This document shows positions 1 through 64,000 of a stretch of 64,000 bases of DNA, one piece after another. Below the pieces are notes generated by a model. The model made no database searches, had not been told where the DNA came from, and saw nothing but the letters and a program-made list of their open reading frames with translations. Made by a program: the position numbers and the translations under genes. Location of the stretch: the NCBI RefSeq assembly GCF_017161565.1, contig NZ_CP066796.1:1798001-1862000 (forward strand), read 5' to 3'. The first letter of the stretch is position 1. Every line of letters begins with the position of its first letter. The stretch is from Erwinia amylovora (GTDB taxonomy: Bacteria > Pseudomonadota > Gammaproteobacteria > Enterobacterales > Enterobacteriaceae).

Positions 1-57
1 CCCGCCCGTTGTGCCAGTGCTGTAGGCCATGGCATACAGCACCGGCAGCATGTGGCG

Positions 58-1053
58 TTAAGCCGCCCGGGCGCGAACCACGGCTTTTTCTGCATCGCTC
101 AGGAAAGCAATGTTGAGACCATTCTCCTGAGCCACGCGCAGTTGCTGCGCGCTCAGACCCGCCGCGGGTGCAGCCACCTTGTATTCATGATCTATTTCGA
201 TTCCCTGTACGGCCGGGTCGTCGGTATTGATAGTAGCCAGAATACCGTGTTCGAGGAATTTTTTTAGCGGATGCTGGGCCAGCGAAGCAACGGTACTGGT
301 TTGAATATTTGACGTCAGGCAGGATTCAATGCCGATACCCTTGTTTGCCAGGAAATCCATTAGCGCCGGATCCTGCACCGCTTTAACACCGTGGCCGATG
401 CGCTCCGCGCCCAGTTCACGAATTGCCTGCCAGATACTCTCCGGGCCAGCGGCTTCTCCGGCGTGTACGGTAATGCGCAGCCCGGCATCGCGTGCGCGGT
501 TAAAGTGACTGATGAACCGCTGGCCGGGAAAGCCCAGCTCATCGCCCGCCAGGTCAAGAGCAGTTATCTTGTCACGATGGGCAAGAAGGCCGTTCAGCTC
601 TTTCAGGCAGGCTTCTTCACCGAAGGTGCGGCTCATAATGCCAATCAAACGCACGTCAATATCATGGGCGGCACAGCCGGATTCAATACCGTCGATAACC
701 GCTTCCACCACGCCCGCCACCGGCAGTCCGTGAGTCATTGCCATATAACCCGGTGAGAAACGCAGTTCGGCATAGTGGATGCCGGCACGGGCTGCATCCT
801 CAACGTTTTCCAGCGCCACACGACGGCAGGCATCCAGCGAACCCAGTACTTTCACTCCCCAGTCCAGCTTGTTGAGGAAACTGACCAGATCCGGCTCGGC
901 CTCAATCACCTGTACATGCGGGCGCAGGGCAGCAAGGGTAGTGGCAGGCAGGGTGAGGTTAAACTCACGGCCGAGATCAAGAATGGTTTGCGCGCGAATA
1001 TTGCCATCAAGATGGCGATGTATATCGGTAAGGGGCAGCTGGGGATCGATCAT
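58..1053 (-). CDS. add: Adenosine deaminase
   Basis: Hydrolyses adenosine and deoxyadenosine to inosine and deoxyinosine plus ammonia, a cytoplasmic purine salvage step. The 331-residue protein has the usual bacterial Add length. It opens with the metal-binding motif [10 protein letters not shown] near residues 9-18, followed by HAGEA near residue 197 and the LTSNIQT and NTDDP motifs that carry the other zinc and catalytic residues. The first Met is in the right place relative to the family. ydgA lies upstream on the same strand with a rho-independent terminator between them, so add is probably transcribed from its own promoter. Identification is secure from the motifs. Confidence 0.96.
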
Positions 1054-1172
1054 TTCGGCACTCTCGATGGTTATCAGTAAAAGTGCAGAACATTATAAAA
1101 ACAGTTAGCGCAACAACGCCAGCAAATTGCGTAAAGGGCACGTTATTTGCTGTATTATCTGGCACGGGCGGC

Positions 1173-1202
1173 AGGAATAAAAGAGCGCCGGAAGGGCGCT
1201 CT
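1173..1202 (-). terminator. Rho-independent terminator after ydgA
   Basis: An 8-bp perfect inverted repeat (1182-1189 and 1195-1202, AGAGCGCC/GGCGCTCT) is followed on the minus strand by a T-rich stretch (1174-1181). It sits just past the ydgA stop codon, so it should end the ydgA transcript before add. Confidence 0.8.
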
Positions 1203-1211
1203 GTGCGGAAA

Positions 1212-2708
1212 TTACTGTGGCATGGCGGGTATGGCGTCACCCATCATATAACGCGTAAGAAACTGTTCGAGCGGCATCTTCTCACCGTTCATGGTCACCT
1301 GACCGGCAGCGTATTGCAGACTGGTAACGATATTATTGTCCTGCTGTGTGGTCACTTTAAACATCTGACCCATCGCTGCCAGACCTTTGACCTGCTGGTC
1401 AGCGAGCCGTGCGGCATCCTCCCTGGAATACCCTTCAGCCAGCGCGACATGGGTCATGGTATCGGTCGCCATGTCCATGGAAATGGCCAGTTTGGTATCC
1501 AGCGATTTCAGCACGCTGTCCAGCTGTTGAGACGGGCTTTGTGCCGTCGCCGCAGCGTTTGCCGGGTCTTTAAACTGTGCCGACAGGGTAAAAGTGCTTT
1601 CGCCTTTATCATTAGTCCAGCTAAAAGGCGCGATGGTAATGGAAGGATCGCCTTTCAACAGCAGGGGCAGATTGGCGGTCAGAATTTCGCTGGCGCGCTG
1701 CTGGTACAATTCAGGATTGGCCTGCAGCGCGGTATCGGCGCTCAAGGTTTGCAGCTGGCGGTTATAATTCTCGGAAAACGCTTTCATCGCTTTGCCGTCG
1801 AAGTCCGCCAGCTTCATTGACAGCTTGCCTTTACCGAAATTCTGCCCATCTATTTTCAGCCCGTTAAGGGTGTAATCAATCTGCCCGCTGACGCGGTTTT
1901 CTTTTGAATCGAAGGTCGATTTACCGTTCAAACCTTCCGCGGTTAATGCTTCCTTGCCGTTTACCGAAGCAATCAATTTTTGCAGCGCAACAGTCTGGTC
2001 GCCGATGCGCATCCCTTCGGGACTGAGGTGCGTATTGGCATCAAGGCGCAAACCACTGAGATCAAAGGTGACGACCGCATCCAGCTGGTTTTTACCGGTC
2101 AGCTGCACATTGCCAACGTCAGCGTTAAAGGTGATTTGATCCCCTTTATCATCCACATCAATTTTCAGCGTACCGCCATCAAACGCAAAACGTTCTCCGC
2201 TTTGCGCATTGCTGTAATCGGTCGGCAGCAGATGAATATCGGAATGCGTACTGCCGCCATAGCCAATCCGGGTTTCACCCTGCACGATCGATTTGCCTTT
2301 GGTCACTTCGAACAGCTTCTTGACCGCGTCGGTATTTAGCAGCTCGGTATGAACTGAAGCCATGCTCGGGATCAGGTTGACCTTTTTCAACTGGGCCAGT
2401 GGCAAAGGACCGTGATCGATAACCTCTTTAAATTCCACCGTCTGACCGGGTTTGAGCACGGAATTATCTTCAGTTTGCGAACTGCTTTGGAGGATGAACC
2501 GGGCACTACTGCTGAACACGCCGCGCTGATAATCCTGGTAGCTGACTTTGAGACGGCTTTCAGGGGCGACTTCCTGTATTTGCTCATTCGCCTGCTGCAC
2601 CATCTGATCCATTTTCTTTTCCAGCTGCTTACCGGTAAACCAGGCACCTGCAGTCCAGACTACGCCCAGAGCGACAATCACACCCACGGCAATCTTTGTT
2701 TTTTTCAT
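1212..2708 (-). CDS. ydgA: YdgA family protein (DUF945)
   Basis: A 498-residue DUF945 protein, close in length to E. coli YdgA (about 500 residues). The N-terminus MKKTKIAVGVIVALG with the following hydrophobic stretch is an uncleaved membrane anchor or signal sequence, so the bulk should be periplasmic. The start at 2708 is chosen over an upstream in-frame ATG (2750) because it has an AAGGA ribosome-binding site about ten bases upstream and gives the conserved anchor at residue 1. Its place next to add and fumC matches E. coli. The biochemical function is not established. Confidence 0.9.
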   Translation of the reverse strand: MKKTKIAVGVIVALGVVWTAGAWFTGKQLEKKMDQMVQQANEQIQEVAPESRLKVSYQDYQRGVFSSSARFILQSSSQTEDNSVLKPGQTVEFKEVIDHGPLPLAQLKKVNLIPSMASVHTELLNTDAVKKLFEVTKGKSIVQGETRIGYGGSTHSDIHLLPTDYSNAQSGERFAFDGGTLKIDVDDKGDQITFNADVGNVQLTGKNQLDAVVTFDLSGLRLDANTHLSPEGMRIGDQTVALQKLIASVNGKEALTAEGLNGKSTFDSKENRVSGQIDYTLNGLKIDGQNFGKGKLSMKLADFDGKAMKAFSENYNRQLQTLSADTALQANPELYQQRASEILTANLPLLLKGDPSITIAPFSWTNDKGESTFTLSAQFKDPANAAATAQSPSQQLDSVLKSLDTKLAISMDMATDTMTHVALAEGYSREDAARLADQQVKGLAAMGQMFKVTTQQDNNIVTSLQYAAGQVTMNGEKMPLEQFLTRYMMGDAIPAMPQ

Positions 2709-3110
2709 CTGTATTGTCGTCCTTATTTCAGTTGAGGTACGCCGGTTCATCCGTCTGAATCAGCAGGCAATCTTCTGGCGACGAAAGCGTCTGCGCGGCG
2801 TGTTGGTTAATATCTTATTAATATTAGCAATTCTACCTGCTGCCGTCAGCCGTAATTCAGCAAATCCTTAAAAACCTTAATAAAGACATCCTCCGGTGCG
2901 CTGCCGGCAGTCGAGCGACAATGCGGATCAAACTGGCAATATGGCGCATCAGCGCTAACAATCAGAACCTGGACAGGGCGTCCGGGATGCAATAAACGCG
3001 AATGAGTCGCATAATCTCAAACCCGGATATGTCAGACTATTGCCGCACTTTTGACCCTATAGTTTGGCAAGTACCCAATAACTCACTTAGTCATCACAAA
3101 GGAGAAAACA
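2709..3110. other. Intergenic region between ydgA and fumC
   Basis: About 400 bases between divergently transcribed ydgA and fumC. No convincing reading frame is present and no trace of fumA was seen, although fumA precedes fumC in E. coli. It must hold the promoters of both genes. An AAGGAG ribosome-binding site for fumC is at about 3100. Confidence 0.5.
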
Positions 3111-4508
3111 ATGGCTGCAAATCGCGTTGAAAAAGACTCTATGGGACCGATAGAAGTCCCCGCCGATAAACTCTGGGGCGCACAAACACAGCGATCGCTG
3201 GAACACTTCCGCATCTCCTCGGAAAAAATGCCAACCGAGCTGGTATACGCGCTGGCGCTGACTAAGCGTGCAGCTGCCAAAGTCAATGGCGACCTGGGGT
3301 TGCTCCCCGCCGATCGCTGCGGGGCGATTGTTCAGGCGGCCGACGAAGTATTAGCCAATAAGCACCTTAGCGAATTTCCGCTGGCGATCTGGCAGACCGG
3401 ATCCGGCACGCAAACCAATATGAATATGAACGAAGTATTGGCCAATCGTGCCAGTGAGATCCTCGGTGGCGAACGCGGTATGACTCGTCTGGTGCATCCC
3501 AACGATGACGTGAACAAAAGCCAAAGCTCCAACGATGTTTTCCCTACCGCGATGCATGTTGCGGCGGTGGTGGCACTACGCAAGCATCTTATTCCTGAGC
3601 TGCAAATGTTGCACAAAACGCTGCATAAAAAGGCGGAAGCCTTTAAAGACATTGTTAAAATTGGCCGTACCCATCTGCAGGATGCCACGCCACTGACCCT
3701 GGGGCAGGAGATATCAGGCTGGGTGGCCATGCTCAACCACAGTCTGCAGCATGTTGAGCACAGCATTCCCCATCTGGCAGAGTTAGCGCTGGGTGGCACC
3801 GCGGTAGGTACCGGTCTTAATACCCACCCGGAATATGCGGTACGTGTTGCTGACGAGCTGGCCTCTCTGACCGGACTGCCATTCATTACTGCGCCAAACA
3901 AGTTTGAAGCGCTGGCGACATGCGACGCGCTGGTTCATGCCCATGGCGCGCTGAAAGGGCTGGCGGCTTCGCTGATGAAAATCGCTAACGATGTGCGCTG
4001 GCTTTCCTCCGGCCCGCGCTGCGGCATTGGCGAACTCGCCATCCCGGAAAACGAGCCGGGCAGTTCCATCATGCCTGGCAAGGTCAACCCCACCCAGTGT
4101 GAAGCGATGACCATGTTGTGCTGCCAGGTAATGGGTAATGATGTGGCGGTGAACATGGGGGGCGCATCGGGTAATTTCGAGCTGAACGTTTTCCGCCCCA
4201 TGGTTAGCCATAATTTCCTGCAATCCGTGCGCCTGCTGGCTGACGGCATGCACTGCTTCCATCACCACTGTGCGCAGGGCATTGCGCCGAATCGCGATCG
4301 TATTAGTCAGTTGCTGAATGAATCACTGATGCTGGTAACCGCGCTGAACACCCATATCGGCTACGATAAGGCGGCGGACATTGCTAAAAAGGCACATAAA
4401 GAGGGGCTGACATTAAAAGCCGCCGCGCTGCAACTTGGCTACCTGACGGAAGAGCAGTTTGATGCATGGGTGCGACCGGAAGAAATGGTTGGCAGCATGA
4501 AGCTGTAA
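3111..4508 (+). CDS. fumC: Class II fumarate hydratase
   Basis: Iron-independent fumarase of the TCA cycle (fumarate to malate), cytoplasmic homotetramer. The 465 residues match the family length. The superfamily signature [10 protein letters not shown] is at residues 317-326, and the substrate-binding segments [21 protein letters not shown] and [10 protein letters not shown] are all present. A strong ribosome-binding site (AAGGAG) lies just upstream of the ATG. The gene is followed by a convergent tus, as in E. coli. In E. coli fumC is induced by SoxRS and iron limitation; that regulation is known there and was not seen directly here. Confidence 0.97.
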
Positions 4509-4569
4509 ACCTGACGTTTCAACGTGGGATAATTGGCGGACAGGCAGCCCTGAGGCAAAACTGGACGCC

Positions 4570-5498
4570 TTACGCAAGCCGGTCGCTGTACAGATGCAGG
4601 CGGGGAATAATCAGATGCAGAGGCTGCGCATCGGGCTTGAATCGGTGCGTTACCTTACCTGCATCATAGTGACGTAATTCCCCAGCGCTGGCACGCTGTT
4701 GGCATCCGGGCAGATCACCAGCAATGGAGAAGGGCATGCCAGCTGAACTTGTTTTTGCTGCTGTGCTTGCCAGATGCGGGCTATCGGCTGCACTTTGACC
4801 GGGCGTTTTATTTTTAACGCTGCGCCCGGAGGTAGCGACTTCAGCGTTTCTATCTCCCCGGCCACGCGTTCAGCCCACTGTTCACGCGTCCAGGGGGCAA
4901 CGGCGCGCCCCGACTGCTGGCTTTTCTGCAACTTCTCCAGCATATTTTCGATGCTGACCTTTTTAATAACGTGCTTATTTGCCCAACCGAAACGTACCGA
5001 GTCCGCATCTTCAATCAGCACGATGCTCCGGTAAGCATTGAGGGTGATCAGCCCGCGCAAGTGGGCGTGGACGAATTCAAAGCGCTCCTCACTGGGCAAG
5101 CCCGATTCTATGGTAATTAACTGTTCCAGTCGTAGCTTCAGCTGATTAATGTGGCCAGTTTGCTGGCGCAGCAGGGCAGACTGCGCGTTATCGGCCTCAA
5201 GGCAGATTGCGCCCGGCAGGCGTACGGCGGCTTTGGTACTGAGCTTTTCCGACTGGTGTTGCATAAACAGACGGCCGTAATGTGAAAACGCACGCTGAAG
5301 CGCCTGCTGACCCGTTAACTGAGTAACCGCGATTTGCGTCAGCGGATCGTGCTCTTTCCCTTTCTCAATCGCGGGTAATTCAAAAACACGGGCGGCCAGC
5401 AGCCGTAAATTTAGCATCTGCTGCTGCAACTCATCCAGTTCTTGCTCCAGCTGCGCCATACAGAGGTGAAGCTGTTCGACAACATCATACCGGCTCAT
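4570..5498 (-). pseudogene. tus: Tus replication terminus-binding protein, frameshifted near the 3' end
   Basis: Tus binds Ter sites and arrests replication forks with polarity. The frame from 5498 gives 282 residues with clear Tus features, including RFGWANKHVIKK, APWTREQW and [16 protein letters not shown]. At the run of four G (plus-strand C4 at 4680-4683) the frame leaves the family sequence and stops at 4650. Adding one G lets translation continue as [10 protein letters not shown]...[10 protein letters not shown], which is the normal Tus C-terminus, ending at a stop at 4570-4572 and giving about 308 residues, close to E. coli Tus (309). The break is a one-base deletion, either a sequencing error or recent inactivation. 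Without it the last 25-30 residues of the C-terminal domain are replaced. Confidence 0.88.
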
Positions 5499-5745
5499 CA
5501 GTTCCTTATTCTTTAGTTACAACATACTAAAGAGTCTAGCACCAAAACAGGAGATGAGCATCAGCCTCTGAATAAAAAAATTCAGTCAAGGGAAGAGAGG
5601 TATTACCTGAAACGATTTCCGGTTGGGGGATTATGCCGTTTACGCCAGATGATCAACAAACGATAAATGAAGCATGATTACCGTTTGTCGTAAGAGGTAA
5701 ATGTTATTAAATTTCCGCCGGGATAATTTATTAGGGAAAATACTT

Positions 5746-6543
5746 ATGACAAAAACAGCTCTTCTTTTACTGATTTCTTTCGGTTTGGTTTCCTGCACAA
5801 AAACCAACGGCAGTGAATATCAAACGAAGATAGATCAGTTCACCTCAGAAAAAGTGAATCAAATCCTCCGCGATAAGGTCATTGCAAACGGTAGCGAAGA
5901 ACACGGTGAATGGGTGGGTTCCGTATCGTCGGCCTTCCTGAATACCCCATACAAAGGCAACACCTTAATCGGATCGGCGGATATGAAAGAAGTGCTGGTG
6001 GCGGATTTCAATGGAGTCGATTGTTTCACCCTGATTGACTACGTTGAAGCACTGACACGTGCTGGTAATCAGCGAGATTTTCTTAACAACCTTGTCGCGA
6101 CAAGGTATGCACAGGAACATGTTGACTATTACAGCAGGAAGCATTTTTTCACTGACTGGTTTGCAATCGCCCCGCAGAACGCTGCCGATGTCACTGGTGA
6201 TATCAGTCCTGACTATGTCAGCATGTACAAGAACCTTAACGTAAAGGCTGACGGCGGCGAATATATATCCGGCCTCGGCGTCAGGCCCAGAGAAATAAAT
6301 TTCATTCCCGGCGATAAAATCGATGCCGTGGTGCTGGATAATCTGAGAACTGGCGATTACGTGGGCGTCTATTCTACACAGGCGGGGCTGGATGTTTCAC
6401 ATACGGGAATAGTGATCAAGCGTGATGGAAATGTGTGGTTCAGAAATGCTTCTTCGCTATCGCATAACATGAAGGTAGTTGATTCGCCCTTTGTGGAATA
6501 TATGTCAACAAAGCCAGGCTTCATTGTTCTACGCGCCAAATAA
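5746..6543 (+). CDS. DUF1460 lipoprotein, amidase-like
   Basis: A 265-residue envelope protein. The N-terminus MTKTALLLLISFGLVSC is a lipoprotein signal with a lipobox ending at Cys, which favours the start at 5746 over the longer frame from 5701. The body fits DUF1460, an N-acetylmuramoyl-L-alanine amidase-like family with a papain/NlpC-type fold. The likely catalytic Cys is in NGVDCFTLIDYVEAL and the His in DVSHTGIVI. The role in cell-wall turnover is inferred from the family. It stands alone between tus and ynfM and has no obvious operon partner. Confidence 0.8.
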   Translation: MTKTALLLLISFGLVSCTKTNGSEYQTKIDQFTSEKVNQILRDKVIANGSEEHGEWVGSVSSAFLNTPYKGNTLIGSADMKEVLVADFNGVDCFTLIDYVEALTRAGNQRDFLNNLVATRYAQEHVDYYSRKHFFTDWFAIAPQNAADVTGDISPDYVSMYKNLNVKADGGEYISGLGVRPREINFIPGDKIDAVVLDNLRTGDYVGVYSTQAGLDVSHTGIVIKRDGNVWFRNASSLSHNMKVVDSPFVEYMSTKPGFIVLRAK

Positions 6544-6696
6544 TTGCATCGTAATCATTCCCTTATCCGCACCGCGGCATGCGGCGCGGATAAGGAAAAC
6601 GAACAGGCTTAGCAACAAAACAGCGTGCAGAGAAGGCGGATTGCGAAGGTTGGCGACAGCTACGCCGGTGAAGCCCGGCGCAGGTGCAAACAACAA

Positions 6697-7965
6697 TTAC
6701 AGTTTTCTGGCGTGCAATCTTGCACCCACCCACAGCGCCAGCAGCAGCAGAACGGTAATAAAAGCGCTAATGCCGTACCAGCCAAAATAATGCCAGAACA
6801 CGCCGCCTGACGTACCTGCTACGCTGGAACCAAGGTAGTAAAAAAAAAGATACAGTGAAGAAGCCTGACCGCGCGCGCGACGGGCGCGTACGCCAACCCA
6901 GCCGCTGGCGACTGAATGCGCGGCAAAGAAACCGGCGGCAAACAGCATCATGCCCAAGAAGATCGACCAGATGTTACTTGACAGAGTCATAAATAGTCCG
7001 GTCAGCATAATGGCCGTTGAGAAGATCAGCACCGGGGCACGACCATATTTTGCCGTCATCACTCCCGCTTTCGGTGAACTCCATGAACCGGTCAGGTAGA
7101 CGACCGACAGCAGACCCACCACCGCCTGGTTGAGCGAAAAGGGAGCCGACAACAAACGATAGGCAATATAGTTGAACAGAGTAACAAATGACCCCATCAA
7201 CAGAAATCCTTCGGCAAACAGCAAAGGCAACCCGCTATCGCGCCAGTGCAGGCGAAAATTCAGCAGCAGGTGACGAGGTTTAAGCGATGTCGGCTGGAAA
7301 TTGCGCGACGGCGGCAAGATTTTCCAGAACATTATCGCTGCTGCCAGAGATAAGCAGCCTATAACCATCAATGCGATGCGCCAGCTGCTGAATTCAGTGA
7401 TAACCCCGCTGATCAGGCGGCCGCTCATACCGCCTATAGAGTTACCGCCGATGTAAAGCCCCATTGAAAAGGCCAGTACGCCGGGGTGGATCTCTTCGCT
7501 AAGATAAGACATCCCCACTGCCGCCACGCCGCTTAACGCCAGGCCGGTCAGCGCACGCATCAATAAAATACCATGCCAGCTGGTCATGGCAGCGGAAAAC
7601 AGGGTGCAAATGGCGGCAAGCAGCAGCGCCGTAACCATCACCGATTTGCGACCGATGGCATCGGATAATGGCCCTGTAACCAGCAGGCCAAGCGCCATCA
7701 TTCCGGTGGCGATAGACAACGAAACGCTGCTGGCGGCAGGGGATACGCCGAATTCATGCGACAGAACCGGCAGAACAGGCTGTACGCAATAGAGCTGAAC
7801 AAAGGTCGCCAGCCCGGCCGAGAACAGCGCCAACGTCACTCGCATAAACTGCGGCGTGCCGCGTTTGATATACACATTTTTGTTGCTTGCAGTAGTCGAT
7901 ACAGGGATGGACGCTGACCGTTCAGCACGATTGGGCAGCGTGACGGCCTGAGAGGAGCGGTTCAC
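6697..7965 (-). CDS. ynfM: MFS transporter, YnfM type
   Basis: A 422-residue inner-membrane major facilitator with about twelve hydrophobic segments. The MFS signature DAIGRKSVM lies in the loop between helices 2 and 3, and ARRARGQASSLYLFFYYLGSS is towards the C-terminus. It resembles E. coli YnfM, an arabinose-efflux-like permease whose substrate is not settled. The start is GTG at 7965 with an AAGGA ribosome-binding site seven bases upstream. It is divergent from the LysR-type gene at 8082, as in E. coli, so YnfL probably controls it. Confidence 0.9.
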   Translation of the reverse strand: MNRSSQAVTLPNRAERSASIPVSTTASNKNVYIKRGTPQFMRVTLALFSAGLATFVQLYCVQPVLPVLSHEFGVSPAASSVSLSIATGMMALGLLVTGPLSDAIGRKSVMVTALLLAAICTLFSAAMTSWHGILLMRALTGLALSGVAAVGMSYLSEEIHPGVLAFSMGLYIGGNSIGGMSGRLISGVITEFSSWRIALMVIGCLSLAAAIMFWKILPPSRNFQPTSLKPRHLLLNFRLHWRDSGLPLLFAEGFLLMGSFVTLFNYIAYRLLSAPFSLNQAVVGLLSVVYLTGSWSSPKAGVMTAKYGRAPVLIFSTAIMLTGLFMTLSSNIWSIFLGMMLFAAGFFAAHSVASGWVGVRARRARGQASSLYLFFYYLGSSVAGTSGGVFWHYFGWYGISAFITVLLLLALWVGARLHARKL

Positions 7966-8081
7966 TTTGGATCCTTGAGGTTATTGAGAGTTATCAGCCT
8001 GTAAAGGGTAAGAAAGATGATTTATGATGTCTAATATATTAATAATCTGAAATGATACTTCAGAGATATGAATTAAGAGAT

Positions 8082-8981
8082 ATGAATATGGAATTGCGTC
8101 ATCTGCGCTATTTTATCGCCGTAGCGGAAGAACTGCATTTTGGTCGTGCTGCACTTCGGCTTAATATCTCACAACCGCCGCTTAGTCAGCAGATCCAACT
8201 GCTTGAGCAGGAAATAGGTGCGCGATTATTCGCCCGCACCAATCGTAGCGTGCGGCTAACTGCGGCCGGTGAGCAATTTTACAAGGATGCCAGCCTCATC
8301 CTGCAGCAGGTTGGCCAGGCGGCTGACAAAGCGGCGAGACTGCATCGCGGGGATGAAGGGGAGTTGCGTATCGGATTTACCTCATCCGCTCCGCTGATTA
8401 ACGCGGTGTCAAATGCCCTGTTTACCTTCCGTCAGCGTTACCCGGCGGTTCATGTCGAAATGCAGGAGATAAACACGCGTCAACAGCTGGCTCCGCTCAG
8501 TGATGGGCGACTTGATTTAGGCGTCATGCGCAACACCGTGCTGCCTGAAACTTTTCATCATCAGGTACTGCTACAGGAGCCAATGTATGCACTGGTGCAC
8601 CGTGCGCACCGCCTGGCAAACCGACAGCAGATCGCGTTAAGTGAACTGACGCTGGAGCCATTCGTGTTCTTCGACCCGGGCGTAGGCACCGCCCTTTACG
8701 ACGAAATCATCCGGCTGCTGCAACGGTATGATATCCAGCCTGATATTGCCCAGGAAGTGGGGGAGGCGATGACCATTATTGGTTTAGTTTCAGGCGGGCT
8801 GGGCGTTTCGATTCTCCCAGCGTCATTTCACCGGGTGCGGCTGAATGATGTTGTGTGGATCCCCCTGAAAGAGCAGGATGCGCGTTCAGAAGTTTGGCTG
8901 GTGTGGTCCAGGCAACGAGAAATGCCTGCGGTAGCTGCTGCCATGAAGGAATTATTACTGCCGTCTGGCACAAATTCGTAA
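8082..8981 (+). CDS. ynfL: LysR-type transcriptional regulator YnfL
   Basis: A 299-residue LysR-type regulator. The N-terminal winged helix-turn-helix runs from MNMELRHLRYF to about residue 60 (LNISQPPLSQQIQLLEQEIGARLF). The C-terminal effector domain ends with the motif EVGEAMTIIGLVSGGLGVSILP. The start at 8082 is chosen because E. coli YnfL begins MNIELRHLRYF; an upstream in-frame ATG at 8052 would add ten unlikely residues. It is divergent from ynfM, which is the classic arrangement for a LysR regulator and its target. The ligand is unknown. Confidence 0.9.
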   Translation: MNMELRHLRYFIAVAEELHFGRAALRLNISQPPLSQQIQLLEQEIGARLFARTNRSVRLTAAGEQFYKDASLILQQVGQAADKAARLHRGDEGELRIGFTSSAPLINAVSNALFTFRQRYPAVHVEMQEINTRQQLAPLSDGRLDLGVMRNTVLPETFHHQVLLQEPMYALVHRAHRLANRQQIALSELTLEPFVFFDPGVGTALYDEIIRLLQRYDIQPDIAQEVGEAMTIIGLVSGGLGVSILPASFHRVRLNDVVWIPLKEQDARSEVWLVWSRQREMPAVAAAMKELLLPSGTNS

Positions 8982-9147
8982 AAAAGATGACCACTTCAAG
9001 TAAGTTATGTGCTGTAAATCACATTCCGATTCAGGCAGTTGACGCCATCTGCGAAGTGTTTCACCATGAACCGATAGCGATAACGTCACCGCCAATATTG
9101 GCAGATTTCAATGACCTTGCAGCAAAAGGTGATAACAAGGAGCAGAT

Positions 9148-10365
9148 GTGATTACGGATAGCCTGCCCGGACATATTGATCATATTAAGCAAATGAATGC
9201 CGGGATCGTCTATCGGTTAATCGACCGCTATGGCCCGGTATCGCGTATTGATCTGTCCAAAAAAGCGAGTCTGTCCCCGGCCAGTATCACCAAAATCGTA
9301 CGAGAGCTGCTGCAGGCCCATCTGGTGAAGGAAACCGAATTCCACGAGGCGGGAAGCCGGGGACGGCCGGCGACTGGACTGGTTCTTGACAGTCAGGCCT
9401 GGCACTTCCTTTCGGTACGAATCGGCCATGGCGAGATCGACATTGCGCTTCGCGATCTGAGCACCCAATTGGTTGCCGAACAGCAACTTCCCTTGCCGGC
9501 AGTGGCAGAAGAACCTTTGCTGGCGCGCATTCTGCAACATATTGAGCGGTTTTTCATCCTACACCAGCATCGACTCGAACGTCTTACCGCGATCGCTTTT
9601 ACCCTGTCGGGCAGCATCAACAGCCGTACCGGCATTGTTCAGCACTTACCGTTCTATCAGGCAGATAACCTGCCACTGGGTCCGGAAATGGAGAAACGCA
9701 GCGGGCTTCCTGTTTTCATTCAAAATGATATCTGTGCCTGGACCAGGGCAGAATCGCTGTTTGGTGCCTCGCGCGATGCCAGCGATATCATTCAGGTAGT
9801 GATTGGTCAGAATGTCGGTGCCGCAGTGATGACGACAGGTCAGCTGCTCCACGGCGGCGGCAACACAATGGCCGAGATTGGACATATTCAGGTCGATCCT
9901 TGTGGTCAGCGCTGCTACTGCGGTAACCGGGGTTGCCTTGAGACGGTTGCGGGCATCGACAACATATTGAAGCTGGCCGCGCAGCGACTGTCGGCGTCGA
10001 CGGGTTCTGTCCTGCATAATCAGCCACTGACGATCGACAATTTGTGTGATGCGGCACTGCACGGAGATCGTCTGGCCTGCGACATTATCGTCGGGGTGGG
10101 CAGCAGTCTGGGACGGATCCTGGCCATCATGGTCAATCTCTTCCATCCACAGAAAATTCTCATCGGTTCACCGCTCAACCGCGCCCGGTCGGTTCTGTTC
10201 CCGGCTATTGTTGGCTGTATTCGCCAGCAGGCCCTACCAACCCTGAGCGCTGAACTTAGCGTAGAACCCACAAGATGGGTTCAGTCCGGCACCCTGTCCG
10301 GCGCAGCGCTGGTTAAGGATGCGCTCTATAACGGGTCGCTGCTAATCAGACTGCTGCAAGGCTGA
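9148..10365 (+). CDS. mlc: Mlc, ROK-family glucose-responsive repressor
   Basis: A 405-residue ROK repressor equivalent to E. coli Mlc (dgsA, 406 residues), which represses ptsG, manXYZ and other sugar uptake genes and is sequestered by dephosphorylated EIICB-Glc. The N-terminal helix-turn-helix contains SRIDLSKKASLSPASITKIVREL. The zinc site is in the ROK signature GHIQVDPCGQRCYCGNRGC near residues 247-265. The C-terminus NGSLLIRLLQG is the E. coli Mlc end. The start is GTG at 9148, behind AAGGAG. ynfK follows directly, as in E. coli. Confidence 0.96.
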   Translation: MITDSLPGHIDHIKQMNAGIVYRLIDRYGPVSRIDLSKKASLSPASITKIVRELLQAHLVKETEFHEAGSRGRPATGLVLDSQAWHFLSVRIGHGEIDIALRDLSTQLVAEQQLPLPAVAEEPLLARILQHIERFFILHQHRLERLTAIAFTLSGSINSRTGIVQHLPFYQADNLPLGPEMEKRSGLPVFIQNDICAWTRAESLFGASRDASDIIQVVIGQNVGAAVMTTGQLLHGGGNTMAEIGHIQVDPCGQRCYCGNRGCLETVAGIDNILKLAAQRLSASTGSVLHNQPLTIDNLCDAALHGDRLACDIIVGVGSSLGRILAIMVNLFHPQKILIGSPLNRARSVLFPAIVGCIRQQALPTLSAELSVEPTRWVQSGTLSGAALVKDALYNGSLLIRLLQG

Positions 10366-10378
10366 CAGATGACCAAAC

Positions 10379-10394
10379 ATTGCGCTAGCGCAAT
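10379..10394. repeat. Perfect 16-bp palindrome between mlc and bioD2
   Basis: ATTGCGCTAGCGCAAT is a perfect 16-base palindrome fourteen bases past the mlc stop codon. It has no loop and no T tail, so it is a weak terminator candidate and could instead be a protein-binding site. Confidence 0.4.
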
Positions 10395-10484
10395 CTACGG
10401 TCACCGGTAGTGTCCTACACTTTTTCCTCAAACTGAGCATCAAAACATCCATCGGCCCAAACCGGGCCTGCCGGAGTCATTTCT

Positions 10485-11146
10485 ATGTCAACACGATTAT
10501 TTGTCACTGGAACAGATACAGAAGTCGGGAAAACGGTGGTATCGCGCGCTTTATTGCAAAAGCTGGCCGCTGAAGGTCAACGCAGTGTCGGTTATAAACC
10601 GGTGGCTAAAAGCAGCAAGAATACGGCCGGGGGGCGTGTAATCAGGATGCGTTGGTGTTGCAGGCCTCTTCTTCCGTTACCTTGCCCTGGCAGGCGATAA
10701 ACCCGTTAACGCGGCTGGATGACGCGTTCATCACCAGCCCGACGCCGGTCAGTTTTGAGTCATTGAGCGGTGGGCTGAAAGCGCTGGACGACCACGCCGA
10801 CTGTATCATCGTTGAAGGCACGGGAGGATGGCGTAGTCTGATGAGCGATCTGCGCCCGTTATCAGATTGGGCAGTGCAGGAGCAGCTGCCGGTGGTACTG
10901 GTTGTGGGCATTAAGACAGGCTGTATCAGCCACGCTCTGTTGACCGCCCAGGCGGTGATAAATGATGGCCTGCCGCTGTTGGGCTGGGTGGCTAACCGCA
11001 TTAACCCGGGCCTGGCGCACTATGCAGAAATCATTGACGTACTGCGCGGAAAAATCCCGGCACCGCTGCTGGGGGAGGTGCCTTATCTGCCGCGCCCGGA
11101 AACACGTGACCTGGCGCAATATCTTGACCTGTCACCTCTGGCATAA
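10485..11146 (+). pseudogene. ynfK: Dethiobiotin synthase paralogue YnfK/BioD2, frameshifted
   Basis: Dethiobiotin synthase forms the ureido ring of dethiobiotin from DAPA, CO2 and ATP. The N-terminal P-loop frame [21 protein letters not shown] is open from 10485, and the remainder (NQDALVLQ to EVPYLPRPETRDLAQYLDL) is in another frame to 11146. The switch falls at a six-G run (10629-10634). One extra G joins the halves and gives exactly the residue spacing of E. coli YnfK. The restored protein would be about 220 residues. This is the paralogue next to mlc, not the bioD of the biotin operon. The break is either a homopolymer error or real loss. Confidence 0.88.
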
Positions 11147-11244
11147 CGGCGGCAGCCAAGGCCGAGCGCGCCGGACTTAACGGGAACTCTCCGGTTGCCT
11201 GCTGCTGCGGGCAATCAGCAACATCATATTGCGTTATGGCTTCT

Positions 11245-11257
11245 GTGACGTTGTCAC
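11245..11257. promoter_or_regulatory. Operator-like palindrome, copy 1
   Basis: GTGAC GTT GTCAC is a perfect 5+5 inverted repeat with a 3-base spacer, preceded by TTCT. A second copy with the same flank lies at 11458-11470. Repetition of the same palindrome upstream of one efflux gene suggests a repressor or activator site. The cognate regulator is not identifiable here. Confidence 0.45.
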
Positions 11258-11457
11258 ATGCAGCTTTTCTGCTTACGGCCGGTGCGCGAGCGTTGCTCCT
11301 TATCTGCCGTTCGCCTGTCTCAATCATCCGGCTGGCTGTAATTCATACGACAAGCCCGGTGCTAAATGACTTCATTAAATAATCACGTCCAGGCTAAACT
11401 GTCGGCAACGCGCGCAAACCAGCGATAGCCCGCAATGGATTTGCGGAGAATACTTCT

Positions 11458-11470
11458 GTGACATTGTCAC
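11458..11470. promoter_or_regulatory. Operator-like palindrome, copy 2
   Basis: GTGAC ATT GTCAC, again preceded by TTCT and followed by an A/T-rich stretch, about 100 bases before the transporter start. It differs from copy 1 only in the spacer. Confidence 0.45.
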
Positions 11471-11570
11471 TAATACCCTTAGCACAATCTAAACATTGCT
11501 ATGGACTGTTTCATGCATCCTGACGAGATGCACCGCCGGAAAGAGACAAATGTTGGAAGAGTTGGAAAAT

Positions 11571-13016
11571 ATGAATAATCAGGTCACGCATCGCCATTGG
11601 GTATTGGTCGCCTCAATGCTGGCGATGTTTATGGCCGCGATCGAAGTCACCATTGTGGCAACGGCGATGCCCACCATCATTGCGCAACTGGGTGGGTTTT
11701 CACAGTTCGGTTGGGTATTTTCCATCTACCTGTTAACTCAGACCATCAGCGTGCCAATTTATGGCAGGCTGGCTGATTTGTGGGGTAGAAAGCGGGTGTT
11801 TTTTATCGGCACCGGGTTGTTTCTTGTCGGTTCAGCGCTGTGCGGATTTGCCACTAATATGGGTTGGCTGATCCTTTTTCGCGCCATTCAGGGACTGGGC
11901 GCGGGAGCGATTATGCCGCTGACCTCAACCATCATCGCCGATGTTTACCCGCCAAAAGAGCGGGCAGGGATCCAGGGCTGGCTGTCAAGCGTCTGGGGCG
12001 TTGCGGCGATTGTCGGCCCGTTGACCGGGGCCTGGCTGGTGCAGCATTTCAACTGGGCGCTGATCTTCTGGGTCAACGTTCCGGTAGGGCTAATTTCCAT
12101 GTTGCTTTTAGCGCGTTATTTTCCCGAATCAAGATCCGGCGGTACGCATCGACTTAATCTGACCGGCAGCGGATTGCTGATGCTGAGCGTCAGCGCATTA
12201 CTGGTGGCGCTGCTGCAGGCGGAAACGCTTGGCGGGTTAGCGGTGGCTGGACTGCTGATGCTGGCACTGTTGACCGGCGCGGTGCTGGTTCGGCATGAAC
12301 GCCAATCCGGCGCGCCGCTCTTTCCGCTGGCTATCTGGCGCAGCCGCATGCTGTTGGCCGGTAATGCGGGCAACCTGCTGATCGGCGCAGCGATGATGGG
12401 CATCAGCGCTTTTCTGCCGACCTGGATTCAGGGAATAAACGGCGGTACGCCGTTACAGGCGGGCAGCGCTCTGGCAATGATGTCAATAGGCTGGCCGTTG
12501 GCCAGTACCGTTAGCGGGCGTCTGATGCAGCGCACCTCATATCGTTTCACCGCGTTGCTTGGTTCTCTGCTGCTGGTCGTGGGCACAGGGCTGCTGTTGA
12601 CCCTTCAGCGTGAAAGCCCTGTTTGGCATGCCGGCGTTTTTGCGTTTGTGATTGGTTGCGGAATGGGCATGACCAGCACGACCTTCCTGATTGCAGTGCA
12701 AAATACGGCAGATTTTGCCATTCGCGGCATCAGTACGGCATCGATAATGTTCAGCCGCATGTTGGGTTCAGCGCTTGGCACAGCGCTGATGGGAGCCGTG
12801 CTCAACTACAATCTGCTGTTACGCCTGCCGCAGTATCAGGATCCGGTACAGCAGGTGATGTCGCACAGCGAGCGGCAACAGATAGCACCCGCCAGTCTGG
12901 AGATCATACTGAATGAAATTGCGCATTCGCTGCATTGGGTTTTTGTTGTCTCGACGGTTATTGCTTTGTTGAGCCTGACGGTATCGCGGTTGATCCCGGC
13001 CCGCCAGGCAAATTAA
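11571..13016 (+). CDS. DHA2 family (EmrB/QacA-like) MFS multidrug transporter
   Basis: An inner-membrane proton antiporter of the 14-helix drug:H+ antiporter-2 family, 481 residues from the ATG at 11571. Features are the early helix motif AAIEVTIVATAMPTI, the MFS motif GRLADLWGRKRVF and motif C, GVAAIVGPLTGAWL, typical of exporters. Two other in-frame starts exist. The one at 11550 (behind a GAAAGAG sequence) is also plausible; the one at 11496 is less likely. No membrane fusion partner is adjacent, so it probably works alone. Paired palindromes upstream suggest dedicated regulation. Substrates cannot be inferred. Confidence 0.9.
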   Translation: MNNQVTHRHWVLVASMLAMFMAAIEVTIVATAMPTIIAQLGGFSQFGWVFSIYLLTQTISVPIYGRLADLWGRKRVFFIGTGLFLVGSALCGFATNMGWLILFRAIQGLGAGAIMPLTSTIIADVYPPKERAGIQGWLSSVWGVAAIVGPLTGAWLVQHFNWALIFWVNVPVGLISMLLLARYFPESRSGGTHRLNLTGSGLLMLSVSALLVALLQAETLGGLAVAGLLMLALLTGAVLVRHERQSGAPLFPLAIWRSRMLLAGNAGNLLIGAAMMGISAFLPTWIQGINGGTPLQAGSALAMMSIGWPLASTVSGRLMQRTSYRFTALLGSLLLVVGTGLLLTLQRESPVWHAGVFAFVIGCGMGMTSTTFLIAVQNTADFAIRGISTASIMFSRMLGSALGTALMGAVLNYNLLLRLPQYQDPVQQVMSHSERQQIAPASLEIILNEIAHSLHWVFVVSTVIALLSLTVSRLIPARQAN

Positions 13017-13059
13017 ATGCAGATAATGCGACCCGTTGCGGGGCGCCTTATCGCTAAGG

Positions 13060-13353
13060 CTATTGTGAGCCGTCCGGTGAATTGCCCGTGACGACTGACG
13101 CATCACCGTCAGTTTCACCGTACACGCGCTTATACACGATTTTGTGAGTATCACTTTCACAATGGCCTACGACCTGACCGCCCGCCTGATCCACCTGGTC
13201 ATTCGGTACGATTTCCAGGCTAAACCCCGAAGCCGGTACGCCATTGCTGATGATTTTCTGGTTAATATCAGCTTTCACTGACTCGCACGATGCCGTTGCT
13301 GCAAGTGGACCGACAGCCAGCAGTACAGATAAAACCCCTTTCAAACCTTTCAT
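13060..13353 (-). CDS. DUF1161 periplasmic protein
   Basis: A 97-residue small secreted protein. A signal peptide (MKGLKGVLSVLLAVGPLAATA) is followed by CESVKADINQKIISNGVP and IVPNDQVDQAGGQVVGHCESD, which I recognise as DUF1161. Two conserved Cys probably form a disulfide. The start at 13353 is preferred because AAGGA lies seven bases upstream; the adjacent ATG at 13356 is also possible. Function unknown. It faces the efflux gene convergently. Confidence 0.78.
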   Translation of the reverse strand: MKGLKGVLSVLLAVGPLAATASCESVKADINQKIISNGVPASGFSLEIVPNDQVDQAGGQVVGHCESDTHKIVYKRVYGETDGDASVVTGNSPDGSQ

Positions 13354-13404
13354 CATCTCATCCTTTTGCATCTGACCGAGCTGTCACTATAGCAGTAAAT
13401 TAAA

Positions 13405-13752
13405 TTACGGGGTGACGGGACGGCCGGTACGACGATCGAGGCAACGCAGTGTGTTGGGCTCCCAGTACGCGTTGAGGTTCAGGCTTTTCTCGCAGCTGTC
13501 CTGGGTATCGAAAGCGCGGTCAACTTTATCAAACTGCTTCTCAACGCGGTTATTGACCTTGCCACGCAGGCGATGGGTAGCATCCCACTGTTCTTTTTGC
13601 TCGCGGGCCTGTTCTTTGCTTAACGAGTTATCACCATTTTCAATGATCAGTCGGTCGGTTTGTGCATGTGCGCCGTGCGTCACGGTAAATAGCGCGGCCA
13701 GCACCACCAGCGGTAGCGTGGCCTGAGCCAGCCGTTGTTGCATTGTCTTCAT
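13405..13752 (-). CDS. ynfB: YnfB family protein (DUF1283)
   Basis: A 115-residue periplasmic protein with a signal peptide ending near AHA (residue 30). The mature part closes with [23 protein letters not shown], nearly identical to the end of E. coli YnfB ([23 protein letters not shown]). Two Cys may pair. Function unknown. In E. coli ynfB is followed by speG; here the DUF1161 gene follows. Confidence 0.88.
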
Positions 13753-13921
13753 TTTTTGGTTCCCTTCTGTAGGCTGCCAGCCGTAATGACTGCGCGGATC
13801 TTGCAGGCGAGTATATCACCAGCTTCAGGGCGCTAACCAGTCAGCCAACCGCGTCGTTGAGGCTTAATCGAGATTTGAAATCAGGTTGACTGGCGTAATG
13901 ACATGATTTCAGCTCATGCTG

Positions 13922-14671
13922 TTAATCAATTTTGTGCACGCGCAGGCCAGCCTGGCTCTGTCCGACCGGCATCATCTCGATGACATTGATATTGACGTGC
14001 TCAGGCAGAGTAGCTACCCACCAGACGGCTTCGGTAACATCTTCCGCCGTCAAAGGCTTTACGCCTTGATAGACATGGTCAGCACGCGCATCGTCGCCCT
14101 TGAAGCGAATATTGGAAAACTCGGTGCCGCCAGCCAGTCCCGGTTCGATATCGGTGACGCGCAGCGCGGTGCCGTGCAGGTCAGTACGCAGGTTAAAACT
14201 GAACTGACGGACAAATGCTTTGGTTGCGCCATAGACATTACCACCCGGATAGGGCCAGCTACCGGCGATGGAACCCATATTAATAATGTGCCCGACATTA
14301 CGCGCTATCATGCCCGGCAGGATAGCGCGCGTCATATACACCAGGCCTTTATTGTTGGTGTCGATCATCTCTTCCCAGTCTTGCAGGCTGGCGTGCTGCG
14401 CGGGTTCAATCCCCAAAGCCAGTCCGGCGTTATTCACCAGTACGTCGATGTTGCGCCACTCCGCCGGCAGGCTGGTCAGAGCAGCCTCGATGCTGCTGCG
14501 ATCGCGCACATCCAGCACCAGGGGGTACAGGCTGGCGCCCAGCTCCTGCTGCAGGGCGTCCAGCCGTTCCTGACGGCGACCGGTGGCAATAACCTGATGG
14601 CCCATGGCGACAAAACGGCGGGTGATACTTTGACCAAAACCGGCGGTCGCGCCGGTAACAAATACGATCAT
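13922..14671 (-). CDS. ydfG: NADP-dependent 3-hydroxy acid dehydrogenase YdfG
   Basis: A 249-residue classical short-chain dehydrogenase, the length of E. coli YdfG, which oxidises L-allo-threonine, serine and other 3-hydroxy acids and reduces malonic semialdehyde. The Rossmann motif GATAGFGQ is at residues 7-14, followed by VLVNNAGL and the catalytic S-x(12)-Y-x3-K (MGSIAG then YGATKA). The start at 14671 (MIVFVTGATAGFG) matches the family and has GAGG nine bases upstream; a longer frame to 14707 is unlikely. Confidence 0.94.
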   Translation of the reverse strand: MIVFVTGATAGFGQSITRRFVAMGHQVIATGRRQERLDALQQELGASLYPLVLDVRDRSSIEAALTSLPAEWRNIDVLVNNAGLALGIEPAQHASLQDWEEMIDTNNKGLVYMTRAILPGMIARNVGHIINMGSIAGSWPYPGGNVYGATKAFVRQFSFNLRTDLHGTALRVTDIEPGLAGGTEFSNIRFKGDDARADHVYQGVKPLTAEDVTEAVWWVATLPEHVNINVIEMMPVGQSQAGLRVHKID

Positions 14672-15049
14672 TTCAGTGCTCCTCAATGCATTTTGTGATG
14701 TGAACACCTTACCATTCGATCGGCCCGGCTGATAATAAGCGAATGATTAAGTTAAGACGAAATAACTGCACCGCCAGCGTGCGGCCGCTTTTACGATTGC
14801 GTTAACACCGTGCATAACAAAATTAAAATATGCTCCGGGGTTGAACATTACGGCGTTGCAACAGTTTATCTGGCCAGCAACCGGTTGCGCACTCAAATTC
14901 TCACCTGAGACGCTGAACGGGAAGTAACACATTTAACCTGCTGTATTTAAACAGTTCAGTGTGGAAATATCTGCTGGCATAACAATTGCAAAGTCATCCC
15001 TCATTTATCCCACTTCCCTGGCTGCCGGGGCTGTAGTAAAGGAATTGTT
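14672..15049. other. Intergenic region between ydfG and guaD
   Basis: About 380 bases, AT-rich, between divergent genes. It should hold both promoters. No gene, repeat or clear operator was found. Confidence 0.4.
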
Positions 15050-16365
15050 ATGTCAGTGAGCTATACGTGCGCCATCCGTGCCAGTTTCTTTGATATCACC
15101 CATACGGTTGATAACCCGCTAAAGTTGCCTGAAGCAGCGCGCTACCTCGAAGACGGGCTGCTGCTGCTGGATGAGGGGCACATTGTCTCGCTCTCAGAAT
15201 GGGATCAGGGCAGGCAGCTGTTACGGCCGGGCGAGAACATCCTCGATTTTCGCGGCCGGCTAATTGTCCCCGGCTTTATTGACTGCCATATTCACTATCC
15301 GCAAACCGAGATGATTGCTGCTTTCGGCGAGCAACTCCTGGAATGGCTTAACCGATATACCTTCCCGGTGGAGGAGAAGTACCGCTGTGCACAGCATTCG
15401 GCAAAAATGTCCGCATTCTTCCTGGAACAGCTGCTCAGCAACGGCACCACTACCGCGCTGGTATTTGGCACCGTACATCCGCAGTCGGTTGACGCACTGT
15501 TTGCTGCGGCAGCAAAACTGGAGATGCGGCTGATTGCCGGCAAGGTGATGATGGATCGCAATGCACCGGAAGAACTGACTGAAACCCCGGAGCAGAGTTA
15601 CCAGCAAACGCGGGATCTGATAGAACGCTGGCATCATAAAGGGCGGCTGAACTATGCGCTGACGCCACGCTTTGCGCCAACCTCTTCGCCACAGCTGCTG
15701 GAAAAAGTGCAGCAGTTGCGCAGTGAGTACCCCGATGTCTGGCTGCATACCCATCTGAGTGAAAATCCTCAGGAGATTGAATGGGTTAAAGCGCTTTTCC
15801 CGCAGCATGACGGCTATCTGGCCGTCTACCATGATTATCAGCTCACCGGCAAACGCAGCCTGTTTGCCCATTGCCTGCATCTGCAAGACAGAGAATGGCA
15901 GTGCCTGCACGATACCGCGTCGGCGGTCGCCTTTTGCCCGACATCAAACCTGTTCCTCGGCAGCGGTTTATTTGATCTTCAGCGCTGCTGGCAGCGGGGG
16001 TAAAGCTGGGACTGGGGACTGATGTCGGTGCCGGCACCAGCTTTAGCATGTTGCAAACCATGGGGGAAGCCTACAAAGTTGGCCAGCTGCGCGGGTATAA
16101 GCTGGCCGCCTGTGAAGCTTTCTATCACGCAACGCTTGGCGGCGCGCGGGCGTTAGATCTCGACCGCTACATAGGCAATTTTACCCGTGGCAAAGAGGCG
16201 GATTTCGTGGTGTTGGATCCGCAAGTCAGCGCATTACAGCAGATGCGTTTCGCCAACAGCCGCGATATTTGGGAAAAACTGTTTGTGCTGATGACGCTGG
16301 GCGACGACCGTAACATCGCCGCTACCTGGGTGAATGGCCGCTGCGTGTGGCAGCGCGCGGCATAA
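15050..16365 (+). pseudogene. guaD: Guanine deaminase, frameshifted
   Basis: Guanine deaminase (guanine to xanthine and ammonia), an amidohydrolase. The first frame contains the metal-binding PGFIDCHIHYPQTEM, then HTHLSENPQEIEWV and the AFCPTSNLFLGSGLFDL motif. It stops at 16003 after a five-G run (15996-16000). The second frame resumes with VKLGLGTDVGAGTSFSMLQT and runs to 16365 (IGNFTRGKEADFVVLDP). One added G joins the two halves without loss of conserved residues, giving about 438 residues as in E. coli GuaD. It is either a homopolymer error or a very recent lesion, since both halves are well preserved. It sits between ydfG and dcp, which are neighbours in E. coli. Confidence 0.9.
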
Positions 16366-16623
16366 TCGCGTTTTCACCTCGCGGCTGCATAACCCGTATG
16401 ACTAATCGTTACCCTGTCACTTATTCCAGCTCGCTAAGCATGGTCAACCGTTAAGCTTAATGCGCTACCGACAAATCTGCCGGGCGGAAAAGCAAGCTTA
16501 TGGCCTCGGTGCAAGTGGTATCAGAAGACATTTACCTAACATATCAATATTGTTAATGATTTTACCCTCTTTAACACTTATGCTGAAATATTTGTAACCA
16601 GATGAAAGGAGAGCAGAGTAAAA

Positions 16624-18759
16624 ATGAGGATAACACCGTTAGTCCTGGCCATCGGTATGGCACTGACCACCAGCGTTCAAGTCGCACAGGCGGCAGAATC
16701 AAAACAGGAGAGCCGCCAGATGCAGTTGAATCCCTTCAGTCAGGCCAGTTCACTGCCGTTCCAGGCTCCGCCATTCGACAAGATAAAAAACGCCGATTAC
16801 CGCCCGGCGCTTGTCGCGGCCATCGCTGATAAACGCGCTGAAATTGAACGTATAGCCAATAATCCGGCCCCGCCGGACTTCGCCAACACTTACCAGGCAC
16901 TGGAGCAAAGCGGTCAGAAGCTACAGCGTGTGAGCAATGTTTTCAGCGCGATGACGGCCAGTAACACCAGCGATGAGCTGCAGGCGCTGGACGAAGAGAT
17001 GTCGCCGATACTGGCGGCGCTGGATGACGATATGATGCTCAACGGCAAACTCTTTGCCCGGCTGGATGCAGTCTATCAGCAACGTCAGCAGCTAAAACTG
17101 GACGCCGAGTCGCTGCGTCTGGTAGAGGTCACCTGGCAAGCGTTCGGGCTGGCCGGCGCGCGACTCAATGACGCAGATAAGAAACAACTGAAAGCGCTCA
17201 ACCAGGAGTCCGCAACGCTGAGCACCCGCTTCAGCAATCGCTTACTGGCGGCGACCAAAGCCGGCGGCGCGCTGTTCAACAACCCGCAGCAGCTGGCCGG
17301 GCTAAGTCAGGAGGAACTGGCCGCAGCCGCAGACGCGGCCCAGGCCAGGGGACTGAAAAACCAGTGGTTGCTGACGTTGCAGAACACCACGCAACAGCCC
17401 GATTTGCAGGCGTTAAGCGATCGCGCAGCGCGCAAGAAGCTGTATGACGCCAGCTGGACGCGCGCAGAGAAATCAGACGGCAACGATACGCGTGAGGTGA
17501 TTTTGCGCCTCGCGCAGGTGCGGTCGCAGCAGGCCAAATTGCTGGGCTTTGACAGCTATGCGGCCTGGAAACTGCAGGATCAGATGGCAAAAACGCCACA
17601 GGCGGCGCTGGAATTTATGCGCAAAATTGTTCCGGCTGCCACAGCACGCGCTCAGCGTGAAGGGGCCGATATCCAGGCGGTGATTGATCGGCAGAAAGGC
17701 GGTTTTGCCGTTGCCCCGTGGGACTGGCAGTTTTATGCCGAACAGGTACGGCGTGCGCAATATAATCTCGATGAATCAGAGATTAAACCCTATTTCGAGT
17801 TGAACAGCGTGCTGGAGAACGGCGTTTTTTATGCCGCGACGCGGCTGTACGGCATCACCTTTAAACCGCGGCCCGATCTGCCGGTATATCAGCCGGACGT
17901 CAAGGTCTATGAGGTGTTTGATAAAGACGGCACTCCGCTGGCGCTGTTCTACGCTGACTGGTTTAAGCGCGACAACAAAGGCGGCGGGGCGTGGATGGGC
18001 AACTTCGTTGACCAGTCTGCGCTGCTGAACACTAAGCCGGTCATTTATAACGTCGCCAACTTCAGCAAACCCGCGGCCGGCCAGCCTGCACTGCTGTCCT
18101 GGGATGATGTCATCACAATGTTCCACGAGTTCGGTCATGCGCTGAACGGGATGTTCGCCGACCAGCGCTACCCGAGGCTGTCCGGTACTGCCACCCCGCG
18201 TGACTTTGTTGAATTCCCGTCACAGTTTAACGAGCACTGGGCCAGTGACCCGCAAGTGTTCAGCCACTTTGCCCGTCATTATCAGACTGGAGAGCAGATG
18301 CCCACTGCGCTGCGGGACAAAATGTTGCGCGCCAGCAAATTCAACAAAGGTTACGAGATGAGCGAACTGCTGGCCGCCGCATTGCTCGATCAGCACTGGC
18401 ATGCCCTCAGTGCCGGGCAGCCTTTACCACAGGTCGATAACTTCGAACAGGCTGCGTTGCAGCAGGAGAAGATCAGTCTGCCAGCGGTACCGCCGCGCTA
18501 TCGAACCAGCTACTTCCAGCATATCTGGGGCAGCGGCTATGCTGCCAGTTATTACGCTTATCTGTGGACGCAGATGCTCGCCGATGACGGTTTTGCCTGG
18601 TTTGATGAGCATGGGGGCTTGACGCGTGAGAACGGTCAGCTTTTCCGTGACAAAGTGCTGTCACGCGGTAACAGCGAAGATCTCAAACAGCTTTATCGCG
18701 ACTGGCGCGGTCGCGACGCGGAGATCGATTCCATGTTGTCTGACCGGGGACTTGAGTAA
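16624..18759 (+). CDS. dcp: Dipeptidyl carboxypeptidase Dcp
   Basis: An M3-family zinc metallopeptidase that removes C-terminal dipeptides. 711 residues, longer than E. coli Dcp (about 680) because of an N-terminal signal peptide (MRITPLVLAIGMALTTSVQVAQA), which points to the periplasm. The zinc motif HEFGH is at residues 501-505, followed by the third-ligand Glu region EFPSQFNEHW. The C-terminal FQHIWGSGYAASYYAYLW segment is typical of the family. An AAGGAGAG ribosome-binding site lies upstream. It is convergent with hpxO, with a strong hairpin between them. Confidence 0.95.
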   Translation: MRITPLVLAIGMALTTSVQVAQAAESKQESRQMQLNPFSQASSLPFQAPPFDKIKNADYRPALVAAIADKRAEIERIANNPAPPDFANTYQALEQSGQKLQRVSNVFSAMTASNTSDELQALDEEMSPILAALDDDMMLNGKLFARLDAVYQQRQQLKLDAESLRLVEVTWQAFGLAGARLNDADKKQLKALNQESATLSTRFSNRLLAATKAGGALFNNPQQLAGLSQEELAAAADAAQARGLKNQWLLTLQNTTQQPDLQALSDRAARKKLYDASWTRAEKSDGNDTREVILRLAQVRSQQAKLLGFDSYAAWKLQDQMAKTPQAALEFMRKIVPAATARAQREGADIQAVIDRQKGGFAVAPWDWQFYAEQVRRAQYNLDESEIKPYFELNSVLENGVFYAATRLYGITFKPRPDLPVYQPDVKVYEVFDKDGTPLALFYADWFKRDNKGGGAWMGNFVDQSALLNTKPVIYNVANFSKPAAGQPALLSWDDVITMFHEFGHALNGMFADQRYPRLSGTATPRDFVEFPSQFNEHWASDPQVFSHFARHYQTGEQMPTALRDKMLRASKFNKGYEMSELLAAALLDQHWHALSAGQPLPQVDNFEQAALQQEKISLPAVPPRYRTSYFQHIWGSGYAASYYAYLWTQMLADDGFAWFDEHGGLTRENGQLFRDKVLSRGNSEDLKQLYRDWRGRDAEIDSMLSDRGLE

Positions 18760-18779
18760 GCCTGATGGTGCCAGGCTAA

Positions 18780-18807
18780 GTTACAGCCCCTGAGAAGGGG
18801 CTGTAAC
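18780..18807. terminator. Hairpin between convergent dcp and hpxO
   Basis: A perfect 11-bp stem (18780-18790 and 18797-18807, GTTACAGCCCC) with a 6-base loop lies in the 50-base gap between two converging stop codons. It lacks a long T run but is well placed as a bidirectional terminator. Confidence 0.65.
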
Positions 18808-18810
18808 CAT

Positions 18811-19968
18811 TCAGGGCAGCGGGCCGCCCTGAATGGTTTCACACATCCCGCCGATAATGCGATCTCCACTTTCCTGCTTCAGCCCGGCGTACCATTCGGC
18901 GGTCAGCGCCGCATTTTTAGCATGGGTAACATCACAGCGTTTGCGTGCTTTCAGCACCAGTTCCTTAACCCGGCCGGCGCGTGCAGACTGATAACGCCGT
19001 AGAGCATCCTCAATGCCCAGCGAATTGCTTTGCAACGCCATCGCCAGCACTATCGCATCCTCCATTGCCGCGCAGCCGCCCTGGCCAATATCCGGCGTGG
19101 TACTGTGGGCGGCATCGCCCAGTAATGCTATGCGGCCCTTTACCAGCGTGGAAAAAGGCTCAATATCGTGAATTTCCACGCGGTTGGTGATGTTCGGATC
19201 CAGCTGCGCAATCAGCCGTTGCACCGGGGTGGCCCAGCCAGCAAAGTAGCGGCTTAAATCGGCACGGATCGAGCTGCGATCTTCTGCCAGGCCTTTCGGC
19301 AGCGGAACGTCAAAGAAGAAATAGAAGCGATTACCGGACACCGGCATCAGCGACACGCGTTTTCCTTCGCCAACGAAGGTTGTCCATTGATTAGCCGGAG
19401 CCAGCAACGGGTCGATCTCAATCAGTCCGTTCCAGTTGACGTAGCCGGCATAGCGGCGTTCAGGAGAAAAGCCCAGCACCGCTGTGCGTACCACCGAGTG
19501 CGTGCCGTCACAGGCGATCAGCAGATCGCCGTGAGCCTGACTGCCATCAGTGAAGAAAGCCGTTACACCGTCACTGTTTTGCTCCACGCGGCTGACCCGC
19601 TTGCCGAACTGCACTCGATGACGGCCAAAGGTGTCCAGCAGCATTGCCTGCAGTTCGGCTCGTGCCACCGGGTAGGGGCGCTCGCCAGAACGCTGCACTA
19701 AAGGATCGAGACTGAATTGCGTCAGAGAGTCTGCACTGCGGAAATCTTTGTAGGCCATGTAGTCCATCGGGCCGCCAATAGCGCGCAGCGCCTCTTTCAT
19801 TCCAAGATAATTAAGGCATTTAACCCCGTTTGGCCAGATGGAGATGGCGGCACCCACCGGTTTGATCTCTTTAACCGCCTCAAATACCTCGCTCTCTATG
19901 CCACAACGACGCAGGGCAATCGCCGTGCACATTCCGCCGATGCCGGCACCGATAATCATTGCTTTCAT
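18811..19968 (-). CDS. hpxO: FAD-dependent urate hydroxylase HpxO
   Basis: Oxidises urate to 5-hydroxyisourate with FAD and NADH in purine catabolism. 385 residues, matching Klebsiella HpxO (384). GAGIGG near residues 7-12 is the dinucleotide-binding motif, followed by VGAAISIWPNGVKCL, RRYAGYVNWNGLIEID and GDAAHSTTPDIGQGGCAAMEDA, all characteristic of this enzyme. The start at 19968 has CAGGAG upstream; the frame extends to 20004 but that part is not conserved. It is divergent from a racemase-family gene. The rest of the hpx pathway is not in the window. Confidence 0.92.
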   Translation of the reverse strand: MKAMIIGAGIGGMCTAIALRRCGIESEVFEAVKEIKPVGAAISIWPNGVKCLNYLGMKEALRAIGGPMDYMAYKDFRSADSLTQFSLDPLVQRSGERPYPVARAELQAMLLDTFGRHRVQFGKRVSRVEQNSDGVTAFFTDGSQAHGDLLIACDGTHSVVRTAVLGFSPERRYAGYVNWNGLIEIDPLLAPANQWTTFVGEGKRVSLMPVSGNRFYFFFDVPLPKGLAEDRSSIRADLSRYFAGWATPVQRLIAQLDPNITNRVEIHDIEPFSTLVKGRIALLGDAAHSTTPDIGQGGCAAMEDAIVLAMALQSNSLGIEDALRRYQSARAGRVKELVLKARKRCDVTHAKNAALTAEWYAGLKQESGDRIIGGMCETIQGGPLP

Positions 19969-20217
19969 CTGCTTCTCCTGTACGACCCAGGGTGAGAGAA
20001 GCAATTTTCATACCACTTAGTGGTTAGCGAAAAGTCCCGCTGCTGGCGGCCGGAGAAGGGCAACGAAACGAAAATTTCGTCAAAGGGGGCACCATATCAG
20101 GGATTTGCCTCGTTTTGGCGCATTGAAGATGAAACTTTTGATCGCGGCAAAAAAATCAGACTGACATAAATGGGTATTTTTGCCACAGTTAAGCTGTACC
20201 CATCAGGAGAATCAATT

Positions 20218-20850
20218 ATGACCGTTATTGCCTGCCTGCATGCAGCCGAAAGCAACATTGACCTCTACGAGCAGTCGCTCCGGGCGCTGGATGAAGACGA
20301 TATCCAGTTATTGCACCGTGTAGAGAGCGATCTGTTTGCGCAGACGCAGACGGAAAGCGCGGTAACGCCGGCGATCGTCGCCGCCACGCGCCAGGCAATA
20401 GAGGCGCTGTGCCAGCAGGCGGATGCGGTGATTGTTACCTGTACCACTTTAGGGATCGCCGTATGGCAGGCTGAATTCAATAAACCGGTACTGCGTATTG
20501 ATACAACGCTGGCCAGGGTTGCCGCACGTTATCACGGCAATATCCTGGTACTTTGTACCGCCCGGTCAACGCTCGAATCCACCAGCCGGCTGTTTCGTGC
20601 CTTTATTCCCGGTGAACGGCTGTACGTTGAGTTAATCCCCCGCGCCTGGGCATGGTTTAACCGGGGCGATATAGCGGGCTATCACCGTGAGATAGCCCGC
20701 TATATTCTGCAGCGCCCCGAGGGCATGCTGGGCTGCATTGTGCTGGCACAGGCATCGATGAGCGGAGCGGAGAAATGCATCAACAGCACGCTGGCGGTTC
20801 TGAGCGGCCCACAGGTCAGCCTTCGCGCCGCGATTGAAGCGCTTCGATAA
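20218..20850 (+). CDS. Asp/Glu/hydantoin racemase family protein
   Basis: A 210-residue protein that fits the Asp/Glu/hydantoin racemase superfamily, with one likely catalytic Cys in AVIVTCTTLG and a second in MLGCIVLAQASM. The ATG at 20218 has a CAGGAG ribosome-binding site; an earlier frame start (20170) is not needed. Divergent pairing with hpxO suggests a role near allantoin or hydantoin metabolism. Klebsiella hpxA encodes an allantoin racemase of the same superfamily, but I cannot claim orthology. Confidence 0.72.
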   Translation: MTVIACLHAAESNIDLYEQSLRALDEDDIQLLHRVESDLFAQTQTESAVTPAIVAATRQAIEALCQQADAVIVTCTTLGIAVWQAEFNKPVLRIDTTLARVAARYHGNILVLCTARSTLESTSRLFRAFIPGERLYVELIPRAWAWFNRGDIAGYHREIARYILQRPEGMLGCIVLAQASMSGAEKCINSTLAVLSGPQVSLRAAIEALR

Positions 20851-20940
20851 TTCTGTCGGGGTGGAAATAAGCAGATTGAGTGGCAAAAATGGTTATGCCT
20901 GTTCTATAAAGAAGTTATCTGTTTGTATTCGGGGTGCGAA

Positions 20941-21387
20941 ATGTTTGATTTAACGCTGGCCATTCTGTTGTTCCTTGCCGCTTTAAGCTATTTCAGCCAC
21001 AACGTCACGGTCACCATCGCTCTGTTGGTGCTGGTCGTTATCCGCATGACGCCGTTACAGCACACCTTCCCCTGGATTGAAAAGCAGGGCGTAACGGTAG
21101 GGATCATCATCCTCACCGTTGGCGTCATGGCTCCCATTGCCAGTGGAACACTGCCATCATCGACGTTAATGCACTCTTTCCTGCACTGGAAATCGCTGCT
21201 GGCGATAGCCGTGGGGATGTTTGTTTCCTGGCTCGGCGGGCGCGGAATCACGTTGATGAGCAGCCAGCCAACGGTAGTGGGTGGTCTGCTGATTGGTACG
21301 ATTATCGGCGTGTCGCTGTTCAGGGGCGTACCGGTAGGCCCGCTGATCGCTGCCGGCCTGCTATCACTGATGCTCGGGAAAGGCTAG
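20941..21387 (+). CDS. yeaL: YeaL family membrane protein (UPF0756, DUF441)
   Basis: A 148-residue inner-membrane protein with about four hydrophobic segments, clearly of the DUF441/YeaL type ([38 protein letters not shown]). The length matches the family. The start at 20941 is preferred over an earlier in-frame codon at 20923 because it begins directly at the first transmembrane segment. Function unknown. Confidence 0.88.
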
Positions 21388-21436
21388 CGAACTATGGTAA
21401 TCTGTCCCCCTGATATACCAGTAACTGAGAAACCGT

Positions 21437-21862
21437 GTGAGCAGCAAACAGGATAAACGTCAAAAACGCGCCAAAGCGAAAGCGAAGCAGGTTAATAAAG
21501 CCCGCGCCCACGGGCGTCAACTGGATGCCATCGGCCGCCAGAACTATGTTGCCACGCCAGAGATGCAGGCGCTGTTCGCAACGCTGCCGGAACTTGATGA
21601 AAGCGGGGAGATGCCGTTTGTCGGGGCAATTTACCACTGGTCAGCGTCAGAGTATCAATTTGACGGCACGCAGCAGGAAGGTGAGCAGCTTCAGGTCGCT
21701 GCGCTGTGCGTGATGTACATCCACTGGAAGACCAGCGGTGGGGCAACCACACTGGTACAGAATGAGCTGATCGAGGCTGCGCTGGGACTGGTTGAGAAAA
21801 ACGATGCCTTTAAGCAGCGTTATCAGCAGGCGCAAGCCGAAGCGGAAAGCACAGGGGCGTAG
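21437..21862 (+). CDS. Conserved hypothetical protein
   Basis: A 141-residue soluble protein that I do not recognise. The first 27 residues are very basic (KQDKRQKRAKAKAKQVNKARAHGR), then comes an acidic to neutral domain (LFATLPELDESGEMPFVGAIYHWSASEYQFDG) and a Gln/Ala-rich tail. The start is GTG at 21437, forty-nine bases after yeaL, so it may be cotranscribed. The basic leader could bind RNA or DNA; that is speculation. Confidence 0.65.
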   Translation: MSSKQDKRQKRAKAKAKQVNKARAHGRQLDAIGRQNYVATPEMQALFATLPELDESGEMPFVGAIYHWSASEYQFDGTQQEGEQLQVAALCVMYIHWKTSGGATTLVQNELIEAALGLVEKNDAFKQRYQQAQAEAESTGA

Positions 21863-21902
21863 CGCAACAGATAGCGGCATAAGCCCTCTCACGCCAGAAA
21901 AT

Positions 21903-21922
21903 GGGACGGAGCAAACCGTCCC
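21903..21922. terminator. Terminator hairpin between converging genes
   Basis: GGGACGG (21903-21909) pairs with CCGTCCC (21916-21922) around a 6-base loop. On the minus strand it is followed by ATTTTC, which suits termination of the glutamate dehydrogenase transcript. Confidence 0.6.
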
Positions 21923-21930
21923 TTGTGCTG

Positions 21931-23205
21931 TCAACCCGGGTATATCCCACGATCCTGGCGGGCCATCAGAATGCGTTCGCAGGCCACGATATAGGCGGCA
22001 GTGCGCAGACTGCAGCTTTTCTCGCGCGCCTTATCCCAGACGTGAATCATCGCCTCGGTCATTATTTTATCCATGCGCTCGTTAATCTCGTCTTCGCTCC
22101 AGAAGAAGCTGGCCATATCCTGTACCCATTCGAAGTAGCTAACGGTGACGCCACCCGCATTACAGATCACGTCGGGGACGACAATGACGCCGCGTGAGGT
22201 GAGCACGTCGTCAGCTTCAGGGAAGGTAGGGCCGTTAGCCCCTTCCAACACCAGACGGCAGTGCAGCTTTTCCGCGCGCTGCGGAGTAATCTGGCCTTCC
22301 AGCGCCGCCGGGATCAGAATGTCCATTTCTACAGCCCAGAACGCCTGGTGATCAATCTCACGCGCGCCGCTGAAACCAGCAATCTTCTTATGGGCGCTCT
22401 GCCATTCACCCAATGCAACCAGATCGATGCCGTTAGGGTTGAACAGCGTGGCGCTGTGATCCTGAATGGCAATCACCCGCGCTCCGGCAGCACAAAACAG
22501 GCGAGCCGCTTCGCTGCCGACGTTACCGAAGCCTTGTACCGCGACCGTCGCGCCTTCAATCTCAATCCCGTTGCGGCGTGCCACTTCCCGGCCGGTAATG
22601 AATACGCCGCGCCCGGTCGCCTTTTCACGCCCCAATGAACCGCCGAGGTGTATCGGCTTGCCGGTAACCACGCCGGTGACAGTGGTGCCGTGGTTCATCG
22701 AGTAGGTATCCATCATCCATGCCATCACTTTGGCATTGGTACCAACGTCCGGTGCAGGGATATCTTTTTGCGGGCCGATAATCAGGCCAATTTCGCTGGT
22801 ATAGCGGCGCGTCAGGCGCTCAAGTTCACCTTCAGACAGGCTGAAAGGGTCGACGCGAATACCGCCTTTCGCTCCGCCGTAGGGCAGATTAACTGCCGCA
22901 CATTTGATCGTCATCCACGCAGAAAGCGCCATCACTTCATTGAGATCGACGTTGGGGTGGTAGCGAACACCTCCTTTTCCCGGGCCTCGCGACAAATTGT
23001 GCTGAACACGGAAACCTTCAAAGTGACGAATGGAGCCATCGTCCATTTGCAGTGGGATATCAACAATGAGCGCACGTTTAGGATGACGCAGGGTATCAAT
23101 CCAACGTGATAAATCTCCAAGATGTGGTGCAACGCGATCGATCTGTTGCAGATAGGTTGACCAAGCCGTTTTGCTGCCATCAGAAACGTAAGAAAGCTTT
23201 TCCAT
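21931..23205 (-). CDS. Glu/Leu/Phe/Val dehydrogenase family glutamate dehydrogenase
   Basis: Catalyses reversible oxidative deamination of glutamate to 2-oxoglutarate. 424 residues, the size and sequence style of the RocG/GudB-like hexameric enzymes rather than E. coli GdhA (447). The catalytic lysine region [14 protein letters not shown] is present, with [18 protein letters not shown] before it and the Rossmann motif [16 protein letters not shown] near residue 215. The start at 23205 is the natural first ATG. It may act catabolically; cofactor preference cannot be read from the sequence with certainty. Confidence 0.92.
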
Positions 23206-23766
23206 TACAAACCTTTATTCAGTTAGCGCCTGTCCGTTGGCGAGAGGTGGCCTGACGGGTGGCGCTTAGTTATAAATACTGTTTTGCCGTCGATGGCTCA
23301 GCGCATTTCACTGAGTTGCAGCTAATTTAACATCAAAAAAAAGTTTCCATCTTTTTAAATGATTGTGAAAATCTTAGATTTTAAGAGGTTGTCAGCACGA
23401 TCAACTGCATAACAAACGGTTTTTATAGTGGATATAGGGTAAACAGAAGGATGCCTGGTGGATAATTATGCAGTAATATTGCATAAGTTGCTGTGTCTTA
23501 TAATTTCCTGAAATTTGAATCCGATCATACTTTACAGCCAGGCGCCTGACTGCCGACACTGAACGGCATCGCACTACTTAATCAGGAAGAATGGCCAAAG
23601 CCAGATCCGTTGTAACGTTAAGCATTATTTTCCACTGGATGCCGAAAAAAGTGGCTGGAAAGCGATTAGCGCATTTCCGTACTTTGCCTGAACCGGCATA
23701 AGCGGTATTCTAGCGGCCGTATTGAGTCACTAAGTTCATGAAAAAAGTTTCATCATTGAGGTCGAC
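23206..23766. other. Intergenic region between glutamate dehydrogenase and fabV
   Basis: About 560 bases between divergent genes, markedly AT-rich around 23320-23520. No reading frame is convincing. It should contain both promoters; nothing more specific can be supported. Confidence 0.4.
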
Positions 23767-24966
23767 ATGATTATTAAACCACGCATCCGTGGCTTCATCT
23801 GTGTTACTGCCCATCCGGCGGGTTGTAAAGCTAACGTAGAAAAACAGATTGACTACGTCACCGCTCAGGGCGCGATTACCTCCGGCCCGAAAAAAGTGCT
23901 GGTGATTGGTGCCTCTACGGGTTACGGACTGGCTGCCCGTATCTCTGCCGCATTTGGTTGCGCTTCAGATACGCTGGGCGTGTTCTTCGAGCGCCCGGGC
24001 GAAGCGAACAAGCCGGCCACCGCTGGCTGGTATAATTCTGCTGCATTTGAAGAGCTGGCAACGGCGAAAGGGCTGTATGCGAAAAGTATCAACGGCGACG
24101 CTTATTCCGATGCGGTTAAGCAGAAGACTATTGAACTGATCAAACAGGATCTCGGCCAGGTTGACCTGGTCGTTTACAGCCTGGCTGCCCCGCGCCGCAC
24201 CCATCCGAAAACCGGAGAGGTGTTCAACTCCGCGCTGAAGCCGATTGGCAAGTCGCTGACCACGCGCGGTCTGAATACTGATAAAGAAACCATTACTGAC
24301 GTCTCGCTGGAACCCGCTTCACAGGAAGAGATCGACGGCACCGTAGCGGTAATGGGCGGTGAAGACTGGCAGATGTGGATTGACGCATTACTGGAAGCCG
24401 GCGTGCTGGCAGAAGGGGCCAAGACCACCGCTTTCACCTATCTGGGTGAGAAGATAACGCACGATATATACTGGAACGGCTCAATCGGTGAAGCGAAAAA
24501 GGATCTGGATAAGCGCGTTCTGGCCATTCGAAACACCCTGGCCGCACACGGCAACGGCGACGCCCGCGTTTCGGTGCTGAAAGCGGTCGTCACTCAGGCA
24601 AGCTCGGCGATCCCGGTAATGCCACTCTATCTTTCCCTTTTGTTCAAGGTAATGAAAGAGAAAGGTACCCACGAGGGCTGTATTGAGCAGGTGTACGGTT
24701 TGTTCAAAGACAGCCTGTACAACGCCGCGCCGATTATTGATGAAACCGGTCGCCTGCGTGCGGACTACAAAGAATTACAGCCAGAAGTTCAGGAAGAAGT
24801 GTCTGCATTGTGGCCGACCGTGAGCAATGAGAACCTGAATCAGCTGACCGACTTTGTTGGTTATAAAACCGAGTTTATGCATCTGTTTGGCTTCGGTCTG
24901 GAAGGCGTGGACTATGAAGCGGATGTGGATCCGGATGTGAAAATCAAAAATCTGGTGCAGATGTAA
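23767..24966 (+). CDS. fabV: Trans-2-enoyl-CoA/ACP reductase FabV
   Basis: NADH-dependent enoyl reductase of fatty acid synthesis and a triclosan-insensitive alternative to FabI. 399 residues, the standard FabV length. It begins [20 protein letters not shown], carries the cofactor loop [14 protein letters not shown] and the [14 protein letters not shown] segment, and has [27 protein letters not shown] with the Tyr and Lys of the active site. It is monocistronic and followed by a good terminator. Confidence 0.96.
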
Positions 24967-24983
24967 TTTTCTGCCAAATATGC

Positions 24984-25012
24984 AGGGGCGGCCGTTGGCT
25001 GCCCCTTTTTTA
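24984..25012 (+). terminator. Rho-independent terminator after fabV
   Basis: GGGGCGGCC and GGCTGCCCC pair (one G-U) and are followed by a run of six T, eighteen bases after the fabV stop. Confidence 0.85.
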
Positions 25013-25531
25013 TATGCGAAGCAGACTAAAAAAATGACCAACAGCCCAACAGCCCTGTCTGATATATAATGGCTGGGTGTACGTGAAGCGATCTCGCGGA
25101 TCCTGATTCCTAATCTACGCGATAACCCGTGACTAACATATTCATTAGCTCAACACATTGTATAGCATTGCTTTACAGGTGAGTCATTTTCTCTGCCTGG
25201 CGGCTGTGATGATTATTGTTTACGAGCTGATTTTAAATAGCCATTCGGCACCATCAACTGATGATTGATTCTGTTGTGAGTTCGATAGAACAAGTCAATT
25301 TTCTGCCTCTCATCATTGTAGTATGCCATTATTGCGAGGATGAAACGGCGTGGTTATCACATACCAGTCGCAAAGCATTGCGATGAATTTTCATTTTTTT
25401 TCTTGAAACCTTGCACTGTATTTTGTTCCTGTGAACGCGGAGATGAAGTTGTAAACGGCTGCGTATGTTTAAGCGCTGGCCGATGAATATAAATGACACA
25501 TACCCAAAATTTTAAATAACAGGAGTCTGCT
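25013..25531. other. AT-rich intergenic region with a possible transposase remnant
   Basis: About 520 bases before the GH18-like gene. The minus strand of 25213-25356 has an uninterrupted frame reading RRFILAIMAYYNDER and then HNRINHQLMVPNGYLKSARKQ before a stop at 25213. The YYNDER motif resembles the C-terminal part of IS3-type transposases, but there is no start or rest of a gene. No intact element is present. Confidence 0.3.
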
Positions 25532-26284
25532 ATGAGTAAATTTATTATTGGTGGCTGGAGTCAGTCGCTGGCTCATGAACCCCTTCGGGGATTTGATATA
25601 ATGATGTATGGCATGGTCACTAACCTGCAGGGGTTAACAACGGGTTCGTCCACTAACCCCGGCTGGAGCCCGGAAAAGAGTCATAAACCGGCTGGCAGCC
25701 CCGACTTCAACGGAAAAACTCTTTGGGTATATGGTGGAGGCGGATGTTCGCCGGCAGGCAAACCTGCAAATATGGAGGAAGTTTCGAGGATAGTTGAAGC
25801 CACATTGAATATGGCCTGGGATGGTGTGGATTTTGACGATGAATGCAACATGAACATCAACCTGGTTATAGAAGCTATGGCACAACTTAAAAAATGCCAG
25901 AAAGAGACCAGCTTTGGTTTTATTTCTGGTTATTCCTACAATCATCCTCAAACAAATTCAGGTGCTGTTTTAAATAACAAAATTAAGAGCCTGGTGCAGT
26001 CAGGACAATGCGATCGTTTAATACATTACTGCTATGCTGCTGCCATGTGGAGCAAGCAAGATATCATCGCTAATGTCATTCCCGCATTAGACAGAACGAT
26101 GTCACACGGTGCTGGAAATAAGCAGTGCATACTTGCTTTAACCAGCCGGGGACTGACTGACTGGAGCTTAAATTATTTTATCGACCAGGTGCTGGATTTT
26201 GCTTTGGGCGGATTATTCATCTGGAACTATGAGAAGTTAACAGCCGATCATTATCAAATAATCAAAGACAGATTATCGAAATAG
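25532..26284 (+). CDS. GH18-like (chitinase-fold) protein
   Basis: A 250-residue protein with the GH18 active-site motif DGVDFDDE at residues 97-104 (consensus DxxDxDxE; Glu104 would be the acid/base). A barrel-like pattern surrounds it (LWVYGGGG before, FGFISGYSYNH and FIWNYEKL after). It has no signal peptide, so it is cytoplasmic or exported by a leaderless route. It is short compared with typical chitinases (usually above 350 residues). The ATG has AGGAG nine bases upstream, and the gene is isolated and AT-rich, which suggests acquisition by transfer. The substrate is unknown. Confidence 0.75.
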   Translation: MSKFIIGGWSQSLAHEPLRGFDIMMYGMVTNLQGLTTGSSTNPGWSPEKSHKPAGSPDFNGKTLWVYGGGGCSPAGKPANMEEVSRIVEATLNMAWDGVDFDDECNMNINLVIEAMAQLKKCQKETSFGFISGYSYNHPQTNSGAVLNNKIKSLVQSGQCDRLIHYCYAAAMWSKQDIIANVIPALDRTMSHGAGNKQCILALTSRGLTDWSLNYFIDQVLDFALGGLFIWNYEKLTADHYQIIKDRLSK

Positions 26285-26340
26285 CCTTTCGGGCCTGTTT
26301 TAACTGGTCTTACACAGGTGAGGATAATGCCTTCACATGG

Positions 26341-26380
26341 TCAGGCAGAAGACCGCCCGGAGGGTCACTGCCTGATTTTC
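26341..26380 (+). terminator. Rho-independent terminator after the GH18-like gene
   Basis: TCAGGCAG (26341-26348) pairs with CTGCCTGA (26368-26375), with a further inner GACC/GGTC pairing, and TTTTC follows. It lies 57 bases past the stop codon. Confidence 0.75.
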
Positions 26381-26515
26381 TTAACTGCTTCGAACCCCTG
26401 GCGCTCTTCCCGTCGCTGACGGCGGTCACGCGGCATATCGGGCTGGGGAACAGTTCGCCAGGCATCCATGTTGAATGAATACTTCTCTGAGTGTAAATTT
26501 ATGCAGGTCTTTGTT

Positions 26516-26534
26516 GATAATGATTATCATTTGT
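26516..26534. promoter_or_regulatory. Fur box
   Basis: GATAATGATTATCATTTGT closely matches the 19-bp Fur consensus GATAATGATAATCATTATC. It lies about 115 bases before the TonB-dependent receptor, so the receptor should be iron-repressed. Confidence 0.85.
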
Positions 26535-26649
26535 ATATGATAGCGCACGCCAGTCGATTATTTGTCCCGCGAAATGATGAGGGGACCGTCTAATGCCGTT
26601 ATGGAAGCTATGCCTGAGCCTATACTCATAAACCATTCAGGTGTTTACC

Positions 26650-29039
26650 ATGTTCAATTTTTTTTTATACCCTCAGGGTATTTTTCACAGCACACTGATG
26701 ATGGGGGCGCTGTTTAGCGCCGCCATTACCACCACCAGCACCGCTGCACCACAGAGCGATATGCTGGCGGAAAACCGCTCCGGCCAGCAACAGAAATTGT
26801 CAGCCACGCCAGAGGATGATGCGCTAATGACCGTGCTTTCCCCCCCGGTTAAAAAGGGGCCGGAAGCAAGGTCAGTATTAACGCCGCGGATATGCAGCAA
26901 CGCGGTGCTAATGACTTTGGTTCCATCATGCGCTATCAGCCGCTGATCGGTGCGGTGGGCAGCAGCAGTGGTTCAGGTAGCGGAAAAAGCGGTTTTGACC
27001 GCGCGGGCTACGCCGGTTACAACATCCGTGGCCTGGAAAGTAACCGTGTGGCACTTAGCGTTGATGGCATCCCACAGCCGGATGCCACTGGCCGGGGCTA
27101 TGGCAGCCGTTCAGGAGTGAATACCGTTGGCATCGGGCGCGATTATATCGACCCGTATCTTTATGGCCGGGTAGATATTGAAGCCGGAGCGACGGCGACA
27201 TCACGCGCTAATACCGCGATGGGCGGTTCGGTCTCCTTCCTGCCAAAATCGGCAGACGATTATCTGCTGCAGGATAAACAAAGCTACTTTGGCTATCAGA
27301 GCGACTACGACTCTGCTAACCGTAGTTGGCATAATGGCATCACCGCAGCCGCCGGGGACGGGGATGTGCGCGGCCTGATTGCATACAGCCGCCGCGATGG
27401 GCAACAAACGCGTAATAACAGCGCCGTGCTGGATGCCTATCCCGCTAACTGGCATTCGGATGCCGTGCTCACTTCAGCGATCTGGCAGCCTGATGAACAG
27501 CATAAGCTGGCCGCTACCGTCGATGTCTACAGCAAAGTGAATCATAGCCGCTATGCAAGCTGGACTGACCGATTCAAAGAGCCGCTGGGTGAAGCTCACC
27601 AGCAAAGCAATACGCGGCGCTGGGGAATAAGCCTGAAGGATGAATGGATGCCAGACAATGACTGGATCGACAGTCTGAACAACAAAATCTATTTCCAGCA
27701 AACCGAAGCGCATGATAATACGTTAACTCCGCAGGAATTGCCGTCAACGGGCTATTCGCGCACCTATTCCGACTACAACGTCAAAACCTGGGGCTATAAA
27801 GCTCAGCTGGTGAAAACAGAGGGCCGCCATGCGATTTTGGCGGGAGTCAACGCCCAGCTTTCGGACAGTGAACGGCCGTTCAGCCAGTCGCCCATGCAGA
27901 CGGTAACGAAACCGCAGGCCGACAGCCGTACCCTGACGCTGGGGGCTTTTTTACAGGACAGTATACAGTATGACGTTGCTGGCCACGGTTTGGCCGTGGT
28001 GCCGGGAATACGCGTGGCGCATCAGGAAACAAAGCCGCAAAACCTGGCGAATATGGCTACCGGTACCGACGTCCTGACGCCCGATGATGCGCAAAAGCTG
28101 TACGGAAAAGCCAGCAGTGACAGCCAGCTGCTGCCATCCCTCAGTTTCAATTACGATCTAACTCCCGGATTGATGACATACCTGCAATACAGGCGTGGGG
28201 CGCAGTTCCCCAATGCCAGCCAACTTTATGGTTCCTGGAACCTGGGCAGTAACTATATTCCGGGAGCGCAATATGCGTTAATCGGTAATACCGGCCTGAG
28301 TACTGAAACCAGCAATAACATGGAGTGGGGGATAAAAGGACAGGTAAATGAAGCGGTAACTATCAACGCCTCACTGTTTTACAACACCTACAAAAACTTT
28401 ATTGCTTACACCCGTTATGGCCGGGTCAGCCATCCGGACAAGTTTGTCAATGTCCCTTCAAATATTGCGACGATTTATCAGGCGGAAAATCGAGATAATG
28501 CGTATATCCGGGGCGGGGAAATCAGCACTAAAATTCACTACGGTATCTGGTCAGATGAGTTGAGTGGTCTGAACAGCACCTTTGCACTTGGCTACAGTCA
28601 GGGTAAATCTAAGTCCAGTTACAGTGGCGACAAATATGTGGGCCTTGACAGTGTTGCGCCGATGAAAGCCATTCTCGCAATGGGTTGGGATGACCCGGCA
28701 CAGCGTTACGGGGCTGCGCTAACCGCGACCTTTGTCAAAGGTAAACAGGCAGAAACCACCAACCGTGAAGCCTGGCTGAATAACGGCAGCGAACTGACCG
28801 ATTCCGTCAGCGAATATACGCGCGTGCCGGGCTACGGGGTGGTGGATCTCAGTGCCTGGATGAAAGTCAGCAAGCAGGTTAAGTTGAATGGCGGGATCTA
28901 TAACCTGACCGATCGCAAATACTGGGATTACCTGAGCAGCCGCACTCTTAGCGGGCAGACAGCGCGCAATATGAATGACCGCGCCTTAGCCGTTATGCCG
29001 GGGCGTAACTTCCAGCTGGGCGTGAATGTTGAATTCTGA
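26650..29039 (+). pseudogene. TonB-dependent haem/haemoglobin receptor, frameshifted
   Basis: An outer-membrane receptor of the haem/haemoglobin family. The first frame holds the signal sequence and the start of the plug and runs to 26946. The main frame from about 26862 reads GSKVSINAADMQQRG and continues through the plug (YAGYNIRGLESNRVALSVDGIPQPD) and the 22-strand barrel to a terminal Phe. The frames meet at AAAAAGGGG (26851-26859). One added base gives KKGAGSKVSINAADMQQRG, which looks natural, and about 795 residues overall. A Fur box upstream supports iron control. TonB box and partner uptake genes are not next to it. The break is either an error in a homopolymer or an inactivating lesion. 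Confidence 0.85.
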
Positions 29040-29063
29040 CGCCTGAAATCGCCTTTTTACCAG

Positions 29064-29087
29064 GCCGCGCAATGCGCGGCTTTTTTT
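29064..29087 (+). terminator. Rho-independent terminator after the haem receptor
   Basis: A perfect 7-bp stem GCCGCGC/GCGCGGC with an AAT loop is followed by seven T, 25 bases past the receptor stop. Confidence 0.9.
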
Positions 29088-29094
29088 ATGCCGA

Positions 29095-29382
29095 TCAATC
29101 CGCGTGACGATCGATGTGCCCCAGGTCGCGCTGCGGGAAACAGACGGCGCGCACGCGGCGCTTGATCTCGGCAGCATCCGGGAAGCCATTATCATTTTTA
29201 CGGTCCCAGATGACCTGCTGGTTGACGCTGATTTTGTAAACCCCACCCGTAGTGGGAATGAGCGTAACCGCGCCGAGGTCAGTGCTGAATGTGTGCAGTA
29301 ACTCCTGGGCCAACCAGCTGGCGCGCAGCATCCAGTTACACTGGGAGCAATAATGTATGGTAACTAATGGCAGAGTAGTCAA
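29095..29382 (-). CDS. SelT/SelW/SelH (Rdx) family protein
   Basis: A 95-residue thioredoxin-like protein. It starts VTIHYCSQCNWMLRASWLAQELL, the Rdx-type CxxC redox motif with Cys in place of selenocysteine, and continues GGVYKISVNQQVIWDRKNDNGFPDA, characteristic of SelW-like proteins. The best start is TTG at 29382, with GAGG about nine bases upstream; the longer frame to 29421 runs through non-conserved sequence. The redox partner is unknown. Confidence 0.82.
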   Translation of the reverse strand: MTTLPLVTIHYCSQCNWMLRASWLAQELLHTFSTDLGAVTLIPTTGGVYKISVNQQVIWDRKNDNGFPDAAEIKRRVRAVCFPQRDLGHIDRHAD

Positions 29383-29441
29383 TATGTTAACCTCACAGGG
29401 GAAAATAACTGTTTGCAACACCCGGCAGCGTCTTACGCCTG

Positions 29442-30107
29442 TCAGTTTAACAAGCCAGCACCAACGTTAATCGACAGGCCGAGAATGGCCAGATTAAAAA
29501 TAAACGACAGCACCGCCTGCAGGGTAGTAACTCGCCTGATGGTGGTATTTCCGGTAGCCACATCGGCTGTCTGTGACGCTACCGCAAGGGTAAATGAGTA
29601 ATAAATAAAGTCCCAATAGCCTGGATCGTGCAGTTTATCGGGGAACAGTAAGGCCTTATGTGACTCAGTCTTGCTCAGATAAAACATATGCGCATAATGC
29701 ATGGCAAATGCCGTGGGGAGTAACGACCAGGATACCACCAACGTTGTAACGGTGAGTACAATATGCCGTACCTGGGCCGCATCTTTAAGATGTTTCACTT
29801 CGCCAAGTTCAAACAGGATTGCCAGAATACTGACCAGACAGGCAACACAGACTAAAGCCAGCACTGTTCCGGCGCTTTCATCCTGTACACGAGCAATACG
29901 GGCAATATCTTTTGCCGGCGTACGGAGCATCAGCCACCAAAGTGACAGCAGATATAGCCAGGCCAGCACATTCCAGCCTATTAACAGCCGCTGGGCCAAC
30001 GACTGGCTGGCAGGAATAAGGAAAAAACTGACCACAGACAGCAAAAAGGCAACCAGCAGGCGAGGGCGCGCCTGGTAGAGATGCCTGAGTGGGGGCCAGA
30101 AAGACAT
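29442..30107 (-). CDS. DUF1345 membrane protein
   Basis: A 221-residue inner-membrane protein with about five hydrophobic segments. The C-terminal part FYLSKTESHKALLFPDKLHDPGYWDFIYYSFTLAVASQTADV is typical of DUF1345. Function unknown. It lies seven bases downstream of the TetR-type gene on the same strand, so the two are probably cotranscribed. Confidence 0.85.
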   Translation of the reverse strand: MSFWPPLRHLYQARPRLLVAFLLSVVSFFLIPASQSLAQRLLIGWNVLAWLYLLSLWWLMLRTPAKDIARIARVQDESAGTVLALVCVACLVSILAILFELGEVKHLKDAAQVRHIVLTVTTLVVSWSLLPTAFAMHYAHMFYLSKTESHKALLFPDKLHDPGYWDFIYYSFTLAVASQTADVATGNTTIRRVTTLQAVLSFIFNLAILGLSINVGAGLLN

Positions 30108-30114
30108 TAATGCA

Positions 30115-30747
30115 TTACCTCACAGGGAGAGACGGGTTAGCTGCGCCAGCCATAAACATTCTTACCGCACAGGCGGTCATTTCCTGTACGCGTTTCACGC
30201 TCAGCGGCGGTGCCATTCGCTGATAAATGCGTTCTTCGATTTCTGCCGTCAATAAAGCCAGAAATTGCAGTGCGCGGATGCGCGAATCGCCGAAACGCAG
30301 TACGCCGTTATCCATTGCAGACGAAAACAGTCGCGCCAGCTTTTCCACGCTCTCGCGCGGACCAGATTCATAAAACAGCATGCCCATTTCAGAATGTCCG
30401 GCTTCGGCAACCACCATACGGTAGACCGCCAGAGCGGTATTATCGGTGGTCATAACATTGAGCATTTGCTCACCAAAGTGTTGCAGCTTCTCCGCAAGAT
30501 TCACATTTTTGCTTAACGGTATATCCAGCGCGCTGGCGGCGTCGGTCAGATGCCGGGTAGCGTAGGTACGGATCACCGCGCTGAACAGCTCCTCCTTCGA
30601 AGGAAAATAGTTATATAACGTGCCCTTGGAACCGCCAAGGCGTTTTGCCAGCTCGTTCATTGAGGCACGTTCGTAACCCATCTCCTGAAACAGCTGTGCG
30701 GCAGCTTCGATAATCGCCTCACGGCGCTCTTCAGTGCGAACTTTCAT
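30115..30747 (-). CDS. TetR family transcriptional regulator
   Basis: A 210-residue TetR-family repressor. The N-terminal helix-turn-helix (AAAQLFQEMGYERASMNELAKRLGGSKGTLYNYFPSKEELF) is canonical, and the C-terminal half is an all-helical ligand domain of the AcrR-like type. The start at 30747 (MKVRTEERR) is preferred over 30759. It is divergent from a lipoprotein gene whose promoter carries a perfect palindrome, a likely operator, and upstream of the DUF1345 gene on its own strand. Confidence 0.88.
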   Translation of the reverse strand: MKVRTEERREAIIEAAAQLFQEMGYERASMNELAKRLGGSKGTLYNYFPSKEELFSAVIRTYATRHLTDAASALDIPLSKNVNLAEKLQHFGEQMLNVMTTDNTALAVYRMVVAEAGHSEMGMLFYESGPRESVEKLARLFSSAMDNGVLRFGDSRIRALQFLALLTAEIEERIYQRMAPPLSVKRVQEMTACAVRMFMAGAANPSLPVR

Positions 30748-30786
30748 CGGCTTTCTCAAGAAAAATAAAACTGAGTGTACATTCTA

Positions 30787-30832
30787 TTGACAGAAAAATC
30801 CCGCCAGGGCATAAATAAACCGTACAGTACGG
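30787..30832 (+). promoter_or_regulatory. Promoter with palindromic operator for the lipoprotein gene
   Basis: A -35 TTGACA (30787-30792) and -10-like ATAAAT (30811-30816) with an 18-base spacer are followed by the perfect palindrome CCGTAC-A-GTACGG (30820-30832). Its place between a TetR gene and a divergent gene makes it a good candidate for the TetR binding site. Confidence 0.6.
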
Positions 30833-30852
30833 TACATTTATGGGATTTTACT

Positions 30853-31514
30853 ATGTTGAACCAGATCGGACCTTTTCGCGTAAGCATTATTCTGCTGTCG
30901 CTGGCTTTAGCCGGATGTGCAGGAACGCAACTACCTCGCTATGCAGGATTATCTTCCGCTGAACAGCTGCAGCCAAATCTTGGCGATGATGCTTATCGCC
31001 AACCATGGCGCACCAGCAGCCCGATTGAATGGAATAAGTACCGCGAGGTTACTTTAGACCCGGTGATTATTTACAGCGGAGCAGATAATCAGTTCGGCGA
31101 TCTCAGTCAGTCAGAACGAAATGAACTGGCCGACTACCTGTACCAGCGCAACGCAGAGGTGCTGAAAACGCGCTTCGACTTCGCACAGCCACCGTCCGCG
31201 AATGGGTTACGCATAAAGCTTACGTTGACGGGAGCTGAAACGACCACCCCCGTCATTGGTACTTTTACCAAATTTGACCTGGCGGGGGTCCATATAACAT
31301 CGTGCAGGCGGTGCGCGGACGGGAAGGATTAATGAATGGCTGGGTCAGCTATGCGGTGGAAATATATCAGGCTGATAATAATCGATTGTTAAAAGCCTAT
31401 ATCACCAAACAATATCCCAATGCAATGAACGTTAGCGCCAGCATAGGTTCGATCGGCGCCGCCAAGGCAGGCATTGATAAGGGTGCCGATGAGTTATTGT
31501 CTGAAATGAAATAA
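30853..31514 (+). pseudogene. DUF4410-like outer-membrane lipoprotein, frameshifted
   Basis: A lipoprotein with signal and lipobox (ILLSLALAGCAGTQ). The first frame runs to 31332 but leaves sensible sequence after TFTKFDLAG at a five-G run (31284-31288). The second frame continues PYNIVQAVRGREGLMNGWVSYAVEIYQADNNRLLKAYITKQYPNAMNV to 31514. One added G gives a single protein of about 220 residues. The family call is tentative. It faces the TetR gene and has a probable operator in its promoter. The lesion has the same form as in tus, guaD and bioD2. Confidence 0.75.
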
Positions 31515-31535
31515 CCTCCTTCCGACGCCGGAATA

Positions 31536-31556
31536 CAGGCGGACTAAAGCCGCCTG
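31536..31556. terminator. Hairpin between converging genes
   Basis: CAGGCGG (31536-31542) pairs with CCGCCTG (31550-31556) with a 7-base loop, between the lipoprotein and the PI-PLC gene. There is no T tail, so it is only a possible terminator. Confidence 0.4.
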
Positions 31557-31593
31557 ATACTGACATTATCCTGAGCAGTTAAGAACACCTCTT

Positions 31594-32982
31594 TTACATG
31601 TCAGTGGCGCTTTTGAAATTAGTCTCAATGACGCGCTTTGCCAGATCTCCAATCTGATAAAAGTCCGAAGCAACCACCCCCCCAAAACTCTTCCGTTTCC
31701 TGATGTAATTTGCCAGCTCAGGATTTTTATCACGCGCATATGATTTCGTCGATGTAAAATCATCTGCAGCAATACTGGTAAAATTGATTGTCATCCAACC
31801 TTCTCTGGATTTATATTCTGAAAAATCCCATGCATCTTTGATAGCACACCATTTTGCTGATTCATTGCGCTCATTGTATTTGTCCTGTACATGTAACTTA
31901 ATCGATCCCGTTACGGTATTGAATGTTGAATTGTTGACCCAATAAATACTTTGTCCAACTGCGCCGCCCTTAAACCGTTTTAACAAAACTATCTTTCCTC
32001 TGACTTCTGCCAGTTTAGGGAAGCGACTTTCTACAAACCATTTTTCTGGATTATAATACTTTTCTTCAAAGGTTTCAGCAAAGCTACGTGAACAGCGCTC
32101 TTCTGTATGTTCACTTTTTATGGACATAAATATAAACTCACTGGGGTTTTCCTCTAGGAATTTGTAGCAGTCACTGAGGATTGTGCCAAAATTAACATGT
32201 AAGTAGAACTTATCATGATGCATGGTAAACGAATTTGAAATATGGCGGCAGCGCGCGTCAATGAACCTGACGCCATCAAGAAGCTGTTCCCCAACCGATT
32301 CATACTGGGTTTTAGCCCAGGCACCGATCACTGCATTTTTTCCGATGGTGTAGGTAGCAGCGTTATGTGTTCCCGGTACAGACAGTTGGTTGATTGGATG
32401 GCTGTCGTTGATAAAACTAAGCCAGTTTTTTGTGGACAAATATCCTCTAAACTTCCAGTGTCTGGTCTCTTCACGATGAGCAGGCAAAGGCAACTTATCA
32501 ACTGATGGATTCGCTCGGTGTTTTAAAGAGTAGAAATAGTTCCTTTCAGGAATATAATAAATATCTCCTTCTACGCCATCATCACCATATGATTTAGCAT
32601 CCATGAAAGTTCCGGCTTTCCAGCCCATAAAGTCCCAGTAGCTATTCGATTCACCATTAAATGGAAAATACCACTTGTTTCTGGATGGATCCCCATTCAT
32701 TTTTAGCCGCATATACCCATATTCAGTGCCGTGATAGATGCAGCCTGATGTTCCATATTCCGACCACGTCTTTGGCTGTTCACGCGTTCCGGTTTGCTTA
32801 CCGCCAAAAAGGAAGTTTTTATTATCTTCGGCTCCTGGTGGATAATGCCATTTGTTTTTATATGGGTTACCTTCTTTTTTGAAAACATAGAAGAGAGAAT
32901 TGGCGGGATTATAGTAGATATCACCTTTTACGCCTGAATCCGCCCATCTTTTCGGATTCGTGAAGGTTCCTTTATTATACAT
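31594..32982 (-). CDS. PI-PLC X-domain phosphodiesterase with three N-terminal tandem repeats
   Basis: A 462-residue protein. Residues about 190-462 form a phosphatidylinositol-specific phospholipase C X-domain: SVPGTHNAATY carries the first catalytic His (206), GVRFIDARC follows, then FTMHHDKFYLHVNFG with the second His (256) and NPSEFIFMSIKSE. Residues 5-181 are three tandem repeats of about 58 residues with the pattern PKxWxxxGxxGDIYY...GNPxxNKWxxP...W/FxFxG. No signal peptide is seen, so export would need a specialised system. The start at 32982 has an AGAGGCG ribosome-binding site. It is low in GC and flanks the 1154-residue orphan. A role as a secreted toxin or effector is inference. 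Confidence 0.85.
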   Translation of the reverse strand: MYNKGTFTNPKRWADSGVKGDIYYNPANSLFYVFKKEGNPYKNKWHYPPGAEDNKNFLFGGKQTGTREQPKTWSEYGTSGCIYHGTEYGYMRLKMNGDPSRNKWYFPFNGESNSYWDFMGWKAGTFMDAKSYGDDGVEGDIYYIPERNYFYSLKHRANPSVDKLPLPAHREETRHWKFRGYLSTKNWLSFINDSHPINQLSVPGTHNAATYTIGKNAVIGAWAKTQYESVGEQLLDGVRFIDARCRHISNSFTMHHDKFYLHVNFGTILSDCYKFLEENPSEFIFMSIKSEHTEERCSRSFAETFEEKYYNPEKWFVESRFPKLAEVRGKIVLLKRFKGGAVGQSIYWVNNSTFNTVTGSIKLHVQDKYNERNESAKWCAIKDAWDFSEYKSREGWMTINFTSIAADDFTSTKSYARDKNPELANYIRKRKSFGGVVASDFYQIGDLAKRVIETNFKSATDM

Positions 32983-33442
32983 TGTAACGCCTCTTTTTAT
33001 TAGATAGTGCAAGTGAGAATTGAGTTTATAAATTTAATTTATTGCCGGTCAATGAATAATTAACCGTTAGGGGGTTTTATTTTTCAATCCCGTTATATTT
33101 ATCGCTTATATAAAAACTAAGCGGGTCATGATAATAAAATGCAATTCGAACCTGTTGTATAAGCGACGAAACATCCGACAAGTTTCTTCTAACTTATCAA
33201 GTTTATAAGACGGCTCCTCGCGGAATGATTGATAGCTCTTTTACAGATTGTAACTCTGCTGGGGTAAGTGAGATGAAGAGAAAAAGAACAGAGCAAAACC
33301 GATTGATTAAGGTCTCAGGATCAGCGGCGGCAACGAGCAGAATACTGAACCAGATGTCAGTGTTTTGGTGTTTATTGAAAGAAACAGTAGCCAGGGTTTA
33401 GTAAAACGGGAAGCCGTTTATCCGTCACTAAGGAAATAAACT
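32983..33442. other. Intergenic region between the PI-PLC and the 1154-residue protein genes
   Basis: About 460 bases, very AT-rich near 33020-33180, between divergent genes. No HrpL box (GGAACC with CCAC) was found by eye on the plus strand. It should carry both promoters. Confidence 0.4.
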
Positions 33443-36400
33443 ATGCCTGGAAACATCTTACCAGCGAATCATTCTTACCACTTCGCTAACCCAAGCCCTC
33501 CTGACGCTTCAGCCGCTCACCAGGCGGATATCTGGTTCGATGCCCTTGAGTATCAAGACATCGAGCTGGAAAATGCCCCAGTTGTGCCGCTCAGGGAAGA
33601 CTTTCGCCGCTGTATCAGCCAGCTGATTGCGATAACAGCGGATTTCAAACAAAGGGAACTGCTGTCAGCCTTACTCGCAAAGCTGCTTCCCGGGCTTCCC
33701 GTCGGTCTGCTGATAGCGGCCGATAGTTTGTATATCGCGATTGTTGAGAGAAGGCACACCGACATTGGCGTATTAAATGCACTGGGGCTGGCGTCCGTTT
33801 GTCTTCCCGATAAGATCAATCTGCTTCCCGGGCTGGCAGCATATGTGCGCGAAATCATCATCAGAAATACGGATGCCTCTTTGTTGTGGCTGCTACCGGG
33901 TGAAGAAGAAGGTGGCCTGCAGGGGGATCTGTGTACCGCACTGGCGCTGATGGCTGTTGCAGCCCGTTACTGGATAGCGGGAGACAGTGCGCCGCAGCGC
34001 GGTCTCCTGCGGGTGCCGGCTTTTATGGCTGGTTTCTTCGTACGTATCAGTTATTACTGGGCGGCGCTCGGCAATATCGCCCGTAGCGGCTTCAACGCCC
34101 AACAAGCCGTACAGCAACAATCTGCTTTCGTGATGGACAGTTACGTCGAAACGAAGTGGAAAGGCTGTGTGGATATCGGCCATGATGCGAGGTTATGCCC
34201 TGCAGCCTGTGCTGTAATCAGTCATTTTTCAGCCAATTCAACGCTGTTCCCCGCATCGTTGACCACAGCGACCGCAGAGAAATCACGTCCGTTGCAGAGC
34301 AGCTGGCCGGATGAAAGCCTTGCTGAAAGAGCCATCGCGCTGGCAGCGCTAAACCTGATGCGTGAGAATAAGCTAACCGCGTTAATAAATTGCGTTAATG
34401 CCAAAGCTGAAACCCACCAGGCATGGGACGATCGTCGTATCACCAGAAACTATCTCCGTATGCAATGTGATGCCGTGGCAAACCGGGCTGCAAATGTGCA
34501 CACTCCGCGGCCCGTAGGGATTTCAGCTAAACCAGATTTTCAGTTAACAGCTGGCGAGAAGAAAGTGAACAGGTTACAGGGAATGGCTACCCTGGCGGCG
34601 GCTACACTGTTAACCAGCCAGCTGCATGCTAAAGGAGGTGTAGCCACTACGCTGGTCGCTATGGCGGGCATGGCCAGCGCCACAACTTCAGCCCCCGGCG
34701 TAACCACGCGGGTAAACGTACAGCCTTCTGACGACGTTATCGCGGATCCTGTTCACCGGCTAAACTCTGCCGGTGAGTTTAAGCGCATCGCTGATAATAC
34801 CATCAGCCATCTTGAAAAAACCTATCACCCCGTATTGGATCCGCTTGAATATATTAACAGCATTATTCTTATTGCCATCCGGCAGTACGAAGAAAATATC
34901 GGCGCGTTAAGTGGTTTAACACCAAAAAGCAAAGTCAGGGTAATATTTCGTCTTAGGGATGTGGTAAATAGAAATATATCAACCCCTGTTTTCTCTAATG
35001 AAATAAAACTGTTTACCATCGCTGAAATCGTTACCGGCTTATATCATTATGAGACGCGCCACTTATCCGGCATGGGGTATGAAATTGACCTCGGAGAATA
35101 TGGTGAGTTATTCCGCTTAATTGATGGTAACAGGCTGGCTGATAAAATGAGCCAGGCGTTATCTGATTATAAAAATGACATATCCCGTATTGCAAAACTG
35201 AAAATATACTATCAAAAAATGGTTATCTTGCGCGCTGTGCAATTTCTGCAACGGCATCCTGAACTGCCCGATGCGACTAAAGCAGTTGAGGCGTTTCTTG
35301 CCGGACAACGCCTGGCTGACGGGCTAACTTTTCATGGCGTAAATCTCAATGGCGTTTTCGCCATACCTTGTTGTGACGGTGCCAGAACCATATTGTTCAG
35401 CGTGGACAAGCCAGAAACTTTTATCCTGGATCTCGGCACGGCCACCAGACAAAGAGTTCCCATCACGCCGGACACTAAAGCATTTCGCGATTTTGTCCGG
35501 GCAAAAATGCCGTTCTATGCGGCAATAAAATACGCCGGGGATATCGCCTTTCACATCACTAACAGACGTACGGTTATTTTAAACGGCAGGATGCAACCGG
35601 TAACCGTCAGCGAAAGTGACTTCTCATTCACGCAAAGCAGCGGCATTAATGCTCTGGGTGACAGGTTGTTTGACCATCATATTAAGCGGATCAACTCTGA
35701 TATCAACAGCCTGTTTTTTATTGATGAGGCACAGCGCAACGAAAAATGGTGTCAGGCTGCAAGAACCTTTTTAAACCCGGCCAGTCAGGGGTCGGGATCG
35801 ATTGCCAAGGCATTAACAGTACCCGGCAGCATTGGTGAAGCACTGTCTTTGCTGAATAACCGGCTTTTACCGTCAGAGATGGCAGACAGCAGCATAGCGG
35901 AAAAGGCAGGCGAACGCGTTGACGGGATCGCAGCGCATTTTAAGGAAGCACTCTGTGTGATGGCATTGATATCAGATGATTCAGGCATAGCGGACAAGGG
36001 CAACAACAGGCTGATGGCAAAAGGCAGCGATACTCGCCTGAAACTTTATCGCCATATCACACGCCTGGCAGATAAAGAACTGGCTGCTTTTCTGCTTAAC
36101 CGGCTTCCGGTCAAAGCGAGTTGCTCAGCATATCTCAATGCGGAACCTGTCAATAAATTGCCTTATCAAGTGTGTTTCGGTAAGAAAATAATCGATATTG
36201 AAGGCCGCTCTCATGAGTTATTTTATAACAGCAACCTGAAACGGTTTGAAGTCGATTGGTTTAATGAAAAAGCGATTTATCAACGCTTGCCGGTATATAT
36301 GGAAAAGTTAAGTTATCGCTGGCACCCGGCAGTGGACGGAGGCGCGCCGCTATTCCCTGATCCAATGAATGAATTCATTAAAGAGCTTGCTATTTCCTGT

Positions 36401-36907
36401 GATCATACCCGCTATAAGTTTTCTGAAGTTAATAACCTCAATGCGGAATATTATGGTGATGGAAAAATAGTTGAAGTGAGGGCAGTGGGGGCTTCTCCTT
36501 ACTCAAACAGTCTGTTTAGCGTAGTTGAATTGCATGGCCTTTTGGTTCCGGTGAAATTCGAGGTCATTAAAGGTCATGGCGTGAAGTATGATGTTCATAA
36601 TGCAGTTTCAGGTATTTCATGGCCGTTAATCTGGGATGGAAAACGCTGGATATTTGAGCGTCCCACATCCGATCTCATTTCAGCCGGCCTGGCAGAAAAA
36701 CTGACTGCTGATCTGTACTCTGATTTAAAATCAAGCCAGTTATCCACGCCGGATAAGATGGGCATACAATATAGTAACGATGGCCGAAAATTCCTTAAGT
36801 TTAAAAACAGCTATATTGAGATTGTTCCGGGTCAATCGGATTTACACTACACTATCAACGGAAATATAAAAATCAGCGTTCGAAATGGCAAATACCGTCT
36901 TTGTTAA
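33443..36907 (+). CDS. Large orphan protein, putative toxin or effector
   Basis: A 1154-residue protein of unknown function. Residues 1-350 are mostly helical-looking with hydrophobic patches (LLSALLAKLLPGLPVGLLIAA). Around 380-415 is an Ala/Thr/Met-rich hydrophobic segment (GMATLAAATLLTS, GGVATTLVAMAGMASATT) that could be membrane-inserting. The last 250 residues look like successive beta units, such as GKKIIDIEGRSHELFYNSNLKRFEV and DGRKFLKFKNSYIEIV. This layout recalls very large putative dermonecrotic-toxin-like proteins of Pseudomonas and Erwinia; I cannot confirm membership. There is no signal peptide. It lies next to the PI-PLC gene and is monocistronic. Confidence 0.85.
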   Translation: MPGNILPANHSYHFANPSPPDASAAHQADIWFDALEYQDIELENAPVVPLREDFRRCISQLIAITADFKQRELLSALLAKLLPGLPVGLLIAADSLYIAIVERRHTDIGVLNALGLASVCLPDKINLLPGLAAYVREIIIRNTDASLLWLLPGEEEGGLQGDLCTALALMAVAARYWIAGDSAPQRGLLRVPAFMAGFFVRISYYWAALGNIARSGFNAQQAVQQQSAFVMDSYVETKWKGCVDIGHDARLCPAACAVISHFSANSTLFPASLTTATAEKSRPLQSSWPDESLAERAIALAALNLMRENKLTALINCVNAKAETHQAWDDRRITRNYLRMQCDAVANRAANVHTPRPVGISAKPDFQLTAGEKKVNRLQGMATLAAATLLTSQLHAKGGVATTLVAMAGMASATTSAPGVTTRVNVQPSDDVIADPVHRLNSAGEFKRIADNTISHLEKTYHPVLDPLEYINSIILIAIRQYEENIGALSGLTPKSKVRVIFRLRDVVNRNISTPVFSNEIKLFTIAEIVTGLYHYETRHLSGMGYEIDLGEYGELFRLIDGNRLADKMSQALSDYKNDISRIAKLKIYYQKMVILRAVQFLQRHPELPDATKAVEAFLAGQRLADGLTFHGVNLNGVFAIPCCDGARTILFSVDKPETFILDLGTATRQRVPITPDTKAFRDFVRAKMPFYAAIKYAGDIAFHITNRRTVILNGRMQPVTVSESDFSFTQSSGINALGDRLFDHHIKRINSDINSLFFIDEAQRNEKWCQAARTFLNPASQGSGSIAKALTVPGSIGEALSLLNNRLLPSEMADSSIAEKAGERVDGIAAHFKEALCVMALISDDSGIADKGNNRLMAKGSDTRLKLYRHITRLADKELAAFLLNRLPVKASCSAYLNAEPVNKLPYQVCFGKKIIDIEGRSHELFYNSNLKRFEVDWFNEKAIYQRLPVYMEKLSYRWHPAVDGGAPLFPDPMNEFIKELAISCDHTRYKFSEVNNLNAEYYGDGKIVEVRAVGASPYSNSLFSVVELHGLLVPVKFEVIKGHGVKYDVHNAVSGISWPLIWDGKRWIFERPTSDLISAGLAEKLTADLYSDLKSSQLSTPDKMGIQYSNDGRKFLKFKNSYIEIVPGQSDLHYTINGNIKISVRNGKYRLC

Positions 36908-37178
36908 TGCTGTACGGATGGAGTGATTTCATCACAAGGCAGATGCTGATGTCTGCAACAGCCTCTGCTGTTGAACCTCATGCAGCTGCCGAAGGTCTTC
37001 AGCATCGTTAACATTCAGGGCGCAACAGTCGCGTGCAATATCAGAGTTTTTACCTGTGAATCTCACTCCGCAAGCATTATATTCTGCCTTAGTAACGGCA
37101 GATGTTTAGCTGTGCACAAAAGGCTAAGAGTCAGATGCTGACTCTGACATTCCATAACTAATGTGTGGTGAGATAAAA

Positions 37179-37388
37179 ATGTTGTTAAAACGCAGTGGTA
37201 CTATTGCAATTGTTCTGCTGATCACCTTCGCCGTGTCGGCTTGTGGCATGTCTCATCGCGGGAGAAACACGGCTATCGGCGCTGGTGTTGGCGCAGTGGG
37301 TGGGGCCGTACTGACGGGCGGTAGCACTTGGGGAACCCTCGGTGGTGCGGCGATTGGCGGCGTTGTCGGTCACCAGGTTAGCCGCTAA
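37179..37388 (+). CDS. osmB: Osmotically inducible lipoprotein OsmB
   Basis: A 69-residue lipoprotein with a lipobox (FAVSACGMS) and the glycine-zipper segment NTAIGAGVGAVGGAVLTGGSTWGTLGGAAIGGVVGHQV, almost identical in pattern to E. coli OsmB (72 residues). The start at 37179 has GGTGAG upstream. E. coli osmB is under RpoS and Rcs control; that was not read from this sequence. It was placed here by comparison with the family. Confidence 0.88.
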   Translation: MLLKRSGTIAIVLLITFAVSACGMSHRGRNTAIGAGVGAVGGAVLTGGSTWGTLGGAAIGGVVGHQVSR

Positions 37389-37499
37389 TTCTGGCGGTGC
37401 CGCAGACAGTTGATCTGCTCTACGGCACCCATCTTCACTTACCACTGCGATTGACATACCATCCTGCTGCCCCCTTTTTTACAGCGATCGGGCTTTCAT

Positions 37500-37976
37500 A
37501 TGGAAATCATCATCAGAAGATACCAACCCGGCGACCTGGCAGCCGTTATTGCCGTTTTCCAACGGGCAGTCCGGCTGATTGCGGCACGGGATTACAGCCA
37601 GCAACAAACCGACGCCTGGAGCCAGGTTGAACGCACCGACTGGAAGCGGCGTTTGGACAACGGTGACGTGTGGGTAGCCTGCCACAACAATAAGGTGGTT
37701 GGTTTCACTCATCTGCAGGCGCATGGCCATCTTGACCTGTTATTCACCGATGCAGACTACCCGCGCTGCGGCGTGGCGACATTGCTGTTGAATACGCTCG
37801 AGCAGGCAGCCATTGCGAAAGGATTCAGTCAGGTTGATACTCAAGCCAGCATAACGGCCAGGCCCTTCTTTGCGCAACGAGGCTATCAGCTGGTGAAGCA
37901 GCAGAGCGTGGCGGTGCGTGGCCAGCATTTTATCAATTTTCACATGCGTAAACGGTTGGGCGAGAAGGGTGCATAA
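37500..37976 (+). CDS. GNAT family N-acetyltransferase, YafP-like
   Basis: A 158-residue GNAT. The N-terminus IIIRRYQPGDLAAVIAVFQRAV, the acetyl-CoA loop YPRCGVATLLLNTLEQ and the C-terminal SITARPFFAQRGYQLVKQQSVAVRG closely follow E. coli YafP (SITAKPFFERYGFQTVKQQRVECRG). The substrate is unknown. It starts at ATG 37500 without a strong ribosome-binding site. Confidence 0.85.
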   Translation: MEIIIRRYQPGDLAAVIAVFQRAVRLIAARDYSQQQTDAWSQVERTDWKRRLDNGDVWVACHNNKVVGFTHLQAHGHLDLLFTDADYPRCGVATLLLNTLEQAAIAKGFSQVDTQASITARPFFAQRGYQLVKQQSVAVRGQHFINFHMRKRLGEKGA

Positions 37977-38026
37977 GCGGGATTAAAGCCGAAATGCTGA
38001 CTCAACGTGGTGCTAAGGGTAGACAT
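37940..38026 (-). CDS. Possible 28-residue small protein
   Basis: A short frame on the minus strand with a clear GAGGTG ribosome-binding site six bases before its ATG. The product contains QHFGFNPAYAPFSPNRLRM. It overlaps the end of the GNAT gene by 37 bases, tail to tail. No family is known to me. It may be chance, but the spacing of the ribosome-binding site is good. Confidence 0.3.
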   Translation of the reverse strand: MSTLSTTLSQHFGFNPAYAPFSPNRLRM

Positions 38027-38099
38027 GATCACCTCGCCAGGGCGTAATGGCAAGGTAGCACCTGTTGGTTTTTGATTTTTCTTATTAGAAAGGGATCGT

Positions 38100-38849
38100 A
38101 TGCACCTATTAAAAAAAGCGGTACTGCTGACATTGTCATTCACCAGCGCTTCAGTTTTAGCAGCAGCGACGTCATCAAGTTGCCCGGCTCAGAATAATGA
38201 ATTGGCACTGCGCTATCAGCAAAAATCCGCTGAAGTCATGGCTTTACAGTTACAGACTTACCGTTTCGCTCAGGAGCGTTTTAACCAAAAATTCGGCCAG
38301 TTGAGAGCGGCAGAAAAAGCCGCAATTGTGCTGGACCTTGACGAAACCGTCATCAACAACAGCGCATTGCTGGTACGGGACGCCAACCAATGCCATGACT
38401 ACACTCAATGGGATACCTGGGACAGCTGGGAACAACACGGCAACCCCAGGTTAATCCCTGGCGCGAAAGCCTTTCTCGACAACGTGAACAATAAGAAAGT
38501 CCGTATTTTCTACGTTTCAGATCGTACTGAAAAAAATAAAGCGCAAACCATGGCAACCTTAAGGAAATTGGGGCTGCCTCAGGTTTCAGAACAGAATATC
38601 TTGCTGGATACAGAATCCAAAGAAAAACGCCGCGCGAAGATAATGCAGGATTATCAGATAATCATGCTGTTCGGCGACAGCCTGCCAGACTTTGCCGCCC
38701 AGTTTAAGCCGAAGAAAAGTGCCTATTCGCAACGCCAGCTGGTCAGTGAAAGCGCGGCACATTTTGGTGATGACTGGTTCGTACTGCCAAATTCTGCCTA
38801 TGGCGCCTGGTCGGCATATGACACAGAAGCCTGGAAAGAGACTAAATAG
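38100..38849 (+). CDS. HAD-type acid phosphatase, e(P4)/class B-like
   Basis: A 249-residue secreted phosphatase with a signal peptide ending near VLAAA (residue 23). The HAD nucleophile motif DLDETV lies in IVLDLDETVINNSALLV, FYVSDRTEKNK is motif II, and LFGDSLPDF is the acidic motif IV. This pattern is that of 5'-nucleotidase lipoprotein e(P4)-type acid phosphatases, although the lipobox Cys is absent (Cys occurs later, as SSSCPAQ). It probably dephosphorylates nucleotides in the periplasm. It is followed by a bidirectional terminator. Confidence 0.85.
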   Translation: MHLLKKAVLLTLSFTSASVLAAATSSSCPAQNNELALRYQQKSAEVMALQLQTYRFAQERFNQKFGQLRAAEKAAIVLDLDETVINNSALLVRDANQCHDYTQWDTWDSWEQHGNPRLIPGAKAFLDNVNNKKVRIFYVSDRTEKNKAQTMATLRKLGLPQVSEQNILLDTESKEKRRAKIMQDYQIIMLFGDSLPDFAAQFKPKKSAYSQRQLVSESAAHFGDDWFVLPNSAYGAWSAYDTEAWKETK

Positions 38850-38900
38850 CGCACATTCAGCACTCAACAAAGGCCGTTTTAGCCCGGGTGCCGCATGCTC

Positions 38901-38930
38901 AAAAAAAAGCGCCTTGCAGGCGCTTTATTC
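38901..38930. terminator. Bidirectional terminator between phosphatase and catalase
   Basis: A perfect 7-bp stem AAGCGCC/GGCGCTT (38907-38913, 38919-38925) has an eight-A run on the 5' side and T-rich bases on the 3' side, so it can end transcription from both converging genes. Confidence 0.85.
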
Positions 38931-38935
38931 TGAGG

Positions 38936-40408
38936 TTATTGACCCCGCTTTGCTCTTTCCTGCAACACCCTGGCAGCGATACGATCGCCTGTCGCCCTGT
39001 CGATATTGCGCCAGTATTCGAATGCACGTGAAAGAACCGGCTCTTCCACCCCCTTCAACAGATGGCCGGTGACGTTGTTCACCAGCCGGTCGCGCGCGGC
39101 ATCATCCATGACTTTATTCACCAGGTCATTAGCCTGACTGTAGTCATCATCATCTGCGCGCAGGGTGTAAGCCGAACGTACCAGATTTCCCTGAGATCCC
39201 CAGGTAGAATCGGTTGGATAACGTTCTCCATCCGCTGCAGGCCCGCCTTTGGAGTTAGGCGCATAGACTGGATCAGAGGCAAGATCAATACGCATCGCTC
39301 CGTCTTTGCTATAGCTGTTAACCGGGGACTTGGGCGCATTCACCGGGATTTGCTTATAGTTAACACCCAGTCGCGCGCGGTGAGCATCCGCATAGGCGAA
39401 GATGCGCCCCATCAACATCTTATCCGGGCTTAAACCAATGCCAGGCACCAGGTTATTTGGCTCGAAAGCCACCTGCTCAATTTGCGCGAAGTTGTCGGTT
39501 GGATTGCGGTCCAGCACCAGTTTACCCACTTTGATCAGCGGATAATCACCGTGCGGCCAGACTTTAGTGAGATCAAACGGGTTATAACGATAGGTTTCAG
39601 CATCAGCAAACGGCATGATCTGCATGTGAAGCGTCCAGCTCGGTGAATTTCCTGCTTTAATCGCTTCAAACAGATCGCGAGTATGATAATCGCCATCCTG
39701 CCCGGCCAGCGTATCTGCATCTTCCTGAGCCAGGAACTCGATGCCCTGGTCGGTTTTAAAGTGATATTTCACCCAAAACTTCTCGCCCTGGGCGTTGACC
39801 CACATATAGGTGTGACTTGAATACCCATTCATGTGACGCCAGCTTTTAGGGATCCCGCGATCGCCCATCAGCCAGGTCACTTGGTGAGCCGATTCCGGTG
39901 ACAGGGTCCAGAAATCCCACTGCATGTCATTATCGCGCAGATTGTTATCCGCCCGACGTTTCTGGGAACGGATGAAATGCTGGAACTTCATCGGGTCGCG
40001 AATAAAAAACACCGGAGTGTTATTCCCGACCATATCGTAGTTACCTTCGCTGGTGTAAAATTTAATTGAGAAACCGCGTGGGTCACGCCAGGTATCCGGG
40101 CTGCCACGTTCACCCGCAACCGTTGAAAACCGCATAACCACATCGGTTTTAACGCCTGGCTGGAAAAGAGCGGCCTTGGTAAACTGGCTGACATCCTCGG
40201 TCACTTCGAAGTGACCAAAAGCACCACTGCCTTTTGCATGCGGCTGGCGTTCCGGAATGCGTTCACGGTTGAAATTAGCCATCTGCTCAATCAGATAATG
40301 ATCGTGCAGCACGATAGGGCCATCGGGACCGACCGTTAAGGAATGCTCATCACTGGCTACCGGGATGCCCGCGTCAGTTGTTGTTGGTTTACGCACATCA
40401 TCGCTCAT
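38936..40408 (-). CDS. katA: Monofunctional haem catalase
   Basis: Decomposes hydrogen peroxide. 490 residues from the ATG at 40408, the length of the small-subunit clade. The proximal motif [20 protein letters not shown] contains the catalytic His, [20 protein letters not shown] follows, and the haem-ligand segment [14 protein letters not shown] supplies the Tyr. A GGAGAG ribosome-binding site precedes this start; a start at 40423 would add five residues. No signal peptide, so cytoplasmic. Confidence 0.95.
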
Positions 40409-40636
40409 CGCTATACTCTCCATGTTAAAATGGTTATTTTCGACGATAAGTGTAGTACATAAACATTGATAAGGGCGGGGGAATCAATGGCCTTTTATCC
40501 ACCTGACAGCATGTGGATAAATAAGATTAATCGCAGCTTTGGCATAACATCAACCGTACGGCTAGCTGGCGATGCTTGTTCTCACAATGGAACTGGCTGG
40601 AAGGGGAGAGATACTGACCAGAATAGCTGAAAGCTT

Positions 40637-41115
40637 GAAAGGATCCGTATAGGCAGAAACAGTCAGGGCATCATTCTTGTCGGGCTGCGTGGAGTGGGTG
40701 AAACCGTATTGCTTCAATCAGTTTTGAACAGCGCAGAGGAAAAGGGCATCCATACTATCTTATCCGGGAGTGGGGCAGTCAGGCATGGAATATTGCTGAT
40801 GCATCACCCATAAGCTAGTAAGATGTTGAAGTCGCAACGCCAGAAACAATGGTTAAACTGGATGCAATTTTCTTCATGGTTCGATTCGATCGCTTAACCC
40901 CTGAAGAGAAAGAGTAACTGAAGGCGATGGTCATGCCTGGCGCCGGACCACATCGATCTGGCGATATTGCCAGCGAACTGGATAAGAATGTGAAGTTGCC
41001 AGGACCAGTGAGACAAAGCTCAATAGACAAAGGGATAATCTGGAGCCCATCCCGAGGTGACATGACGTTTACAGTGCCTTTGTGAGATCAGTTCCTGAAT
41101 CGCGTTATGCCCTGA
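40637..41115 (+). pseudogene. Decayed AAA/archaeal-type ATPase gene
   Basis: Fragments of a P-loop ATPase. The first part reads RNSQGIILVGLRGVGETVLLQSVLNSAEEKG, a Walker A with Lys changed to Glu (40682-40705). A second frame gives FFMVRFDRLTPEEKE, a stop at 40915, then LKAMVMPGAGPHRSGDIA...IIWSPSRGDMTFTVP, a second stop at 41083, and DQFLNRVMP. The middle is deleted and the frame changes near 40785-40825. The intact family is the MoxR/archaeal ATPase type found as accessory cargo. It is clearly non-functional and is a fossil beside the phd-doc locus. Confidence 0.8.
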
Positions 41116-41162
41116 TGGCGTGCCCGATATTGAAAAAAACACCTTTCAAGTATACATTAAGA

Positions 41163-41181
41163 TGTACAATTGAATTGTACA
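41163..41181. promoter_or_regulatory. Palindromic operator of the phd-doc module
   Basis: TGTACAATTGAATTGTACA is a perfect 19-base palindrome twenty bases before the antitoxin start, with a related TATACATTAAG to its left. Phd-family antitoxins repress their own promoter through such sites. Confidence 0.7.
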
Positions 41182-41200
41182 CTTTATTGAGACTACGACT

Positions 41201-41422
41201 ATGCAAGCTATAAACTTTACTACCGCCCGTAACGAACTGGCATCAGTTCTTGATAGCGTTGCCAGCGGTGAGCCAGTTATGATCACCCGCAGATCGGCCA
41301 AATCCGTGGTTGTGGTTGATGCCGCGCAGTATGAAAAAATGCAAAAAATTCAGGCAGAATCGGACTTTGATTGGTTGTTTACAGAACATGGCCAGACGCT
41401 TGAAGCTCTTAAAAACCGATGA
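41201..41422 (+). CDS. phd: Phd/YefM family antitoxin
   Basis: A 73-residue antitoxin of the Phd/YefM type: MQAINFTTARNELASVLDSVASGEPVMITRRS and VVVDAAQYEKMQ are the DNA-binding N-terminal fold, and the C-terminal tail (DFDWLFTEHGQTLEALK) is the toxin-neutralising part. Its stop overlaps the toxin start by four bases, so the two are translationally coupled. It likely autorepresses via the palindrome upstream. Confidence 0.92.
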   Translation: MQAINFTTARNELASVLDSVASGEPVMITRRSAKSVVVVDAAQYEKMQKIQAESDFDWLFTEHGQTLEALKNR

Positions 41423-41790
41423 TTTATTTTCTATCCAGTCAAGACATCATCGGCATTCATCAGCGTATGATCGTCGCTTACGGCGGTCTTGCCGGTTATG
41501 CCGATCCTGGTCGGATAGAAAGTATGGCAACACGGATTCTGAACCGCCACATCTACGAAGGTGAGGATGATATCTATATTCTGGCAGCTGCATATCTGCT
41601 GGCCATTGCGCGCGGGCATTGTTTCAATGATGCAAATAAGAGAACCGCATTTGCTTCAACTGCTTTATTCCTGCGCCGTAATGGCATTCTTCTTCGCTTT
41701 TCCCCAATCCATGAACAGCTGACTGTCTCAGCAGCACAGGGGAGCCTGGATGTGTGGCACATTGCTGAAGCACTGAAACAGTCGACATAA
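41419..41790 (+). CDS. doc: Doc family toxin (Fic fold)
   Basis: A 123-residue Fic-fold kinase-like toxin. The motif HCFNDANKR at residues 67-75 matches Doc (HxFxDANKR), which phosphorylates EF-Tu rather than AMPylating. DIIGIHQRMIVAYGG near residue 9 and the C-terminal HIAEAL complete the fold. The 4-base overlap with the antitoxin marks a classic TA operon. Overexpression should block translation; the cognate neutralisation is inferred. Confidence 0.92.
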   Translation: MIYFLSSQDIIGIHQRMIVAYGGLAGYADPGRIESMATRILNRHIYEGEDDIYILAAAYLLAIARGHCFNDANKRTAFASTALFLRRNGILLRFSPIHEQLTVSAAQGSLDVWHIAEALKQST

Positions 41791-42673
41791 TAAAGCTGTT
41801 TCCCTTCAATAAGGTTAATTTAACATAATATACATTATGCGCACCAAGGCGCATGTAGATGAAATCTGGCGGCAATCGTTGACACTGGTCGTCAACTGGC
41901 TGCTATCGATGATGTATGGGGATCCATACTAAATTTCGGCTGTCACAGAACCCCGAACCGTTTCGCGGCGATGTGCAGGATATTGCCGGTCAGTTCTGCC
42001 CGTTAATCATCTCGTCAAGGCCGGACAGCAACGCCGGAAAGTAGCTCTTTATCTATGCCAAAACCATCTTTGTGTTATCGAAGACCACACCATGTAATTT
42101 TATTCCGCTGACCAATCCCTGACAGATAGCAGAAAGTTTCTTCCTAATTGAATGATGTCTGATATTGAGTTTTTCTCAGGAAGACCATTTTCCGCATAGG
42201 TTCTTATCCAGTCATATGCAGGTGCTTCTGGGGTGTTTTGTCTTTCAAACGGTGAAATAGGTAATGTATTTGAACAGAGTAAAAATCACTTCATCGACCG
42301 TTTAATCATTCCGGACTGTGTCGGTGACGCAGCCCCACGCAGCGTGATCGGCCATTTCTATACAGGATCTGGATTATTAATGGCTAAAATTAAGGTTTTA
42401 TAACTTAATTTTTGATGAATCATCATTAGTTGGCATGAAGTAACGCCAAAAAAAATATACCATTTCAAGTAGTTAAAAACCAATTGATGTCATTTTCTCT
42501 ACCCTTTACGCCATCGGGAACTTCATGCAATGATCAATGTTCAATTCAATAATTCCACCCCTGCCCTTGCCATTACCTGTCAGATGACCTCGCGCAGTTT
42601 ATCTTTAAATAAAGAATTACCAGATTATTATGAATATTTATTTTTTATTGATTCTGACGAGATGATTTAAGAA
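41791..42673. other. Gene-poor stretch upstream of the chemoreceptor
   Basis: About 880 bases between doc and the MCP. No intact gene is visible. One stop-free frame without a start codon spans 42202-42403 on the plus strand (VLIQSYAGASGVFCLSNGE, then NHFIDRLIIPDCVGDAAPRS) and may be a gene remnant. A region near 42410-42500 is very AT-rich and probably carries the MCP promoter. Confidence 0.4.
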
Positions 42674-44614
42674 ATGAAAAGCATATTGAACCACATCTCA
42701 TTGCCTGCAAAGCTCCTTCTTCTTGGCGTTTTCGGTTTATTGCTCTTTGCAGTCCCTACCTGGATGTATATTCAGGAGGGAAATGCGGGTGTGAATACAA
42801 AAATACTCGAATTAAAAGGGGTGCCTGTAGAAAAAGACGTCATTGAGCTGTTGGATCTTATGCAGCGCCATCGGACTGAAACGGCTTTTGCCATTGCTTC
42901 TAAGGCCCCGGCAAGCGCGCCCCGTATAGCATTGAGGGATCGGGTTAATTTGAAAACAGAGGCAATTGGGGCCTATTTGCGTACGACGACCATTGACGCA
43001 ATTATTATTCAGAGATTTATTCTGTTTACTGCCTTATGGAATCAATTGCAGAGCGATGTCGATGAGAAAAACCTTACTCTTTTGAGCAACATAAAGCGCC
43101 ACAATGATCTAATTCGCGCGTTCCATGAGATCAATACACATATACTTGATTATCATAGCTTATCTCTCGATTCCGATCTTCGCAGTTATCAGCTTATAAT
43201 GACCATGCTAACTCGCCTGCCGGCATTGACAGAAACTATTGCTCAGATGCAAGTTGCCGGTGTTTCCATGCTGCTTGAGAAAGACGTTATCAGTGCCGGA
43301 GACTCCTTGCACATGGAGGTGTTGATCAACAATGGCAAACTTGCGCTCGAAAATTTCAATGCGGAACTACTGAAAACCTGGCAGTATGACAACGATTTAC
43401 GTTTGAAATATAACCCTGAGTCTGACTTCGCTTTGAAAAAAATTAATCAGGCGTTGGCCATGACTGAAGACGGTTTTCTAAAACACGGAAAGCGGCCTCT
43501 GCCTGAAGATTATGCGGCAGCATTTACTCAGGCTATTGATGACTATTCAATATTTGCAGATGAAGGCTGTGATGAATTGATGATCCTGCTTTCAGAGCAA
43601 ATTAAACAGTACCGGTTAAATCAATTGCAGCTTTTAGCATGGCTTATTGTCATTGCCATTATTGTCATCATTATGGCTATCTGTGTCAGCCATTCGATTA
43701 CCGACCCGGTCAGTGAAGCGGCTAAAGTTGCCAGCGAAGTGGCCTCAGGGGATTTAACCTCTGACCTTGTACCAACCGGCACCAATGAAATGGCAGATCT
43801 GATCCATTCACTGATGAAAATGCGTCAACGTCTTTCATCGATGGTAGCAGACATTAAATATAATGCGGCTACCATTGCCACCTCATCTGAAGAAATAGCG
43901 AAAGGCAATAACGACCTTTCTTCTCGTACAGAGGAACAGGCCGCCTCTGTTGCGGAAACAGCGGCAAGTATGAAGCAGCTTTCATCCAGCATTCTTCAAA
44001 ACGCCGAAAATACACGACACGCCGCCGTTATGGCAAGCTCGGCTACCGAATCGGCGCTAATGGGCGGTGAGGCAATGGAATCCGTGCTTAATTTGATGCA
44101 GAGGATCAGCACCAGTGCTGGCCAGATTGAGGAAATCACCAGCGTTATTGATAATATCGCCTACCAGACTAATATTCTGGCATTGAATGCATCCGTAGAA
44201 GCGGCAAGAGCTGGAGAACATGGCAGAGGGTTTGCCGTCGTCGCCGAAGAGGTAAGAGCGCTGGCCCAAAGGTCTGCAAAGGCTGCCAAAGATATTAAGC
44301 TGCTGACAGGACATTCGGTTGAAATCGCCCGCCAGGGGATTTTGCAAGCCCATGACTCAGGGGATAAGGTAAAGCAAAGCGTTGAGGCGATTGCGCAAAC
44401 GGCGCGACTGGTTAACGAGATATCCGCCTCTTCTGAGCAGCAAACTTCCGGTGTTACCCAGGTGAATATTTCTGTAAGCCAAATGGATCGCTCCATCCAG
44501 CAGAATGCTGTGATGGTTGAAAAATCGGCTTCATCAGCTGATGATCTCGCTGCACGGGCCATCCAGTTACGCGATATGGTTGCTGTTTTTCGCACCACGG
44601 CAGCAGCAGATTGA
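42674..44614 (+). CDS. Methyl-accepting chemotaxis protein
   Basis: A 646-residue transmembrane chemoreceptor. TM1 lies at about residues 12-32 and TM2 at about 320-345 ([19 protein letters not shown]), with a periplasmic domain of about 290 residues between. The HAMP linker follows, then a cytoplasmic signalling domain with the hairpin [43 protein letters not shown]. The C-terminal methylesterase tether pentapeptide (NWETF type) is missing, so adaptation may depend on other receptors. The periplasmic domain is helical and nitrate/NIT-like in look, but the ligand is unknown. Confidence 0.92.
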
Positions 44615-44739
44615 ATAGCGTAAGCGTAAATCCGGCCAGTACGGGTTTTTCCGCTTCTGGCTGACGGATGTACCCGTCACTGATAAAATGCAGTCTGTGA
44701 TCTGAGTTTGTAGCCTTACTATAAAAAGGAGATATCGCT

Positions 44740-45375
44740 ATGCAACACATTGTCGAAGGTTTCCTGAACTTCCAGAAAGACATTTTCCCGGAACAGAAAG
44801 AGTTGTTCCGCAGCCTTGCCTCTGGTCAGAATCCCAAAGCGTTGTTCATCTCGTGTTCAGATAGCCGCCTGGTGCCAGAGTTGGTCACCCAGCAGGATCC
44901 CGGACAGCTCTTTGTTATTCGTAATGCCGGCAACATCGTACCCTCCTTCGGACCGGAACCGGGCGGCGTATCTGCTACCATTGAATACGCAGTCGTTGCG
45001 CTGGGCGTAAGCGACATTGTTATTTGTGGGCATTCCAATTGTGGCGCCATGAAAGCGATTGCTACCTGCCAGTGTCTTAAACCCATGCCGGCCGTGGAAC
45101 ACTGGCTGCGCTATGCCGATGCGGCTAAGGCGGTAATCGAACAAAAAACCTACGCCAGCGAAGAGGATAAAGTAAATGCAATGGTTCAGGAGAATGTGAT
45201 TGCGCAGCTGAACAACATCAAAACCCACCCGTCTGTTGCTGTTGGCTTACGTAACAATGCGTTACGCCTGCATGGTTGGTTCTACGATATTGAAAGCAGT
45301 GTTATTCGGGCGCTGGATAAAAACAGCAAGCAGTTTGTCCTGCTATCTGATAACCCTCAGGTTCATTTCGAGTAA
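44740..45375 (+). CDS. Beta-class carbonic anhydrase, CynT-like
   Basis: A zinc enzyme for CO2/bicarbonate conversion, 211 residues. Zinc ligands are in [10 protein letters not shown] (with the Asp/Arg dyad) and in [10 protein letters not shown]. The [26 protein letters not shown] segment is the family signature. Length and start resemble E. coli CynT (219), but no cyanase or cyanate transporter is nearby, so it serves general bicarbonate supply. An AAAGGAG ribosome-binding site is present. Confidence 0.92.
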
Positions 45376-45459
45376 CGTTCAGCGGCATGGATGCCCGCGT
45401 CCGTTCTCTCTCTTCCCTGTCTGGCACCCGTTTATTTCAGGCTTGCGGCTGCGTCAGAT

Positions 45460-45909
45460 CTAGCCATAGTGCAGCTGATGCTTTTTTTTACGCGCCAGAT
45501 AGTCCTTATCCGCCCGGATCTGGTCCCAGCAGAGTTTGAAAATAGCGGCAGCTGCGGCTTTTTCTTCATTAAGCTCGTAAGGGAGGATCTGCTTATCCGC
45601 ATCATATTTTCGCCCACCTTTGTGATTTGCATAGCGGCGCGCCCGCGTATAACCCATTTGGATGAATTTACGTGCCATATCCATGCCGACAAAATCATCA
45701 TCTGCGCGGTAGGCTTCAAAAAGCTGCATAATCTTTTTGGCGGAAATATCGGCAATTGCCGGGGTTTTAAAGCGCCAGTGGGGCAGTATCTCACTTTTGT
45801 AAGGCTCTACCATCAATACCCCCTGCTCTCCCCGGCCTACCTGATATTTTTCAGGGTGTTGGCGAAAGTTGATGTTGTTAAAGTCCTGCTGATAATCAAA
45901 TTCCTTCAT
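45460..45909 (-). CDS. DUF4385 family protein
   Basis: A 149-residue soluble protein matching DUF4385 (DFNNINFRQHPEKYQVGRGEQGVLMVEPYKSEILPHWRFKTPAIA, FVGMDMARKFIQMGYTRARRYANHKGG). It is basic at the C-terminus. Function unknown. It converges with the carbonic anhydrase gene and is separated from mqo by an AT-rich region. Confidence 0.82.
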   Translation of the reverse strand: MKEFDYQQDFNNINFRQHPEKYQVGRGEQGVLMVEPYKSEILPHWRFKTPAIADISAKKIMQLFEAYRADDDFVGMDMARKFIQMGYTRARRYANHKGGRKYDADKQILPYELNEEKAAAAAIFKLCWDQIRADKDYLARKKKHQLHYG

Positions 45910-46339
45910 TGGCGCTATATCCCGTTGAGTTGGCGATTAGGAATAATCCTGGCACATACGGCGCAGATGCGCAGCTAAAGGCCACCAGTCAGGTCAGGCT
46001 GAACGCATCAGGCGGATGCCCCCGCCAGGAAGCGGCTTGAGCAGTGCTGAAGTATTGAAGATTATCTGCTGTTGACAAAAAACCATATCAATACCAAGGT
46101 TAAATAACCACTTCCAAAATAGTGGATTATTGATTTTCAATAAAAATCAGTTGATTATGGAATAGCAACTGGTTTCCGGTGAGTTTTTTAACTAAAAAAA
46201 TCGCTCGTGTAATTAAAGTAATCGAAAGAAAATAAAAAAATAAATCGGATTTAACTTAAGTTTCGAAAATAAATATTAACTTATGGTTAAATTGCGCTAA
46301 AATATTCTCTCAATTCTTTAACTAATATTGATATTCGAT
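45910..46339. other. AT-rich intergenic region upstream of mqo
   Basis: About 430 bases between divergent genes, very AT-rich from 46080 to 46330. Repeated GTTAA/TTAAC-like sequences (for example GGTTAAATTGCGCTAAAAT) resemble ArcA sites, but no single clear box could be fixed. It likely holds the mqo promoter. Confidence 0.4.
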
Positions 46340-47995
46340 ATGTCTAACTTCAGAAAAACGCTCCCTGTTCTCTCCTTGTCCGCTCTGCTGGTATGTAGCA
46401 GCAGCTGGGCTGAAAACCCAGCCCCACAGAAAACGGATGTGCTGCTGATTGGCGGCGGCATTATGAGTGCTTCACTGGGCACTTTCCTTCAGGAACTTCA
46501 GCCAGGCTGGAAGCAGCTGATGGTGGAAAAGCTGGATGGCGTGGCGCTGGAGTCCTCTAACGGTTGGAATAACGCCGGTACGGGCCATTCGGCAAACATG
46601 GAACTGAACTACACGCCACAGCGTGCAGACGGTTCCATTGACGTCAGTAAAGCACTGGAAATCAACGAACAGTTTATGATTTCCCGCCAGTTTTGGGCGA
46701 CTCAGGTGAAGCGCGGCATCCTCCACGACCCGCATTCGTTTATTAACTCAACCCCACATATGAGCTTCGTCTGGGGTGACAATAACGTCAACTACCTCAG
46801 CAAGCGCTATGAAGCGTTGCAGCAAACTACCCTGTTCCAGGGAATGAAATTCTCCACCGATCAAAATCAGATCAAGCAATGGTCACCGCTGATCATTGAA
46901 GGACGCGATCCACAGCAGAAAGTTGCAGCGACCTGGACTCCGGTTGGTACCGACGTCAACTACGGGGAGATCACTCGTCAGCTGATCGCCAGCCTGAAGA
47001 AAGATAAAAACTTCACGCTGGAAACGTCATCTGAAGCCACCGCGTTTAAACGCAATGCCGATAACTCATGGCATGTCACCATTACCGATGTAAAAAGCGG
47101 TGATGAGCACAGCGTTGATGCAAAATACGTGTTTATTGGTGCCGGCGGTGGTGCGTTGAAGTTGTTGCAGAAAACCGGCATCCCGGAAGCGGATAACTAT
47201 GCGGGCTTCCCGGTGGGCGGTTCGTTCCTGGTGAGCGAGGATCCTGAAGTCACTAAAGCGCATACGGAAAAAGTGTACGGTCAGGCTTCCGTTGGCGCAC
47301 CGCCAATGTCGGTACCGCATCTGGATGCTCGCTTTATTGATGGTAAACGTGTGGTTCTGTTCGGACCCTTCGCCACCTTCTCCACCAAGTTCCTGAAAAA
47401 TGGCTCGTTGTTCGATCTTCTGAGCACCACCACCACCAGCAACGTTATGCCGATGACCCATGTCGGCCTCGATAACTTTGACCTGGTGAAATACCTGGTG
47501 GGCCAGGTGATGTTGAGCGACGATGACCGTTTTGCTGCTCTGAAAGAGTACTATCCGAACGCGCGCAAAGAAGACTGGAAGCTGATCCAGGCTGGCCAGC
47601 GCGTACAAATCATCAAAAAGGATGCTGACAAAGGTGGCGTACTGAAGTTAGGTACCGAAATCGTTACCGATCGGCAGAAAACCATCGCTGCTCTGCTGGG
47701 CGCATCGCCGGGCGCATCAACAGCGGCAACTATCTCGCTCAACGTGATAAAGAAACTGTTCCCTGAAGAGTTCAACTCACCCGAGTGGCAGAGCAAAATC
47801 CGCGCTATCGTTCCAAGCTATGGCCAGCAGCTGAACGGCAACGTGTCATTAACCCAGCAGGTTTGGGATGACACCGCAGCTACCCTGCAACTGACTAAAC
47901 CACCGGTAATTGATAGCAAAACCGGTAAAGCCACCGACGCCGCGCCACAGCAAGAAAAGCATGCTGAAAGCGCGCAACATGATATGGCGCTGTAA
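46340..47995 (+). CDS. mqo: Malate:quinone oxidoreductase
   Basis: A peripheral membrane flavoprotein that oxidises malate to oxaloacetate and reduces quinone. 551 residues, as in E. coli Mqo. A signal-like N-terminus ([18 protein letters not shown]) precedes the FAD motif [42 protein letters not shown] and [20 protein letters not shown] segments match E. coli closely, and [20 protein letters not shown] lies towards the C-terminus. The start at 46340 is preferred over 46328. It complements fumC in the TCA cycle. Confidence 0.95.
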
Positions 47996-48019
47996 TTTTC
48001 GCTTCATTTAACGGCTAAG

Positions 48020-48046
48020 GCCCGGTGACTATCACCGGGCTTTTTT
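48020..48046 (+). terminator. Rho-independent terminator after mqo
   Basis: A perfect 9-bp stem GCCCGGTGA/TCACCGGGC with a 3-base loop is followed by six T, about 25 bases past the stop. Confidence 0.92.
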
Positions 48047-48104
48047 GTTTTGCAGAACACGTTACCGGCGATACATCGGCCCGGGCAGCAGCGATAAGGC
48101 GATA

Positions 48105-48539
48105 TTAGCTGGCAGTGGAGCTGGTGACGGCAAAAGCAGGTTTGTTCTTCGTCACTGAATAAGCAACGTGAACGGCCTGATCCGTTTTTGTTGTGACGTC
48201 AACGGACTGAATACTGACGCGGCCAAGGCCAAACAGCGTTTGCACATAGCCCCCGACCTTGTGTTTTCCGGCAGGGACAAACAGCGCTTTACTGTCTCCA
48301 CGCCCCAGCATTCCCGCCTCTTTATCATCGACAGTCAGGATCACCGTCGAGCCATCATCGGTGCGGGTGATAACGTGCGAGACATTAATCTGCGTTGGCC
48401 CTGCGGCAAATTCAGAGACGGCAGGGGTAGCGTCGGCAGCACTGACCTCCACGGCGGCAGGAGCTTCAGCCCCTTTATGGCTACAGCCTGCAAGCACCAG
48501 TGTGGCCGCAAAAGTGGCTAAAATCGAACGATGAAACAT
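48105..48539 (-). CDS. Putative lipoprotein
   Basis: A 144-residue lipoprotein with lipobox TLVLAGCSHKG, an Ala/acidic-rich linker, and a beta-rich domain (TQINVSHVITRTDDGSTVILTVDDKEAG...ALFVPAGKHKVGGYVQTLFGLGRVSIQSVDVTT). The start at 48539 has TGAGGA upstream and begins at the signal; a longer frame to 48560 is unlikely. No family recognised. It is divergent from srfA across about 400 bases. Confidence 0.75.
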   Translation of the reverse strand: MFHRSILATFAATLVLAGCSHKGAEAPAAVEVSAADATPAVSEFAAGPTQINVSHVITRTDDGSTVILTVDDKEAGMLGRGDSKALFVPAGKHKVGGYVQTLFGLGRVSIQSVDVTTKTDQAVHVAYSVTKNKPAFAVTSSTAS

Positions 48540-48945
48540 AATCAAGCTATTCCTCAGCATGGTTTAAGCCCGATATGATAGCGTTGCCTCCTGATAAAAA
48601 CAGCAGTTCCTGCTTAGGTTTGTTCCTATTTATCGCTGCGTTACCGCCATAGTGCCAGCCTGTGGAATTGCTGCCCGTTACCTGCCTCACAATCAACGGG
48701 ACGCCAGCCGTGCTGCCACCAACAAGCCCGGGCGCTGGAAGCGGGCGAAGCGACGTGCCTCCTTTTTATTCAGGCTTAACGTTGTCGCTTACCGTTCACC
48801 GCTGCTCAATGCTTCATCACCTTCTAAGCCCAAAATACCCCACAAATTTATAGCTTGTTTGCGCATTTGGTTTAAGTCAAACGGCACTAGACTATGCTGC
48901 TATTACCCGCCTGTTAAATCCAATCCTGAATATAAGGCCTTTTGC
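48540..48945. other. Region between the lipoprotein and srfA
   Basis: About 400 bases. The srfA frame is open back to 48652, but that part does not look protein-like and is best read as leader. It should contain divergent promoters. No operator was recognised. Confidence 0.4.
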
Positions 48946-50352
48946 GTGGCAAAAATCTTCTTACGCAGTGGAAGTCTGGACGCGCTTCTTGCTCTCGGTG
49001 AAAGCGGTCAACCGGTTTATCTCTCCGCTTTGCAACTGCGCGAAACCCTGCGCCTGAGAAAACAGTCGCCAGTAGCCGACTGCCTGGCTATCCCTCAACT
49101 GAACGATGCCGGCAATCGTCTTGACTGGTATTCTCCCTTAGCGGGTAAAGTAACTACCTGGGCTTCTGCCAGTAACAGTGCACGAAGCGCGGCGCTGAAT
49201 CAGCTGCTGGCATGCCAGAGTATATTCGCCGAAATCAGCGAACGCGCTCTGCGCTCGGAAAAACCAGGCCAGAAACTGTTCGGCGCCCTGCTAAACAAGG
49301 CGCTGCAATTCCCCGACCAGAACTTTGTCTATCTGGTTGATGGCAAGCCGGTCATCACCTTCTGGGGGTTTATCAGTCTGGATAAAAAGTCCCGTCAGAA
49401 CGCTTTTGACTGTTTAACCCTTGATGATGTTGAACCCCAGCTTGCCCTGTCGCGCCTGGCTCCTGTTACTGCTGCCAGCGTTGCCCTGTCGCGCCTGGCT
49501 CCTGTTACTGCTGCCAGCGTTGCCGTGGCGCAGCCCGCACCCTTGCCAGCGCAGCAGCCGGACCCGGTCATCCCGTCCCTCACCGCGCAAGACGCGCAAG
49601 ATATCGCCAGCGAACCAGAAGCGACAGATGAACCGGCGTCAGATGCTGTTCCCGTGGTGCCGTTAGTCGCGGTAAAACCACCCGTCCGGGCCTGGCTGCG
49701 TTATGGCTGGTTGCTGCCAGCCGCCGCATTACTGGTTACTTTTGGCGTACAGTTGAAAGGCTGCAGCGACAGCCCCATCGCGACAGCGCCTCCGACCACG
49801 GCCACTTCCCCTGCTGTGGAGCCAGCATCACCACCAGTCCGCTCTGCACCGGCTGTGTTGAGCGCGCTACCGCTGACAGCCGCGACCGTCGCGCCCGCGC
49901 CACAGCCTGCTCCAGCCCCGGAACCTGCTGCTGCCGCTGTCCCGGTAGCGGATGTACGCCCGGCAGAGAAAGATGACCTGGTGATGCCGCAAAACGCGGT
50001 AAAAATCGGCTCCGTCAAGTTTCTCAATGGAAACTGGCGCGTTCGGGTACAGGTGAAAAACCCGCTAACCGGCACACCGCCCATGCTGAAATACCAACTA
50101 CAGAATGGTAAAGGCAGCGCCCGTATTACCCAGGGCGATGGCGTAAGCTGCCGGGTTGAGGTGTTCGCCGGACTGATGAAGTCAGGCAATCTGGTGATTA
50201 ACAGCCGCAGCAAAGCGCGTTGCAGCGACGGCTCGCGCTATCAGATGCCGGAGCTGGTTTGTAAACAGGGTTTGACCGGCGCAGCGGAGTGCAGCGGCCG
50301 TTATAATGACGACACGGTGCTGCCAATGACCATGAAGCGTGAGAGTAAATGA
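48946..50352 (+). CDS. srfA: SrfA family protein (srfABC operon)
   Basis: A 468-residue protein that I identify as SrfA from its place before srfB and srfC and its layout. Residues 1-165 are a cytoplasmic-looking domain (FLRSGSLDALLALGESGQPVYLSALQLRETLRLRK). A Pro/Ala-rich linker holds two copies of a 13-residue unit. One transmembrane helix is near residue 250 (RYGWLLPAAALLVTFGVQL), then a second Pro/Ala linker and a C-terminal periplasmic domain with conserved Cys. The start is GTG at 48946 (VAKIFLRSG) with AAGG upstream; the frame is open further but not convincing. Its stop overlaps srfB by four bases. In Salmonella the srf genes are SsrB-regulated; the function is unsettled. Confidence 0.8.
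   Translation: MAKIFLRSGSLDALLALGESGQPVYLSALQLRETLRLRKQSPVADCLAIPQLNDAGNRLDWYSPLAGKVTTWASASNSARSAALNQLLACQSIFAEISERALRSEKPGQKLFGALLNKALQFPDQNFVYLVDGKPVITFWGFISLDKKSRQNAFDCLTLDDVEPQLALSRLAPVTAASVALSRLAPVTAASVAVAQPAPLPAQQPDPVIPSLTAQDAQDIASEPEATDEPASDAVPVVPLVAVKPPVRAWLRYGWLLPAAALLVTFGVQLKGCSDSPIATAPPTTATSPAVEPASPPVRSAPAVLSALPLTAATVAPAPQPAPAPEPAAAAVPVADVRPAEKDDLVMPQNAVKIGSVKFLNGNWRVRVQVKNPLTGTPPMLKYQLQNGKGSARITQGDGVSCRVEVFAGLMKSGNLVINSRSKARCSDGSRYQMPELVCKQGLTGAAECSGRYNDDTVLPMTMKRESK
49442..49519 (+). repeat. 39-bp exact tandem duplication within srfA
   Basis: Two identical 39-base copies (49442-49480 and 49481-49519) each encode a 13-residue unit reading LSRLAPVTAAS with flanks, in the Pro/Ala linker before the membrane helix. 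The frame is kept. It is a recent slippage-type duplication, likely variable between strains. Confidence 0.9.
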
Positions 50353-53339
50353 GGATGCTGGCGACAATGACAGAATTTACACCCAATATGACGCTGATAC
50401 AGAACAGCGGCATTCAGTTCCTCGACTTTGCTTTGAAGCCGGATCTCGCTGCCGACTGGCCGGGTAAATTTGTGCGCCAGACGGCGAACGGTCCCCTGCT
50501 GCGGCTTAACTATCATCAGCAGAGCGGAAAGTATTTGCTGCCTCAGGTTGCGGGTGCGCCTGCTGAAGTGGTGAAGCCCGAATTCAGCTTCCCGCTGGAG
50601 CAATCACTGGCTTTGCTTAACGCCCAGTGGCTGCCGCTGCCTTTTTTCCGCTTTAACCCCCCGCGAACTTTTATCGGCGGCCCTGATAACTGGGCGCGAG
50701 TGCAGGTCGTCGCCTTAGCTAAGGCGGATGCCAGCGGCAATACGCATCGCATCGTGCTGGCGTTTGATACCAAAGTCTGGGCCGATGGCGAAGATGAATC
50801 GCTGGCGTTAAATGAAAATGACGTTAAGAACGGGGTCAGTTTTGCCCTGGCTCACCACAGCGATGAGCTGGGAGAATTTCTCGATCAAACCTGGGTGGAT
50901 GGCTGGCTGCGTGAAGCCTTCAGCGAAAGTGCATCCCAGCTGGAGCAGCGCCCACAGGTAAATATCAAAACCGCACTGCGCGAATTCGAGTATCAGGCCC
51001 ACTATCTGAATATCCTGCATTTTCTTGCTCACCAGCTGTCGCTGCCTGAACTGAAGATCATCGCCGCCACCTTGCAGGAGCCGGCAATTGCCGTGGATTT
51101 GATCCTCGACGTGGGCAATTCACACACGTGCGGCATTATGGTTGAAGACCACACGGACGATCACCAGGGCCTCAGGCACACCTACGAATTGCAGATGCGT
51201 AATCTCAGTCAGCCCCATCAGCTGTACAACGAACTGTTCGAAAGCCGCGTCGAGTTTGCTCAGGCCAGCTTTGGTAAACAGAATTTCTCGCTGGAAAGCG
51301 GCCGCGATGATGCCTTTGTTTGGCCTTCAATTACCCGGGTCGGGCGTGAAGCGGGTCAACTGGCGCTGCAGCGCCTCGGTACCGAAGGCGCGACCGGGCT
51401 TTCCAGTCCGCGCCGCTATTTGTGGGATGAAGAGAGCTACACGCCTGGCTGGCGTTTCAGTCGTACGCCGGGCAACCTGATGCAGGAGCGACCGGCCATC
51501 GCCCAGCCGCTGACCAACCTGATTAATGATGAGGGGCAGCCGCTGTATAGCATTGCGCTGGAGGACCGTCTGCCGGTGTTCGCACCCCATTACAGCCGCA
51601 GCTCGCTGATGAGCCTGATGCTGTCTGAGCTGCTGGCACAGGCGTTGTTGCAAATCAACAGCCCGATGCAACGTCAGAAAATGCTACACGGCAGCGCGCC
51701 GCGTCAGCTGCGCAATATTATCCTTACCCTGCCGTCGGCAATGCCGAAACCGGAACGCGAAATTTTCCGCCGCCGTATGCAGGAAGCGATTGCGCTGGTA
51801 TGGAAAGCGATGGGCTGGCATCCGCAGGACGACGATTTTACCCTCGCCGTGGATCGGGCGAAAAGCAGCGTCCCGGTACCTCAGGTGCAGATGGAGTGGG
51901 ATGAAGCGACCTGTGGCCAGATGGTTTATCTGTATAACGAAACACAGGTTAATTTCGGCGGTCGTGCCGGGGCGTTCTTCGCCAGCATGGCGCGCCCCGA
52001 CCGCGCCAGAGCGGCCGATGAACCGGCAGGTAAAACGTTGCGCATTGCCTCGATTGATATCGGCGGGGGCACCACCGACCTGGCCATCACTCAGTATCGC
52101 CTTGATGACGGCGTTGGCAATAACGTTAAAATTTCGCCGCGCCTGCTGTTCCGCGAAGGCTTTAAGCTGGCGGGGGACGATATCCTGCTGGACGTCATCC
52201 AGCTCTACGTGCTGCCAGCGTTACAGATTGCATTTAAAAAGGCCGGTATTGTTAACCCGGAAGCGGTGATGACGCGCCTGTTCGGCCATCAGGGTCATAT
52301 GGACGGCCACTCCACGCTGCGTCAGCAGGTGACGTTGCAGCTGTTTATTCCCCTTGGTCAGGCGATCCTTGCCGCCTATGAAGACTTCGATCCGCTCGAT
52401 CTCAATGCAGAAATTGACGCACGCTTTGCCGAACTGCTGGCCCAGCCGCCGACTGACAAACTGCTCGACTACGTCAATCGTGAAATCCAGTGCGAGCTGC
52501 CGGCTGATGCGCCAGCCTTTGATATTCTGGACGTGCCGCTGATAGTCCGACTGAGCAAGCTGCATGGCGAGTTCCTGTCGCCACGCATGAACATCACCCA
52601 CAGTTTGCGCTCAATGTCTGAAGTGGTTGCGGTATATGACTGCGATGTGCTGCTGCTAACCGGTCGCCCTTCACGCTTCCCCGGCGTACAGGCGCTGTTC
52701 CGCCATCTGCAACCGCTGCCGGTCAGCCGTATTCTCTCTCTGGACGGCTACCATACCAATGACTGGTATCCGTTTAACAAGCAGGGAAAAATTGAAAACC
52801 CGAAATCAACGGCGGCGGTCGGGGCGATGCTGTGCCTGCTTTCTCTCGATCTGCGGCTGGGCAACTTTTGGTTCAAAGCCGGCGACTTCCAGCCCTACTC
52901 GACTATCCGATATCTGGGAATGCTGGACGGCACAGGCGCGCTGACGACAGATAACGTTTGGTATAGCGATATCGATCTCGACAAGCAAAATTTCAATCTG
53001 GACGTGCGCAGTCGCTTCCAGGTGCGCGGCGCGTTAACGCTTGGCTTTCGCCAGCTGGACAACGACCGCTGGCCCGCCTCGCCTCTGTATACCTTGACCA
53101 TCGTTGATTCACAGCTGGCGCGCAGCGTGGCCGGAGATAACGTGTTACGCATCAAACTGGCGGTCAGTCGCCCGTTTGGCGAGTTCGGCCCGGAGCGTTT
53201 CGCCATTGCCGAAGCCAGCCTGGACGACGGCAGTCTGGTGCCGCTTGAGCATCTGTGCCTCAGGCTGAATACGCTGGCCGGCAGTGGATCCGGCATCGCG
53301 CATTACTGGATTGACAGCGGGAGCGTCTACAAGAAATGA
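50349..53339 (+). CDS. srfB: SrfB, actin/Hsp70-like virulence protein
   Basis: A 996-residue SrfB-family protein. The nucleotide-binding motifs of the actin/Hsp70 superfamily are visible: the phosphate-1 loop LDVGNSHTCGIM near residue 254 and the phosphate-2 motif IDIGGGTTDLA near residue 570, with an adenosine-type loop LLLTGRPSRFPGVQALFRHL around 775. The ATP-driven chaperone or scaffold role is inferred. The start overlaps srfA (ATGA); internal ATGs at 50355 and 50367 are possible too. It overlaps srfC by four bases at the other end, so the operon is tightly coupled. Confidence 0.9.
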   Translation: MRMLATMTEFTPNMTLIQNSGIQFLDFALKPDLAADWPGKFVRQTANGPLLRLNYHQQSGKYLLPQVAGAPAEVVKPEFSFPLEQSLALLNAQWLPLPFFRFNPPRTFIGGPDNWARVQVVALAKADASGNTHRIVLAFDTKVWADGEDESLALNENDVKNGVSFALAHHSDELGEFLDQTWVDGWLREAFSESASQLEQRPQVNIKTALREFEYQAHYLNILHFLAHQLSLPELKIIAATLQEPAIAVDLILDVGNSHTCGIMVEDHTDDHQGLRHTYELQMRNLSQPHQLYNELFESRVEFAQASFGKQNFSLESGRDDAFVWPSITRVGREAGQLALQRLGTEGATGLSSPRRYLWDEESYTPGWRFSRTPGNLMQERPAIAQPLTNLINDEGQPLYSIALEDRLPVFAPHYSRSSLMSLMLSELLAQALLQINSPMQRQKMLHGSAPRQLRNIILTLPSAMPKPEREIFRRRMQEAIALVWKAMGWHPQDDDFTLAVDRAKSSVPVPQVQMEWDEATCGQMVYLYNETQVNFGGRAGAFFASMARPDRARAADEPAGKTLRIASIDIGGGTTDLAITQYRLDDGVGNNVKISPRLLFREGFKLAGDDILLDVIQLYVLPALQIAFKKAGIVNPEAVMTRLFGHQGHMDGHSTLRQQVTLQLFIPLGQAILAAYEDFDPLDLNAEIDARFAELLAQPPTDKLLDYVNREIQCELPADAPAFDILDVPLIVRLSKLHGEFLSPRMNITHSLRSMSEVVAVYDCDVLLLTGRPSRFPGVQALFRHLQPLPVSRILSLDGYHTNDWYPFNKQGKIENPKSTAAVGAMLCLLSLDLRLGNFWFKAGDFQPYSTIRYLGMLDGTGALTTDNVWYSDIDLDKQNFNLDVRSRFQVRGALTLGFRQLDNDRWPASPLYTLTIVDSQLARSVAGDNVLRIKLAVSRPFGEFGPERFAIAEASLDDGSLVPLEHLCLRLNTLAGSGSGIAHYWIDSGSVYKK

Positions 53340-55744
53340 AATCGCTAAATAACATTCTGTCAGCACAGGCCAAAAACCAGGGTGATGCCCTGACGCAAGG
53401 CATCGGCCAGGCGCTGGAATGGCTGGAGGTGAACCGCCAGCTGGCTCCGCGGCTTAACCGGGAAGCTGACCGTCTGACAAGCAAACTACTGCGCCAGCAT
53501 AACCGGGCCGTCGTGCTGGCGCGCCAGGCAGAACAGCCATGCGCCATCGGGCTGTTTGGCCTGGCTCAGGCCGGTAAGTCGTATCTGGTGAACGCACTGG
53601 CCGCCAGCAGCAAAGGACGCATCGAATGCGCGCTCGGCAACAGCGTATTGGATTACGCCAGCCAGCTGAATCCGCAGCAGCAGACGGCTAACCTGGTGCT
53701 GCGTTTCAGTGGCCGGCAGCACAGCAGCGACAGCCGCTGGCCGGTTCAGCTGGACCTGCTCACCGAATGTGAAATAGTGGCCATCCTGGCGCTGCAATAT
53801 CATCAGACTTGCGGTTCTCATCCCGGTGAAACGGCGGCCTTCGACGAGCAGCAGCTGGAAGATAAAGTGCAGAATGTGGCGATGTATCGCCAGCCGGAGG
53901 GGATCGACGGCATTGACCGTCACCAGATGGTCGCGCTGTGGGACGCTATCCGTTTGATCCTGCCGGCCAACTCCGCGCTGGAGAGTCATTTCTGGCCGCA
54001 GGCGACCGAACTGGCCCCGCAGCTCGGCGTGGACGAACGTGCGCGACTGTTTTCGCTGCTGTGGGGCGAAGACCGCCAGCTTACCGCGCTTTACCGTCAG
54101 CTGGCGCACGTATTACATCATCTTTCTTGCGTGGAGCAGGTGCTGGCCCCGCTTAGCGTGCTGGATGAGCCTTGCTACAGCCTGCTCTACAGTTCCGGGG
54201 TCAGCCAGTTTAATGCTGCCACCGACCTGACAATACAGGTGCTGCCACGCCATAACGGGCGCGGGCTGGCTCCGGTCAGCGTGGCGCTGGCAGAATTAAC
54301 CCTGTTAAGCCGGGAAATCGTGCTGCCGCTGTACAGCGCACCGCGTGAAGAACTGTTCAGCGAGGTCGACCTGCTGGATTATCCCGGATTCACCACTCCT
54401 TCGGTACTGCCGGATGATGAGCAGTTTGCGCTGGCGCTGCGCTTTTTGCAGGCACGCCGTCCGTTTCTGTTACAGCGCGCGGCGCAACAACAGGACGTCA
54501 CCCATCTGCTGGTATGCAGTGCAGCGGCTCACCGTAACGAGACCCGCCGGGTGGGGCTACTGCTCGACTTCTGGGTGAAACAGACTCAGGGAGAAACCAG
54601 TGCTTTACGCAGTGGACGCAAGCCGGGCCTGATCTGGGCAATGACACCGTTCGATCAGCGTATCACCCACGGTCATCATTGCGATGCGGCGGTACAACGC
54701 TTCGTGGGCAATCCGGGCGATGCCTGGGGCGCGATGCTGGCGATGGATGAGAAAGGCTTGCAGCGCATGACCGGTTATCTGGTTAACGAAGTGCAGCGCG
54801 GCGGCAAGCTGCAACGCATTGCCAGCCAGCGTACTGAGATCCAGCGCGAGCTGACGGAAAACCTGCTGGGCTGCTGGCATCAGGAGGCGGATGGTGAACA
54901 TCCGGCACAGCGCACGCGTATTGCTGAAACGCTGCTAAAAGCATTACAGACGCGTACCGGCGTGCACGGTGAACTGCTGGAGCGTCTGGTGCCGGTGCGT
55001 GATACTCTGCGCCATCTGTTCCTGCAGCGTCAGCATCAGCTCAACCGCAGCGCCGCCGATGAATACCGCATCAGCGAGGACGACCCATTCGGAATCGGTA
55101 TGACCATCGACCTGTTAAGCGACCAGCCGCTGACAGCGGTGCAAAGCAGCTATCACCATGCGCCGCTGGTCGATCATGAGGTGGAATTTGCGCAAAACGT
55201 CTATTGTCATTGGGTTAATCAGCTGCGCCTGTTGCCGGATAACGGCCCGCTGTTGGCGTTGCTGGGCATCAGTAAACCCACGCTGGAGAGGCTAACCGAA
55301 GAGCTGATCACCGCCAGCGTACGTCAGCAGCTGGAAGATGCGCTGATCCGCGTGTTGGCCGACAGCGATACGCACGGACTGCCCGCCGAACAGATCGCCG
55401 ATCGTCAGGTATCACGCGCGCTTAGCGTACTGGGGGATTTTGTTGCGTGGCTGGGTTTTCAGCAGCTGCCAGAAACACAGCGGCCGGAAAGCCGCATCAA
55501 TCCAGGGCAGAAAATTTTTGCCAAACCTGAAGCGCAAACCGTCAGTCTGGGGCCGGACCAGCGTTTAAACCGGCTGGCGCTGAAGCCGAACAATCATGCC
55601 GCGTTTTATATTTACGACTGGCTGGTTGCCCTGAACGAGATGATTGTGCAAAACGCCGGTTATGCTGCCTCAGGCGAAATCAGCCCGGAGCAGCGGCAAA
55701 AACTGGCGCAGATATTAACGCGGCTGGCCCGTAAGGATGAATAG
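53336..55744 (+). CDS. srfC: SrfC, dynamin-like GTPase
   Basis: An 802-residue SrfC-family protein. The P-loop GLFGLAQAGKS is at residues 72-82 (G1) and DLLDYPGF at residues 345-352 (G3, DxxG). A long helical C-terminal half follows, as in bacterial dynamin-like proteins. The distance between G1 and G3 is unusually large, so a substantial insertion lies in the GTPase domain. It overlaps srfB by four bases and ends the operon. The function is unknown; SrfABC has been described as a virulence or cytotoxic factor in other enterobacteria. Confidence 0.9.
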   Translation: MKSLNNILSAQAKNQGDALTQGIGQALEWLEVNRQLAPRLNREADRLTSKLLRQHNRAVVLARQAEQPCAIGLFGLAQAGKSYLVNALAASSKGRIECALGNSVLDYASQLNPQQQTANLVLRFSGRQHSSDSRWPVQLDLLTECEIVAILALQYHQTCGSHPGETAAFDEQQLEDKVQNVAMYRQPEGIDGIDRHQMVALWDAIRLILPANSALESHFWPQATELAPQLGVDERARLFSLLWGEDRQLTALYRQLAHVLHHLSCVEQVLAPLSVLDEPCYSLLYSSGVSQFNAATDLTIQVLPRHNGRGLAPVSVALAELTLLSREIVLPLYSAPREELFSEVDLLDYPGFTTPSVLPDDEQFALALRFLQARRPFLLQRAAQQQDVTHLLVCSAAAHRNETRRVGLLLDFWVKQTQGETSALRSGRKPGLIWAMTPFDQRITHGHHCDAAVQRFVGNPGDAWGAMLAMDEKGLQRMTGYLVNEVQRGGKLQRIASQRTEIQRELTENLLGCWHQEADGEHPAQRTRIAETLLKALQTRTGVHGELLERLVPVRDTLRHLFLQRQHQLNRSAADEYRISEDDPFGIGMTIDLLSDQPLTAVQSSYHHAPLVDHEVEFAQNVYCHWVNQLRLLPDNGPLLALLGISKPTLERLTEELITASVRQQLEDALIRVLADSDTHGLPAEQIADRQVSRALSVLGDFVAWLGFQQLPETQRPESRINPGQKIFAKPEAQTVSLGPDQRLNRLALKPNNHAAFYIYDWLVALNEMIVQNAGYAASGEISPEQRQKLAQILTRLARKDE

Positions 55745-55836
55745 ATAACTATCGAGGTCGCCGGCCAGCCCCCGGCGTTACCGGGCTTCCTGCTGCTTTC
55801 TGTACCGTGTGATTGATATTTAATCCCGTCACCGGG

Positions 55837-57330
55837 TTAAGTCTGGCTCGCTGTGCCGCGATGGCCAGAGATGACGGGGCCGGCACCGGGCGGAAGCGAA
55901 CGCGCAAACAATGCATCTAAATAAGCAGCGATTGGCGTGATGTCAGAAAGCGAAGAAGATACCGCAATGTACGAGTCCGGGCGCACCAGCATAATGAGCT
56001 GCCTGTACGGACTCATCTCTTCATCAATGTGCATCACTTTTACAAACGACGGCATATTCAACGTCACCTTGCTGTCGCCAAAGACCAGAAGCGTGAAGAA
56101 ACGATAGTCAAGAAGCGTATAAATCCGCGTGCTTGTCTGCCCGCCATCGCAGGTTACTATGAAGTCTGACAGGCGTTTACCGTGCAGTTCATGTTCACCG
56201 TAGTGAATGCCCATCCCTGTCACGTATCCGGCCCGGCTTTCGACTATTTTCAGATAGTCAGCCGCGTGCGTTCCCTCATTTGAGTATTTTGTCGCGCGTA
56301 CCAGCTCGGCAGACGTCTTCACCACGCCGGATGCCACCGGTTTACGCTCTTGCTGGTAAAGTCGGAGCAGTGGCCATGACGCGCCATGCCTCAACACCAT
56401 GTTTATTTTCCACATGAGGTTAAAAGCATCCGCCAGTCCGGTATTAAGGCCCAGGCCACCATTAACCGAATGAACATGACAGGCATCGCCCGCCAGGTAA
56501 ATTTTGTCGCTGATGGCAAAGTGTTCGGCCACTGACTCCTTCACCGAAAATTGAGAAAACCAAACGATCTTCCTGAAACACAACCTGTATGGCTGCATGG
56601 CGAGGTTAATCCTCGCAATAACCTGCTCAATGGTGAAAATTTTTGTATCCATACGCACATAAAAACGGTCCAGATCCCTTTCGCGCGGAACCCACGCCAC
56701 TTCAGCAGTCGCGTTCTGGAAAACAATAATCTCCGGTGTCTTGGGGAAGTCGGTATAAATGATGCCATCCAGCACGGCCCAGCTGATTTGTGGACGGGTC
56801 ACCTCGAAGGGAACGTTGAAATGATGACGTACCCACGAGTGTGCGCCATCAGCACCGATGGCCAGTCTGGAATGGAGCGTCTTGCCGGTTGATAATATTG
56901 TTGTACATCCCTCATCACTGACCTTGATATCTATCACGGAGGTGTTGCGGCAGACTGCAGCACCAGCACCCTGTAGCTTATCATCCAGTAAGTGTTCCAA
57001 ATGCGTCTGCCCGAGCATCAGAAAATGCTTGTGAAAACAGCCTTCCAGCTCATCCCACCACTGAGTCTGACGCAACACGAATCCCCCGTTGGTCCATACG
57101 GAACTCGTTCTGCACGGTTTTCCCTCAGGATAGAGAGAGTCAAACAGATTGACGATCTCCAGCAGTTGCAGAGTGCGCGCATTCAAGGCATCTGCCCGCC
57201 CCACCGTCAGTGGCCCTGGCGTAGTATCTACGATCGCCATTTGCAGGCCGCATAACCGGCCGAGCCAGGCGCAAAGTAACCCTACAGGACCGGCCCCGAT
57301 GACCACAACGTCTGTTTTCGGCGTACTCAT
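55837..57330 (-). CDS. FAD-dependent aromatic monooxygenase of the isonitrile operon
   Basis: A 497-residue single-component flavoprotein hydroxylase of the PheA/TfdB/MhpA type. It begins with the FAD motif VVVIGAGPVGLLCAW at residues 8-22, has the DG motif AIGADGAHSWVR near 168, and the FAD/GD motif YLAGDACHVHSVNGGLGLNTGLADAFNLMWK near 280. The C-terminal thioredoxin-like domain is present. It overlaps the pvcB-like gene by four bases, so it is the last gene of the operon. It probably hydroxylates the aromatic ring of the isonitrile product. It is not related to the HpaB-type PvcC of P. aeruginosa. Confidence 0.85.
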   Translation of the reverse strand: MSTPKTDVVVIGAGPVGLLCAWLGRLCGLQMAIVDTTPGPLTVGRADALNARTLQLLEIVNLFDSLYPEGKPCRTSSVWTNGGFVLRQTQWWDELEGCFHKHFLMLGQTHLEHLLDDKLQGAGAAVCRNTSVIDIKVSDEGCTTILSTGKTLHSRLAIGADGAHSWVRHHFNVPFEVTRPQISWAVLDGIIYTDFPKTPEIIVFQNATAEVAWVPRERDLDRFYVRMDTKIFTIEQVIARINLAMQPYRLCFRKIVWFSQFSVKESVAEHFAISDKIYLAGDACHVHSVNGGLGLNTGLADAFNLMWKINMVLRHGASWPLLRLYQQERKPVASGVVKTSAELVRATKYSNEGTHAADYLKIVESRAGYVTGMGIHYGEHELHGKRLSDFIVTCDGGQTSTRIYTLLDYRFFTLLVFGDSKVTLNMPSFVKVMHIDEEMSPYRQLIMLVRPDSYIAVSSSLSDITPIAAYLDALFARSLPPGAGPVISGHRGTASQT

Positions 57331-58205
57331 TCTGACCTCACAAGATGATGGTTAGCGATTTGTGGACGGCCATGGATGTGCACCCGGCGCAGGTGACGGC
57401 CAGAATGGTGGGTGTATTGCTCGCGACCGTGCAGCAGCGATAAGTTGTCACTGAGAACGAAATCACCCGTCTGCCACTGATGCGCGTAATATACCCGCGG
57501 ATCCCGCAGCGTTTTCATCAGGCTGACAAGCAGCATCTCTTCTTCGTCTTTATTGATCCCCCCGAACGAATAACTTGAAGGATTGAGGAAGGTTGCATCA
57601 TTTTCGTCCGGTGGTTCGCAGAAGCGTATAACGGGAAATTCACGCAGTGGATGGATGCCGATAATGGGCGCTTCTACCGTGTTGCTGTAAAGTTCGACTG
57701 AGCGCTGATAGCGCCCGTGAGCGCGCGCCCACAGCTCCCGGACGGCTGGTGTTGCAATACGCAGCGCCGCGTTAGTACTCGAAAATGTCGTCCGTCCGCC
57801 CTGCATGTCGCCGGCGGCATGGACACACTGGAAAAGCTGGAATTCCGGCACGGTGTCAAGGTACATCCCATCCCAATGCAGCGGCACATAGCTGTTAGCA
57901 AAAATGTGGTCGTCAGGATTAGCGTGCTCAACCAGTTCGAGCACGGCACCATAAGGCCACATCATTATCTCACCAAAGGTCGCACAATAGCGGGTCAGGC
58001 TGTCACTGCTGGCGAAATGATCAAAACCACGCAGTACCACCAGCTGATGGCTGTACACCAACGCTCGCAGCCATGTTACGGACAGCTCACCGATATGACG
58101 GCCCGCACGGCACGGTTTTATCAATATCCCAAAGGAGCAGGGTTCTCCGGTTTCCCCGGTCAGCGGCGCCACGTCCAGGGTGTCTGGCAGGTCGGCGGGG
58201 TTCAT
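57327..58205 (-). CDS. pvcB: PvcB-type Fe(II)/2-oxoglutarate dioxygenase
   Basis: A 292-residue TauD/TfdA-family dioxygenase. The iron ligands are HWD at residues 110-112 (HxD) and the distal His in LLHGRE at residue 259, with a conserved Arg in the HSGRHLRRVHIHG segment that would bind 2-oxoglutarate. In known pathways PvcB-type enzymes convert the tyrosine or tryptophan isonitrile acid to the vinyl isonitrile with loss of CO2. It overlaps both neighbours by four bases, in the order pvcA, pvcB, FAD gene. Confidence 0.88.
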   Translation of the reverse strand: MNPADLPDTLDVAPLTGETGEPCSFGILIKPCRAGRHIGELSVTWLRALVYSHQLVVLRGFDHFASSDSLTRYCATFGEIMMWPYGAVLELVEHANPDDHIFANSYVPLHWDGMYLDTVPEFQLFQCVHAAGDMQGGRTTFSSTNAALRIATPAVRELWARAHGRYQRSVELYSNTVEAPIIGIHPLREFPVIRFCEPPDENDATFLNPSSYSFGGINKDEEEMLLVSLMKTLRDPRVYYAHQWQTGDFVLSDNLSLLHGREQYTHHSGRHLRRVHIHGRPQIANHHLVRSE

Positions 58206-59206
58206 GGCATCTTCCTTTTTGCTAAATCACAATGATCGCGCAGCGCCGGGCAACCGATTTGATAATGACTCTGCTGATTATCCCGCATCACAATATGCGC
58301 CCTCAGACTTTCGGCCTCACTGCGTATCATCAGCACAAACTTGCCCTCTTCCTCAACGGCCACCCCGTGCCACGGGGTCAACCAACTGTCCTTTGTTGGT
58401 ATCATATGAATGCCGATTTTCTGGCTGTGAGCCGGCTGCGGGTGGATCGACAGGCGAATGGCTTGTGGAAAATGATGTGCAAGCAGCGCGCCCCATGCCT
58501 GACTACGTTTAATAACCCGGATAGCACGTTGTCTGGAGTCTTGCTGCAATTTGCTTTTGGAGCCGGAATAACCCGGCATCAAACCGTCTTCGTAAAGAAA
58601 GCGGGTGATGGCACAATAAAGTCGCCGTCCTCCCTCCTCCGTCATCAGCTGCCGCTTGATCGCTTCGACAGGATGTGCAAATTCATCAATCAGCCTCTGG
58701 CGAATTTCATCGAAGCTGCCGGCACAGTCTGCAAACGGTTGGAAATCCTCAAGGTTGAACAAATCAAGACGGTTTGCCCGCTGATCGGCAATAAGTTGTC
58801 GTATACCCGCCTGATAAGCGCTAATTTTCTCATCGCTGGTGCGAATAAGATCGCCAAAAACCCGACCATCGGAGCAAATAGTTAATTTTGCCCCTGGGGG
58901 ATATATCCGCTCTATCCGTTGGCAAAAATCATTGAGAAACGCCAGCGATATCCTTTCTGCCATATCGGGTAAATACCCCAGCACTTTATTCTTATTGGGT
59001 GATTTAGCCGGAAACGCAGGCAATATAAATTCAATCGGCCGGTTAGCCTTGACAAAGGCTTTTATTTTAGAATGATGGGTTTTTTTAAAGCATTCGCATA
59101 AATCGCGATGATCCGGGCAAGATTTATACGCCGAATAACCTCGTCGGTTTCGATCTATTTCCCTGAGGATCAACAGGGGACTGTCTGAATGAATGTGAAC
59201 TGACAT
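58202..59206 (-). CDS. pvcA: PvcA-type isonitrile synthase
   Basis: A 334-residue protein of the DIT1/PvcA family. It contains IEFILPAFPAKSPNKNKVLGYLPDMAERISLAFLNDFC and the CSDGRVFGDLI motif, which mark isonitrile synthases. These enzymes join the alpha-amino group of tyrosine or tryptophan to a carbon from ribulose 5-phosphate to give an isonitrile acid. It is the first gene of the operon, behind an AT-rich region (59207-59488) that must hold the promoter. Whether the substrate is Tyr or Trp cannot be settled from the sequence. Confidence 0.9.
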   Translation of the reverse strand: MSVHIHSDSPLLILREIDRNRRGYSAYKSCPDHRDLCECFKKTHHSKIKAFVKANRPIEFILPAFPAKSPNKNKVLGYLPDMAERISLAFLNDFCQRIERIYPPGAKLTICSDGRVFGDLIRTSDEKISAYQAGIRQLIADQRANRLDLFNLEDFQPFADCAGSFDEIRQRLIDEFAHPVEAIKRQLMTEEGGRRLYCAITRFLYEDGLMPGYSGSKSKLQQDSRQRAIRVIKRSQAWGALLAHHFPQAIRLSIHPQPAHSQKIGIHMIPTKDSWLTPWHGVAVEEEGKFVLMIRSEAESLRAHIVMRDNQQSHYQIGCPALRDHCDLAKRKMP

Positions 59207-59488
59207 GTGATAACCTCACTGATTACTTGAAAAATAAAACGCTGCCCATGGCAGGTAATATCGAAAAAGCAGGTAGTTGCCACTTCCCATTTTATATATA
59301 TGCCAAAAATAGCGAGATTATTCGCCGATTGTTAGCTTATACATTTTGAATTGATTTTTTTATATCCCGGTTAACACGGGACGTGGGTAATTAAATAACC
59401 CGTCAGCTGGAATAAAGTCAGGGGAATAGGAAGTTAAACGGTCAGTTTGTTTTGTTTTTTTGCTGCCGGCACCCTCCGGCTAACATCA

Positions 59489-59755
59489 TTAACGGATATG
59501 AACGCTGAATGCCCCGCCCGTTTCCTGCTCTGCTTCCTTCATCACCGCCACAATGCGCTCCAGCCCGGCCTGCTGTGGATGGCCTTGCAGATGGCGTAGT
59601 GTGATGCATAGCGGCAACGGCACGCCGCCGGTAAGTACATCCCAGAGTGCATCCTGATTGGCACCAAACACGTCGAGGTTAAATTTGAGCGCAAACTGAC
59701 GGTAAAAGTCAGCGCTGTCCTCCATACGCTGTAAATCGAAGTCGACCCGCTGCAT
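59489..59755 (-). CDS. Barstar family RNase inhibitor
   Basis: An 88-residue barstar-like inhibitor (ADFYRQFALKFNLDVFGANQDALWDVLTGGVPLPLCITLRHL), with the central Asp-rich/aromatic helix region that plugs the barnase active site. It starts one base after the barnase-type gene ends on the same strand, so the pair is translated together. It protects the host from the RNase. Confidence 0.9.
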   Translation of the reverse strand: MQRVDFDLQRMEDSADFYRQFALKFNLDVFGANQDALWDVLTGGVPLPLCITLRHLQGHPQQAGLERIVAVMKEAEQETGGAFSVHIR

Positions 59756-59756
59756 C

Positions 59757-60227
59757 TTAGTTCACCCGCTCGAAATGACGATAGTGGTCGTTGGTTACAA
59801 AGATAAGCCCGTCGCTGGAGTACAACATCCGATCCGTGCCACGGTGGCCGCACTGGTAGTTGACATCGGCCTCAAACCAGCGCCGCCCGGCCTTGTCCGG
59901 TAGCCCGCCCTCACGATTGCTGAAGCGGTCACCGCCAATCGCTTTACCGGGCAGCACGCTGCACAGGTTGCCCTTTGCCGGATCCCATCCCTGGCGCCGT
60001 GCTTCTGCCTTACGCATGTAGTAGCCCGGCAGCCGATCATGCTGTTGGAGGTAATCCGCCACGCGTCGCTGCTGCGTCAGTACGCTGATATTACGGCTAT
60101 CCGAACGGGCAGCGCCGATCTGCGCCTCGGGCCTGCTGGCGGGCGCGGGCGCTTGCCAGGGCTTTAGTGACAGGGCATAGCTGGCGATAATGGCCAGCAT
60201 GGCCACGATGATCCGTTTTTTATTCAT
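59757..60227 (-). CDS. Barnase-type secreted ribonuclease
   Basis: A 156-residue guanyl-specific RNase. After an N-terminal hydrophobic signal/anchor (residues 1-20) comes a domain that aligns closely with B. amyloliquefaciens barnase: ISVLTQQRRVADYLQQHDRLP, GWDPAKGNLC, KAIGGDRFSNREGGLP, FEADVNYQCGHRGTDRMLYSSDGLIF and DHYRHF. The catalytic residues map to Glu119, Arg133 and His148. Barstar lies immediately downstream. It is an envelope or extracellular RNase, or an export-ready toxin with an immunity partner. Confidence 0.92.
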   Translation of the reverse strand: MNKKRIIVAMLAIIASYALSLKPWQAPAPASRPEAQIGAARSDSRNISVLTQQRRVADYLQQHDRLPGYYMRKAEARRQGWDPAKGNLCSVLPGKAIGGDRFSNREGGLPDKAGRRWFEADVNYQCGHRGTDRMLYSSDGLIFVTNDHYRHFERVN

Positions 60228-60360
60228 CAGCGCGGTTCAACCAATCCTTAAGCCTGGTGGATGAAAAAGCACATTATCTGGTCGGGTAAGCGCTGCTGTT
60301 ACTTTGTCAGCGCCGGGAACAGCAGCAGCCCGATGGATGTGCCGGATGAGTTAGCCGATA

Positions 60361-61380
60361 TTAAATCAAACTGGCGGCACGTAGTTCCGCCTTAAGATAG
60401 GCATAATAAACCGGCGCGGCAATCACCCCGGCAAGGCCAAACGCCGATTCAAATACCAGCATCGCCAGCAGGATTTCCCAGGTTTTTGCGCTGATACGGC
60501 TGCCAAAAATGCGCGCATTGATAAAGTATTCCAGCTTATGGATCAGCACCAGATAAACCAGCGCAATCAGCGCGGCTTCAAGTGAAATAGATAGCCCGAT
60601 CAGCACAATAACCGTATTGGAAATCAGATTACCGATAATCGGCAGCAGTCCGGCGATGAAGGTCAGCACCACGACGGTTTTGGCAAACGGGAAATGCAGG
60701 CCGAATAGCGGCAGTACGCCAAATAAAAATGCCCCGGTCAGTACGGTATTCACCAGTGAGACCTTGATTTGGGCAAAAACAACATTGTGGAATGCCGCCG
60801 CCAGAATGCTCAGGCGATCGAGCATGGCTTCTTTTAGCGGCGCATCGGGACGTTTGCCCACGCTGATGCGCAGTGAGATGATCGCACCAAGCAGCATACC
60901 GATAAGCATGGTGGCAAAGGTATGCGCGGCGTTACGGCCAAAGGTCTGCACAACCACCAGATGTTCACGCAGCCAGCCAATTATCCGGGTCTGTAATTCA
61001 TCGATGTCAGACGGCAGATAACGGGTAATCACCGGCGAGAGCGTGTGCTGGGCATCCTCCAACAGTTTGCTGGCGGTAGCGTGGAAAGCGGCAGGATTTT
61101 GTAAGTCGTTTAGCATAAAGCCAATCAGTTTGGTGATGCCAGTGACCAGCGCCAGAATCAACATCACGCTAAGAAACATAATGCTGATCCAGCGGGCGAC
61201 AGGACCTTTCACCAGCCTTTCTACCAGCGGCGTGAGCGCCAGGATGGTTTCATAAACGATAAAGCCGGCCAAAAAACAGGGCAACAAACGTAACGGGAAG
61301 ATCGCATACAGTGCGGCACATACCAGCAGGTAACTGGCGGCCTGGCAAAGCGTTACACGATCGTAGTTCCTTATTTCCAT
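60361..61380 (-). CDS. ydiK: AI-2E family transporter YdiK
   Basis: A 339-residue inner-membrane protein of the AI-2E/DUF20 family with about eight hydrophobic segments, and the conserved segment PLFGLHFPFAKTVVVLTFIAGLLPIIGNLISN. The start at 61380 (MEIRNYDRVTL) is chosen over a much longer open frame to 61572, because the latter part is not protein-like. The match to E. coli YdiK is by sequence pattern. Substrate unknown. Confidence 0.88.
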   Translation of the reverse strand: MEIRNYDRVTLCQAASYLLVCAALYAIFPLRLLPCFLAGFIVYETILALTPLVERLVKGPVARWISIMFLSVMLILALVTGITKLIGFMLNDLQNPAAFHATASKLLEDAQHTLSPVITRYLPSDIDELQTRIIGWLREHLVVVQTFGRNAAHTFATMLIGMLLGAIISLRISVGKRPDAPLKEAMLDRLSILAAAFHNVVFAQIKVSLVNTVLTGAFLFGVLPLFGLHFPFAKTVVVLTFIAGLLPIIGNLISNTVIVLIGLSISLEAALIALVYLVLIHKLEYFINARIFGSRISAKTWEILLAMLVFESAFGLAGVIAAPVYYAYLKAELRAASLI

Positions 61381-61780
61381 ACACGAATCCTGTCCGAAGC
61401 GAGAGATGAAGCGAATCACCCCAGTATACCCTGTTTTTATTGAATTAATGATGTTGACCCGCGCAATGGGAAAAGCACAGCGTTGCGCTGCCGTCTTCTG
61501 CGCGCCTGAAGGATGCAGCGGGCAGCCGTCCTTGTGGATTCTGCGGGCTGCGACACGGCGCCGGCAAGACAATTTCGGCTGATACGCGGCCGTCTCATGC
61601 CTATAAACTGCGGAAAATCATCAAGATAGCTTTAACAGCCCGTATCGCTTAGTCCCTGGCTTCAAAAATGCACTTTAATTAGGTATAATGTCCGATCTGT
61701 ATTGACCTGATTCATTGATTTTCAATGCTTTTATCTTAACGTTTGATCTTAAATGAACAGAAAAAAGCAAGGAACTCATC

Positions 61781-62239
61781 ATGCTTGATTTTCGTTTTCC
61801 TACCGCTATGCAAATGGTTCTCTGTATTGCCAGAGCGCATAGTGAAGGTTTGCGCTGCACCAGTAAAATACTGGCCGATGGGCTGAAGGCCAACCCGAGT
61901 TTTGTCCGTAAAATGATGGTACCGCTTACGCGTGATGGCATTATCATTTCCACGCTCGGCCGTAGCGGCTCCATCCGCCTTGGGCGACCCGCGCAGTTGA
62001 TCACCTTGTGCGATATCTACCTGTCGGTCATTGAAGACAAACCCCTGATGGCCGGGCGCCCCGAAGTCGAACCTTGTTGTATCGTCAGTGCTAATGCCTG
62101 CTGGTACTTTAAACAGCTGGCAAAAGAAGCTGAACAGGCCTCGCTCGACGTACTGGCTAAACGCACCGTCGCCGATGCGTTGCACGACATTCTTCAGCAC
62201 GGCTCCGCCGATCCTGACCCCCAGCGCTGCACATCGTGA
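61781..62239 (+). CDS. Rrf2 family transcriptional regulator
   Basis: A 152-residue Rrf2-type regulator. It begins DFRFPTAMQMVLCIARAH, then LADGLKANPSFVRKMMVPLTRDGIIISTLGRSGSIRLGRP (helix-turn-helix and wing). It lacks the three-Cys cluster of Fe-S members such as IscR or NsrR (Cys at about 106-107 and 115 only), so it is closer to YwnA-like, non-Fe-S members. A TATAAT lies about 95 bases upstream and AAGGAA is the ribosome-binding site. The target is unknown. Confidence 0.82.
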   Translation: MLDFRFPTAMQMVLCIARAHSEGLRCTSKILADGLKANPSFVRKMMVPLTRDGIIISTLGRSGSIRLGRPAQLITLCDIYLSVIEDKPLMAGRPEVEPCCIVSANACWYFKQLAKEAEQASLDVLAKRTVADALHDILQHGSADPDPQRCTS

Positions 62240-62484
62240 ATGGCTTCTCCCTGTTTTCCGGGGAGACATCTACCTTTCCTCCCTTCCACGTCCTGATTTA
62301 ACTTATTTGATCCATTGGTGCTGAAAACCTGCTTAGTGTATCAATAAAACTTGCATTAAAGCTGCGCCTGGCTTAGCGTATTTAAATGCATTCGTTGAAG
62401 TTGCTTTTTAGAGCCAGCCGATAAGCACAGCCTGGGCAACTGACCTTACGCGGTCTTCGTCACACCAAATCAGGGAGTACACCG

Positions 62485-62826
62485 ATGAGTCATGATGATT
62501 TTATAAGCGATCTTGTGCAGTGGATAGACAACCATATCGAAGGAAAGATGGATTTAGATACCGTTGCCGATCGAGCCGGCTATTCTAAATGGCACCTGCA
62601 ACGCATGTTCAAACAGCACACCGGTTATGCACTGGGCGAATACATTCGTCAACGCCGCCTGAAAAAATCTGCAGAGCGCCTTGCACGCGGCGGTGAGCCT
62701 ATCCTTGATGTGGCAATCAGTTTTGGCTTCGACTCGCAGCAGTCCTTCAACCGCAGTTTTAAACGCCAGTTCGGACAGTCACCCGGGGCCTGGCGGCGTC
62801 AGGTACGTAGCGCCGTGCATGCCTGA
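62485..62826 (+). CDS. MarA/SoxS/RamA-type AraC activator
   Basis: A 113-residue protein consisting only of the AraC DNA-binding domain with two helix-turn-helix motifs (AGYSKWHLQRMFKQHTGYALGEYIRQRRLKKSAERLA and ISFGFDSQQSFNRSFKRQFGQSPGAWR). This is the SoxS (107) / MarA / RamA design, a stress and efflux regulator acting at marboxes. Begins MSHDDFISDLVQWIDNHIEG, nearest to SoxS, but there is no divergent soxR. Assignment to one paralogue is not possible. Confidence 0.85.
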   Translation: MSHDDFISDLVQWIDNHIEGKMDLDTVADRAGYSKWHLQRMFKQHTGYALGEYIRQRRLKKSAERLARGGEPILDVAISFGFDSQQSFNRSFKRQFGQSPGAWRRQVRSAVHA

Positions 62827-62876
62827 AATCTGGGTGCAAACCGGTAACCGGCTTGAGATGTTCAGGCCGCGTTCGC

Positions 62877-63803
62877 TCAGAAGATTGAGCGCCCGATACG
62901 TTCAGCCAGCAGCTCCAGGGCTGCGGTGCCTGCCAGCGAATTACCCGATCCGTCCAGTTCCGGCGACCACACCGCAATGCTCATTTCACCCGGCACCACG
63001 GCAATAATGCCTCCGCCCACTCCCGATTTACCCGGCATACCCACGCGCCAGGCAAATTCACCCGCACCATCATACATGCCGCTGGTGACCATTAACGCAT
63101 TGATCTGCCGGGTTTGTTTCGGGGTTAACACCGCATCTTCCTGTCCCAGTCCCCGACCATGATTGGCAAGATAGAGAAAGCAGCGCGCCAGTTCAACGCA
63201 GTTCATAGTCATAGAGCAGTAGTGGAAATAGGTTTGCAGCACCGTTGGCACATCGTTAGCAAAATTACCAAATGATTTCATCAGCCAGGCGATAGCCGCA
63301 TTGCGTGCGGAATGTTCAAATTCAGAACGCGCCACATGGCGGTCATAGTTAATCTCCGGCTGCTGCGAAAGCCTGCGCACCACCTCCAGCATACGCTGCC
63401 GGGGAGCGGTCAGCCGCGTTTCCAGCATATCGCAAACCACCAGCGCACCCGCGTTAATAAAAGGATTACGCGGTTTACCCTGTTCCAGCTCAAGCTGTAG
63501 CAGCGAGTTGAATGGCTGCCCGGAGGGTTCTTTGCCCACCCGCTGCCAGATTTCGCTTTCCTGATAGCGCGTCAGCGCCAGCGTCAGAGAAAGTACTTTA
63601 GAGATCGACTGAATTGAGAAACGTTCTTGCGCATCTCCCGCCAGAAAAACAGATCCATCCAGGGTACAGACAGCGATTCCCAGTCGCTCTGCCGGAACAT
63701 CAGCGAGCGCGGGAATATAGCTGGCCACCCTTCCCTGACCAATCAAGGGCCGTACCTGCTGAATAATCTCTTCCAGCAAGCTGTTATCCAGAACGCTTAT
63801 CAT
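62877..63803 (-). CDS. glsB: Glutaminase
   Basis: Converts glutamine to glutamate and ammonia. 308 residues, the length of E. coli YneH/GlsB. The serine-dependent motif [16 protein letters not shown] (Ser-x-x-Lys) is near residue 65, followed by [15 protein letters not shown] and the C-terminal [15 protein letters not shown]. The start at 63803 ([12 protein letters not shown]) matches E. coli and has GAGGAAG upstream; the frame to 63848 is extraneous. It converges with the AraC-type activator gene. Confidence 0.95.
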
Positions 63804-64000
63804 TTTTCTTCCTCTGTTGCATGCGTTTATCTCTGATTTACGGCGCAATTCTGCGGCCTGATAGCCACAAGGTCAAACACGGTGAGTAGTACACAAAAGC
63901 CGGTTTGTCACGGTAACAGGCTGCCTGAATAACGCGGTTGGTATTTATATTCTGATTTACAAAATTGTTTATTTTTTTATTTCATCTCGCCAATAAATAA

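What the first reader, a model, noticed from the sequence alone, without database searches (positions are those of the whole stretch)
55837..59206. Three-gene isonitrile natural-product operon with a non-canonical hydroxylase
Seen: three minus-strand genes with 4-base overlaps, in the order DIT1/PvcA-type isonitrile synthase, TauD/TfdA dioxygenase with intact HxD...H, and a single-component FAD aromatic hydroxylase. Known: PvcA/PvcB or IsnA/IsnB pairs make vinyl isonitriles from Tyr or Trp in Pseudomonas and Xenorhabdus. Inference: a new arrangement in which a PheA/TfdB-type enzyme, rather than the HpaB-type PvcC, hydroxylates the ring, possibly giving a dihydroxylated isonitrile. Such compounds can bind copper or iron or inhibit phenoloxidase. 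The AT-rich upstream region suggests silencing under standard conditions.
Basis: partly seen in the sequence, partly recalled or inferred. Interest (0 to 1): 0.75.

Follow-up and report, generated by a model that had tools for sequence, protein, structure and literature searches.

The report
Isonitrile operon with dedicated flavin hydroxylase
The fire-blight bacterium carries a small inserted three-gene operon that probably turns tyrosine into a ring-hydroxylated isonitrile, and its third enzyme belongs to a little-studied family that sits beside isonitrile genes in many unrelated bacteria.

Summary
Three intact minus-strand genes (55837-59206) with two ATGA overlaps encode a PvcA-type isonitrile synthase, a PvcB-type Fe/2OG desaturase and a class A flavin hydroxylase, in an Erwinia amylovora genome.

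The interpretation needs two corrections. (1) The desaturase has the Leu/Cys pair of isocyanoacrylate-forming PvcB, not that of vinyl-isonitrile enzymes. (2) The arrangement is not new: the flavin enzyme (NCBIfam NF005531, 'FAD-binding protein', no function given) lies downstream of a pvcB homologue in 79 of 80 retrieved loci from at least seven phyla, 58 of 79 with the same 4-nt overlap; in the 80th the contig ends at the gene. Phenol-hydroxylase Asp/Arg/Tyr are kept in 81 of 81 sequences, and no HpaB-type (PvcC-like) enzyme was found in the genome. I infer a dedicated hydroxylase of isonitrile phenols that stands in for PvcC here.

The operon is a 3.7-kb insertion-like segment between srfC and barstar; 1 of 37 genomes of the genus has it. 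The trees suggest, without proving, that the flavin gene has changed PvcB partner. Product and chemistry are untested.

The parts
58202..59206 (-). pvcA/isnA-type isonitrile (isocyanide) synthase, 334 aa, first gene
   Evidence: PF05141 278 bits; PDB 3e59 PvcA E 3.3e-107; 44 of 45 near-invariant positions kept
57327..58205 (-). pvcB-type Fe/2OG desaturase, 292 aa, ATGA overlap with pvcA; H110/D112/H259 metal ligands, L116 and C196 selectivity residues
   Evidence: PDB 3eat PvcB E 8.6e-113; residue rule from PMC9467999, positions
55837..57330 (-). class A flavoprotein monooxygenase (NF005531/PRK07190), 497 aa, ATGA overlap with pvcB; D47/R216/Y224 match phenol hydroxylase Asp54/Arg281/Tyr289
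59207..59488 (-). AT-rich upstream region (39% GC) that should hold the promoter; the consensus scan listed no minus-strand sigma-70-like match
55790..59494 (.). 3.7-kb segment absent from the closest relative searched, where 126 bp separate the same srfC and barstar flanks
   Evidence: blastn of the window against L110
53336..55744 (+). srfC, convergent neighbour and synteny anchor, not part of the operon
   Evidence: PF10139 538 bits; 32 of 37 genus genomes, the own one included, match at E <= 1e-50
59489..59755 (-). barstar, upstream neighbour and synteny anchor, not part of the operon
   Evidence: PF01337; beside srfC in 9 of the 9 closest relatives (L110-L118)

Best explanation
An acquired three-enzyme pathway. 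Step 1: PvcA turns the amino group of L-tyrosine into an isonitrile. Step 2: PvcB desaturates the side chain and keeps the carboxylate, giving 2-isocyano-3-(4-hydroxyphenyl)acrylate. Step 3: the flavin enzyme, with NAD(P)H and O2, hydroxylates the phenol ring ortho to its OH, giving 2-isocyano-3-(3,4-dihydroxyphenyl)acrylate, a catechol isonitrile expected to bind metals. The flavin enzyme is a dedicated isonitrile-pathway hydroxylase and does here the job that PvcC is thought to do in paerucumarin synthesis. Shown by sequence: gene order, overlaps, intact catalytic residues, subtype residues, linkage across phyla, no HpaB found in the genome. Inferred: substrate, order of steps 2 and 3, product and role.
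Against: The two subtype residues are a correlation: the paper reports that single swaps in PIsnB-Ah did not change the product. 56 of 79 partner PvcBs carry Arg/Asn (vinyl type), so the family's usual substrate may be a vinyl isonitrile and action on a carboxylated one is unproven; no clear adaptive residue was found (1 column, controls 0-1). VibO, the best PDB sequence match, ring-expands its phenol and makes a catechol only as side product. The window's PvcB departs from 2 of 60 near-invariant positions, Y85 and N175. PvcA falls under the NF045653 cut-off (397 against 600 bits). One of the five other Leu/Cys genomes (P. spelaei) has an HpaB gene elsewhere.
Confidence: 0.6

Rival explanations
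1. The flavin enzyme hydroxylates twice, or hydroxylates and sets up ring closure, so that the operon makes a 2-isocyano-dihydroxycoumarin (paerucumarin-like) without PvcC and PvcD.
For: PvcB is of the P. aeruginosa type; the pvc operon makes an isonitrile coumarin (start of the abstract, and passages, of PMC3639982).
Against: No fourth gene in the operon. A single phenol-hydroxylase-type site normally adds one ortho OH; coumarin closure needs oxygen at another ring position (chemical reasoning).
Confidence: 0.15
2. The Erwinia PvcB decarboxylates like IsnB, and the flavin enzyme makes a catechol vinyl isonitrile, as forecast for the majority of the other loci.
For: 72 of 79 partner PvcBs have Arg at the first selectivity position, 56 of them with Asn at the second; the two residues do not by themselves set selectivity.
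Against: The window has Leu/Cys and lies in a Leu/Cys clade with 100/100 support in the 31-row tree; its best solved match is P. aeruginosa PvcB.
Confidence: 0.13
3. The flavin enzyme does not hydroxylate but ring-expands (oxepinone, Baeyer-Villiger) or epoxidises the isonitrile phenol.
For: Best PDB sequence match is VibO, an oxepinone-forming enzyme (abstract and passages of PMC10257657); MtmOIV, a Baeyer-Villiger enzyme, is among the top, tied fold matches.
Against: Asp/Arg/Tyr of phenol hydroxylase are invariant. VibO has the corresponding Asp and a Tyr too, so this does not settle it.
Confidence: 0.1
4. An ordinary catabolic phenol hydroxylase that lies by chance beside a pvcAB pair.
For: Several related NCBIfam families are catabolic hydroxylases (one search list).
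Against: A neighbouring pvcB in 79 of 80 loci, 58 of 79 with overlapping reading frames.
Confidence: 0.02

Closest known systems
Pseudomonas aeruginosa pvcABCD (paerucumarin)
   Same: PvcA, and a PvcB with Leu and Cys at the two positions (alignment), in that order
   Different: PvcC is HpaB-type (recalled, not from a call) and a PvcD follows; the window has an unrelated single-component FAD enzyme and no fourth gene
Xenorhabdus/Photorhabdus isnAB plus glycosyltransferase (rhabduscin; the glycosyltransferase is recalled)
   Same: isonitrile synthase then Fe/2OG enzyme
pvcB-NF005531 operons of Burkholderia, Legionella, Bdellovibrionota, Vibrio, Bacteroidota and others
   Same: same flavin family beside pvcB
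   Different: 72 of 79 have an Arg-type PvcB; only Pseudomonas (L024, L025) and Pectobacterium (L052, L076, L080) share Leu/Cys with the window
VibO and yeast phenol hydroxylase (class A flavoprotein monooxygenases)
   Same: FAD domain, substrate Asp and Tyr, overall fold
   Different: 497 aa against PDB chains of 653 and 665 aa, so a shorter C-terminal part; no recorded substrate

Membership tests
PvcA/IsnA isonitrile synthase | DIT1_PvcA domain PF05141 above cut-off | tested here: met
   278 bits against 26.4
PvcA/IsnA isonitrile synthase | NCBIfam equivalog NF045653 (L-tyrosine isonitrile synthase) above its cut-off | tested here: not met
   397 against 600 bits; the P. spelaei PvcA fails likewise, 402 bits. 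So: a PvcA-type protein, not filed as that equivalog
PvcA/IsnA isonitrile synthase | converts L-Tyr to the isonitrile | not testable with these tools
   44 of 45 near-invariant positions kept, which is compatible only
PvcB-type desaturase (isocyanoacrylate) | 2-His-1-Asp metal site | tested here: met
   H110, D112, H259; 79, 79 and 80 of 80 rows, one row being incomplete
PvcB-type desaturase (isocyanoacrylate) | Leu at the K107 and Cys at the N188 position of PIsnB | tested here: met
   L116 and C196; rule read in PMC9467999 section 12
PvcB-type desaturase (isocyanoacrylate) | keeps the carboxylate | not testable with these tools
   needs an enzyme assay; an Erwinia PvcB was characterised in print (pmid 25866990, seen only as cited; result not read)
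Class A flavoprotein monooxygenase, phenol hydroxylase type | FAD_binding_3 domain and GxGxxG, DG and GD motifs | tested here: met
   PF01494 191 bits; G12/G14/G17, D161/G162, G281/D282 invariant or 90% or more in 35 sequences
Class A flavoprotein monooxygenase, phenol hydroxylase type | Asp54, Arg281, Tyr289 of phenol hydroxylase | tested here: met
   D47, R216, Y224 by my reading of the alignment (chain numbering one higher than the literature's); 81 of 81
NF005531 (PRK07190) | score over the curated cut-off | tested here: met
   882 against 530 bits
paerucumarin (pvcABCD) operon | HpaB-type PvcC in the operon or genome | tested here: not met
   PF03241 not found in G000; so not filed as a pvcABCD operon
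rhabduscin-type cluster | glycosyltransferase after isnB | tested here: not met
   the third gene is FAD_binding_3

The most novel reading that the evidence does not exclude
NF005531 is a so far unassigned family of isonitrile-dedicated phenol hydroxylases, spread over at least seven bacterial phyla and often translationally coupled to pvcB, which makes catechol isonitriles. It has changed partner between vinyl-isonitrile and isocyanoacrylate PvcBs, and in the Erwinia, Pseudomonas and Pectobacterium lineages with a Leu/Cys PvcB it is an independent replacement for PvcC.
Probability: 0.5. Interest if true: 0.6.

Novelty: new variant of a known kind. Interest (0 to 1): 0.42.

Why it matters
If true, it gives a function to a curated but unnamed flavin-enzyme family found beside isonitrile genes in Bdellovibrionota, Legionella and plant pathogens, and predicts a class of catechol isonitriles. 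Isonitriles and catechols both bind metals, so the compounds could be metal ligands or enzyme inhibitors (inference). For the fire-blight bacterium it predicts a product for an isonitrile gene that already appears in published expression data.

Tried and rejected
Chance neighbourhood of the flavin gene: rejected by the linkage. Single-protein genome scan: 4 pattern matches, none a relative; the alignment scan worked.

Partner change of the flavin gene: the 31-row careful tree puts the window's and P. spelaei's flavin enzymes with Burkholderia (95/92) and mildly rejects the six Leu/Cys rows as one clade (p-AU 0.029). The 81-row quick tree does not reject it (p-AU 0.73, and the constrained tree was better). 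The PvcB data reject the flavin grouping strongly (p-AU 1e-4 and 9e-40). So the two genes seem to have different histories in this sample, but where the change took place is open. The 31 rows were picked by me from 81.

Residues of the flavin enzyme that track the PvcB subtype: one column (H270), no better than 42 control sets (0-1). Fur box near the operon: none; the only two matches overlap each other far off. Rfam: no match in 55000-61000. Minus-strand promoter-like site upstream of pvcA: none listed. A DJ-1/PfpI protein like that of L025 in the own genome: no match, and the tool warned that the empty answer shows nothing. Foldseek 'pdb' never ran; VIA-align was used instead.

Against a simple story for Legionella: passages of PMC5126622 say that a helix-turn-helix protein and a P450 always go with isnAB there, and a word search of its main text for FAD and flavin gave 0, whereas the Legionella loci here have the flavin gene beside pvcB, L086 excepted, whose upstream side is cut off. 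P450 genes do follow PvcB in G129 and G241, so two kinds of operon may exist; not resolved.

Not in print? Searches listed no title on this flavin family in isonitrile operons. Most subscription papers are not held, most listed papers were not opened, and a 2007 survey of isnA clusters (pmid 17880089, seen only in reference lists) could not be read, so I do not claim that it is unpublished.
Full report
WHAT IS THERE. Downstream lies a convergent srfB-srfC pair, upstream a barstar-barnase pair. The first 15000 of 28381 bases of the genome's second contig match 28-kb plasmids of Erwinia amylovora at 99.9-100% in the best records, so the host is E. amylovora.

PROTEIN 1. PF05141 at 278 bits; best solved relative PvcA, 3e59. 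It scores 397 bits against NCBIfam's L-tyrosine isonitrile synthase model, below that model's cut-off of 600, so I call it PvcA-type and not that equivalog. Against 66 relatives (7 of 73 dropped for under 30% identity) it keeps 44 of 45 near-invariant positions.

PROTEIN 2. Best solved relative PvcB, 3eat, 380 bits; next PIsnB, 7tcl, 225 bits. It keeps the metal ligands and 58 of 60 near-invariant positions of 79 relatives; it departs at Y85 and N175. A published comparison (PMC9467999, section 12 read) separates isocyanoacrylate formers (Leu, Cys) from vinyl-isonitrile formers (Lys/Arg, Asn/His) at two positions. The window has Leu116 and Cys196, the PvcB type. The same section states that single swaps do not change the product, so this is a forecast, not a test. 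An Erwinia PvcB has been characterised (pmid 25866990, seen only as cited in a passage of PMC5320501); I could not read the result.

HOW COMMON IS THE ARRANGEMENT. An alignment of 35 of the 120 listed homologues was scanned against one genome per species: 97 relatives, 80 kept, 52-70% identical to the window's enzyme. A pvcB homologue is present in 79 of 80 loci, on the same strand in 79 of 79, with the -4 overlap in 58 of 79; gaps over 60 nt are L058 (71), L049 (229) and L025 (2218). The one locus without it, L086, starts inside the flavin gene at a contig end. A pvcA homologue lies directly upstream (within 300 nt, over 130 bits) in 64 of 79. The three Pectobacterium genomes have a PvcA gene elsewhere; six Vibrio loci and one Marinomonas locus have only a distant PvcA-domain match downstream, a 608-aa protein in the one scanned (L068). 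Loci by phylum name: Pseudomonadota 40, Bdellovibrionota 22, Bacteroidota 6, Actinomycetota 4, Myxococcota 2, Melainabacteria 2, Planctomycetota 1, Cyanobacteriota 1, unnamed 2; many are metagenome bins. These loci were chosen by similarity to the flavin enzyme. The reverse view: of PvcA-bearing genomes over the cut-off, 4 of 369 in the class sample and 8 of 394 in the order sample, 11 different genomes (one order genome under the cut-off dropped), only the window's has the flavin gene in the stretch fetched, 9.6-18 kb for the other ten. Third genes scanned were P450 (G129, G241) and glycosyltransferase (G578, G527, G709), with a HAD protein after pvcB in G704; G329, G687, G725 and G665 were not scanned by family. 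So the flavin gene is one of several tailoring options, but in the loci seen it is tied to pvcB.

PARTNER TYPES. Of the 79 partner PvcBs, 56 have Arg/Asn, 16 Arg with another residue, 5 Leu/Cys, 1 Met/Asn, 1 incomplete. The Leu/Cys rows are the window, P. spelaei, P. haemolytica and three Pectobacterium, one clade with 100/100 support in the 31-row tree. In the 31-row flavin-enzyme tree the window and P. spelaei group with Burkholderia, whose PvcB is Arg/Asn (95/92). The PvcB data reject the grouping of the window, the two Pseudomonas and Burkholderia. The flavin data reject a single Leu/Cys clade only mildly (p 0.029, 31 rows) and not at all in the larger quick tree (p 0.73). I read this as likely exchange of the flavin gene between operon types, not as proof.

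ORIGIN IN ERWINIA. One of 37 genus genomes has a true pvcB (three further hits, one of them in the own genome, are 24-27% identical), and 1 of 60 genomes searched, the own one, has the flavin gene over its cut-off. Protein records show near relatives in Erwinia sp. Ejp617 (87% flavin enzyme, 455 aa; 84% PvcB). Against the closest genome (L110, SrfC 91%) the shared flanks end at window 55789 and resume at 59495, with 126 bp in between. In 9 of the 9 closest relatives (L110-L118) srfC and barstar lie side by side and no operon gene was found in the stretch. Gain in the E. amylovora line or repeated loss cannot be told apart here. The low GC of pvcA (48.7%) and of its upstream region (39.4%) favours gain; pvcB (55.9%) and the flavin gene (52.7%) do not stand out from the window (52.2%).

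NO PvcC. HpaB (PF03241) was not found in the genome, nor in 4 of the 5 other genomes with a Leu/Cys PvcB; P. spelaei has one, outside the 9.7-kb contig that holds its operon as far as the contig lengths and hit position show. That PvcC is HpaB-type is recalled, not from a call.

EXPRESSION. PMC9371280 Table 7 (section 12 part 2) lists 'isocyanide synthase family protein' EAM_RS08495 at log2 -2.27 when edcE is overexpressed in an eight-gene deletion strain of E. amylovora, alongside cas genes, NRPS/PKS genes and a GH68 enzyme. The genome searched here has a single PF05141 gene, so this is very probably the same gene in another strain. It shows that the gene is expressed enough to measure and is regulated; its company with cas genes is compatible with xenogeneic silencing (inference), which was not tested here.

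VERDICT. A real, intact and probably acquired isonitrile operon. Its novelty is less the layout in this genome than the recognition that its third gene belongs to a broad, unassigned family tied to pvcB. Chemistry, product and biological role remain to be shown.

Noticed in passing
window 59489-60227 (-): Barnase-like ribonuclease (PF00545) and barstar (PF01337) pair beside srfC, present in the same place in the nine closest relatives.
   Followed up: partly
L052, L076, L080 (Pectobacterium), about 2800-9434: A pvcB(Leu/Cys)-flavin pair without adjacent pvcA. In L052 it is preceded by a DltD-like protein, an unassigned 373-aa protein and an AMP-binding enzyme. A PvcA gene lies elsewhere in all three genomes, in L166 with a second pvcB. 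Possibly an isonitrile joined to another building block.
   Followed up: partly
L025 5785-7558 (Pseudomonas haemolytica): Between pvcB and the flavin gene lie an AraC-type regulator with a DJ-1 domain and a separate DJ-1/PfpI protein. Isonitrile hydratases are of the DJ-1 kind (recalled), so this may be an isonitrile-processing or self-protection enzyme.
   Followed up: partly
L068 10756-12582; similar distant matches in L043, L044, L051, L079, L088, L093: Vibrio and Marinomonas loci have, downstream of pvcB-flavin, a distant DIT1_PvcA match; in L068 it is residues 41-289 of a 608-aa protein whose rest is unassigned.
   Followed up: no
L163 (G665) 4583-11306: PvcA- and PvcB-domain ORFs of 862 and 697 aa, perhaps fusions, plus a second PvcA-like gene, in a contig of the same order.
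   Followed up: no
window 26510-26536, before the TonB-dependent receptor at 26892-29039: Two overlapping Fur-box-like matches (0.14 expected in the window), likely an ordinary iron-uptake locus.
   Followed up: partly
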